From: Nautilus pompilius
Lineage: Eukaryota > Mollusca > Cephalopoda > Nautilida > Nautilidae
Length of the DNA stretch: 64,000 bases
Reading direction: 5' to 3'
Assembly (NCBI GenBank): GCA_018389105.1
Contig: JACATO010001095.1
Location: forward strand, 372,001-436,000
The notes under the pieces are model-generated. The model saw only the letters and a program-made list of their open reading frames with translations, was not told the DNA's origin and did not search any database. Shown piece after piece: positions 1-64,000 of the stretch (position 1 is the stretch's first letter; every line of letters begins with the position of its first letter). The position numbers and the translations under genes were made by a program.

Positions 1-35
1 CTTTTTCTGCATAACAGACAGGTTTTTACAATGAA

Positions 36-1157
36 TTAATCTGTTACCGTGTTACCCCACAAACATCTGTACCCCAGATATACTTGCATGCAAGTGTATC
101 CAGATTAATTTTTTTAGAAAATGAAAACACTGATTTATTTGATTTGATTTATTTCCATTTACATCTTTGAAAATATTCATTTATTAACATTTGAGCATTT
201 TTCATTGGCTCTCTGGGTCCTTTCACATAACATGTGATTGGAACTTCTAGCCCCCCCCCCTACACCGCTTATTCTCCCTTCTTCCCGTAACTTTCACATT
301 CAAAGTTCCGTTCACACAGAGAATATACGAACATGTTTTAGATATGTTTCTAGGAATGTGGCCAATGATTTGATCGTTCCTCAAAACACATATTGCATAT
401 CTGTCATGAGGATTTTAGGCTTCTCTTAGGGTTGTTAGTGTTTCACAGGTAATTGGATTCCAAGAACATTGGTAGATATGGTGACCGGTAACAAAACTAT
501 CAAATTGAAATGAATAGGGGCGACAATCTTGGCATTGTGCCATTTTCCGTAATGTTTTTAGAGGGAAAGGTATTTTCTTTACCTTAAAACTGGTTTGTAT
601 GTTTTTTGCGATTGTCTATCAAGTGATTGGATAAACATTTTTCCTTCCTCAAATCAATGAATGCTCAATCAATAACCAGATGACATTATTGAAGAAGTCG
701 ATGAGTGTCTTCGAAAAATGAGGGAGATCAACGATGATGAGCATTTGGATCAAAGCGACAATGCGGAGAATGGAGATGATCACTCTAATGATGACAGTGA
801 AGAAGGGACAATGACGATTTGCTAGATGATGATAGTGAGGAAGGGGACAATGATGATTTGCTAGATGACATTAAGTAATTTAGATTTAGTAACCTGAATA
901 ACCATATGCATTCATCTATACATAAAAACAAATCAGAATGCAATCATTTTCTGTTTTACTTTATCTTACTTACAATTACCTTTTTGCACATTCCACGTTT
1001 AACTGCTATGTTTATTTTTTAATATTTTGGTAAATTGAAGTTACCCTTGCATGTGAGTGTATCTGGGTAATTTTTTTGATTTCTGAAATCCTATAAATGA
1101 GAAGAATTCTGTTTACACTTGCATGCGGGTGTATTCAGGGTAACAAGGTACAATTAA
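36..1157. mobile_element. Decayed piggyBac-like DNA element with acidic ORF remnant
   Basis: Both ends lie at a TTAA (36-39 and 1154-1157), the piggyBac target duplication. Read inward, both termini contain TGTTACCC (left about 49-56; right on the complement about 1138-1145). Subterminal repeats built on CTTGCATGC followed by GTGTAT and a C(T/C)GGGTAA-like tail occur near 85-115, 1048-1072 and 1117-1143. Between them, 682-825 on the plus strand is an open stretch rich in Asp, Glu and Asn, with a tandemly duplicated segment of about 40 bp (794-872) and a frameshift. An acidic N-terminal region is common in piggyBac transposases, but no catalytic domain remains. The termini are degenerate, so the class is an inference. 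Confidence 0.4.
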
Positions 1158-1902
1158 ATTCAACTTAGAAGTTGAGAGTCAAGAGAAATTTTTTTGTTGC
1201 AATATCATTGCCAAGCAAACGAGTTTGGTGTAGATAATGGTAGACTTCACTCTGATACAATCTGTTTACTTTATTTTAATTCTTTACTAAATTTTTAATT
1301 TCCTAAGTTTTTTTTAAATTCAGACACTTGTCTTTAAAATTTTATTTTTATCAAAAAAAGTGATTGTATACACTCCACCCTTAGAAGGCTCTTTACCTGG
1401 TTACTCAAGCTCTTTCATAACATACAATTATAGAAACAGCCCCATGAATATAATTTGTACATTGCATAATCTCAAAATATGTTTCATCATAAAGAAATCA
1501 AATAATGCTTTGTTCCCAGTTAAGGACTTAATTTTAATGTCTGTGCACATCTGTTGGAAAAGGAACATTCATAGCAATTCTTATCATTGTGGTTTTGCAT
1601 CCAGATCATGCATTCTTTTTAAGAATGTAAGGGTCAATATGCCCAATAGTATAAGAGTTTATGGTCAATCATAACTATGAGCAAAGGACTACCATAAAAA
1701 TATCTAAATGATAAACTTTCTGATATCCCAATACAGTCTCCCACATCACTCTTATATAACTTGGATTTTAACAAATTTTTGTAAATTTGATAGTTTCTTA
1801 AGCTCTCAAATAAAATGTATAAGATTATTTAACAAAAGATCTTAAAGACAACAAATGTTTATTTACAAAATTATACCAGGTCACAAAAATATGTAAACTT
1901 AC
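1158..1902. other. AT-rich non-coding stretch
   Basis: I see no conserved coding signal here. If the CCDC180 assignment is right, this is intron between exon 6 and later exons lying to the left of the window. Short ORFs in it have no recognisable family features. Confidence 0.5.
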
Positions 1903-4900
1903 TTTATCATCATTCAGTTTGGCCAAAGTATCTCCATCTTCTTGTCATCCTCCTCTAACAAGTTGCTCAGTTTTTCTGCAGCTGCAATTATTTCTGGCTC
2001 TAGTTCCTGATCCAAAATAAACACACAAACAGCCTCATCAGTCAAATCACTAAATTCAAATTTCTATTTATACTAAATAAATGACAAAAAAATAATCTGT
2101 TTGTTTGTTTTTTCATTGTACTTCTCCACAACTATAAAAAACACAAAAATTTGGTACTTTATGATTATGGTAAAAGATTTTTTTGTTGTTGTTGTTAAAA
2201 TCTTTTTTTGTAAAATAATTAAAGGGAAATATGCACCTGTAACAACATTAATTTTAACAGATGCTTATTTAAATGCTTCCTTCTTACACGTGCCAGGTCA
2301 ATAAAACAACAACATTCATCCAATAATTACTAGGCTGCTAAGATTTTTTCTCAAGGTTTTTTAAAATGTATTCCCTTCTAGGATGTAAAAATTTTAATGG
2401 AAACTGGACCTAAGAAAATCACATTTTCAAAATAATATATTACAGTAAAAGAACACATCTGTACATGCATTAAATACTTAATTTTCTTTTTTCCAGTTCT
2501 GAGTATAAAATGTATACTCTGAAATAATTTACCCTTAAGTCAGAATGATTCAGAGAGAGAAAAAAAAACAATTACTAGTAAATTCACTGTCATAAATTAT
2601 TTATTCTGATTTACAATATGTAAAAAAGACAAGTTTAATAAGATATCACCTTTTGGCAGATTAATAGGTGTGTGCAATAACGCTCTCTCAAGGAGTCATT
2701 GCTGGATGTTCTAAAATAGGGTATTGTCAGGAAAATGTGCAATGAGAAAATGTTAATCATGCAGCAACCTTTGATGGCGAACTGTTATAGATACCTACAT
2801 GGCTTATGATGCTTAGTTCTTGACACATATCTTCCACCACAGCTTCATGGCTATAAAAAAAAATAATAAATCTACTAATAGACATGTACCTGGAAGTGAA
2901 TATCAAAATAACACAACAATCTGACTCAGTCATAATTTATTTTTGTTTTTTTTATCTAAAACAATTACTAATTCATGCAAAAGTTGGAGCAGTGATTATC
3001 AGACCTGTAGACACACCAAGCAATGTATAATTTGTGTAATTATGAAAAATTGATATAAGTTGTGGTTTTAAAACATCAGATAATTAATCTAATAATTAAT
3101 TAAAACATACTCATTAGTAAAATCATAATTAAATAAACATTTTAAATCATTAAGATTATCAAAATAGAAATATTTAAAATGTACTATATTAAATACCAGC
3201 TGCTACCATTATTCATAAACCAGTCAATATATACCAGAACCTTCTTTTTCTATGACTCAGAAATTACTTAAATAAAGTTGATGTTTCAATGGAAATAAAA
3301 TTTACAAACAAAGAAATTAATTTTCATCTATTTAATTAGGGAATAAATTAAATGTTGTTTTTTTTTTTGCTTTTATAAGAAGTATTTTCTTTTCTTCAAA
3401 AATGCAAAAGATGTTTTTTAGACTCTTTAAAGTAAATTAGTCTACTGTGTAAGGTTACACTAATGGTTTAAATACATAAACCAGCACAGGTGGTGTGCAT
3501 AAAAACAAGAACAAAAACAAACATTCAGCAGCAAATATAAAACATAAGTAAGATATTTTCTCTTATAAGCATATGAAATACATTATATTTGTTGCATTCA
3601 CTAATAACATGCAGGATCTTTTTCAAAGCTAGGCAAAACTAAAATAATAAAGCACATATCAACTAAGCCTATCATTTCTTAAAAGTAAATTAAAGTAAAT
3701 GACTGATTTCCATGATGAATTCTGAATCTTTTACAACGCAGTTGTCTGTAAATACACATATAAGTACACAAAAAAAAAATTTTGAGATTTTTAATGTTTA
3801 CAGTCAAACTATTTTCTAACAACATAATGCTAATCTCTAGAATTTTAATTTGTTAAAAATTTCAAATTATTTTTTTATTATGATAAATTATACAAAAAAA
3901 AATCCAATCTTGCTTGTAGAATGTAACTTAAATTATTAACAATTTAATTTTACACTGACCACAAATATAATACTAAGTTGATGTATTCTGCTTTTTTATT
4001 TTTAATTATCTGATTATTTATAAACATGCTTACTTGAGCAGTTATGTTTTAGATGCTTATAATTATATTTTATTATGAGATAAACTTGAAAAACATTTCC
4101 ATCTGACATCACAACTTTCAGCTACTTTGAGGTAGCAAACTATTACACAATCACTCCATAAATTGCAGTAACTATCTTTTTTCAATGGAATATAAAATAA
4201 AAGAATGCTTACCGAGCTCTGCGATTAGCACTGATCCGTTCATTAATATCTGAGCCACATTTAGCTGAAGCTATAAAAAAAAATGTAATTTTAATAATCA
4301 AAATCCTGGCAGGTGAAAAAACAAGCAACAATTTTTTTACTAAAGAGTAAAAAAGTCAGCATATTTATTACCCATTTTTTTCTTTTTTTAGAAAACACCT
4401 CAAATTAAAGTTTAAACTGAAGTAAAGAGTTACAAATATCAATTTTGAAAAATCCAATAAATTCCTCCAACATTTTATTTCCATTTGATCAACTTCTTCA
4501 AAAATATTTAAATTAAATTCAATTCTATTGTTAACTGATTTTTTCCTTTTCTGTTCTGTTCTAGTATTTCCATCACATTTGGGCCTCTAAAGATGATTTA
4601 AATATTTTTCAGCTCATCTTCTGTTTTTCCTATTTGTTTGATATTTAGTCAGATAGGCTTTTGTTGAATCTCTCTGGTTGTTAACTGGGTGTTTTTAAAT
4701 GCAAACCAAAGTCCAGGTACTAATCTATCCCTTAAATACCTTGCATGGACAAAAGAAAGTACTAATGGAGTTAAAAGATCCTTTGACTTCTCCTCAAGAA
4801 AAACTTTTATTCTTTATTTGTAAAACTTCAGGCAGATGGTACTATCTGTAAGGCACAGTTAGAATAGATTTAAACTTAAAAAATTTTAATAGAATATAAT

Positions 4901-6028
4901 AAAATCAACTAGAAAGTCTAGATGTTAAAAAATGTATCATATAAATATTTAAAATTTATTTAAGTATGAAAACAAGTACATTTTTCTAACTAAAACCGGA
5001 CAGCTTACAAGGCACTTGTTTTAATCATGCATACTACTATAGTGTTTTTCTAATTTAAGCAAATACTTGTCATACATACTAAGTTGTACCTGCTTTGTAT
5101 CAGTAGTGTATTTGTTGTGTGTCTTCCAGGTAGTTTTAATTTATTGCTAGCAAGTCTTGTGGGGCAATAAGGACCTGTGTAAGTTTATAGATTTGTACAC
5201 AAGTCAAGCAAAACAAATTGTAATAATTGACGTGAATTCAAAAGTACTCACCAACACATTCTGGTAGAGCACTCACATCTTGACTGGAGATTGTACTTTT
5301 AGAATCTTGCAAATGGAACTGACAAAGTCAGAGTAGTGTCTGGAAAATATAAATAAAAATTAATTAATAAACAAAATAATTCTTGGATTTTCACTGGCAT
5401 CCATGAGCAAGACTGCATAAACCCCATTACAATAAAAAAATTAATTAATTTTATAAGATATAAGGAAAATGGACTGCTGTGTAAACCATGTTTACTACTG
5501 CTGTGATCCACATAAAAGATTTGAGTGGTCAAATCCAGAAATTATTTTTTTTTAATATATAGCTTTACCATGTAGGGTTCACATACCATAGTGCACCATT
5601 TTGTATTAGACATAAGTTATTTTATTTATTTTTAATATTTACACCCAAAACCTTTTTATGTTTTTGCTTAATTATTTTTTTATGCAAGCAGTAAAACAAA
5701 ACTGAAGTTTCTGGGAAAAACAGACAAAGCAACAACAACAGATTATTAGACTACTGAATGGAAGATTTTCCTGTAACTTACTTATACATAACAGGGTTTT
5801 CTGTGTGAAGATTAAATGGAATTTCCTCCATCCATGTCTTCTGTCGTTGACTAAGGATGCCATATGCAGTTTCTTCTTTGGTCAGATGAACTATAGGCGC
5901 TGAGTTTGTATCATCGATGCTCGCAGTATTCAACCTTGGCCTGGCTAGGGTTTCAGTTAATTGAGTCTAAAATAAGTAAATAAATAAATAAATAAATAAC
6001 AACAACAACAACAACAACAACAACGACG

Positions 6029-6097
<69 letters not shown>

Positions 6098-6210
6098 TCA
6101 AGCTGCTGTTGCATATACAAGTAAACAAATCTTACCTGAGCATCAAATAACTGACGGTATACTTTTCCGCGAGGTAAAACACGAGTCCCCGGTAGTCCCT
6201 TCGCTGACAT
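1903..6210 (-). CDS. CCDC180: CCDC180-like coiled-coil protein, 5' exons (partial)
   Basis: Six exons on the complement splice together: 6210-6136, 5966-5782, 5283-5252, 4270-4213, 2850-2799 and 2006-1903, all with GT-AG borders. The product starts MSAKGLPGTRV, then has a GKVYRQLFDAQ motif near residue 15, an RQKTWMEEIP...ENPVMY block near residues 71-88, and a helical segment ending HELEPEIIAAAEKLSNLLEE. The order and wording of these blocks match the N-terminus of human CCDC180 as I remember it, a very long protein linked to sperm and cilia, so only the first tenth or so is present and the gene continues leftward. Exon 3, 32 bp, is the least certain. In exon 6 the frame meets TGA at 1916-1914, 11 bases before a perfect donor; adding one base near 1935-1946 restores an open frame into that donor. 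The gene shares its promoter with PSMD5. Confidence 0.6.
2851..4212. other. CCDC180 intron 4, no features
   Basis: This very AT-rich intron holds poly-A and poly-T runs but no ORF, tRNA-like box or inverted-repeat pair that I could support. The adjacent intron 3 (4271-5251) is likewise featureless. Confidence 0.5.
5976..6097. repeat. (TAAA)n-(CAA)n-(TAA)n compound microsatellite
   Basis: Tandem TAAA units run into AAC/CAA units and then more than 20 TAA units. It sits in the first intron of the CCDC180-like gene and ends about 40 bp from the exon 1 donor. On the complement it reads as ATT repeats, giving a spurious poly-isoleucine ORF. Confidence 0.97.
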
Positions 6211-6484
6211 GCTAACTCGCTTTGACTATTATTCCCCCAAAAAGAAGATTCAAACTTAAATTAGAAAGACGTTTCTGGGCCAGAGAAGTCTCACTCAGTT
6301 CACAAACAATTCCAAATCCATAAACAATAATTATCAGTTAATCCACTATTCGCTAGCATAACTATGATCTTAGTAAACCCAATAAAATCTAAAACAAATG
6401 AAGCAAAAAACAAAAACACTGAGACTACGCCGCTATTACGTCACCATAGCAACACAAGTTCTCACGAAATGCGAGAGCTAAGAC
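6211..6484. promoter_or_regulatory. Bidirectional promoter, CCDC180-like / PSMD5
   Basis: Only 274 bp separate the two divergent start codons, so both genes must be driven from this interval or from within their 5' ends. It carries an RFX X-box (6440-6453) overlapping a CRE-like TTACGTCA (6436-6443), 32-49 bp upstream of the PSMD5 start codon. I see no convincing TATA box. The start codon of PSMD5 lies in ATGGCGGCG, which also resembles the core of a YY1 site. Confidence 0.7.
6440..6453 (+). promoter_or_regulatory. RFX X-box
   Basis: GTCACC-AT-AGCAAC fits the X-box consensus GTNRCC-N(0-3)-RGYAAC at every position, with a 2-bp spacer. RFX factors binding X-boxes drive ciliary genes across animals. 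This agrees with the CCDC180-like gene, about 230 bp away on the minus strand, being a ciliary or sperm gene. A CRE-like TTACGTCA overlaps its left half. Confidence 0.65.
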
Positions 6485-9400
6485 ATGGCGGCGGGTGGCG
6501 ACATATCGAATTTGTTGGATTCGCTTCCAAGTTCGAGTGACCAGTTTTCGATTTTGCAGAAACTAAATACGATTCTCACTACCACTCATCCCAAAACGTT
6601 GCGAGATGTTGTCCTGAACACTTCTTTTGACAGTTTGTTTGAATGTCTTGATTGTTCTGATGAGAGGTATTTAGTAATATTATTATTTGAACAAATTTGA
6701 TTTCATTTTTAATTCAAATTGAACAATTATTATTTTATTTAAATACATCTCTAAAACATTTGTTTATATGATCATTGAGTGGGTGCTGCTTCTCTGCGTA
6801 TTAATATAAAGTTTTTAAAAATTTTTTAACTGATGAAACTTTCCCAACTTCTGTCCTTGTTTTTTGTTGTTGTTGTTTCGTGCGTTTGTGGAGTTTATCC
6901 TACCCTCCCCACTGTATTTACCAAGGTTAGATGTACATTTAACACGTTTGTTTATTTTTTACCCTGCTATTTTAATCTTTGCGGAAAAGTGAACACCTAA
7001 CGGTTTTCCATTTTTCATAAAATTCATTACATAAAGCATTCACAAGTCAATTGCCAATTATTATTTTTAAAAATTACAATCTCTAATATATATGGCTTCA
7101 GCTTAATTCACACAACAGGAGTTAGCTACAGTCTATTGTCTTGTTTTTTACTGTACAGAATCCAAATTGTGATTTATTATATATTTCAAAGCAGATCATT
7201 TATTATTATGATTAATGTATTATTAATATAATTGTAACTGCCAGCAAACAAAAAAATAATAATAATAAGTCATTTGACCCAAGGCCACAAAAGTGAAAGG
7301 ATGATCGTTTGTTTAAATTAAACGTTTTCATTTTAATTTATTTTATTACATTTCTTATCCATTTTTAGTTTTTTTGCTGTTATTTAATTAAAGAGAAAGA
7401 ATTTTCTTTTTTAGTTTGGTAGAAACCAGTGGAAATTGATATTTATTATATTAACAGCTGATGAAAATATCAATAAACTTGAAATAACTAAAGTTGAGAA
7501 TTTTGATCAATTAATATTTTTGCTAATATCATCAAACCTACATTCTGCTACACTGAAAATGATTGAAACTATAATGATCAGCTTTAGAAATATATGACAT
7601 GTTTATTTGGCCAAAAGACCAGTTTGATGAGGCAGTTCAAAGTTGTAGAATATCAATGTGAAATTTTAGTCTGAATCCATAAAAAGTTAGAACAATACAT
7701 TTTGGCATTTGTTTTGCCATTGTAGATATTGAAAATATCTGCTGTTTTGTAGTGTCTCCGTATACTATCATAGTCTCTGTCTCATACAACTTTTTTTTTT
7801 GCTTATTTCCAAAAGCAGTGCCATAACCTGATTCTTTAATCTGTATGATCACATTTGAATTTTCTACTACATGAGTATTCTTACTGGCATTGATGCTGTC
7901 AGCAAAAATTAGTTTAATGGGACAATGTCATTCTCTGGTTCTTTCCTGGTGTAATATGCATTTGATGGTGCCTTTAATAGCCTGGCTGCATTGTATAAAA
8001 GGTTGTGAAGATATTTTTTCTCTAGATAATGTAGAGCAAGTTTGTTTATAATAATTGCATCAGTTTCTAACCGAAGCCACTGATGTCACTTTGTATTTTC
8101 AGTGGCCATCTAGAGCTCTGTGCTGAAGTGCTTGATCGGCTTCTCTCTTTGCTCAGTTCTTCTCTAGTATTGCACAATTTTCATTCAAAGCTAAAAAATG
8201 GACTGGAGCACTCCTTTTCAGCAGTAAAAGAACTTGCTTTGTCTCAGGTGAGTTTGGGGTGGGAGGAAATCCTGTTTAAAAGCTTCATTACTTGGAAGAA
8301 TCATAGAGTTTCAGACTACAGCTTGTCTTATTCTTATGTCATTATTTTCAAACTTTCTGCAGCATTTATTAACCAAAATAACATTAAAATAAAGAACTTA
8401 CTGGTTTTTTCTATTTAAAGATTTTATAATTAATGCAGCTTTAAGCTTTGTTTTGGTTTACTACTGTGTGGGAATCATAATGCACTCAGTTGCTTGAAAG
8501 TATAATGAGTGATGGTGGAGTAAAGATTTATCTATTCTCTGATTTTATACTCAGTTCTAATGTAGAACTGAAGACCTGTGATAATCCACCAATAACTGTA
8601 GGTGTCAGCAAATAGTTTGACTGGGGACTCTGGAATTTAGGTTCATATATAAAAGCAAATAAAAAAACTTAAAAAATTATAAATATTTTGAAATGATTAA
8701 ATATTTAATATTTGGTGTTGCTTTTACTGGTAGTCCCCAACTTATGTTTGTTCTATTTACATTTTTTCAACTTAACACCATGACAAAGTATGGACACTTT
8801 TCTATTTATGCTTCGTAGTTTTCGTGTTAATGCTTTTTCATGGTGCAAACATTTTAAACTTCACACCAGAACTAAGTTGCACTGTAAAACCCTTCATAAT
8901 GAGGGGAAAATGGCCCAAGTTCTCCAGCACATACTCCAGCCAAGAGAACTCATAGAACCATCAGATTGGATATGACAATGGATGTGGTGAAGTGATATGA
9001 AGGTGGAGAGCGTTTAATAAACATTGCCCACATGCATGCTTGGACTTCCACCTTCAACTGTGAGGAAAATTATTACTAACTCTGCCAAAATAAAATATAG
9101 TGCTGTAAGTGTGACCCCCCCCAACCTGGTTAGAATTGTGAAGGATAGAGAGATGATTATGGAAAGCATGAAAAAATTAAGAATTTGGATTGAGGATCAA
9201 GGTGAAAGGAATGTGCCCTTGAGTTTGCTAATGATCCAGGTGAACACTAAGTCACTATGGGAAGATTTGAACAGTTTTTTTTTCTATAAATAAATACAAT
9301 CATTTTTTAATCTTGGATTTTGTAATATTGGTTTTTAGCAGAAGTGGTTAGAGATGTTAAATTTTTTTTTTGTTGGCATGCTAAGCAAACATTTTGTTGA

Positions 9401-12400
9401 TGGTTGATTGCTAAATTAGAGTCATTAAGTATTTCTAATAAAACCTGTATATTTTGTATCTTTTGAAATGTTATTAATATTTTTGTTTTATTTTTAACAG
9501 CTCACTAGAGTTTCTAAAGAGATAGTAGAAGAACTCATGAGCTACACAGACATTGTCAAAGTGTTAGTAGAACTTCTTGGCAGTAACAGCCTTTCTGTGT
9601 CAAAGAGCGCAAGGTCAATTTTGACAAACCTTGGTGAGCAAACAGCACTGCCCTGCACTATGTTGAGATATCTAATTGTTGTTTTGTTCCCCAAAACTTT
9701 GAATAGAATACTGTTTAAAATATGTTTGTTTTACTAATGGTGCTTTTTTAAAATTATGTACTTGAAATAAAGTGAAAAAGTAGAATTTTCTTTAAGACTG
9801 GCTTTAGTTTTTCCAAGGAGGCAAGAAGCTATTTTGCATTTATCTGTGAATATGATATTCACATTGATATTCTGACAATATATTCCATTTATTTATTATT
9901 CTGTTACTAACTAACATATTGTTTTGAAATGTATTAGTTTTTGATAATTGAATCATCCTTTAAGACTCATAATTGCATATGTTTAATGAAACTCCCAATG
10001 TTAATAAAAGAATATCCAGTTAATGGTTATCACTATTTTTGCAGCTAAGTCTGTTGTTATAAAAGCCTTGTTTGCTCTACTGTCTATTAATGGAGTTGTT
10101 CTTATTTTTAAGGAAACACTCCTGATGGATTATCATTACTCTTCCAAGGTGAAATTTATCATTGTATCCGTACAGTGATGGAAAAAGGTGATGTGATCCG
10201 ATTCAGGGTTTATCAGGTAAGGAGCACATTCTTAATAATGTTGACATTAATTAAAATCAAGTCTAGAATCTGAGGATTGTGAACTTTTTGTAATTAATAC
10301 CTTAATTCCCTTAAAAAATGATCAATTATGAGGTGTATGTTAACATACTGAATTAGCTGCAGCAGATTTGTTTTGAAATTTGTTTTGTTTTGTACAGAAT
10401 GATGGCAAAAGATTACAACTGGATTGCTTGCTTTGTTTATTTTTATTTTGTGTTTACAAAATGAAGTATGAAAAACAAATCAGATTTTGTCTATAGAAGA
10501 TTTTAGGTTATCCTTTTAGGAATTTTTAGCTCTATATACTTATAACTTGTTGACTTGATGATTATTTTATAGTGCTTTGTTACTCATGCTGAAGTTTGTT
10601 TTTTTCACTGTGTTATAATGTGTGGATGGGGGCAGAGAGAAATTTTTTGAGTATTGGTTAGGTCCAAGCTAGAAAAAAAAATTTCAGGTTGATGCTTGTT
10701 TCTTCTTTCTGAACAGACCATCAAGAATTCTGTTGGTTTTTTTTTTCTTTCTTTCTTTTTTCCAGTTAGCAGTGGATATAAGCAAGTTTTCACCCTGCAG
10801 CCTCGAAGGTGTTGTAGCATCAGATCTGCTGCAACTGTTGTTGAATGAACTGTACAAAGATGACCTCCTGGCCCAGATGAACTGTCTGGAGCTGGTCACA
10901 GAGCTTGCCCTCACTGACCATGGCTTTGCATACTTGGATAGCAGCAAGGTTGTTGATAAGTTGGACAGCTTGCTGAAAGCTGTGGAAACTGATCCCTTAC
11001 TCCAGCTCATTCAACCAGGTTAGACAACTCAGAGATAAACAGATGCTTGTATTTTCTTTTTCAGGTATGTCCGGTTAATTTGACTGTGTATTGCACCATG
11101 GAATACGTGTTATCCTGAACAGTACTACCAGATCTCCGTTGGTCTTCAGCAAAAAATTCTGATAAAATCTAATTCTTACATCTTTATTTTTTAACTACAA
11201 TGGTGGCAGAAATTATTGTATCACCCAAATAATTATGATTGATTGTTTTTATTTAAGTGCAATTTTGTGCTGTGGTTGATTTATTGCTTAAGAATTTTTG
11301 TTTTTGATTATAATTTTTTTTCTTTGATTGAAATAAGATTCTTTACTCAAAGAAAGTGCTTATTTACTGAAGTTTACCACTTTATTACGCTTACCACATT
11401 AATGAGGTGGTTTAATACAGAAGTCCTTTGAACATTAAAACAATGTTTAATTAGCTTTATTAGGTTAAAATGTATATGCAATGAACACTCAACATTTTGT
11501 TTTAAAACTTAGGTGGTGCAATAATTTTGATTATGCACATTGCATAGTGGTCTTTTATGTAATATCAAATGTAATCATCAGCTTTTTTTTATAAAGTCAT
11601 TTTAATCCTTTTTCTTATCTATATGATTCTGTATTCAGGGTTAGTGTTTATTTTTTTTAAAAAAAAAAAAACATTTACAGACAATAGCTAATTGACTTTT
11701 TGTTAATACTTTCAGGATTGATAAAATTTTTTGGGAACATTGCAAGGCACCATCCGACAGAAATCTGTTCAAAATATGAAACCTTTGTCAATCAAATGTT
11801 GGCTAGCCTGGCCTCACCTGATTTCACCCTGAGATGTATCGCCATAGAAACAGTTGGCTTTGTTGGTGGAACACCCAAGGGCAAGATAGCTTTAGGTAAG
11901 TAAATGCATTACAATGCCAAACCATAGTAGCATTGTCTGGTGTAATGAGGTTTTTTTGTTTTTTTTCTGAGGGATGGATCACCTTCTTAATAAACTGCTT
12001 ATTCAAAAATACATACATACTAAATTGTTTATTAGTTCCACTTCCTTATGTTGGGCTTATTGCTAAACTTAATCTTATAGAATGCCACAATTTGCCTATA
12101 ATTATTAGTTTTAATATGGTCTTTATGTAAATTCCATTTGATGAATCATTCCTGAAAATTCCAGAGATTTTATTAGTTATCAGGCAACATATTTCCTGGT
12201 AGAAATTAAATATTACGAGTTTTTGAAAAACTTAGTTATACTGAATTTATATTTTAAAAATAAACTTTTTAAAATAATCATTTATGAATGAATAGAGATA
12301 TCTGGATTTGTATGTAGCTAAATAGTAAAAAAAATTTAAATTATAAACAATATAAATTTACCAAAAATTCAGTTTTTTAGAAATCTTGCTGCTTTGTTTC

Positions 12401-15400
12401 CATTGAAAATTTAAAGCATTATTATGCAGCACTGATAAAGTCTGAAGAATTTATTACCACTTTCCTTTCTGCTCTTAAAATTTATGTTTATTGTTAAGTA
12501 TTTAGCTGTACCTGTATGTACACAGGTTAATATTTCAAGTAGGGACCAGAAAGAAATTTTTGCTATCTGCTCAGAAGGATGAGAAGTCTTTTAATGAATG
12601 ACTGACAGTAAGTGGTCAGATCCAACAATCAGTAATAACACTGGGGAACACTCATTTTGTTGCATTAAAAAAAAATACTTTTTTCTAGTCAATTTGAATA
12701 TGTAGATTTTAATTTTAAAGTCGGTTTTTGTCTGCAAGCTACAGATTTCATGCAATTTGACATTTTTATTTTTCATTATTTTAACAAATTCCAACATTAA
12801 TCAAAATTCTTCTGTTCACTTTAATCTTAAAACGGCAAAAAAGTCATTTAAAAATATTTATTGAAGCAAAAGATAGAGAATTAAAAAATTTTATGAGTAA
12901 ATTAAATTATTATCTAGTGTTGATCGTGCCATATTTTCATTAGTTTTTATCTGAATGTGTATTTTATCCAGGAAGGAATTTGCGTTTGTAACTTTTGCGT
13001 TTGTACACTTTATCTTGGCAATCTCATTTAATGCTCCAGCAGTAGTCAGCCATCATGCTTTTGTTCCAGCGCCCTTGGTAACGTTCTTCCATGATCTTTA
13101 GGTCTTGGTGGAATCGTTCTCCTTGTTCGTCACTTACAGCTCCCAGATTGTCAGGGAATTTATCAAGGTGGCTGTTCAAAAAATGAAGCTTGATGCTCAT
13201 GTTGCACCCGAGATCACGAAAAGCGAGGAGCATTGTGTTCGATCACAGTAGTTTTCCGCTTTATAGTTTCCGAGAAAGTTCTGAACAACTGCCACAAAAG
13301 ATAACCATGCTGCTTTTTCCAAAGCATTCATCTTAGCAACAAACTGATTATCACGAAATAGTGTTCTAATTTGTGGGCCATCAAACACACCTGCTTTGAT
13401 TTTTTCAAATGATAACCCTGGTAAAGCTGTGATGATGTGTTGAAAACATTCACCTTCGGTTTTTAGGGCTTTAACAAATTGCTTTATCAAACCTAATTTT
13501 ATGTGAAGAGGAGGAAAGATGATCTTATCTCTGTTTACAATTGGCTCTTTTATGATATTTGGCATGCCAGCTTTAAGAGTTTCACGGATAGGCCAGTTCT
13601 TTTGGACCCAATGTTTGTCTCGTGCTCGGCTGTCCCACATACAAAGGAAACATGGAAACTTGGTAAAACCTTTCTGTTGTCCAAGAAGAAAATTGACTAT
13701 TTTTTAAGTCCACACAAATGATCCAATTGTGCTCATGATATTTTAATAAGTCCATGACTATTCTCACATCATCATAGTCTTCTCGCAAATGCACAGAATG
13801 ACCGATAGGTACCGCTCCATAAACATTGCCATTATGTAAAAGAACACACTTTAGACTACGTTTTGAACTGTCCAAAAAGAGTCTCCATTCGGCAGGATTA
13901 TAGTAAGATACACCCAGTTCTTTAAGAAGCCCTGGAATGTCATGGCAGTAAACAAAATGTTTGTCTTCTGAAAAGAAAGCTACAAAAAGTTGGTCACGAT
14001 TTCTAAAATATGAAACTTTAACAGAGTGATCAACAAGATTTCTACTTTGTAATCTTGATGCCAAAACCTCTGCTGCTTTTTTTGAAAGGCCCAAATCTCG
14101 CACTAAATCATTTAATTCAACTTGCAGAAGAGGCTTAGGGGTGGGAAAAGGTTCAGAGTCTGAAGAACAATTCTCTTCGACGACGAACATTTTTCTGCCA
14201 CTTCACTGTCACTACTATTTTGTTTGTTTGTATCATCTTCAATGTCTTTATCGTCTAATGAAGGTAAGCCTTTAAATATTGGAACAGGAACTTCTCTAGA
14301 GTGGGGAGTAGGCCGAATAGCTGAGGGAATGTTTGGATACGTAATTTTATGTCGGTTTTTTTTTTCCAACTCCCGATGTGTTTACCATGCAGAAATAACA
14401 GTCAGTTAAATGATTGGTTGGTTCACGCCAAACATCGGAACTCCAAAAGGTAGACTTTTACGTTTTCCTTTGGTCCAGTCTCGAAGCATTTCTTCACAAT
14501 TGTGACACACAACATGAGGCGCCCATTGCTTGTCTTGGTCACCAAGATGAACTTCAAAATATGCCTTGTAAGCACGCTTGACAAAGGAGGATACATTACG
14601 TTTTTGACGATTTAGTGTGTAGCATCCACATATGTAGCAGAAGGCATTAGGCTTGTTTCTGCAATGATTTCTCTTAATAGAAGCCATGTTTAAACTGAAA
14701 CAAATGATAAATTATAATTTAATTATAAAAATACAAAAAGTTATAAATTTATATGGACATGAAAATGCTTATATATGGTTTACGTAAGTTCACATTGTAA
14801 AATTTCACTAACCTCAAATTGCATGCAAACTAAAGCTTGTAGAGAAAAACTAATTTCAGATTTGAAATCAGCACCTAAAGTTCTATCAAAATTTGTTAAA
14901 ATATTCCATGCAACTGAAAATTATTTAAAATTTGTTCCCCTGTGTAATTGTGAAACTAAGACAAATATTTACACTAATTGATTCTCTCGCATGAAGAGCA
15001 ATTTTTTTTATCACTATAACTGTATAAGCCTAACATTAATTCAGTGGTTCCCAACCTTTTTTTGCTGTGCACCTAAATTGACCAACAACAGGCCTTCTGA
15101 TCCTTAGGCTTATGATAGTTTCAATATGCATATGAATATAAACGTTGGTACATGTGTGTGTGTGTGTATATTTAATTATTATTTATTTACTTTCATTTTT
15201 AATTATATAAAATTAAAAGAAAATCTGATATAAATTCAGGTTCAAAAAATTTTTATTCATTGTCTTGAAACACAGATGCACATAGAACCACTGATGATGC
15301 TCATTTAATCACATACAGAATATTCATTTGAAAACATGCAAAACAAAAGCTAACTGAAATAAAAAGACATTAGAAAAAACAAAACATGTTAGAAATTTTT

Positions 15401-16988
15401 CGAAACTTGGTGGCTTCGCTCCTTTTGTGGACTCAGCGCAGTCTTTCATACCCATGAAACTCTTGGTAAAACCAGGCTCATGGAAAAATGTACCATAATT
15501 TCTAATTTTGTACTTGTATGCTGTGGGAAGGAGAGAAAAAAAATAGAACTTGTTGGTCGGCAGGGTTGCCTCAGTCTCACATGCACTTTTCCACATTAAA
15601 AAAGCAACAAAAAAAAGTTTTTTTGATGATCTTTCGCAATCCTGATTTGGGTCAGAACCAAAGGTTGGGAATCACCATATTAATATACAGTAGGAATTGT
15701 TTTTGTTGCAATGCTGTTTAGATCATGAACATGGATTGTCTGGAAATGTATTTTCATTGTTCAGATTTTAATATTTTATCTAGGGAAAGAAAAAATTAAA
15801 ATTCCAACAGGCCTAGTGCTTTTATTATTAAAATCTTTCTTCTTTCCTTAGGGAATCAGATGGATTCAAACTTACAAAGTATTGGTGCTACACTAAGAGA
15901 TGCTCCAACCGAAGTTCGAGCCAAAACACTGATGGCTTTAGCCAGTCTGCTAAAGTTAAATGTAATTTTTTTACCCATCCACTTTAATTACTCCATAAAA
16001 CATTTTTAAAATTAATGAAAATTGTCTTTTTATCTCTCTGAATTGCAAGACAGATGTCCAGTGGAAGTTCATTCATTATCTGTCAGTAGTAAAATATCTT
16101 GTCAGTAAATTCTTCAGCATTAAATTAAAATTTGTTTAACTGTAGCTGCTCCTTGCCTTTGAAGTAACTGATGTTTGTGCACATTGTTAAGTCTTCTACC
16201 TTGAAATATTCTGATGCTTTAAAATTTCAAACTCTGTGTTTTAAACAGTTTTTATCTTCACTTATGGATTTCTGAATAATTTTTATTGCATATGGAAATA
16301 TGTACTAGTTCAAAAAGATAAACTTCAAAATTTTTGTGTAAATAACTTATTACTTGCTTTCAGCACTTGTGCTATTTATTTTCTCAAACTAATTTTAGCT
16401 ATACCATTTGAAAAAAGTTTACAGAAAAACTTTGCTAAGAATTTTGTGGTAAACAGCAGGCAAATAAAAATATATTAGTTTGCTTTAGGAACCATGATGC
16501 TAGTGGAAGGTTGTGCTTGTTCCCCTGTGCACAATGGTGATTGGCATTTGAGTTCTTTGCATAGTACTACTGTTTTATATATATTTTAGGTACATGACCA
16601 GACTGAAGAGTTGTTGAGTTTGACAGAAAGGTGGTTTTCCCTCATAGCTCAGAAACCATTTGAGATGTTGATGTCAGTCAGTCGCCAGCCTCTCCCAAGT
16701 CTTCAATGCCCAGCATACCAGGTGTTCATTTCTCTTGCTCTTCAACCCTGGGGACAGAAGCTGATGAATGAATATCCTGGTTTTAACGAATTCTTACTGG
16801 ACCGTTCATCTGAACATGACAAAGATGGAAAAGAATGCAAATTTGAAATAGTCAGTACTTTGCGAGCATCTCCTTCAGCAGTGGAAATTTTTGGTCAGCC
16901 ATACTGGCTACGCCTCAATGAGTACTACAACGAAGGCCCTTTTTATGTGAAAACAGAAACATCTATCGCAATGGAAGGTGGAACATGA
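6485..16988 (+). CDS. PSMD5: 26S proteasome non-ATPase regulatory subunit 5 (S5B)
   Basis: Eight exons join in frame: 6485-6666, 8103-8247, 9501-9633, 10113-10216, 10766-11018, 11716-11895, 15852-15961 and 16590-16988, all GT-AG, giving 501 residues; human PSMD5 has 504. PSMD5 is an assembly chaperone of the proteasome base: it binds PSMC2/Rpt1 and related ATPase subunits and leaves before the 26S particle is complete. The product is all helical, of ARM/HEAT type. Recognisable family blocks are VIRFRVYQ (exon 4), GLIKFFGNIAR (exon 6), and in the last exon QPWGQKLM, DRSSEHDKDGK and EIFGQPYWLRL, ending EGPFYVKTETSIAMEGGT. The start is the first ATG after the compact promoter, in ATGGCGGCG context. 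Introns 2 and 6 hold transposon remains. No frame corrections are needed. Confidence 0.96.
8727..9290 (+). mobile_element. Tigger/pogo-type transposon fragment in PSMD5 intron 2
   Basis: The left end GGTAGTCCCCAACTTATG (about 8729-8746) is a typical Tigger terminus. Downstream, in the same orientation, a broken ORF encodes a CENP-B-like N-terminal helix-turn-helix: KxYEGGERLINIAH (near 8985-9025, with an in-frame TGA) continues after a frameshift as LGLPPSTVRKI, then IWIEDQGERNVPLSL (about 9183-9227). These are the hallmarks of pogo/Tigger transposases. The DDE domain and right terminus are missing, so it is 5' only and dead. Confidence 0.65.
12964..14687 (-). pseudogene. Decayed copy of an unnamed multicopy mobile-type gene (antisense in PSMD5 intron 6)
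   Basis: Overlapping open segments on the complement (14687-14406, 14369-14112, 14190-13582, 13640-13197, 13233-12964) read as one protein of about 570 residues broken by frameshifts and a TGA near 13023. The N-terminus, starting MASIKRNHCRNKPNAF, has cysteine pairs (C17xxC20, C61xxC64, and CYFC after a frameshift) that look like zinc ligands. The middle has a SKRSLKCVLLHNG strand next to LFLD, then WIICVDLK, then GLIKQFVKAL; the end has EQGERFHQD and YQGRWNKSMMADYCW. I recognise this as a family present in many copies in invertebrate genomes, always unnamed. The spacing of LFLD, CVDLK and the later Glu would suit an RNase H-like DDE transposase, but that is inference. One break is a run of ten A where nine keep the frame (14356-14365). 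I found no certain terminal repeats. Confidence 0.7.
15042..15677. mobile_element. hAT-like non-autonomous element in PSMD5 intron 6
   Basis: The left end CAGTGGTTCCCAACC and the right end GGTTGGGAATCAC are near-perfect inverted copies, and CAGTGGTTCCCAACC is a common hAT terminus. Flanking 8-mers CATTAATT (15034-15041) and TATTAATA (15678-15685) agree at the six central positions, as expected of an old 8-bp duplication. The interior contains a short GT run and no intact transposase ORF. Confidence 0.6.
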
Positions 16989-19633
16989 CAGTCTGCCTTG
17001 GGTGAAATAAAGGTCCTTTTTGGTAAAAAAAAACAAACACATTTGTTGCCACTGGAAAGGATAAGAATGAAGTACTTTGAATTCAAGAGCTGTGTAAATC
17101 TTCAATCTTTCTTTGTTCATTAAACTATCATTGAAAACAATTTTTTTTTTTTTTTCAAACTGGTAGTTTTACTTAAGACAGATGACTATATAAAATATAA
17201 TCCTAAGCCTTTTTTTTTAAATTTGATAAATTTAAGTTAAAAAAATTTGTTGATGTCAATGAATTTTAATTAGCAGTGTACTTTCCAACCAATAAAAATA
17301 GCTGCACGTTTTTGTTATATTTAATAGCATTTAGGTCTGAAATAGTTTTTTTATACACTATTTCTGTACTTGATGATAAGTTATTTTCTAAAACACTTGT
17401 TTACTGTTATAATCTTGGAAAATGTTATACATATAGTCATCTTGCTTTCATATCCTTTTATCAAACCACATAGCTCAAAAACCAGGTAGACCACAAGTAA
17501 GTTGTTTCCTGCCTCATTATCCCTGCACTACACTGTTTAGCACTGTTTGATAAAATATTTACTTAAAATGAAGTAAATACTAGTTTTCATTTGTGTAATG
17601 TGTATCTTTTCATTTGTAGTCAGTCTGACAATAAATGTATTAAGACTATCCATTAAGAAAAATGTATTTCAAATTTCTCCTGCTGTTGAATAATGCCTGA
17701 AGATATACTGAAATTAAACTAATATTACAAATTATAATTCTTTAGACAAAATATCTACCATGCATTTCACATTTATAACATTAAGCCCAAAAATCCAGAT
17801 ATCACTCTGCAATTTTCTCTAAGTGAAAAATATTCCACCCTTTCATTATAGCAATAGAAAATTTTGTGATTTTAAGCTATATATATGGTAGTTTATCAGA
17901 ACTTTGAAATAATAAAGATACAAACTGAACAGCTATTTAACTGAATCATTCAAAGCTGAAAATGCTTATCTTTATTTTGGATGGTATAAAATAGTTTGTA
18001 GACAGTTGCTTTGAAAATCTCAACCTTACATTAGATTTTACTTGTATACCCAATAACCTAGTGAGAAGAATGGATGGAAATTATGGAGTTTCATTTTGTT
18101 AATTTGAATCTACAGAAAGTAACAGCACTGCTGCTTTAAAAGATTAAGTATGCCTTAATAATGTAATGACCACTTCTGTTAAGTTTGCATAAACACGGCG
18201 ATAAATTGTGGAAAGGTATCCTAGTATTAATGGAAAAAGTCTATCCTTAGCACATCTATTGACCAGATAACAGTTAACCAGTTTCCCAGATACTGTTGAA
18301 GTTTGATAAAAACTCTGACAATAGGTGAAAAATAGCACATATTAGAAAATACTGAAAATTTCAGCTTGAGATTTCAGATAAGTCCACAAAAGTTCCAACT
18401 ATTTCTGCACAGCATGACAGACAAAACAGAATATTCTTTGTGAAGGCTAACTTGACTAGTCTCCATTGGGTGGCGTGATGGTGCAGAGTTAGACTGCTAA
18501 ATTTGAGGACCCAAGTTTGCTCCCCATTGAAATGGCCCAGTTTAGCATACCTCTCTAATTTTCTCCCACATCTGAAAGTGAAGTCAGAAGTCCTGGTCCC
18601 CATAAGGTGCAGGTTTGTCAACACTTACTAATGGACAATTGTGGCACTACACTCCCTCACCAGGGTTCTATTTTTAGATGTCTGTATATACCAACTAATC
18701 TCCGTCAACTTGGGAAAGAAGAAATGCTGTCATTTAGAAATTTCCACCAGTCAAAAAAACTGAAGATTAAAAAAAAAAAAAAGTTCCTTACTTTCAATGA
18801 ATAGTTGTGACCAGAAGTAAATGCCTAATTAGTGAACTACCACAAGTATGGCAAAACATCATTAAAGTAGGTGTGTATTATATTGGAAACAAGTTTCCAT
18901 ATCTGTCAATAATTCTCTTGTACTGTATTTGTGGTAGCACAATTGCCTGCTAGTCAAAGCCCCACCCCACTCCAGAGTTAAATTCTCACAAGGAATTAGG
19001 TCAGTTAGGTTTCTTCTCTTCTTCACCAGAATTCCCACATGGGCTTCCACCTTGTGTGGAAGGATTATGGGAGCCCACTAAGTATATTCCCTTTTCTTCT
19101 ACTCTATTTTAGATCATGGATGTGATTCAGAACTGTCTGCCAAACCCCCAAATTAGGGATGGCACATAACTTTTGTAGTATCAATCCAACCTGACTGTTC
19201 AGTTCATTCTGTTGGCCCTGAGCATATTTCATACAGCATTGAATTGTGTGAACACATTTTGTTTCAACTAACAGTTTTTTTTAAAGATTTCATGCAATCC
19301 CTCTAATATTTAGACCTAAAATCAAACCTATTTATATGCAAAATAATTGCATTGCTGCTCCATAGAGATTTCAGAATTATCCGTGTCATTTTTGGAAGTC
19401 AAGATGTCAACAAATGCAGAATTTGTAAACTTTTTTAAAATGTTATTTTCCTTTGAGAAATACATTCATATCCTAATATTGCTCTTAATAGTCCATTTTT
19501 TTACATTTTAAAATCTACAAGATCAGGTTGTTTTCTATTGTTTAACAAATATTCCAGAATGAAAGCAAAGTATCTTCAATTCAATATATAGGCAACAACT
19601 TTAGATTTTTTATATTAATGAAACTCTAGATGA
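16989..19633. other. Tail-to-tail intergenic region PSMD5/PGLS
   Basis: This holds the 3' UTRs of two convergent genes (for example AATAAA within 17289-17300 on the plus strand) and SINE-like fragments between about 18.46 and 19.15 kb. I see no further coding exon; the short ORFs here lack conserved features. Confidence 0.5.
18465..18560 (+). repeat. tRNA-like SINE fragment
   Basis: TGGCGTGATGG (18471-18481) resembles a pol III A box, and AGTTTGCTCCC about 33 bp later resembles a B box, the spacing of a tRNA-derived SINE head. A second similar head (TGGTAGCACAATTGCC ... AGTTAAATTCTC) lies near 18930-18990. Both are degenerate. Confidence 0.35.
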
Positions 19634-22600
19634 TTACATAGTGCTTTTGTGTTGAAGAAGTTGAGCAGCTGCTGAATCCATAAACCAGATAAGTTCTCCA
19701 TTGGTGAGTTTCACTCGAGATGAGGGCAGCGGAACAGGGTCATTACCTTCAAGCAGTCTCTGGAAATATAATGATGATAATCAGACCTAGTAGCAGTAAT
19801 CATTAGTGTAGTTAATATTAGCTGGTGATAAATACAGATGACCAATGACTGGGACTCTACCATTAGTTACCTTGAGGATTTCTGCTTTGCTGCTACCACA
19901 GGCAATAAATGCAGCACAAGCAGCATTGTTGAGCACAGGAAGGGTCAGTGTCACTCGCCGTGGGGGTGGTTTTGGTGAGTCACTAATGGGAGCAACTGTT
20001 AGTGTTGTCTCCTAGAAAACAAGTAAAATTAATTCAAGAAAAACCAACATTTTAATGATATAGTAAAATGTATACCAGACAATCTTTGTTAGTTTGAGAG
20101 TCAGTCATTCAGTTTATTAAAAAAAAAAAAAAAAAGCTATACTGAAGTACATTGTATTTTCCAAAGAAATAACCATGGATTCACTTCAGTCTACTGAGCT
20201 CACCAATATTGATGTGGAGAACAGTGAAAAATCAGCCATAAGAAAATCAAACCACCTACAATGCAGCTACACTACATCAGTAACATCTTTGAAGTAAAAT
20301 TGCATTCAGTGAGTGATCTGAATTAGTTAATGCAATAAGCAAGCAGCAAAAAAGTTTTTTTTAATGATGTATTCAAAACAGCTGTTGAGTGTTCAACAAA
20401 TTTTCACATGCTACTCTAGTTGCTGCCCTAGGCTCCATCAGGGGGAACAACCAAGAATCAACAAGAGGAAATGTACTCTGGAGGGCATCCTGCTGGGGAT
20501 GCCAACATACTATGGTCTCATGACCAACACACTGCTACATAGTTAAATGTTACATGATATGCAAACAAATATTTTGCTTTAAATAACATGCAAAGTTTGC
20601 ATATTTGTACTTGGAATATCTCTCTATATTAATTAAGAATGAGCTGTTGTGTAACTATAGCTAGTTTTAACAGACATTTCACTACAGTTTCTGGGGTTTA
20701 ATTGTCTCTCATTTTTTTTGTACATTAATCATTTCAAAGATCTTATTTTTCACAGTGGCATTAGAAAACACACACAACCATTGCTATTGAAGTGTGATTC
20801 TCATTATTTGTTGTTCTGTGATAATTAATATGCCAGATTTTTATCATTAATTTTAAGATTGAACTGTATACTCTCAAGGATATTAGCATATCAGTACAAA
20901 GAAGATAAATTGTTACACTTAAGCCAACCAAATTGTATTGTCATTGAAAAACCACAATTTAAAAAGGGTATAAAATAAATTTTGTATTATTTAAAAATTT
21001 CTTCTGCAATTGTTGTCTACAACTGTAGACATACTTAATGAGGTTGAGTAGTGCCATGGTTACCACTGTGCCTCATGTAACCTGGATTGAAAAACTTTCC
21101 AAAATTTTACTATATAAAAAATAAAAACAATAAATAACCTAAACAAACATAAATCCAGCATCAAGTTAAAATAAATGTTTAATGGAATTAAATAATTTTT
21201 AAAAATATATACACACACTCTCTCTCTGCCAACTAGAATAATAAAACTAGCAAGAAATATATAAATAGTATAGGAGATTTAAATACTAGGAGGTTGGTAG
21301 AAGGTTAGGTTAAAAAATGTTGTTAAATGAAAAATGAATTCCCACCTAAAGAGTTAAAATCTTTTAACTACAGCTGAGAAGTTACCTGCAGCAGGCTATG
21401 GTCAGGGAACAAAGAACAGGTGTGTCCATCAGGTCCAATTCCCAAAAACAGCAAATCAAACCTGGGAAGTCCATCACCTGGAAATACCTGCTTAATTTTT
21501 TTACTATATTCTGCTGCTGCAGCTTCAACTGGAAAAAAATACAACAAATTTAGACATTTAATATTCCTGTATTATGTAGATATTGTATAACAATTTCATA
21601 TAAAACTCAGATATTCATTAGTAGTAATAAGACAATTCCAATGCATACATGTATAACTATATATAAACAGTCTGTAACCCAAAACTGTTATTGACCTTAG
21701 CTGACCCAATAAATCTCAAGGTTTATGAATTTTGTTATTGTGGAGTGAAACCAAACCAATGTTTGCTAGCATTTAACAAAGATGGGGTAATTATAATATA
21801 CAATACAGTTTTATTTAAGCATCACCCTTAATATAATTCTTCACATGAATGCATTTAATTTCTTTCTTATGTATTAGTCAATTTATGTGGCCCAGAATGG
21901 GATGAACTGGTGTTAATTTTTTGTTCAATATATCTAATAATATAATTTATACAAACTATAATCAGTGTATATGGTACAGTTTAGAAAATAAGGTGGTTTA
22001 ATAGCTATCAGAAAGTCAAGAATGGTACTGCACCAACTTAAACAAATATGATGAATCTATTAATAAAAAATAAGGTAACCTTACCAGAAATGTCTGGATT
22101 TATTGGAAATATATTCTCTCTAGGAAGGGATATCTTAGGCAGTAAGTTATCCTTGTAAAACTTGTAGGTGCACTCTTGATCTGAATATGGCACATGTCGC
22201 TCATCACAGAAAAAGATCTTCCACTTGCTCCAGTCTGTGTCTAATTTTGGTAACACACTGCACAGCAATTTGGCAAGACTTCCACCTATAAAAATAAATA
22301 CAATGTATCAAAGTAAACCTGTGGAAAACTGTTAGTAGCCTCTTTCATCAGTCATAGATAGTGAATGTCTTTATTATAGGTAGTACAAAAATCCCTTTGT
22401 CTAAAAGATGGGCAACCAGTGAGTTTTTAAATCATTTTAACATCCAGCTTAAAGTTCTTTTTGTCAAAGCATTGCCTCTATTTGTAGCACAACTACTGTA
22501 CTGTCAACTAAAGCTTAAAAAATAAAAAATATTGGTCTAATCCCAACAAAGATTATAAAATAGTAATCTGTACTAAAGAATAATTTTCAATATTAATAAA

Positions 22601-23666
22601 TCTAAAAGGAACAGCATTTGGTGAGGGTGGTTCCATTGGAGATGCACTGAGTCATATGCCATCCAAAGACCAGTTTATTTTCTGAAATTTTATAACTAGT
22701 TTTTTCTTTTGGCTTTAATGCTTAGTTGTTGAAGCTAAAGGTATTAAAGCATCTGATTAAAGATAATCCATCCAGTCAATGTTCAGGGAGTTTCAATTTC
22801 TGCATTCAAACGACGATAGTGCAAACACTTGCATTGCATGCCAAGTTTTAACCTTTATTCAAAGTATTCTGTGCCATTTACTGGTTGAAGGAGTAAGAAT
22901 TTAACCTTGAGGAAAAAAGGAATAAAGTGATGGAATGGCTGACATTCTTTGATGGAATCATGCGTCAATCACCATAAAACAGCAAGCATCATTAGAGGGT
23001 ATTAACAGGTTACAAACAACAGGAGATCAAATCAAAAGTATTTAGTTCTTCTGTCGGCGAGGATGACTTTGGAAAAGTGGATGAAATAAAATTAAACATT
23101 TTAAAATTATTTTAGTTTTCGGCATCGCGTAAAAGAATTTTACTAGCCATTATTCGCAGAGAGATAAAGTCATCATGTTTTGGGTTAAAAAATTCACTGG
23201 GTCCTTTTGGAAGCTAATGTTTTAAATCTCTATCACAGCTGTTTGTTGTGTGTATATTGTCTGCAAGCCGTGTGAAATAATAAATATGAGGTATTTTATG
23301 AATAAATAAATCAAATTGAATCAGTAAAGCATGCTGTTCTCGTAATTATAGTTATGCAACAGTATAAAAATAGATAAATATTCTATTTTAAACGTTTAAT
23401 AATAGGAATATTTAATGTAACCGTTCACATCACTATTAATATTAGGAAGGTGCAACGATAAGGTTTCATAATTATAAACATTATTCATTTTTTGTTTTTT
23501 TTTGTCCGAATGCAACAATAAAATATTCTTTATTTTTACCTGATACGCCAACAACGAATACACCCTTTTGGTTTATAGCGTTGCTAGCTTTGTCTTTTAC
23601 TAAATTGCAGACGTTTTCTCCAATCAGCTTCTCATCTTCGCACACCACCAACCTCGGAGATGCCAT
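19634..23666 (-). CDS. PGLS: 6-phosphogluconolactonase
   Basis: Five exons on the complement join in frame: 23666-23540, 22285-22085, 21528-21386, 20011-19871 and 19759-19634, giving 245 residues (human 258). The enzyme hydrolyses 6-phosphoglucono-delta-lactone in the cytosol, step two of the oxidative pentose phosphate pathway. Family signatures are present: [11 protein letters not shown] across the exon 1/2 join (phosphate-binding loop), [12 protein letters not shown] (residues about 69-80) and [14 protein letters not shown] (about 146-159), the motif with the catalytic histidine. The start codon lies in CAAGATGGCATC, which doubles as a YY1-like element, so transcription probably starts close by. 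The gene diverges from CDC73 across 1.8 kb and converges on PSMD5. No frame correction is needed. Confidence 0.97.
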
Positions 23667-25499
23667 CTTGAATTATCGGAAATTACCGAAGTTGGTTCGT
23701 TCTCACCGATCGTCCGCAGTAAAAATTTTCTAAAAGAAAAACTATATATACAGGTTGTTGTAAAAGTCAGTTACAACTATATTACTTCACATCAATGGAT
23801 TCTCAGTCTTGGGGGTTATCAAGAACAGAGATACTGCAGAAAGACACCATTATGAGCTCCTTCGGTGACCCTTACTGCAGCATATGAATTTACTTTATTT
23901 TATTTGAAATTTGACTTTGTAATTGAAAATAATAAAAAATAATATGATTGAGGTAATTAACTTATAAAGCGCCGTGAGTAAAGGCGTGTGTGTGTGTGCA
24001 TATATGTATAAGAAATACTCAAATTTGCTAAACAGCTGAGTCACACTAAACTACATAGCATCACGTGTTCGGCGGTGCTGGTTCATAACGTTTACGAGTG
24101 TTGGCAATTTGAAATTGAACGTCTCATTTCTAGTTACAAATATTCTTAAAAAAGGAAAAAGAACTTAACAAGTAACCAGACAAAAAATATTATTATTTTG
24201 TAATGATTTTAAAAGAGGAAAAGAAAAAAAAAAGTTACAGAACATACGAAATTATGGTCCATTTGGGAATGGATGTAAATGAATGTCCTCCATGTTGGGA
24301 GTATCTGTTCAACCCCAAAAAAGTAAAATAGAACAACGGCAACATTCAGATGGAGATAACGATCTAACCACTCTAGAAATATAGTCTTTTTACCACAATG
24401 ATTGATTCTTCGGGTCACTTGTTGCACATTTTTCTAAGAGCGAATGCGCACACATCGATAATTCGTGGGTGATAACAATTATAGTTATAATATATTGCAT
24501 ACTGTTACTAAATTACCAAAAAAATTCTTCTGACTTTTATATTATTATTATTTTTTAGTGGTAGTAATACTCTTTCGTAGAGTTTGAAACGAAAGAAAAA
24601 GCCAAAGGTTTGTACTGTTTTTGCTTTTTTATAGTACACCTCAATCAATCATTGTAAAACTTTTTTTTTTCTGTCACTATAAAATTTAGGTATCTAAGTT
24701 TGGAATATTTCTCTAAATTTTATATTCAAAGGCACTACTAATGATGGATTTAAAAAAAAATGATGCTTCATGTTTTAACATTATATAAATTTTAAAGTAT
24801 CATGATCTAAACTAGCAATTAGTTACGTCCATATTTAGTAGGTTATTAAAATTAACGATAGCGTATTAACGTTAACAACGTACGAATATGAAAGTCAAAT
24901 GAGGAAAAGCACTAAATAGAATGTTGTCTTTTTTAACATTAAATAGTAAATTTTTGTTTTCAACGTGAGCAATTTAGGACAAGTGTCTTTTTGGAAGATG
25001 ACATGACTTTATGGAATTTTTTAAACCATGTTATAGACAGCGTGAAATATATTGCAGCTTTAAATATTGGGTGTTGTCAAATAACGTTGGTTCCCAACCC
25101 TCGAAATGAATAATTCTGAACAAATATCAATTTTTGTTGGAAATTTGTATAATTTGTCATTTATAAAATGTGTTTAAAATGTTTCGTTTTTTTTTAAAGT
25201 TAAACTTAAACCTTTAATCACATTTAATTTATATTTTGAAAATCGGTCTAGAGGACAAATAGAACGACAGTTTTGAATGAAAATAGCAGCCACAAAAAAA
25301 GAAGATCGTGTGATGCCATTAATGTCAGTAAATATTTCAATATATATCGCAGTGTGTGGCTGCTAAAGTATTATATCTGCATCCTTATCCTTTAAATTGA
25401 TTTCTTCTTTCAATTTTTCTGACCTTCTCGGTACATGTCGTTATAGATCCAATGGAGGTTTTTGGATGAACCCAGAAGTAATCGGTAGAAGTAGGCAAC
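23667..25499. other. Head-to-head intergenic region PGLS/CDC73
   Basis: A short GT microsatellite lies at about 23988-23999 and AT-rich sequence fills most of the rest. The interval must contain both 5' UTRs and promoters. I see no other gene or clear regulatory motif apart from the start-codon-proximal GATGGC and ATGGCGG elements at its two ends. Confidence 0.5.
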
Positions 25500-28400
25500 A
25501 TGGCGGATGTTCTTAGTATACTTCGTCAGTACAATGTTAACAAGAAAGAGATTGTAGAAAAGGGAGATCAAGTTATTTTTGGAGAGTTTGCATGGTTTAA
25601 AAACACAAAAACGAACTATCTTGTTTGGGGGTAAGTAAAGTTTGAAAACGCTTGACTATTGTATTTTATTTAGCATCTGTCCGTGTTGTTATAACATGTT
25701 CTCGTTGATCAGATGACAGCAGACCACTAAGGAGTGGAGAAACAAATACCGTTTTTCTCTTTAATTTAGCTTCATTTGTTTATCGAATTTAGCCAAGAGA
25801 AAATAGAAATTTTTGAAGATCTGTGAAATATCTAGAAATGAATTGAAATATTTTTAAAAAAATACTGTAATAATGAAACAGTCTACAACAAACAATTAAA
25901 AAGTAATCTTACATACCACAGGTTAAGTGCCTGTCTCTTTGAGCTGATAAGTTTGGTACGCACAGTAGAAAATGATGAGAAGGAATCTGATTAACACTTA
26001 AACAGAAGTGTAAATTAATGTCATTTTTAGATAAAATGTTTATCCCGAAAGTGAGCCATTTCCACATTTCTCATTTTGAACGATCTAATTTTGATTCAAT
26101 TTTTAAAATACTAATAAGTTTAGTATAATTTTTAACTTTTTTGTTTTAGAATTTTATTTTATTTGTATTAAATGTCAAATTATAAATTCTTGCATGCTTA
26201 AACTTTTTTTTTTTAATTATTGAAATTGTTTAGAATTCTATCAGATGGTACATATAGAAAACTTCGTTTTATTGTAAATTTGTTAATATTTTTGGCAAGT
26301 AAAAAGTTTGTAATTTGCGATAATATTCTAAGAACATTATTTGTTTATTGTTTTACTGATCTTTTTCACCAAGGGCAGCAAGGCCTTTGTGTCTTTGATC
26401 TTTTGGACAAATAAATTTTAAAAAACTGAATTTTTACTAACAGCTCAGTTTATTAATATATCGGCTTAATGAAAGAAGAAAAGTTTTTTATTTAATATTA
26501 ATTGTTGTTACGATTTTCTGATGTAGATAAGTGCTATTATGATTTTGATTTTTTAAAATATTATGCTTATATTTACTACATATCTAAAATGTACTTATAT
26601 TCTTTTGTATTAGTGGCTAATGTGTTGACTTGTTTGTTGCAGTGTTTAGTCACTAATGTGATTTTAAAATTTGGTTAACAGACAGGATTTACATTGCAAA
26701 GGAGGCAATAAGAAATACATTTTGGAAAAGAAATTCTGTTAATTGTGCTGATGTCTTGAGAGAAATTGAAATCAAATTGAACTGAGTACACATGAAAATG
26801 GTGCAGGTTAAAAATACAAACTATCGGGCTTGTTTTTAAACATTGGCTTTAGTTGATTTTTTTTTAATGTGGCCACTTGCTTCTAAGGTTCATCTGTTTA
26901 TTATACTTTCTTCTGGCTACAATTTTTTTTTTATTATTATTTCAGCACTGGTAAAGATGGTATTGCCAAAGAATATTACACACTGGACTGCATTTTATTT
27001 CTTCTTAAAAATGTACATTTGGCACATCCTCTTTATGTTAGAGAGGCTGCGGTAAGAAGTTTTCAGATATTTTTGTTTTAAATAAATAACATTCATTTTG
27101 TGTAATATCAATAATTAGCAATTTATGGTGACTGCTTAGCCTGCTGGTAAAATTATAAACTATATTTATTGAGTTAGCTATGAAATAACAGCAAAAGTGG
27201 ACAAAAACTTTATTTTTATTTGAAGGCTGCCAATGTTCCAGTGGTTCGACGACCTGACAGGAAAGACCTACTTTCTTACCTCAATGGTGAAATAACTTCT
27301 TCATCTAGTATTGATAAAAGTGCTCCTTTGGAGATATCATTACAGAGGCCAGTTCAAAGTAAGTAACTTAAAAGTTTGAAAGGAAGGAGAGTTTACCTTT
27401 ATTTTTCTTATTTTGCCATTTTCTAAACTGGTTCATTCAGTACTTATCCAGCACTTTAGCTACACTAATAAATATAACGTTTTTATTAAAACTCTTTAAC
27501 TACAAAATCTTTAAAACTTTTTACAGTCTTGACATGAATATTTTCTAATTGTTTCAGTTAAAAGAACAGCAGATGATGCACATGCTGATCCAGAAAAGAA
27601 GAAGCCAAGATTGGAGGTGAATTTCCAGTGTAGATGATACAGCAGCTGCTAACAATGTGTTTTGCTAAGCTGTTTTAATACACAGATATGCACTGTCATC
27701 TTAATTATAGTTCTTACTACTTTGTGGATTGCATTTGAAATAGTTTGAATTCATTACAAATCTGTCGTGTGTAGAATCAGTCTTCCTTAAACGACAGTAA
27801 ACTGTTCTATGGGTTTACTAAATACTGTTTTAGCAAGTCTAAAGACAGAAAACTACGGTAAACAAATTAGTTGAGTTTATTCTTTTGTCAGACATCTTTA
27901 ATTAAGGTTTTTCTGCTTTCTAAAAACATTGCATTTACTGACATCACACAATCTATTGAGCATTTTTGACAAAGAAACATTATTAGAAGTAACACAATGA
28001 CAAATGATAAGATAGATACATTTTTGTTATAAATACTTTTTTTAAAAAATGAAATCTTGGTTAATTTAGCTATGCAATCTTTTTGTTTTCTAACCTGTGT
28101 CTTAACAATAAATAAATTGACTGTAATCCTGTAATTCACTGATTACATTACCACTAATCATCAATTAAGTAAAACTTTAAAACCATGCCTACAATGGGGA
28201 AAAAAGTATTATTCAGAAGAAAAATATGGTGCACTATTATTTAGGTTTTAGTGACTCACTGATATTCCATTAAGAAATTAATGTTTATAAATTTTTACTT
28301 TTCATTTGAGTGAATTTTTCTGAAAACTTGCCAATGCTATGCTTAGCTAGTTTTTTTTTCCATTTTAATTATTTCATTTATTATAATTGAAAAACAATTT

Positions 28401-31400
28401 TTTATAGGAGGAACAAGTTCAACAGGCAAAGAAGAATTGGATGAATAAGATAGATGCACCAAGAGAGACATCGATGATTCCTTCAATAGCGTAAATACTA
28501 TTACATATTATTACTGTGTTATTTGAAACAACAATTTAAAAAGTAACTTATCTCGCCAAAGAAGATACTCATCAAAGTGCATTTAAGAATGTAGTTCTGT
28601 AGCAGTGTAATTGTTCAAACAGTATGTGGAGAAAGGGCTTGGAAATGATGGCTTTTTTTTTTACCTATTCAGAACGTAGTTATAACTTTACAAAATTTAT
28701 TTTTGTTTTTCATACTTACAATAATTTAACAAAGAAACAATATTACATGTATTAACTTTAATGGAAATTGGTATAAGTTATTCATTGTCACCTATTTGAT
28801 GCTAATTTAGTAGACCAGTGTTTTTATTTTTTGCTAAATTTCAAATGTTTCTATAATGAATGCTATTCTGCTAGGGTATAACCTTTCCCCTAATTAGAAA
28901 CTTTCTATTAGTTATGTTTGCACCACAGAGAAAAGGTAGTAGATAAATCTAGCTTTTTACGGTATCTCTTCCAAATGTGTTTGTTTTTTTAGCAAATACG
29001 CTGCTATTGTCATTATATGCATGATATTTGGACTCTCTTTGCTCTGACATTCTTGTTTAAATTTTAACATATTAAGTTCAACCGGTCATACTGTACAAAG
29101 CTTAGAAAGCATTATTTTAATAATATCTCTTACTGAAGTTAAAATCTCTACTATGAGCAGTTTATTACATATAAATATTTATTAACAATGCCAACATGGA
29201 GACGTCAGTAACAGTTATTTTATTTTTGTTGTAATATAGGCGTCGAAATTTGTCTTTTGGTGTTTTTGATACGTCATAATATAGAAATTACGTTCATTTG
29301 TAGATCATCATCTCTGCCTGAAGCTCTTCCAATGGAAAAGATTGCTGCCATCAAAGCTAAACGTTTAGCCAAGAAAAGAACTATGATTAAAGGAGATGAT
29401 GATATTGCACCTGGAACTGATGATCAAAGAACATTTGTAGATGCAGAGGTTGATGTAACGAGAGACATTGTCAGTAGAGAGAGGTTATGGCGAACACGCA
29501 CAACTATACTACAAAGTTCTGGCAAGGTAGATCCTTCTGAAGAGTGTTTGTTTTTTTATTATTTAAATAAATAAAATTTGAATGTATATGCAAAGCCTTA
29601 TTTTACTGTACATGTTTGACTGTCTAAGTATTGCTTCATTAATGAAAACTTGGAAGCTGACTTTTTGACATAATGCATTACTATGCTCTAATTTTAATAA
29701 ATGGTATTAAAATTTAAAATTTTCAAAAAAAAGAGAAGGTTCTGTTTTAAACTCTGAAAGAAAGAAGGCTTCTTTTTGTATTATTTCAATATCATTTTAC
29801 TTTGCTGATCAAAGTTTTTTTCTCTTTCACTCAGGAATTTGCTAAGAATATTTTCAGCATTCTACAATCAATCAAAGCAAGAGAAGAAGGCAACCAGCGA
29901 CAGCTTATTCAGACACAAAACACACCGATATCTTCTGTAAGTAAAGAATGCAGAAATTGGAACTAAACTGTTCTAACTCATTTCTTAGTTCTTCCCACAC
30001 CATCACATTGTTGTTGACTATCTTCTGTTTGTTGGTAGAGTGTAGTTGTGAAGAAACGATTGTGTATAGTATTACATTTTTATTTAACAGAGTCAGAGTC
30101 GGCCACCACCAGTAGCTGGATACAACAGGTATGATCAAGAAAGATTTAGAGGAAAAGAAGGTGAGTAGTTATCTGGTGAACAAGAGTTTAAATTATTTAG
30201 TTAAGATATGCCATCTAAGTTAACATTTCTGTCTTATTTTATGTTAAATTACATTAAATATCCCAAATTGTACTGTTTAGTTTACCCACCTTTATGCGTA
30301 AACAAACCATAACCATGGCATTTAGGTCATAATTTATAGAAAAGAAACTGGTTACAATTTTGTGTTTGTTGTTAAATATAATTTACTGAAAGAAAAAAAT
30401 TTTCAGAATGAAGGACCAGTAAGGCAATTTATGAAAATTTAGTATTTATGTAACTTCCATTTGGACAAATGTTCATGTTACTTATACTTAATAGGACCTT
30501 TAATTTAATAACATCTGTTGTTGAAATAACACTAAGAATATTTATGAGAATGACACCTATTTAGAACCACTATTCTTCAGTATGGAGATTTTTTTGTTGT
30601 CTCAAAGAGGCAAAGATGTTTAGTTTTATTGGTTTGCATTCTCTTGAAGTTTTACCAATCCCAAAAAAATTTAGCATAAACTTTTGCTACTGAATTTTAA
30701 GTTTTATTGATCCGAAGGAAGAGTTACAACTAGATGGATAGCATGAAGCATGTGGACTAAAAGATATATCGTTTTGCATTGTGTGAGGAATTGTGTAGTG
30801 CTGTACAATGCCAAGGTATATTATTTCAGAGAGGTGATGGTTATTTTGTTTTGTGTATTCCCTTTTGAGTAATAGTAAAAGTTTATACTTGATCTTTTGA
30901 TCATGCTTGAGTTTTTGAGCACCATTTTGGTTTCCAGAACTTTCTTTTCTACCCAAATGTTTACCTTTTGTTAATAGCGGTCAATGTTATACATTAAGTT
31001 GAGTATAAGAATAAGTTATTAAACCTGATAAGGTTATTTTTCAATCTAGATGGTCTGAAGAAATTATTGGAGTAAGATTTGGAAAATCTTAAATTGTTTT
31101 ATTCTGGACATTTGTTTTCCTTGGGTATATAAATTTATAGTAAGCTACAATTTTATTTGATTTGGCAAGGATTTAAAATTTGAACTTAAAATGTTATGTT
31201 TACTGATGCATATTTGATATGATTTGTGTGTGAATTTGTGAATAATAATATATGGTGAATTTTTTTTATTTCATGACTTTTACAGATTTCGTCATGCACT
31301 CATTGAGAGTTATGTCTTGTTCTTGTTTTTAGAAACGGAAGGTTTCAAGATTGATACAATGGGTACCTATCATGGCATGACACTGAAGTCTGTGACTGAG

Positions 31401-34400
31401 GGAGCTATAGCCAGGAAGACTCAAGTTCCAACTCATCATCCTCAGCCTCAAAATGCCATTCAAACAAGACCACTTTCTCAAGCTAGGCCTCCTCCCACTC
31501 AAAAAAAGGTATGCATAACTTTACAGTTTTTTTTTTTTTTATTACTTGAAAACTCTGTTACTCTGTTGTGTGGCTGAGTGACAGGAGCTTGTAATCTTAT
31601 TTGAATCTGTCAGAAAATTATCCTTTTATTTTTTTATAGCAGTGTTTTTTTTGCTTTTGTGAACTTTTGCTCTAATGTTGATACTAATTTGATTAAAGTT
31701 ATGAATTAAATTTTAAAGGATCTGTTAGATCTGTGTTATCTTAATAACAGAAAATGTGCTTTGGTTTACTGAAAAGGAAAAAGAAATCTTTTTGATTTTT
31801 TTATAAAATTGAAAAGTTTGTGTTCACATTAGCTCTAGGGCAGTGCTACTCAAAGTGGTGGTACGCGGACCGGTGTCAGTACGCGAGTCATTGGCTGCCG
31901 GTCCACGCCGAGTTTCCAGAAAAGAAAGAAACACTAGTATAATTTAACAGTAGCGCTTCCAGGGGAAGAGCCAGTGGGCCCGGGCCCGCCACTAAGGCCA
32001 AGTATCCCTCAACAAATTTACAGTGTATGGCAGCTACATGAGAATAGATGTTATTATGAAGGCTGCATAGGTCATTTGTTCCACGGGGTATTCGTATTAT
32101 CATATAACATGTAATAACAAAGTTGTATTGATACTAGGGTGGCCAGACATCTGGCTTTTGAGCGTTTTGTCCTCCGTCCGGCGACACCTTGAGCCAGACA
32201 TTAATTTGTCCTCCTTTTTGTAGTCTGACTAAAAATAATTATATACATTTCCTTAGGTACACTTAAAACAGCGGGAACTGAAGTCCATAATAACTATTAA
32301 CATATTTAACCTAATTTATTCATTATAATTTTTCATTTTATTACTTATATATACGTGTTTATAATATCTTTGTTAGAAGGCTTTGCTAGTTTGATTTTTT
32401 AATATTTTTTTATTTATATTGTAATATTGTATTACTTGTATACAAAATAAAAAGTGTGTCAACTTTTATTATATTCATTATATTTTTCCGGTATAAATTA
32501 ATATTACTATGAATGTTCAAATAATATTTTCTTGGATCGTAAACAAACAATAATATGGCACAAATATAGTACCGGTCCATGGCACATTGGAAAAAAAACC
32601 TGCCGGTCTGCCACATCAGATGGTTTGAGAAGCACTGCTCTAGGGTGTTTCTAACTCTGATTGTGAGTATGATGTACCTAGAATGTTGTGAAAATTAGAA
32701 GTCATACATATTGCAAAATACGAGGTCTATTGAGAAAGTATCCGACCTTAGGCTGGGAAAAAAAAATTACGTGCTTGGTGGGGTTCAATTGCTAATCCCC
32801 TTCAAAGGAGGCCCTTTGTGCCTCCACACACTTCGCCCAGCGATCCTTCCACTGTTTGAAGCACATCTGGAATGCTTCTTCCAGAATGGCTCTCAGCTCC
32901 GCTGTCGCATTCTGTACGTTGTCTTCTCGGCTCTCAAAGTGGGAGCCTTTCAGTGGCATCTTCATTTTTGGGAACAACCAGAAGTCAGAAGGAGCCATGT
33001 CTGGAGAGTAGGGAGCCTGGCAAATGAGCGAAATGCCTTTCTTTGCAAAGAAACCTTGGATCAGCTGCGACGAATGAGCCGGGGTGTTGTCATGATGCAG
33101 CTGCCAGTTTTGCGAGGCCCACAGATCCAGTCTCTTGCACCAAACTGCATCACGAAGACGTTGGAGGACTTCCTGATAGTACTTCTTTGTAACTGTTTGT
33201 CCTTCTGGTGCGTATTCGTGATGCACAATGCCTTAGTAGTTGAAGAAAAGTCAGCATCACTTGATTTTGCTCCGGTCTTGGTGACGTTGGGTGCTTCCAC
33301 TGTGATGACTGAGCTTTGGCTTCCGGGTCGTACCTGTACACCCACGACTCATCTCCAGTTATCACGGTATTCTGGAACTCAGGATCCCTGTTGCCAGTAT
33401 CCAGCAGGTCTTGCGCAACCTCAAAACGAAGTTGTTGTTCCTGAGAAAGCAGCTTGGGCACAAATTTCACTGCCACTCTGCGCAAGCCCAAATCCTCCTC
33501 TAAAATTGCATGTGCAGAATCTTTAGTGATCCCAACCTCATCACCAATTTCACGCACCGTCAAACAACGATCCTCCATTATCAAGGTCCGCACTTTCTCG
33601 ATAACAATTGCGTTGCAGCTTGTTGACGGTCTCCCGAACACTGGTCACTCTCCTCCAATGTGCGGCCATCTTTGAACCTGTTGTACCATTCTTTAATTTG
33701 TGTAACACCCATGGCATTGTCACCAAAAGCCTGTTGAATTTTGCAGATTGTTTCCGCTTGGATATCTCCAAGCTTTTGGCAAATCTTGATGCAAGATTGT
33801 TGCTCCACGCGTTCCATCATCACAGGCGAAATGAAAATGCAACAAGTAGTACAGCACTTGACATGCTGGCTGCCTGACAGTGATGAAGACATGTGGCTCC
33901 ACTATGCACACTTTTGCCTCCCTAACGTCATTACTTCCCACGGGAAAAAATAAAGTAGGATACTTTTTCGACAAACCTCGTACACATTTTCCTATTTGGC
34001 TTATCATAATTATATAATTCAACTTGATGTCAACTGTTTTTAGCTAGTACTATTAACTAGCAGTAGTAGTAGCCTAGTCAGCTGATATGTTCATCCATAC
34101 ATATTATTTGGACTTTTAACTCATTAAAACTTATTGTTCAGTTGGACACACACACGGTTACCACAAGTTTCACTGTTCAAATGTTTTGTAAACTATTTTA
34201 CTCCTTAGCTGATTGAAGAAAAAATCCAGTAATAATAGTGGTCAGCTGTAATATATTTGGGATTAAAGGTAAAAGTGATTGTTGTTCTGTACATATAATA
34301 TTTTATCACTTTTATTTGTAAAATAGTAGTTTTTTGTTTGTTCGTTTGTTTTAAAATTACATGACAAACTGAGAAAGTTTAAAAAAAAAAACTTTTTTTT

Positions 34401-37400
34401 TTCTGTAATAATTTATTGGTAGGAGTTAGGAGTAGAAGAATGCTTATATTCAAATTGAAGTTCTTTTTTTTATGAAATGGTAGCCAAACATTGTAAGTCT
34501 TCAAGCATTAATTTTTGTTAATCATTTTTATGTGGTGATATTAAGATTTCTACTGTTGAAAAATTTGTCATCTTTAGATTGGCAAGTATCATGGTTGGTT
34601 GTGTAATGTGAGCAGTTAAGATGGGTATATAATGACTGATTTATGGTGTTTTGAAACTTGAAATGAGAGGGTGGTGATGTTTACTTTTTTTATATTATTA
34701 CAGTGCAAGAAACCAAATTTATTGAAATGTCTTTTCTTTAAGTACAATAAATTATGAACTTAATGTTAACAGTAATTAAAATAGTGTATTTGGATTTTCA
34801 GGTTCAAGAACTCCAATAATAATAATTCCAGCTGCATCTACCTCTCTCATCACTATGTATAATTCTAAAGATATTTTGCAAGATCTTAGGTATGTAAATG
34901 TATTTTTTTTTGCCATGCTGCTATTACTTACTTTGTAGTTTTTACAACATTAAATATTTAAAATTAAATAAGGAAGTGTGGTTTTAGTGAATGACTACAA
35001 TTTTTCCTTTTTTCTAAAATTAGCAACTGGATGATTTTTATTATTTCTCTCTCTCATGCATGGAATTAAGTAGAAATCTGTTGGTGAGAGTTGTATACAA
35101 TTGCATTGCATTGCTCACATTTTGCTGAAGATCAAATATTATAAATTCTATGCTTCAAAACCATAAAAGTAATCACAAAAACAAAAAAGCAATTAAGGGA
35201 GCTGAAACTGCTATTACACTACACAACACTACATACTTGCCAACTTTCCAAAATTTTCATGGGGGAGACTGTCAATCTGAGTCGCAAAGCACTGGAAAAT
35301 GTAAACAAAGAACAAAGAAAATGTAAACACTCATGATTATCTGTCTCTAAATTTCCATATGGTCACAATTGTCAAATGCAATCAGTCATGCTCTGACTCA
35401 TGTTCAAGTGTTAATTTTTTATTGTAGGTAACACAGGGTGACTTTGCTGTTTTCAAAGTTGTCCTACTTGGTTTGTAGGCATGACAGTCCTCTGTTCTAT
35501 AAAAGAAATGCATTTACATGTCAACATTGCATCCAGGGTTGAATTTTCAAGAAGAGACCTGTGATGCAACTTGGAGTGTCTGCAGTGGGAAACAAGCTTG
35601 CGGAGTGGCGGGTGGCTATAGGGTCAAATGGCGGACGGCGATAGTGTGAGCCATGCACAACAGGGCAATGGGTTTGCTGATTTCTGATTGATCAAAATAT
35701 GAAACTTGCGAAATGTTGACTATGGGTGATGGAAAATCGGGTTGTTTTCACATTTTATAGGGAGGGTTTTAAAAATCGGGAGAAAATGGGTCTTTTTTAC
35801 AAAAAGGCGGGAGGGCAGGAGATTAATTAAATCGGGAGAATCCCACCAAAATCGGGAGAGTTGGCAAGTGCGACACTACTACATCCAAAAGGCCTACCTC
35901 TTTTCTCTTACATTCAGTACATTTACTACAGTGAAGGGACCTACCTACATTCTGCTCTTAAATCTACTACACTACACTACTTCAAAGGACTTTTCAATTT
36001 AAGGAGTGAACTTGTATTTTGCAATGTTGTATCAGATGTTTTGTCCTGTTTAACTATTTAGATATCCTCTTTTAAGTTGAATTCCTTTTAAGGATGTTCT
36101 CGAACACTTTAGATCACAAAATTAAACATGTTAAATTCCACATTACTAGCCTAATTTTGTTATTAGAAAGAATGTGTTACATGTAAAAGAAAATTAAAAT
36201 TATTTCAGTAAAATCTTGCTGTTCAGTTTTGAATGAGTTGGTAAATGGTTCAGCTGTAAAAAAAAGAAAGAAAAAACTAATAATTAGTGTGGTTTGCCTG
36301 ATTTCTAGATTCATTAGTACTGAAGATAAGAAAGCTCAAGGGACAAAGCGTGACAATGAAGTTTTAATTCAGAGGAGGAAAGAAGGTGGCTTAACTGTAC
36401 CTTACCGCATCATTGACAACCCTTCCAAACTACAAGCAGAAGATTGGTCAGTGATCCTCTTTTTTTATTACTTAACACTAGCTTTTTTGTTAATTTCAGA
36501 ATTGTGTGAAATAAGTTTTCTTTTTTTGGTGGATATTTAGCTATTTAAAAAAAAGTTGTCATTTTAAACTACAAAAAAAATTTTTGAGAAAAATCAGCTT
36601 TGAGTGATTAATTCTGTTGATTCATAACTCATATATTAGTATTAAAAATATATTTTTTGGTTTATAAATAGAAACCTATTTTATGAATATTGTTGAAAGT
36701 CTATCCTCCTCATCCAGAGCTTTTTCTTTTCTTATAAGCTGAAATTTTGTTTATATATGAACTTCAAGTTAGTTATAGATAGCAAACTTGAAAGGGATCG
36801 TTTAACTTCAGTTAAAATGAGACTAAATTATTTTTGCTGACACTTGTCTAAATTGTGAATTAAATAATTTTTTACGGTAACTTGCATTTAGTTTCTGCAA
36901 ATGAGCAAACAAAGACTGATAAATAAGTTACATTTCTGATAACTATGCAACAGAATTTTTCATTTGAGTATGGTCATATTTCTGAAATAAGTAACAGTAA
37001 ACAGTTTTGTACAACTGCATTGCGTTTTAAAAATTCATTTTTAATTTTCCTTCACCACCAGGGATCGTGTTGTGGCTGTGTTTGTGCAGGGGCCAGCCTG
37101 GCAGTTCAAAGGGTGGCCTTGGGATGGGAATCCAGTTGAAATATTTGAAAAAAGTATGTAAATTAGGTTTAATCCTCATTCAATGAAATGTATGACAATA
37201 CACTGTTGTCCTTGCTTTTGTTTGTTGAATAATGAGCTGTTATTTGGGGGATTATTATGTTATTTCTTTGTCTTTCAGTTAAAGCATACCATGTAAAATG
37301 GTCAGAACTTCCATTAGACAGCAATATTAAAAAATGGTCAGTGCACGTGATTAACTTGGACAGGAACAAACGCCATTTAGATCGGGCTAATTTGCAACAG

Positions 37401-38197
37401 TTCTGGGAAATTTTGGACAGGTACATTCTTTTATTTTGGATTTATATTTAAATTTGTTCAGAAATAGTAATGTCTTCAGATGCCAGGATGGAATTGTTTA
37501 GACCCCTTTTTAGCATTTATTTTAAATTATACACTTTTTAAGGCATATTGAATTAGATTTTTAAAATTTATTTATATTTTTAAGATACTTTTCATCTGAA
37601 CCCATTGTTGTGAAATTTTAAGAAGTTATTCATTCACAAAAACCTTAACATTCTAATATACATATATTTTGCTTACAATAAAAGATTAAGAATTGTTTCA
37701 TGCTTACTAATTCTGAAGTCTAGTGGCATTTTCCATCTAGTAAAATCTTTTTCATTAACAGTTTGTTAAATGAATAAGTAGGATTTGTTGCAGCCAGATT
37801 TCATAATTATATTTCATTTTTGAAAGGAAACAAAATCTGAGGTAAAAATTAGTAGTACTGTTATCCATCTTACTGTTATACATTGTGTCCATCTTCCTGA
37901 AGTTAGTTTTAGTCTTGCTGATAGTCACTGCAAATTGTGTTTTGGAGAGCAATGTACTATTTCGTCATTAGTAAGACTATTCTCTTACTTGTCACTTTGT
38001 ATCTCTTTTCTTCTAACCAACTCAGTACAGTAGTTACGAGGTGTCACTTGATATTTTACATCTTGTCTTTGTTAGACAAAAATACACTTGTATCTGGTTT
38101 TAATGAAGGTTTAAAAGTGGATTTTAAGTAATTTCTAATGTCTTTATTTTTCTATTTCAGACACATGATGAAACACAAACAACACCTGCGTTTTTAA
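25500..38197 (+). CDS. CDC73: Parafibromin, PAF1 complex subunit CDC73
   Basis: Fourteen GT-AG exons: 25500-25630, 26946-27051, 27226-27358, 27558-27616, 28408-28490, 29304-29526, 29835-29936, 30091-30160, 31333-31508, 34802-34889, 36309-36446, 37062-37153, 37279-37420 and 38161-38197. CDC73 is a nuclear subunit of the PAF1 complex, which accompanies RNA polymerase II and promotes histone H2B ubiquitination. Seen in order: N-terminal domain from [12 protein letters not shown] to [10 protein letters not shown], a basic nuclear-localisation stretch KRTADD...KKKPRLE, central [10 protein letters not shown]-like and [15 protein letters not shown] blocks, [15 protein letters not shown], then the Ras-like C-terminal domain ([34 protein letters not shown] end). 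The exons sum to 1580 bp, one short of 527 codons. The break is at the exon 9/10 join, where seven A (31501-31507) should be eight; with one more base the product has 526 residues (human 531). Confidence 0.97.
31841..32637. mobile_element. hAT transposon, non-autonomous, in CDC73 intron 9
   Basis: The element is flanked by a perfect 8-bp duplication CTCTAGGG (31833-31840 and 32638-32645), the hAT signature. Its ends are CAGTGCTACTCAAA on the left and, on the complement, CAGTGCTTCTCAAA on the right, followed on both sides by GGACCGG/GACCGGC-type GC-rich subterminal sequence. No transposase ORF remains. A segment near 32140-32230 beginning GGGTGGCCAGACATC looks like part of another transposon end and may be a nested insertion. 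Confidence 0.85.
32721..33980 (-). mobile_element. mariner transposon, nearly complete, inactivated
   Basis: TA dinucleotides flank the element (32719-32720, 33981-33982). The inverted ends CGAGGTCTATTGAGAAAGTA and, on the complement, CGAGGTTTGTCGAAAAAGTA match at most positions. The transposase lies on the minus strand in three frames: 33892 to about 33640 (helix-turn-helix ending [13 protein letters not shown]), 33641 to about 33240 (GRPSTS, then TGDESWVY with the first catalytic Asp), and 33226-32792 ([10 protein letters not shown], second Asp; [11 protein letters not shown], third Asp; ending FEGD). That is the D,D34D arrangement of mariner. Two frameshifts break an otherwise full-length gene of about 350 residues, so it is a relatively young copy. 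The insertion sits about 80 bp from the hAT element in the same intron. Confidence 0.92.
35234..35872. mobile_element. TIR element with ACTTGCCAAC ends in CDC73 intron 10
   Basis: The left end reads TACTTGCCAACTTTCC and the right end on the complement CGCACTTGCCAACTCTCCC; inside both, GGGAGA and ATTTT motifs continue the inverted repeat. Flanking 8-mers ACACTACA (35226-35233) and ACACTACT (35873-35880) match at seven of eight bases, suggesting an 8-bp target duplication. Several CGGGAGA copies lie in the right subterminal part. No transposase ORF is visible. Superfamily not certain; the 8-bp duplication favours hAT. Confidence 0.65.
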
Positions 38198-38260
38198 AGA
38201 CAAAAAAAAGAAAATAATTGAACTGCTACATCAATGATCTGGAAGGATACTGTATAAATG

Positions 38261-38266
38261 AATAAA
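38261..38266 (+). terminator. Polyadenylation signal of CDC73
   Basis: AATAAA lies 64 nt after the CDC73 stop codon. It is the first canonical hexamer downstream. Confidence 0.55.
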
Positions 38267-40177
38267 TGATTACACATTTTAATTGAATGAAATATGTTTG
38301 AAACAATATTTTCATTCTATCTATTTGTTGATATATTAAATAGATTTTGAATTTCAAAACATTTTCTATCATTCATGTAATGTAACCTCTTTCAAAATTC
38401 AGCAGTTTTTTAAAAAAACACACACACACACACACACACAATTTCCATTATATTTTCCCCTTGGTATGGAAAATTTTGGGCAATTCATATTGAAGTATCA
38501 TACGTGGTTGTAGATTTGACATAAACTCTGGTCATTATTGACTATTATTAATTTTTTTTTAATGTGAAAAAGCAATAAGGCTAAATTCTTGGAATAAATA
38601 GCTTTTAATTGGTGAGGTTGATCTGAGAAGGATTTTATTTTTTGAATGTTGCTAGAGGATCAACAGATAGATTACTGAATGCTTTGTACTGTATCACACG
38701 TTTCCTTTACAATAGGCATGCACCCATCAGTGGTTTTTATGCCAGGACAAATGTGGCTGGAACAAGGTTTGAAACAGAAATAAGTACACTTGAAAAAAAA
38801 AAAAGTTAAGAATCTTGTGTGTGATAATTTCAAGAAAAGACCAGACACATAAAACAGCATATGGTAATAATCTTGAAAATATCCAAAATTTGGACTAAGT
38901 GGCATGAGTAAGACCAGAATATGCTAATAAGAGTAATTAATGTTAGGTGTTTTTGAGAGCTCTGTTGGACTTCAATGAAAAGATCATAATCCTTATCCTG
39001 GATTACATAAAATTGCGCATAAATTTCTGATGCAAAATTAACACATACACAGTTGTCAGAAGACTACATCCTGCTGTTAAGGTATACTGTTTCAGGAAAT
39101 GTATTAAGTTAAGTGAGAGATCAATGAAAATTATGCAACAAAAAAAATTTGTTTATTGTCACTTTACAACGAACATAGACAACAACAGTAAAATTTCTAT
39201 ATTTTATGTTGGTAGAAGAAAAGTATTAAATGTTGAATATTTTGCTACTATCTTTTAACCAAGATAGGGATCTGCAATCCCCATGACTGGATAAGTGTAC
39301 AACAAGACAAGACTTGATTTCAGCAAGCACCATTGTAGCCTGGCTATAAATTAAAAACACTTCTATTTGTGCAGAATGACAAAAGTAAAAAGACTTCACA
39401 AGAATGCTATATATAAAGATTTCATATAGACTGAAAATTCTAAGATTAGCAAGCATGGCTTATTTGAGGTAAACCATGCCTTTTGTTTTATTTCAAAAGG
39501 ACATTAAATCTTTGTAAATAGCTAATAAGAACAGATGTGTAATGTTCCCATGTTGGTAAACCAACTTGGTATCCCTGGACACCTGTACATTATACAAATT
39601 TCCAGGAAATCACTTGTAATAAACAAGCAATGCAAAAGCATTAATGCATCGTTATTGATTATTTGATCTACTTTTCTGATTGGAGACACTGTGAATCTTT
39701 GGTTAAAAAATGTTATGGAGGATTAATTTGAGAGATCATAAAAGTCAGTCATAGGAAATGCATGCCTTTTTAAAATTTTCCTTAAGTTATTTCTTAAATA
39801 AGTTTACTTTGGCCAATAGGAGGTGACAGGGAATTATTACTGCATAAGGCATTCAGAGTAAAAAGATTTATCAGTGCATGTGTTGTACTTTATTGATGCT
39901 GTTACTATTAATGATGATGATTCTATTTTTTTTTTAAAAGAATATCAACAGTAAACATAATTTCTGATTATGCCTGCTGGTGTCTTCACTACTGGAAAAG
40001 TTTCTCAGTATCTATGCATCCAATATCCTTGGTAATTTTAAGCATCTATTAAATACCAATATGAACTAGGGGAACAAAGCCAGTTGTCTTGATCCTGAAT
40101 AATGTGTAATCCTATAAAACATTTATTGAATACCCCTAATTAAAGGATATTGATTCTGGTGAGTAATTCTGTAAATA

Positions 40178-40553
40178 TGAGGTCAGATCAAAACATTCTG
40201 GGACTAAATTCATTCAGACTAGACTAAATAACAAAACATTTAATCAAAATTTATCTCCTTCAAAATAGTCCCCTCCTGATTGAACACTGATTTCAGTGTT
40301 CCTGCCACTTGGTGAAGCATCTCTGGTACACTTTCGGGATGGCTTTCAGTTCCCACATTGTATTTTGGATGATGACGCATCCTGAAATCTCTCCATTTAG
40401 GGTGTTTCAGTCTGGGGAATATAAAAAAGTTGCTTGGTGCCAAATCAGGTGAATACTGGGTGAGGAACCACTGAAATGTGTGTGGTCAGAAATTCTCATG
40501 GAGAGTGCTGAATCGGAATAAATTTAGTTCCAGAACTTTTTGATCAGACCTTG
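40178..40553 (-). mobile_element. Internally deleted mariner
   Basis: TA dinucleotides (40176-40177, 40554-40555) flank imperfect inverted ends, TGAGGTCAGATCAAAA and, on the complement, CAAGGTCTGATCAAAA. The remaining minus-strand ORF (40443-40240) starts MAPSNFFIFPRLKHP, the segment after the third catalytic Asp of mariner transposases, and continues to the C-terminal region. The rest of the gene is lost. Its ends differ from those of the mariner at 32721-33980, so it belongs to a different subfamily. Confidence 0.75.
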
Positions 40554-43431
40554 TATGTGCTTCCAAGGTTTAGGAGCCCATGCTTGTTAAACCTTAGAAA
40601 AGCGTATTTACAGGATTACTCTGTTAGGGTCACTGCCCATAAATATGTGGGCATACTCAAACAGTTAAATAAGGTCTCTGCACAGCATTTTCAAGATTTG
40701 GTTGAATTATTGATGGTGCTTTGCTACAGAACTCACTGCAATATCTGTAACTGAGTTAGTACTTTTTGTCACAAGTAGAATGATGTGTTGTGTGTGTTTT
40801 CAGTGTCTAGATACTGAATTATTTATCTTGTTCATGGAAGTAGCAAACCTTTCTGGTTATACAAAGAATTTATCTGAAATAGTTTGCTATTTGCATTTAA
40901 TGCATTTCTTGTTAGCTAATCCTAAATCTGATTTTTCATAATCACCATTGTCTGACATTTTTTAAGTACTCAAAAATGTTCAACAGTTTACTATGTACTG
41001 AGGCAGCCAGCTAAATATGACCAGTAAGGGGTCACCTTCCATAATGGTTGAATTTAAAGCTAAATTTAATGGTTAAGAGGCCATTTATAAGTAAAGTAAA
41101 GTTGCAACAAAAAAAAAAATGTACTTTTATTGCTGTTTTGAGAATTTCTTCGTTTTTTGATTTCTAAAGTTTTTGGTTTTTTTTTCATGTTTTAAAAAAA
41201 AGAAATCTGAATATTTAAAAAATTGTTTTAAAAAGGAAGTTAGATTTTTAGATTTAAGAAAAACCATCTTGTTAAAAGTGCTCTTTAATGAATTTGAATT
41301 TAGATTTTATATGCTTTTGTAGTTTCTTTACTTTTTAAAAATTGCCATGATGTGAACCTGAATTCTTTTTTTTTTTTCATAATGAACTGGTCTTAAGAGG
41401 AGATGCTGAATGTATCTAGCTTCACTTATGAAGCATTTGAGATTTTGTGTAGCTAAACTGGAGGCATTTGGTGCTGCATGTAAACTTATGATGCAGATAG
41501 CTGTTTGTAGGTCTGTTTAGGATTAACTGAAAAATCTTTTTAATCAGATCTCAATAACAAATAACAGCATTTTCTTAGAAAATCTCAAGATAAACATCTA
41601 ATATTTACAAAAATATTTTGAAGATAAGGCAAGCTACAGTTGTTTGTTTTTTATTTATTCATTTGTGTGCCAAATGTTATTTAAGTCCATATAGTATAAC
41701 CAGTGATGCAGAAAACCAATTTCCTTTTCTCGCGTAAAAAAGACAAATGCCAGATACTGGTGTGTTTATTAATGATCTATCTTGAAGGGAAGCAGTGATG
41801 CTAATATTAAAAGCCTCATGATGCACAAAATTTTTAAACTTAACATTTTACATGTTCTGCCTGCCCACTCTGAAAATAGGTTCATTTTTTGTTTTTGTTA
41901 GGAAATTTATTTAAATAAATTGCTAATGCTAATCATTAGAATATCAATCAGCTACATTTTCAAGCCTGGGGATTTATGCATGTAAGACAAATGCATCTAC
42001 TTTTGTAATTTTCTTTTCAACTTGTGTTACTATGAAATCCATTTTGCCCATTAAAGTAAAATCATTTCTTGATTGACCACAATAGTTTATATACCATTTC
42101 TTTCTGTGAAGAAAACTTAATTGCTTTCTTTTTTAGCAGAGAAAGTATCCTATGTACAGCTTAAAATTATATAAAACCCATGTCCAGTACATGAAAGTTG
42201 TATAATATAATAAATTTCTGGGTACAGCGATTTTTGTGCACAAAAGACAATAGTAGGATAATTTTTGTGGTTTAAAAATTAAAAATTATGCAAAATACTG
42301 ATTTAGATCATATTTTTTTCTTGTTTGTTGATCATTAATTCTAGATCCAAATAAACATGCCAAGGATGCTATTTTGGAAATCGACTGAAGCATTATTTCC
42401 GCTTTTCTCAACTGTTTAGTTTAGCAGCATCTTTCAAATGGGAGCAGTTGTCTCATTTCAATGCTTAGGAAATCTCAGGAACCAGAGAATAGATGCCCAC
42501 AAATGCGCTGTAGCTGAGAAGCCAGGTGCCTTTTAAAAATATATATATACATTTCAGACACAATACCTTGCTGTATCACTGGTAACATGATCAGAGAGAG
42601 ATTGTGGCTGATATTCTATGGGAGGTTCATTCAAATGAAACATGGCTGAAAATAAAATAGCTGTAGTTGTATCTGGCCGGGTTTCATATAGATGATTGCT
42701 GGATGGAAAACACATTGTGGTTGATAAATTGCTCCGCATGCAGATTAAACTTATCTACTTGTACATGGTTATATAAATGTGACCGCAATGTAAATAAAAG
42801 GAGCACATAATTTAAATTGTTGAAAGAAACCTGACAAAGGCAAGCATTACCTGTCTCTCAACAGTAATACTATGTTTGCTACATGCAACTAACAAAATGT
42901 TTGAGAATTCTAGCATTTAGCTTCATCCTGATGCTTTTTAAATTTCTGACTGGCAAAAACTATTTTAAATATTTTGTTACAAGAAAAGATTTTTAAAACA
43001 ACCGACATGTGTAAATAATTTTTAGTCAAATTTTATTTTTTCTCAGGCAGTCAAACATTTTAATGCTCTTTGAATGAATATCGAAAATATTTTAGAAATA
43101 TATTTTTAACCTATGAATTAAATATTTATCCATAAATGCAATTAATGTAAGAAAAAATATGCTTGGTTAGCTTTACAATACGTATATTTGTTTGTTTTGT
43201 TTGAAAAGAACTCTTTAATTTGTATAAACATATAAAAGCTGGATAAATTTCGTGGCATGATTTTTTTGTTAAATAAGCATTAATAATACTTCATAAAAGT
43301 ATTCTGAATTTTAAAAGGAAGTATTCTGTTTCTAATAAGATTTAGTATATTATAATCCTGTACAGTGGAAGATAAGAAAGTTTTAGTTGCGCCCCTTTAA
43401 TAAACACTCTTTATCGTAAAAGTTATACATC

Positions 43432-46400
43432 ATGGCAGACATGGATAATATAGATAAGTGGATTGAAATTGCGAAAGAATGCAAATATTTGCCAGAAAAC
43501 GACTTAAAAGTAATGTACATTCGTCTTAAGGAACTTTTATAATATCTTTTTTTAAATAACTTTTGATTGTCACTCAGTGAAATAAGTGTGTATTGGTAGC
43601 ATGGTTTATGAGACGAGACGGAGACGACAGAATGGTGGATGAGTTTATACAATTATAATTAAATGGAAACTTTTTATTTCATTTGTTAGCTTTATTTTTT
43701 CGTTGATTATTTTCTCTTTTCTTCGTTTTTACTTGGATGTTACGAATATTAGTAGTTAAGGGATGTATTTTAATTTTGTTTGTGTTGGGGTCCAATAGAG
43801 AAAACTAGGCGTGTAATATAAAAACAACCGATACTAGAAATAAGGACTGAAAAGTTTGTCCTCTATGAACAAGAGTTGTACCCCACCTTTTAAGTTCTAA
43901 GATAAGCATGCCTAGACTTCTCTTTTTTTCTTCTTTTTTAATGGTTGATCATTTGAAACATGGTTAGGTTAACTGTTTGCTAGTATCAGTATGTGTTTGA
44001 ATAGGCAGAATGCGTAATGGCAATATGACTAGGATGACTAAGTAAGAGAGTTGATCGGAAAGAAGATTGCCCTCTGAAGTATGTATTTCTATCAAAACGT
44101 TTGGACTTCTGACATTTAAGATAGTTTATTTTTTAAAAATTATTATTAATAATTAAAGGCTTTACGCACGTAGACAGTAACTATTTATTTTCGCTATCTA
44201 CAGTTAATGATTCAAGAGATCATAATTAAAAGTTGGCAAACATTTCAAATCGGCTGTATATTAGAAAACTCTTTTTTTTTGGTCTAGTTACAGAATTACA
44301 GATGGATAGAATAAATTAATGGCAAACGAGTTGATAGTGATGGTATAAGTCAATTAAAAAATTGTGTTGATAAATATTTTTTTGGGGGGGTCTTTCAGAA
44401 GTCGTGTTAACTACTTGTTTCCATTGTAACTGCTAAACTAAAGTAAACATGAAGAGAACATTTTATTCACTTTTCTGGGAAGTTGACTCAGGAAATTAAT
44501 CAACATTATTTTTATCCTAGCACATTTACTTTTAATTTTTCAGAACTTTGTGACATGGTATGTGAATTACTTCTGGAGGAAAGTAACGTTCAACCCGTGT
44601 CCACTCCAGTCACAGTTTGCGGTGATATTCATGGCCAGGTATATTTATACTACTATGTCTGTTCTTGTCTGTTTAGTCTGGTTTTGAGTTTTCACAGTAA
44701 AATTGTGTTGTGACATTTGTGATGTCTCAAGAATGTTTGATAGAGATTCAATAAACTAGGAAAAGGTAGAGTGAAATCTGTGCATATGCAGATTGTATGT
44801 GTGTGCACCTGTTTGTAAGTTGAAAAGGTGAACTATGGTTATAATAGTTTCCCTAATTATTGGTATATCTACACTTTTTTTGATTTTTATCTCAAACAAA
44901 AGGAGAAAGAAAGATAAAAGTACTTGTCATGCTGTTCAATTTATTTGCATCTTTCATGGATGGAAGATGATGATCATATATTTTTCACTAATACAGCCAT
45001 AGATATATTAAATGTAAATTACACTTTAGTTGTATTTTTTAACACCTAATCACTGTATTTATTGAAATGTTTGCGTTCAGTTTTAATTACAACTTTGACA
45101 AAAATTTTGTGTTTTTTTAAAAATACTTTGCCAAAGTAGAAGACTGTCTTGATTGGTTGTTTTATTCAGCAATTTCCATCAAAGGGAGACTGGTTAGCTT
45201 CCTACTGCAAGTAACCTGGACTTGTCTTGGATATTTGGACTCATTGACTCAGAGAATAAACACTTTGCCCTAAGTTTCTCCACTGGTGGTAGTAAATGGG
45301 AAAAGATAATTTTAATCTATTTTATTTTTATATAAATTCAATCCAGTACTGCATAATACACCAAAACTCCTGGTGCTTTCATGATCTCACCATCTATTTT
45401 GATATTTTATTTTTTTTAGTTATTGCAACCTTGACTTTGACTTTGACTTTGCAACCAATGCAAGATGAAAAAGTGTCTAACATTTTTGAAAAATTCATTA
45501 GAGTTTTTTGATAATGCATTTTTATTGTTGATGTTTTTTTTAAAGAGAAGATAAATAATTTTACTATACAAAGACTTGACATAAGTAAATAGATGCCTTC
45601 TGAGACCCAAATAGGCCAATCTAGTCACATGATTGCAAGCTTTAATAAAGATACAGGTCAGAGAAAGTCTCTGCAGATAACCATGCCATGAACAGGAAGT
45701 ACATGGGAAATGATGGACTTTGAAAAGAGGTGTATAGTTGGGCACTGGAACATTTGTAGAAGTAAAGTAGGTACTGGATATTGTCAACTGTTAACAGGAT
45801 GATTGTCCAATTAAGGAGAAGCCATAAGGAAACTGTTTTTGTATATCCTGGACACTTAAAGTTAATAGAACGGGATGTTTGTACTGTGGAAGAGCATGGA
45901 AACCAGACCTTGACAGTCAGCTGCAAATGTGGCAGAACATGCAGGTTTCCACAAGAATCACCAGATGTTATCTCCACAACATGAGGTATTACAAGAGTGG
46001 TGAGATGCAAACCACCATAGCCTCCTAATTTTTGAAACAGTAATTTTTTTCTGATTAGTCGAGATTTTTACATTTCTCAGACAGTGGCTGTGTATGGGTG
46101 TGGCACTGTCCAGGATAGGAATGTTTTTTTAACCATCTTCAAGCCTTGTCAAAATATGGTGGTCTGTCTGTCATGAACCCCAGTGTCTATGTTTGGGATA
46201 TTCTCAACCAACTCTTGCAAAAATGTACCCATAAACCCACTTATATGGACTCTCTAATATGAATTCTGTACCATGAATTCGCCACAATTCTGCAGACTAG
46301 GATTGCTGATCTTGTCCACACAATGTCAGTGTTTTGCTGTCTGCAACACAAAGTATTAACCCCACTCATATTTTGCCAGTGCTATGTATAGTTCCAAGAT

Positions 46401-49400
46401 AAATAGACAATCTTTCAAACTTGAGTGTCTATTTATTTATATCAAATTTCTGTATTCCACAAATAAACTGCATTCTTATCTAAATGACAATGAAAGCCCC
46501 TATGACTTTATTACAAAATGTCTGAGTATCTGTTTTAGCATTTTTACAATATCTGCTCTATGTTGTTATGGGCATGAATGTTGGTGTAGTTGAAAATTTT
46601 TTTTTTTCTATTTAAAACCTGGAACTTAAACAGAAAATTGTTTGATTACTAAAAGTTGTAATGACGTTGAAAAGTTTTCTTCCTGGGAAAGATGGCCTGT
46701 TAGCTAAAAAAAATATATATATACAAGTTATATAAGTTTTTGTTATACTGTGTATAAATTTAATGCCTACAATACGTAAGTGAACATCTAATTTCATACC
46801 TATGAAAGTTGTATTATAACCAGAGTTGTTTTTTTTTTTTTTTTTTTTGTTAAAGTTTTGTAACTGGTGTAAAAAAAAAAATTGTGTAATACGTAAAACA
46901 GATTTCAGATTGAATTATACATTGATGAAAACAAAGTCCATCCAATGTTTATATAAAGGTAAATTAGTCAGAAAAAAAAAGGACTTGATTTTTGTCTGTA
47001 CTTTCAATTCCAAATAAAACTACTGTATATTACGGAAACCGTGTAATTTTAATACTGTTTTTGTGCTTTAAAAGATCCTGTTATAGGAATAAAAACTGAT
47101 GATTACTGTTATTTAGGGATTGACAATAAAGCCGTTCAAACTAAGAGTTATCTCCCATTAACTTTGAGAGAATGTGGCAGTTATGAGAGAGAATCATATA
47201 ATGTGTATAGGTAACTGAACATTATGGATAAAAGCAGGTAGTTATAGTAAGCTTGGTATTTATAAAGAAAACCACCAGAGAAAATTTATATAAGCAAATG
47301 TTTTTTTCTAATAAAAAAAATGGTTGAAGTATTCTAGTAGCAACTTGTTGCTAATCCAAAAATATCTATGGAGATGTCTTTGTTTACTGTTTCATGCAGT
47401 TCAAAACATGATGCATGAAACATTGTCTGCATATGTTGCTCTTTCTGGTCCTATGAATGGACAGAAAATTTTAGCTTATTGTTTTGATTTGGGAAATACA
47501 AGGAAACTTGGATGTCTAAAGAAAACCCACATTTATTTTATTTAAAATGTAAATTTGGATTAAGTTGATGAAAATATTTTATTTTTGAAAAAGCAAAATA
47601 TTGGAATGATCAAGTTAAAAAGATTGTTTTTTTTTCAACTTCAGTCAGTAATTGAAGACAGCTCATGACTTTTCAGTGATTACTGCTTCTGTATGAAAAG
47701 ATGTCAGGGTTTCTTGCACATCAGTAGAAGAAAGTGTCACAGGATAACAAAAAATATCTTGTTAGCATAATTCTAGAACAAAGATGGGAAAAGCATGTAA
47801 TAAAATATTTTATTTACCAATCTATGCAAAACAATTGGATACAATTAACTTCCAACAGACAGAAGAATGGAGGATGCTGAGAGGCGTGGCTGCCTGAAAC
47901 AAAAAAGCACTGACTGGATATGAAGACACTGGGAGGCTCAAATTGGTCTCAGTCATTAGATGAACTGTGGAAGAGGGTAGTGAAACATCAACTAACCAAC
48001 TACAGTGATTTTTTTAGTAATGAACCAATATTAGCAAATACATAAATATACAGGATGTCATGGACTGATAAAGTGTGATGGTAGGTTTTGCTGCATTGTT
48101 TGGAAGCTCAAGATATGCAAAACAGTTTTAAAACATTTATTTGTTAAATCAAAGTTGCCTAATTAAAGTTTTTTTTCAGCCAAGTAGATGACTCCATATA
48201 TACAAATCAAGAAAGCAAATTTTTTTACCTTTAGCAAAAAAAAAGATAAACTTGAGTTTATAGATGGGCTGCTATAAAAAAAATCATGTCAGCATTGTTA
48301 CAGTAAACTTCTGTGCAGGTGAAAGCTAAAATGTAGTAGTCATTTTTTTAGGTTGGACATCTAAAAGTACTGGACTGTTAGCCACAGATTTGCTTTATTG
48401 TCATAAAGTATAATACAAAATCATTTTTGCCTTTTTTTAGAAAGCTAAAGTCAAAATCAGTCTCTTTTTTCTTATTACAGTTCTACGATTTGATGGAACT
48501 GTTCAGGACTGGTGGGCAGATGCCAATGACAAATTATGTGTTTATGGTAAGTGTATTGCTTTTTTGTATATTATTAGCAAAGGATTTGACATTTATCAAT
48601 AAATACAGAAAACATCTTGGCATAGTCAAGTCTAGGGAAGCAAAGTTTTCTTTCAAAGACTGGATTAAAGTTTGAAAAATGGATTGTCATTGCTAAATGT
48701 TTTAAAGAAATAAGTAAAAAGAATAGAGTGAGTCAAATTTTACATAAATAATTCCTTACAAGTTTGCTGAATATGCAAAAAATACTGGCAGTTTTCTCCT
48801 TAAATATTCATCAAAATTGAATAATTCTCTAATTTTAAGATAATGCTTTACATGTGAATGCAGTCCCTTAGAAATTTTGCATATTTTTTGCCTATTTTGT
48901 AGTTTAAGATATTTTTTTTAATTTTTGGATTTTGCAAATGGTCAATCTGGACATCCAGAACTTACAAAATAATACAGATGATATTATTTGAAATGCTATA
49001 ATCAGCATATATTCCAAATTTGAGAACATTTAGATTAAAAACAAGAAATGTATGGGTGCCAGAAAGTGAGGAAATACAATATTTGGATTTAAAAGTGCAC
49101 CAGAAAATGCAGATGACATGGTGCCACTGAATCCAAACTTTCTCCATTGATGTCTATTGTCTCTATTCTACTATATCAACTGAATCAGGTATGTACCTAA
49201 AAGTCAAGAAATATTTATAAAAATTCTTTTTTCCAAGCACACAAGGCTGTCTAAGCAATTTTTAGTGTATTGGAATGATATGATATCTTTCCCCAATCTC
49301 ATTATCTCCCTTTTATCTGTTATTTAAACAAAAGAAATGTATTTATCTTATGTAGAATTGAAGTCGTGTAAATGTCTAAGACATTTATCTTGTGGTATAA

Positions 49401-52400
49401 GAAATAAAAACAACAAAATGCATGTACATGCGCACAAAACCTGTGGCCATAATTATGGACTTACCAATGAAATATAGCTTATATACTCAAATTATTACTG
49501 CATATATTTACATGCTTATTAGTATAAGAAAATTTTTTTCAGGGAAATATCCTTAATGTTTGATGAATTATTGGTCGTTCCACAATCATGACTATCCATA
49601 CGTATCTACACAAACAATGAAATTTATTTGAAAGAGAATTACCTGTTGAAGTGTATGATCTGCAGTTTAACTAAATCTCTTCTGCAGTGGTATTAATGTA
49701 CCCATCACAGGTCAGCCTAGATTCATTAATGTAGCATGAGTGTGTAGTTTGCCCGCTTGCTCTGTTATCTTTCCAGTCTGCAGTTATTTTCTTTGGGTCA
49801 TAGTTAATCGTAAATCACCAGTTTCTCCATATATCAGTATTATCTGTGTACAATGCAAAAAATATCCTGTTGCATCACACACCCTGTGGCATCTTGTATT
49901 ATTGATTTGTTTATTATTATTATTTTAATAATAATTTGTGTTTCATTTCTTTAAAACTTGATTGTTGTTATTTTTTAAAATTCTCTAGGGCGACTTTGTT
50001 GACAGAGGCTACTATAGTTTGGAGACATTTACTCTCTTGCTGACACTCAAGGCCAAGTGAGTTCTTTGGTTATTTTAATGATTTGTGAACTGAAGGATCT
50101 ATTGAAGAAATCATTGATCCATTAAAAAAAAATCTATTACTACATCTGATCAAATGTTAAATCTTTTTTTTTTTAAAATGTGTTATACTTAGGTATTAAT
50201 TAGTTTGTGATAAAACTGAAATCTTGGAGGTAGTTACAAATCCTGAAACTCGTAATACAATTTGCAACTTGATGAAAACAAAATTCCTGTTGATTTAGCG
50301 TGTTGTTGGCTATAGTTTGACAGAACGCTGTAGTCATAGTTATTGTTGCTATGTTTTTTGAAATATGACTTAAAATTTCTAGGTGGCCAGACAAGATTGT
50401 GTTGCTCAGAGGTAACCATGAAAGCCGTCAGATTACTCAGATTTATGGATTTTATGGTAAGATGGTGCTTCATAATTTGGACTGTTCATCTCTTTGTTAT
50501 GAATTTATTATTTTTGTTTGGTTCATTGACTTTACAACCGTGATGCTCATAGGGATTCTGTACTAAATAGTGTAGTGGACTGGCAACCAAACAGTAAGAT
50601 AGTAGGGAACTTCAATGAATGCACCTTTGCAATAGTATTCTAATAATGCATAATTGATAAATCAGAAACTAAACCAATGCTGAAACACTGCATTAGTTGG
50701 GGGGTATAATTACATTTAAACAACAAAAAAATCAGATTATTTCAAGAGATGCAATCATTTTAGTCATAATTTTTAAACTTATTAGCGAATAAGAAGTAAA
50801 AACTTATAAATCCTTTTTTTCTTAACTCTAACAATAATCCACCCATCACATTCACATACATGCTAATAGAGTTTCTTCTTGAAATAAAAAATAGATGGGG
50901 AAAACTGGCTTATTATTTTAAAATTTGAAATTCTTTATCAGACCGACTACCTGACAAAAAATTGAGAGAATTTCTTAGTCCACAATGTACACAGATTTAA
51001 GAGGTTATGTCATGTGATTTATTGTACCTATGTATTAATATATAAGCTGTGTGAGAGTAGTTCATTAACAGGTATAGGAAGGATATCAATGGTGACTTCA
51101 CAATGTGTGTGTGTGTGACCATGTTTAAGAAGCTAGTGGTTCACTTTGACCAGTTTGTTCTTGAGGACAGTCTACACTGGTGTATGTACAGTTTTTTTCA
51201 GAAAACCACCTGTTGACATTACAACCCTGCTGATAAATGTAAAATATGTGACAGCTACAATAATCCATATCACTGAAAACTTTAACATTGGAGGACAATT
51301 TTCAATGCATTGGGAGCAACACAGATGCCATGAGCAGACCCTTCCTCGTGATTTTGGTGGCTCTTTCTTTCATCTTTTGTATAACAGATTTGTATTCTCT
51401 AAAATCACTAACCTTCTATTGATTTAGTGAGGAGCAACAGGTGAAGAACTCAGATATTTACAATGTGTCCATACTGAATATGTTAGTCTGAGCTTACTTT
51501 ATTTTAAAAAGAAAAGTCTATAAAGGCTTATCACTGTGGCACAGTTGAATGTGTTGTTAAAAGAAATATATGTTAAAAAAGGGGGAGTAAAGATTTTCCT
51601 TCATTTTTCAGTTTGTAAAACCAATTACCATGCTTTGCATGAATTAAGATTTTCTGTTAGAATTTTAAATATTAATCAGTTTATTTATATTACGTGGTTT
51701 TAATTATTGAAAGATATGTTTAAAGCATAACACTTTTCTTGAGAATTACTTTGTGAAAAACAAAACTGGTTAGTGTCTCTAGATACTGTAGACAGCTAAC
51801 GCTGACTTTAGCGCACATGGGTTAGCAACTGATGATTTCCGGTTCAAATCCCAGCATCAGCATTCGTTTCTTGAGATACTGAAAACACACATACAACACA
51901 TCATTCTACCTGTGACTAAAAGTACTGTTACAGATACTGCAGTGAGTTCTGCAGCAAAACACCTAGAACTGGGTAGATAATAAAATATTTTTGGATTTGC
52001 TTATTTTATGGGTCTACTACTACAAAATATGCAAATATGGGTGTGAAACTAAACAAAAAAGGAAAATAAGAAGGATTGAGTTTCTGCCTCCAAAATAAAC
52101 TTGCTTACAGTCATAGTTTATTTTTTATTTTTCAGATGAATGCCAAACCAAGTATGGAAATGCCAATGCTTGGCGATATTGTTGTAAAGTGTTTGACTTG
52201 CTCACAATAGCTGCTGTAAGTTTGAAGTTGAATGCTGTTACCATGCAGACTCTCTTTTTTTAAGTTTTTTTTGGCTGCTTGGACTATAAGTTAGTTGGTT
52301 AGTATCCTAGCCTAGTGGAGCCATTGACCATAACTGCTATATTGTGGCTTGGTAGAAATCTAGAAAGTACTACCAAGTGAGTTTTTATTTAGCTGGTAGG

Positions 52401-54835
52401 TCATAGAAGTCAATCAGTCTCAGTCTCTCATGTGCAGAGGTAATATTATTGATGTTCAGTAATTTGTGTATTGTTTTAATGGTGTATTGTGTTCTGTTTG
52501 AAAGCATATACTCAGATGTTTTAAGCCTAAGATTTGATCATCAAATATAACTTTTAGAAAATTTCTGCTGCCTGAATATGAGAAAGAACCTCCTGGTGAA
52601 CACCTGCAAGAAAGCCATGCAGTTAAAGGTGGAGAAGAGAAGTTGCTATCAATATAATTATCTCACTGATTCTAGCTATGTAGAATATGAGTTAAACTTT
52701 TTGTGGAAAAATCTATGAAATGTAAGCTTTCTTGTCCTTTTAGGGTGATCTTTTAAAAGTTATGTAGGTTTGCTGATTTGTTTGTAGTATTCGAACGTAA
52801 TGCTTTATAGGAAAGTCAGACAGATTAACTTCAGATATCTGCAGGTATGCAAATACTGTGTTATGGATTACTTCCAATATGGTTTAGTGTAAATATTGCT
52901 TGTTTGAATATTGTCAGAAAGTTGGTCTCTAAGTCGTTTAGTGTGGTTCTTCATTTGTAATAAACGAAAGAAGCCTGTATTTGTTTCTCTTTCAGATAAT
53001 TGATGAATGTATCCTCTGTGTACATGGAGGCTTGTCACCTGACATCAAAACCATTGACCAGATTAGAACCATTGAAAGAAATCAAGAAATTCCTCATAAA
53101 GGTGCTTTTTGTGATATCCTTTACTTTACAGAATGATCGTCTGTTATATAGAACCAACAGGGTGGGAGTTTGTATTGTAGAAAAAGGTGTACATTACAGA
53201 CTGGCAATCAATAAATATTGTTTTGAAAATGCTGTTTGTGAGTTGTAGAAACTAAGGGATTACTATGGACAAACTAGATATGCTGGATGTAATGTAAAAA
53301 AAAAAAAGCTTGTTGCTATTTTGTTTTGTGGGAATTCAGGGTGTGGAAGAAGGAAGAGCGAACTGAGTTTTGCAAATGTCATCACAGATTTTGTTTACTG
53401 TTCTGTTTTTTATTTTGTTGTTTTGAAATCAATGTTTCTTTAACCCTTGCTACACCTTGTATGGTCAGATCCAGAGGATGTAGAGACCTGGACCATTAGC
53501 CCTCGAGGGGCAGGGTGGCTGTTTGGACCTTACGTCACTAATGAGGTATTGTGCTGTTGCCCTCTCACCTTTGGTGCAGGTTTATTGCTGCTGTTTTACT
53601 GTACCCTGTTTTATGTATATCACAGCTTTGTGTTCACAGATTCTGGTTTTCATTTCAGTTTGTCCTTATAAATAATTTGAAACTCATCTGTCGTGCTCAC
53701 CAGCTGGTTCACGAGGGTGAGTTACACTTTACTGAACTTTCTTTCACTGTGGAAAATAATCAATGAATGAATATTCACAATGCTCCCCCCCCCCTAACTG
53801 ACTGAGGACCAGTTTAATTGCAAATACATTTTCTCTCATGACATGGAAAGGCTCAGTTATTGGGTTTGAGTCATCAACCTTTTGTAGTGATGTTGATTAT
53901 TTAAGAAAGATATCTCTGAAGTGGGGGGGGGAGAGAGAAAGAAAATCTGTCTCACTGTTTAAAAAATACAATTATATTTAAGTGATTCTTTGAAGAATCA
54001 CAAGATTATTCAGAGTAATAGAGAAAATTTTAAAGTGTTGGTATTCCTTTTACCATAGGTGGGTTTTTGATTACTATTGTTAGGTTTAATTCTGAAAATG
54101 ACTTGATTTGGATTTTCAGAATTTTTTTAAAAAGTCCTGTTACTGTTGTGTGTTAATATTATTATGAATACCAAATTTGGGTGACCCCTCATTACTTGCT
54201 GGCCAAAAGCGTATTTGAAATTTTGTCAGAGACAAACATCTTACCTTTGTTACTGCTGCTTGTACGTTTTCACAAAATGATCCTATTTCTATCATCACCC
54301 TGTCAAAAAAAACGTTTTATCAGATAGGAAAATTGATTGAAAATGGTGTTTAGTTATATAAAAAAACAAAAACAATCACCCTAAAAGGAATTATACTTGC
54401 GTCTCATATCTATTTCAATTGCTTAAGACAAATAGCATTTAAGAATGTGAAAAAAAAGTTTTTTTTTTTAAAATTTGTTGAACCAGCTGACAAAGTTGTG
54501 TTCAAGGGGAGACAATTTTCAAATTAAAAAAAATTGCTTAATTTTTGGTGTGGATAATTGAGAGGCTTAGATGTAAGTTACAGCCTGTCTGTGTTCGCGT
54601 TCAGAAATGTTTTCTTTGTTACAGTTTCTATAATTTGTTTTCAGGATACAAGTACATGTTTGACGAGAAGTTGGTTACTGTGTGGTCCGCTCCCAACTAC
54701 TGCTACAGATGTGGAAACATCGCCGCTGTTCTCTCATTTACAGATTCCGAACATAAGGAAGCTAAGTTGTTTCGAGCCGTTCCAGACAATGAGAGAGTCA
54801 TTCCTACCCGATCCACCACACCGTACTTTCTTTAG
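43432..54835 (+). CDS. PPP6C: Ser/Thr protein phosphatase 6 catalytic subunit
   Basis: Ten exons: 43432-43509, 44544-44638, 48481-48546, 49989-50056, 50383-50456, 52136-52215, 52996-53113, 53454-53545, 53659-53716 and 54645-54835. The product is a PP2A-family metallophosphatase acting with SAPS and ankyrin subunits in cell cycle and signalling control. Metal-site and catalytic motifs are complete: [41 protein letters not shown] and [11 protein letters not shown]; the C-terminus TPYFL ends in the leucine that is methylated in PP2A-like enzymes. All introns are GT-AG except intron 7, which is AT-AC. The exons sum to 920 bp, one short of 307 codons: the exon 1/2 join needs one more base, giving NDLK-KLCDMVC instead of a shift. 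With it the length is 306 residues (human 305). Confidence 0.97.
44639..48480. other. PPP6C intron 2
   Basis: A 3.8-kb intron. It holds a probable Tc1-like relic near 46.1-46.4 kb and a poly-T run at about 46827-46849. Other short ORFs have no recognisable features. Confidence 0.5.
46080..46370 (+). mobile_element. Possible Tc1-like transposase relic
   Basis: Translating from about 46166, [13 protein letters not shown] resembles the NPIEHVWD block after the third catalytic residue of Tc1 transposases. After an in-frame TGA it continues [18 protein letters not shown] and [10 protein letters not shown], like the C-terminal helices. It is heavily decayed, and no inverted ends were found. Confidence 0.35.
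51790..51880 (+). repeat. tRNA-derived SINE head in PPP6C intron 5
   Basis: GGTTCAAATCC (51841-51851) fits the pol III B box consensus exactly. A degenerate A box (TAGCGCACATGG) lies about 30 bp upstream, as in a tRNA-like promoter. No clean cloverleaf forms, so I read it as a SINE head rather than a tRNA gene. Confidence 0.45.
53114..53453 (+). other. AT-AC U12-type intron (PPP6C intron 7)
   Basis: The intron begins ATATCCTTT, matching the U12 donor ATATCCTT exactly, and ends with AC (TGCTAC). TTCTTTAAC (53436-53444) matches the U12 branch consensus TTCCTTAAC at eight of nine positions, and its branch A is 10 nt from the 3' end, within the usual range. Using these borders gives the conserved [12 protein letters not shown] reading. 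The best GT-AG alternative (donor GTGATA at 53111, acceptor CAG near 53468) would delete the conserved CDLVWSD block. Retention of this intron meets a stop seven codons into it. Confidence 0.9.
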
Positions 54836-57800
54836 ATAAGCTTTACCAAACTTCGCTACAATAGAGTGGCAAGCAAGGAATCATTTCAGAATGATCTTGC
54901 TGTTAAACTGCAACAAGGTCACAACTACTACTGGTATGGATGACTTCTCTATGTATGGTGAAGTCGAAGACTGTGTGAAATCCACACAGCAATATTCGAA
55001 CTTAGAGCTCTCTTTCAGGAAGGCCACATGAAAAGAAGCAACGATACACTTGTTTGATAGAGAAAATATATTCTATATAAGGTGAATGACTCCTAAAATT
55101 TTCAAATAAAAAAAAAAAAAACAAACCTACGTTTTATTTTTTTAAATAGTTTCTAAAACAAAAATAGCTGTGTACTCAACTTGTTTTAAGCAGCCGAATA
55201 GCATGTATATTTGATATATAATTAAAATTTTTTAAGTGTTAACTTCCCCCTTTTTTACGTAACTATTTAAGAATAAAATAAAGAATCATCTAAAGGCACT
55301 GAACATTGGCTGCTTGTGAACTTTAAAACACTGCTGTCAACTGTCAGATGACTATGGGCTCTGCTTTTGTGTGTACATTAAAATAGTTTTAGAATATTGC
55401 ATACAAACAAAACTTATTGGTATAACAAAAATATGATAGTTATGTAAATATGTTTTTGTTTTTGTGTGTGTGTGTGTGAAATATAAATGTGTGTTGAAAA
55501 TGTCATCGATAAAGTGAAATTGAAAACTTTTTATACCTTGGAATTTAAACACTAGAGTAATGGCTATACTGAAATATGTATTTTGTATTATCTGAAACTT
55601 GTAATTACCTTCATCGTTGATAAATATGAAACCAAAAGGTAATTAGGAAGTCTGATCAGTGTTGTATTCCTCAGAACCTTCATTTTTTGTTTTGTAATGA
55701 ATTTAAAATAATCTATTTTTAAGATGTTTATTCTATGAAAGTTAGAATTTAAACCCATGGTACTGTACTAATAAAAAGGGGAAGTAACTCTTACCATTTT
55801 AAGATTTAATGATATATCTACGACAATTAACAAGTGTATGGATATACGATACTGAAAACAATTGCAGACTTCTGTATCCGAAATTTATAGTGTGTCATCT
55901 GTTTAAAAAAAAAAAAGTGTGCTCATTTATAAACATGCCAAATGTTATTAAGATGGTTTAAGAGAATATTTGATGACTAGAATCAGTAGGACAGGAAAAG
56001 GTGAATGTTTTTTTTTTTATATTGCTAGACTCTCTTTTTTTTTTTTAAACTTTACACACCCATTTTGTTTGTTTAATTATTTCTTTAAAATAAAATGAAT
56101 TAGAAAAAGTTATCTGTATTCTGTTTGTTTACCTTATTCTGACCAATTTATTTGTATTGGTGATGTCTATCTGTGATTCCTTTGTCCTTGTTCTAAGGTA
56201 GAGGAAATTAAAGATAATAAATATAAACATTCAAAGAGTTCTTTTTTAAAAAAATGTTGCTTTTATTATAAACTTCATTAAGAACTGTTTTGCCACATCA
56301 AGTGAAAATGGTTTCTTTAAAAGATTGTCATCTAATTAACTGATACATTAAAAGAAACTTATCAGAAAGTAAAAACCAGGGTATTTTGAGTTGTGCGCAA
56401 CCAAACTGATATTTTCATCTATTAATCATGCTGTTTTGTTGTTTTTAAGGTTTCTTTTAGAAGTAAACAAAACCATTTATTCGTTCATCTTTGGCAGGCT
56501 TCTTTCTACATGTTATACAAATCATGCAGTCTACAGTATTATCTGGAAAAGGCCTATTTTGTTTTAATTTTTATTTACAGCTCTAATCATGGAAATATGC
56601 CTGGTTGCTTAGTTTCTTTATTATCTACTTGCTTTTTGAATAAAATTACTTCCATGAAACTAAAAGTCTAAGGTTGCTACACTGGTTATCTTTAGAGTTA
56701 AATTTTTGGATCTCTCATTTTCACTTTGTATATCTTACATGTAGCATTCAAAGATAAGAATGATATTGATTCTTTGTCATAGCACAGGTTTTTAAAACCG
56801 TAATGCATAAAAAATGATTGTAGCTAAACTCTGATATGGAATTTCCGTTTGCATTTAGCAATAATAAATTCTTTACTTTTAGAAATAAATATTGGATTAT
56901 AGATTAAATTAATAACAGCTAACTTTAGAGGTGGTTAAAAGTTATTAGACTAGATGGTAACAAACAACACTAAAATTAAGAGAGAAACTTCTAGGAATGT
57001 TTTTAATTTATTTTTATTTAACTTAAACTTTTTTTACAGAATTAGCACAGTCTATAGCTAATTGATATTTATGAAGACTTTCCTTAATGTTTAAAATTAT
57101 TAAGGGCTTTGAATGAGTAGATAGATCTTAATACCGTTATCAAATAATGAAACTGCAGGAAGGCATGATTAAAATTAACTGAATAGCTGGCAAAGCTTTA
57201 TATCAAAATATGCCTTAAATAGAACTGGAATTACCACTAATGGTTGATATTAGCGATGTCAGTCAGTCAAAAAAAAAAATGTTTAATGCCAATTTAAAAA
57301 TTTCTTTACCCTGCAGGTATTTTTGAGGCATGACAGGTTCCTGTCTCCTTGTATTAGCTCAACTATTGCGTTGTCTCTTCCCTGGAGCAGTTTGTGTGCT
57401 GGAGTATTGCATCATCTCTCCAGAGCGAGAAACAAAAGATTCTGCTGCTGAACTTTTAAAACTCCAGCAGAGAGAGAACCTGAAAGTCGCTGCATTGCTG
57501 AAAAACAGCAAGCATGTCAACATTAGAAGACAAAACTAATGGCTTTGTTATTTTTTTTTACAATTATATATATTTTTAACTTAAATATGCTTGCAATACA
57601 ATTTCTTTGTTTTTGTAGCAGAGCAGAATCAATTTTGTAACTAGACTAAACTTCAACTAGTATCGAAAAGTAAGTAAATGAATCTTGTTGATTCTTAATA
57701 TGAGTTATCTCCCTTAGTTGGCTAGTTCCGGTTCCTCGTTATAACTATATATTTAATTTTTAATTTAAAAAAATTAAATCAAAGTCATTTGCTTGAAGTT

Positions 57801-57840
57801 TTCCTCGCATTTTGCTTTGTTTGTCTGGGCTGTTTTTAAA
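54836..57840 (+). other. PPP6C 3' flank / long 3' UTR
   Basis: Candidate polyadenylation hexamers lie at 55105-55110, near 55273 and near 56090. The sequence is AT-rich with no ORF I recognise. An open stretch at 57316-57539 preceded by TTTACCCTGCAG could be an exon but has no family signature. Confidence 0.4.
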
Positions 57841-58700
57841 CCAAGATGGCGGCGGTCGGGTGTATCCTGTGGCTTGCAGAATTGAAGTCGGTTACAGCAG
57901 CGAGAGGGAGATCTGACGACAAGTCTGTTGGGAGTTTGAAGAACAGGTTCAGTTAATGATCAGGCAGGCACCGGTCAAAAAACCACTGCAGCTGTTGAAC
58001 AAGCCCGGCTCTGTATCCAGTGATGGATAAAACCGAAGCCAATTTTCCTACCTCGCAAGAATTCAACAGTTCGTACAATTTTGAAAGTGAGGCTGCATCG
58101 TGGAAGCTGTTATCAGCAGGAGAATTTCGAGCCACTGCCAAGTGGGATTGAAGGCTGTGATGCTGAAGACGGCAGCTATGTGGAAGTTTAGGATTGGTCG
58201 CTTAAACATACGTTTCGTAATAGAATTGACTGTCGGTCTACCTTGTGTAGTTAAACAGGTATTAAACATTGAAACCCGTCGAGGACCTTATAAACACAAA
58301 ACCACAATTTCGCAGTCACTTACGTAAGAAAGACATTTTTACAAAAAAGGGGAGGAAATTATCTAAAGCAAGAAATTGCACCTGTCAATTCTTCAACTTT
58401 TGATTTCGTATCACGAAATTTTTCGCGATATTTAACCACTCAGTGAGAAAATGGCAACTAGGCGTTTAATATTTCCACCGGCTGAACAGAAGAATCTTTA
58501 GAACCCTTCAAAACCAGAAACTGCATTAGATTTCGTAAGAAAACAAACATGCAGTTAATGAAGACAACACTATCTGGAATAATCATCAGTGGAAGAGAAG
58601 AAAATGGCTACCGTAAGGTTATAACGGAAAAGGTAGAGACAGAAGGGTTGGTAAAAAATCGCGTTTCCACGGTAAGAACGCCATATGGACCCCAGCAGCA
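57841..58700 (+). promoter_or_regulatory. Promoter-like, CpG-richer region with YY1-type start
   Basis: AAGATGGCGG (57843-57852) is a YY1-type element often placed at the first ATG of housekeeping genes. From its ATG, 33 codons stay open to a possible donor CAG|GTTCAG at 57947. CpG is clearly more frequent here than in the preceding 3 kb. I recognise no protein; it may be a first exon of a gene extending right of the window or a non-coding transcript. Confidence 0.3.
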
Positions 58701-61189
58701 GCCACATAGCAACTAATGATCGAGAAACTACCTATCCAGCCAATTTTTCGAAAGTTGTCGGTTGCTAAGTGACATAGGGTGGTCATGGGGTCGGATCAGG
58801 GCGTTGTCATGAAAACATAAGATGAAATAAAGGTAAACTCTCCAGCCACTTACAAATATGTTTATAATAGAATTTCAAGTGCGTATATCGCTTAAAATTC
58901 TAATTAGCAGTGTAAAGTAAAAATGTTTTCCTAACACGAGATTGCGCTGAACTTCAGCCAGCAACAAGTATAATGTCGCCTCGCTAGTAAAACAAACAGA
59001 TACCAGAATTTAACAGTATGACAGCAAAATATTTAAACATTTGCCACCATTCGCCGTAAGGCACAAACACAATGTGCAGTGGTTATTTTGAACATTTTAG
59101 AGTTGGCTCACTTGCCTTGAAACTTTACTGAACAACAAATAAATATTATTATTATGAATAATAATAATAATAATCAAAAGTGAAATAAGCCTAATTCTTT
59201 TTTCTTTACACGATCAACGCATATCGCAGTTTCTTAATTTCACATATTCTTTAATAATTGTAGGACAGCAACAGGAAATTTCTACACAAATGTTCCTTGC
59301 TATCTTTCGCCTCTGAGAAAAGCTAAACGACTTCTACTTAAATACAGAAACAAAGAAGCTACTAAATTTCAAAAGAAAGGAAAAGTTGTATCAGCAGACC
59401 AGACTGATTGTCTGTTCTACACGAAGACTTCTGCCCTCAGTTGATGTCTCTAACATTTAAACTAATTTTCAAAGAAATTCGCATTTTATTCGAAGGATAT
59501 TTGCCGTCAGGTATTCAAGGCCCCAGATCTTTACAGGCAGTTACTACTGTATGGCCGCCACAAACCAACTACGTCAGAAGGATGTTTGCAATCATAGTTA
59601 TGGGGGGGGGGGGGGATAACCAAAAAAACATCCTTCTCCAAAAGAGTAACTGGATGCTGCTCAGCAGAGAAATGTGACAAGCAGGTCTAACTCGGAGCAG
59701 CCAGCGAGGCAGCCTTTGTCCGGGTTTGATTCCTGCCTTCACTCACTAACGAACTAACGAGTCGAGCGCAATTACAAAAATAAGGTGACTACAGAAAATG
59801 TCTAATTTGATTGTTGGTTGTGAACAATATTGCCATGTAACATCGTATCGCACGGAGAAGCTATTATCTCTGAACCTAAATGTCTGACCCATCTTACACT
59901 CAGATAAAATTTACAAAATCAATACGTTTTGAAACATTAAAAAAAGCTCCTGTTATGCAGATTTTGTGTCATTTGCGTCGAGTAATGGGATAGATTGACC
60001 TCATATGCAATAAACCTAGAAGTTAGTCGCATTTTCTTCTGGACTACAATTAGAGACCCGAAAGAGTTTTCTGCAGGTGCTGTTGTTAGGTTTTCTGATG
60101 TTGGATAACAACTTCTCTTAACTAAGCTTTAAATAGCGCAGTGGACCTCTCCCTTCACAATATCCATACATCGTTTAATTATAAGTATCTCCCGCATTGC
60201 TTTTAGTTTATATACGCTGTTTTTTTTTTAGTAAAGAAGTTATAAATTAGTGTTTCTGAACACTGGTATGCTTAGCTAACTTTTTCACACAATGAAAGAC
60301 AACTCAAAAAAATAAAGGGAAACAAACACGGTAGACTATTAAAGAGTACAATCCTGTTTCTCGATCATGAAAATGGGTGCTTTAATTTTCCTTATTCTTG
60401 TTTTATTGGCTGCAAACAGTTGAAGAGAAGAAATGTTTTCAGTAACTGGTTTCTGCGTTGGCTCAGATGTTCAAAGATCTCCATTGAAATCAAACAGTGA
60501 GGCCTATGAACAATGAACAGACTTTTCAGTATTTTCTGAATTTAAGGTATATGAACCCTTTTGAAATTTATTGAAGATTTAGGATGTGCAAATAGTACGG
60601 AGCGACACGAGAAAGCAGTATAAAATTTAAAGGTGATCCGTCGCCTTTTATCCGAATATCCGTGGTAAGAAATATATCGCTTGAAAAACAAAACAAAAAT
60701 GTGAAAATTAAAGCTGTAATATCTTTTGCCATAACGATTAAGCGGTAAATAAAGAGCCAAGGGGGATTTAAAGCGTTCCTGTCTGTCTTATCGTTCAATA
60801 CTCCGCAGCAGAAGACAGTATTAAAATAGTCCAGAATATGAAATAAATTCCAGATTTTCTTGTCGATAGAAGCATGGCTGTTAAGTAATAGAACTGAGAC
60901 TTAAACGAAATCGAACTGCTCCAAACTTTATGAGACAACAAAACGAAACGGAACAAAACAATTTTTTTTTTTTTTTTTTAAATAATATATTGACGTATTC
61001 CCGCAGTGGGATGTGTATTTCTTTTCTTGGCTTAGAAAAGAATTACAAGTAGAAGTTTGCATGCACAGATGTTGAAGTAAATTCTGGCCAATCGCCCTTT
61101 TTAAAACCCGACTAGAGAAGGCGGAGAGCGGTGTGTGTCGGGCAAACATCGGGATAGTGATATCAGCTACACGGAATACGTCGTGATTA
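58701..61189. other. Non-coding stretch
   Basis: Apart from the SINE-like fragment and short (TAA)n near 59145-59175, I see nothing assignable. A plus-strand frame is open from about 59250 to 59443 after ATTGTAG, but it matches no family I know. Confidence 0.4.
59680..59760 (+). repeat. SINE-like fragment
   Basis: GGTTTGATTCC (59723-59733) differs from the B box consensus at one position and follows a GC-richer tRNA-like stretch. A run of 14 G lies nearby at 59602-59615. Confidence 0.3.
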
Positions 61190-61640
61190 GCTCTAATTGT
61201 TTCCAATCTGTTTGTACCGATATGTAAGTGTGGTAGAAACCACCAACAGCCTTTTTGTTGTTGTTTTTGCCTTCTTGATGTTTGCTCTCTTCTCCGCCAT
61301 CTTCAGCGTCTCCGTAGCTCCAGCACGGAGCCGCGCACGCGCCTAATCGAAGTCGTCGGTCTGTTTGTTCTCGTTGGCGCGGGACACCGGACCGGGTTTC
61401 TAGGCATGCCGATAGAACTTATCGGCGGTTTCCTACGGTAGGAAGTCAACACTGGAGCAGGTAGACGCGAACAAATGAGGGAAATGGCCGTTCAATATTT
61501 GTCGATGAATCAAATCCGTCCATTCATTGCGGCCGAACGGCTCGCTAGTCAGCCAGCTAAAATCTGCTTCGAACTTCGGCAAAGAGCGCATATAAAACTG
61601 AAACCAGGTAACGGGGCCGGATCGAATATAAAGTCCGAAA
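61190..61640. promoter_or_regulatory. CpG-rich promoter-like spot, possibly divergent
   Basis: On the complement, AAGATGGCGG (61303-61294) overlaps an ATG that opens 35 codons (61300-61193, MAEKRANIKKAK...), lysine-rich and unrecognised. On the plus strand an ORF from 61475 runs 43 codons to a possible donor CAG|GTAACG at about 61609. The interval between is the most CpG-dense in the window. It may be a divergent promoter; the products are unknown. Confidence 0.3.
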
Positions 61641-61672
61641 TACGAACACACACAAAAACACTCATCTCAGTC

Positions 61673-61674
<2 letters not shown>

Positions 61675-61738
<64 letters not shown>

Positions 61739-61761
61739 GTAGTAGTAGTAGTAGTAGTAGT
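61675..61761. repeat. (TTA)n-(GTA)n microsatellite
   Basis: About 21 TTA units, interrupted once by TATATA, are followed by seven GTA units. Confidence 0.97.
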
Positions 61762-62681
61762 AAAAAACTATACATGCAATTGATTTTTTCTCGTACTCCG
61801 TCTCATTATGTTCGGCTGTATATCTGTCCTGTACTTAGTATAAGATGGCTGACAGATTCGAACCGTTCTCCGTAATAATTTCAACATCTAATACTATTTA
61901 TGACGTAAAGTTGTCGTGAAATAATCATTGTTCAAGACTCCAGAGAAGTACCTTCCAGTACCGAAACGCCGGGGAGCAATTTGTCAAAAATTATAACCCT
62001 GACCGGGAGATTTCTTAAAAACCACGAGAGGAGCAGTCGCCATCTCATTCTGATTGGCGCCAAATCGAATGTAGTTTTCTCGCGGCTATTTCTCCGCCAG
62101 TCCTCCCGGACCGGTAAAACTGTTTTGAAGGGGTTATTATTGTTTTTTTTTAGATAAGAAGTTAGTTACTCTCTCGTTAGATTGATCCGAAAAGTTAGGC
62201 AGGTTTTCCCACAGGTCATCAGTAGAAGGCACCAGACATCAGGAGATGGTGGCCACTAATCACGTATCGTGGCCACCAGGTAGACGGCGTAGATATTTTT
62301 TTTTAAAATAAACAAGTTACGAATTTTTCAAAAAATTTCGCCGCACCTCCGTCTCTGACCTCCTACATCCATTTATATGTAACAAAATAGTAAATGTTAT
62401 CAACTTTATTTCGGGTAAAGTAGATCGTAAAAATACTTATTCAAACGAAACGGATAATTTTTCAACCAAATTTAAATGAGAAAGAAAACTGTTCCTAGGT
62501 CCTTCTTTTAGCAGTTATTTTTGGGAGGTTCAGAACAAACCCATTTTCTCCAATTGCGATTCACAAATTAAAAATTAGTAATCATTTAGCAAACGGAACT
62601 GGACTCTGTCATAATGAGAGCAAGAGCAAGTGATAAGGATTTGTTTCATGTGGCGTCTGGTGTTGATCGCCAACAACTGGC

Positions 62682-62683
<2 letters not shown>
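61762..62683. other. Non-coding stretch before CA array
   Basis: No conserved coding or RNA signal was seen in this AT-rich segment. Confidence 0.4.
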
Positions 62684-62716
<33 letters not shown>

Positions 62717-63352
62717 AGAGACATACGCACAGACACGCATGCACACATACACGCACACACACACACAGACACGCACGCACGCATACATACACGCACACAC
62801 ACACACAGACAACACACACACGCACACATAGACACGCACACACGCACGCATACATGCACACACACAGACACGCACGAACACATACACACACGCAGACACG
62901 CACACACACGCACACACACACACAGAGACACGCACGCACGCACGCATACATGCACACACAGACGCACGCATGCACGGACACATACACAGAGAGAGAGAGA
63001 GACACGCACACATAGACACGCACGCACGCACGCATACATGCACCCACACGCAGACACGCACGCACGCACGGACACATACACACAGAGAGAGAAAACACAA
63101 CGCACACGCACATACACGCGCACACACACACACACACAGACACGCACGGACACATACACACACGCGCACACACACACAGAGACACACGCACACGCACGCA
63201 CGCATACACACACACACGCACACATACACGCACACGCACGCACACATACACGCACACGCACGCACGCACATACACAAGCACACACACAGACACGCACGCA
63301 CGCACGGACACATACACGCGCACAGACACGCACGTACACGCACACGCACACA
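62684..63352. repeat. CA/CGCA/CATA array with higher-order structure
   Basis: About 670 bp of nearly uninterrupted alternating pyrimidine-purine sequence on the plus strand. It is not a plain dinucleotide: blocks such as GACACGCACGCACGCA, CATACATGCAC, GCACGGACACATACAC and AGAGAGAG recur in order, near 62770, 62930, 63015 and 63295, suggesting a longer unit. All six frames are open through much of it; the His/Thr-rich and Cys/Val-rich ORFs are artefacts. Confidence 0.97.
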
Positions 63353-63940
63353 TCAGAGATCGTTACCGCACTAATCTGACCAGCCCCAGTCGGTTTTTGA
63401 ATAGAGAGAGAAATAATAGCAGCTCACATTGGTGTCCATTTGTTCTGACGGTCCACTGAAGTTTCGTGATCGTCAGGGTGTGACCACCAACGAGCGATGT
63501 CGGCAGATCTCGCTAAGTCAGATCTGAGCGACCATAGCCGACAGTTACAGTCGCTTTAACAGACTTATTACTGTGTTTAGTCAACTGCACTGGGCACGAC
63601 TAAAGTACTGCTGTCCTTAGAGTGGACTCGTCGTCAGAACGGTCGGTAGTAAGGTGCCAGCACCACCGCTGAATGTTCAACTAAGAGCAACCAAATTTAT
63701 TTCGCTCAGACCGAGCCGACATCTCAATTCTTTTCCAGTGGCAACTCCGCGAACGCTTTGTAGGTTTTAATGTCCTCCAGTAACAAACAGCATGTGATAT
63801 GAAATATTCCAGATCGTTTCAGACTCCAGACAAAAAAAATTCATCAGTTATTAAATCACACAGGTCTCTATTGTTGACGGTAATAATTAATAAGCGAGCA
63901 GTCTTTTATCACTAGTCATGCGGCAGAGCTGGGTGATAAA
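63353..63940. other. Non-coding stretch, moderate GC
   Basis: Less AT-rich than the window average and with several CpG. I see no ORF or motif I can assign. Confidence 0.4.
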
Positions 63941-64000
63941 GCTGGATAAAACAGGACAAACTTGGTAGAACTAGGTAGAGCTTGGTGGAGCTTGGTAGAG
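63941..64000 (+). repeat. 10-bp tandem repeat at window edge
   Basis: Units of CTTGGTAGAG and close variants repeat every 10 bp, four clear copies (63961-64000) after two degenerate ones. The array runs off the right end, so its size is unknown. Confidence 0.8.

Follow-up and report, generated by a model that had tools for sequence, protein, structure and literature searches.

The question raised by this locus is whether PPP6C, the gene of the PP6 catalytic subunit, contains in Nautilus pompilius an intron of the AT-AC subtype that is removed by the minor spliceosome. The window, which means the whole stretch of 64,000 nucleotides that was analysed, was examined together with the genome assembly; the whole-genome searches comprised 727,640,739 bases in 2558 contigs, and their match counts are lower bounds.

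Gene model and neighbourhood of PPP6C

Ten coding exons of PPP6C were located on the forward strand (43432 to 54835; Table 1). GT-AG termini were present in eight of the nine introns, the exception being intron 7.

Table 1. Coordinates of the PPP6C exons and of intron 7 with its signals in the window
Feature	Position	Strand	Basis
Exon 1, from ATG	43432..43509	+	tblastn with human PPP6C; borders read
Exon 2	44544..44638	+	tblastn, borders, splice test
Exon 3	48481..48546	+	tblastn, borders, splice test
Exon 4	49989..50056	+	tblastn, borders, splice test
Exon 5	50383..50456	+	tblastn, borders, splice test
Exon 6	52136..52215	+	tblastn, borders, splice test
Exon 7, ends in phase 1 (TGT G)	52996..53113	+	tblastn, splice test
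Intron 7, U12-type AT-AC (predicted), 340 nt, phase 1	53114..53453	+	sequence, splice test, motif scoring
U12-type 5' splice site ATATCCTTT, 9/9	53114..53122	+	motif scan and scoring
TGA ending the frame upon retention of intron 7	53134..53136	+	translation; position counted on the sequence
U12-type branch site TTCTTTAAC, 8/9; branch A 53443 by consensus	53436..53444	+	motif scan and scoring
Exon 8, starts AC CTT GTA TGG	53454..53545	+	tblastn, splice test
Exon 9	53659..53716	+	tblastn, splice test
Exon 10, including stop codon	54645..54835	+	tblastn, splice test

Splicing of exons 2 to 10 yielded an open frame of 279 residues, 243 of which (87%) are identical to the human PPP6C sequence used for comparison, and the product showed a match to Metallophos (E 2.5e-43). 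Compared with the stretch of exons 7 and 8, the PP4-like exon found in this genome is 70% identical. The best PDB match of the product was PP2A, and none was named PP6 among the best 60 of 92 matches. Judged by the Metallophos match and the two identity values, the gene appears to encode a PPP-family catalytic domain that resembles PP6 more than either PP4 or PP2A. Since the exon 7-8 stretch was matched only once in the genome, the PPP6C gene of the window is the only copy found.

Other features were observed in the window. A PSMD5-like gene (10673-16988, forward strand) with two Proteasom_PSMB matches and a CDC73-like gene (29212-36540, forward strand) with a CDC73_N match and a CDC73_C match below the curated cut-off were both named by reading; a piece of the latter (31242-31574) gave no Pfam match. 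Broken frames of a mariner-like transposase were recognised by eye on the reverse strand (32792-33901), and Pfam gave nothing at E 0.001 for the one piece tested. Also on the reverse strand (13197-14711), three open stretches that measure 101-206 codons look like the protein of a mobile or orphan element; the two that were tested had no Pfam match. At 51795-51865, a tRNA-like B box (GGTTCAAATCC) looks by eye like a tRNA-derived SINE, and ARAGORN detected no tRNA in the 64-kb window.

Borders and signals of intron 7

The terminal dinucleotides of intron 7 are AT and AC, with TAC as the last three nucleotides. For scoring, RTATCCTTT served as consensus of the U12-type donor and TTCCTTRAY as consensus of the branch site. 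The branch site TTCTTTAAC differs from TTCCTTAAC at one position (C to T, which corresponds to a G-U pair with U12), its adenosine lies 10 nt before the end of the intron (53453), and no long pyrimidine tract is found behind it. With the same scoring, the other eight introns of PPP6C reached at most 6/9 for the donor and at most 7/9 for the branch site. Intron 7 interrupts the Asp codon of FCD/LVW behind the first base, and its removal would join TGTG and ACCTTG. The coordinates, the start with ATATCCTTT, the branch motif with its A 10 nt from the end, the AC end and phase 1, as given in a preliminary description of this DNA, were all reproduced. According to a published survey, minor introns show a bias against phase 0, and about 26% of those in human belong to the AT-AC subtype (PMC10639083).

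Donor and branch motifs are unremarkable by themselves. RTATCCTTT was found three times in the 64-kb window (1.94 expected), with the other ATATCCTTT sites at 17450 on the forward and 40142 on the reverse strand, and TTCYTTRAY was found eight times (13.37 expected). What is improbable is their location at an exon border that is fixed by the reading frame. In simulations with an order-1 Markov sequence trained on positions 52000-55500 (400,000 draws each), a 9/9 donor at any of the three allowed shifts occurred with P ~4e-5, and a branch motif that agrees with TTCCTTRAY by 8/9 or better, at a distance of 8-21 nt from the end, with P ~0.010. The combined value for both signals (P ~4e-7) is a rough one, being the product of two simulated rates obtained with general consensus motifs.

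The conserved 10-residue peptide around FCD/LVW was preserved by three of 14,000 border pairs, which correspond to shifts of 0, +1 and +2. AT-AC termini occur at shifts 0 and +2, and the full 9/9 donor only at shift 0. The earlier claim that only the borders of intron 7 keep this peptide was thus too strict, because the shifts +1 and +2 keep it as well, but 53114/53453 is the sole pair with a full donor. As the shifted pairs yield an identical peptide, it is the donor consensus that decides on the exact cut.

On this basis, intron 7 of PPP6C is almost certainly an AT-AC intron of the U12 type, which would be removed by the minor spliceosome. From established knowledge of such introns, splicing is expected to occur at the borders 53114/53453.

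Alternative readings of the intron and of the gene copy

The region might instead be a dead copy or an assembly artefact that carries an intron without selection. This would be in line with the junction between the end of exon 1 at 43509 and the start of exon 2 at 44544, which is 1 nt out of frame under GT-AG borders, and with a decayed duplicate on another contig that covers the 5' region of PPP6C in part and contains introns (43196-46015 of the window versus C1544:266735-273677; L022, L024, L025). The duplicate was recovered by blastn in five pieces with 67-79% identity, and both exon 1 and intron 7 were absent from the matched pieces. It has one extra base between its CAG and TTTG, which points to a one-base slip or a real indel at the exon 1-2 junction. 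An assembly slip is the likely cause of the frame break, with a real indel as the alternative, and intron 7 is untouched by this problem. Against a dead copy stand, besides the likelier assembly slip, the 279 open codons of exons 2 to 10 with 87% identity to the human protein used for comparison and the single exon 7-8 match in the genome. A dead copy is very improbable indeed, and this reading was set aside as the gene is the only PPP6C found and is otherwise open.

Non-canonical AT-AC ends are also known from U2-type introns, as in some sodium channel genes, and intron 7 could belong to these. U2-type AT-AC introns exist, but those of the sodium channel genes possess a G at +5 according to PMC2831892, whereas intron 7 has a C at this position. 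The complete U12 donor (9/9), the presence of a U12-type branch site only 10 nt before the intron end and the lack of a long pyrimidine tract behind it also speak against a U2-type intron. This assignment is almost certainly incorrect and was set aside on account of the C at +5. A twintron-like arrangement would involve an additional U2-type pair at 53102-53468 (AAG/GTGCTT ... GGTCAG/AT), the use of which would result in a protein that is nine residues shorter and devoid of GAFCDLVWS. This pair is in frame (270 versus 279 codons); AT-AC twintrons are known from prospero and PRMT1 (PMC3564746), and cryptic major sites become active when CENATAC is lost (PMC8280824). The in-frame status is unremarkable, since 62 in-frame GT-AG, GC-AG or AT-AC pairs occur in the stretch, the U12 pair included. 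Furthermore, GTGCTT was judged by eye as a weak U2 donor with neither A at +4 nor G at +5, and the loss of the nine residues would affect a conserved block of the catalytic domain. A twintron is therefore highly unlikely, and it was set aside because of the weak donor and the many in-frame pairs.

Minor-spliceosome components, proposed splicing and known minor introns

If intron 7 is a U12-type intron, the components for its removal should be encoded in the genome. All four minor snRNAs, whose genes the preliminary description had proposed to confirm, were detected in the whole genome with at least one match each above the Rfam cut-off, namely U12 (121.5 bits), U6atac (107.3 bits), U11 (83.3 bits) and U4atac (60.8 bits, cut-off 53). 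CENATAC/CCDC84 (PF14968) yielded at least three matches above the cut-off on one contig. In 14 control genomes, the searches for U12, U6atac, U11, U4atac and CENATAC gave zero matches, and the Rfam scan of the 64-kb window gave none either. In human cells, CENATAC is required mainly by AT-AN minor introns, as stated in PMC8280824.

The snRNAs of this genome can also pair with the signals of intron 7. AAAGGGT of U11 can pair with ATCCTTT, TAAGGAAA of U12 with TTTCTTTA and AAAGGA of U6atac with TCCTTT (6 nt), each over a contiguous stretch, and U4atac can pair with U6atac. The longest contiguous match of U6atac to intron 7 was an unexpected one of 7 nt (GTGTTGC with GTGATAT) and not the expected helix. 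Pairing is therefore supportive, not discriminating alone.

From these data, the following route may be proposed. ATATCCTTT would be recognised by U11 and TTCTTTAAC by U12, and U6atac, brought with U4atac, would take over the donor from U11. The minor spliceosome, in which CENATAC would favour the AT-AN subtype, would join TGTG to ACCTTG, and the Asp of FCDLVW would be restored. As an annotation case the intron is clear-cut: a gene finder restricted to GT-AG would miss this catalytic-domain junction or model it wrongly.

If intron 7 is retained, the translated frame reads DILYFTE and then stops, upstream of the last three exons. The stop within seven codons that had been described earlier agrees with this, seven codons being counted from the Asp before the TGA. 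Transcripts that keep intron 7 would reach this stop and would presumably be degraded by nonsense-mediated decay. PP6 is a phosphatase of Aurora A. Intron 7 might be a conserved control point for the PP6 catalytic subunit that limits its rate of production and is sensitive to CENATAC, so that the capacity of minor splicing sets the PP6 dose and links it to chromosome segregation. This is very unlikely, and a rate-limiting effect on the PP6 catalytic subunit is speculative. If the regulatory reading were true, minor splicing would be linked to a mitotic phosphatase.

In the same genome, PHB2 served as the one control gene examined and was located with the human PHB2 sequence. It contains an AT-AC U12-like intron (C36:73212-73476) that extends from ATATCCTT to TTAACTGACTGAC and ends with CCTTAACTGACTGAC, so at least one AT-AC intron with U12-type signals is present elsewhere in the genome. 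The earlier suggestion that intron 7 belongs to a lineage with U12 splicing is corroborated by the four snRNA matches, the CENATAC exons and the intron of PHB2. U11, U12, U4atac and U6atac are thus retained in this lineage, as is CENATAC, the factor for AT-AN introns.

Paralogues were searched with a 70-residue query from exons 7 and 8, which gave six matches. Two of these were PPP6C, and the four others were assigned by reading to three genes. No intron occurs at the FCD/LVW codon in these PP4-, PP1- and PP2A-like matches: the PP4-like (L009) and PP1-like (L011) sequences read through the codon, and in the PP2A-like one (L012/L013) an intron is located earlier, at VPHE/GPM. Among the paralogues found, intron 7 is therefore specific to PPP6C, whether by gain in PPP6C or by loss in the paralogues.

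A U12-type or minor intron of PPP6C was not found in the paper texts searched, to which the supplementary intron lists did not belong. In the available portions of five papers on minor introns (PMC10639083, PMC3564746, PMC2831892, PMC8280824, PMC7367187) the word "phosphatase" does not occur, and both "phosphatase" and "PpV" are absent from that of PMC7644725. As lists of minor introns are placed in supplementary tables, this silence is no evidence that the PPP6C intron is new to the literature. A U12-type AT-AC intron may well be present in human PPP6C, too.

Compared with known systems, the twintrons of prospero and PRMT1 likewise have in-frame GT-AG pairs on both sides of an AT-AC intron of the U12 type, but the GT-AG pair at intron 7 looks weak and is no more notable than many others. 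With the CENATAC-dependent A-type (AT-AN) minor introns, intron 7 shares the AT-AC termini and the U12-type donor, and CENATAC exons are present in the genome; the dependence itself was described for human cells (PMC8280824). A likeness is also offered by PHB2, for which a U12 AT-AC intron is listed in fly and human (PMC2831892). This published intron (in fly, intron 3 of l(2)03709), which the PHB2 gene of the present genome shows as well, has, like that of PPP6C, an ATATCC donor, an AC end and a short distance from branch site to end, but it is situated in another gene and at another position. The AT-AC intron of PPP6C is a clear and ordinary example of an already known intron type.
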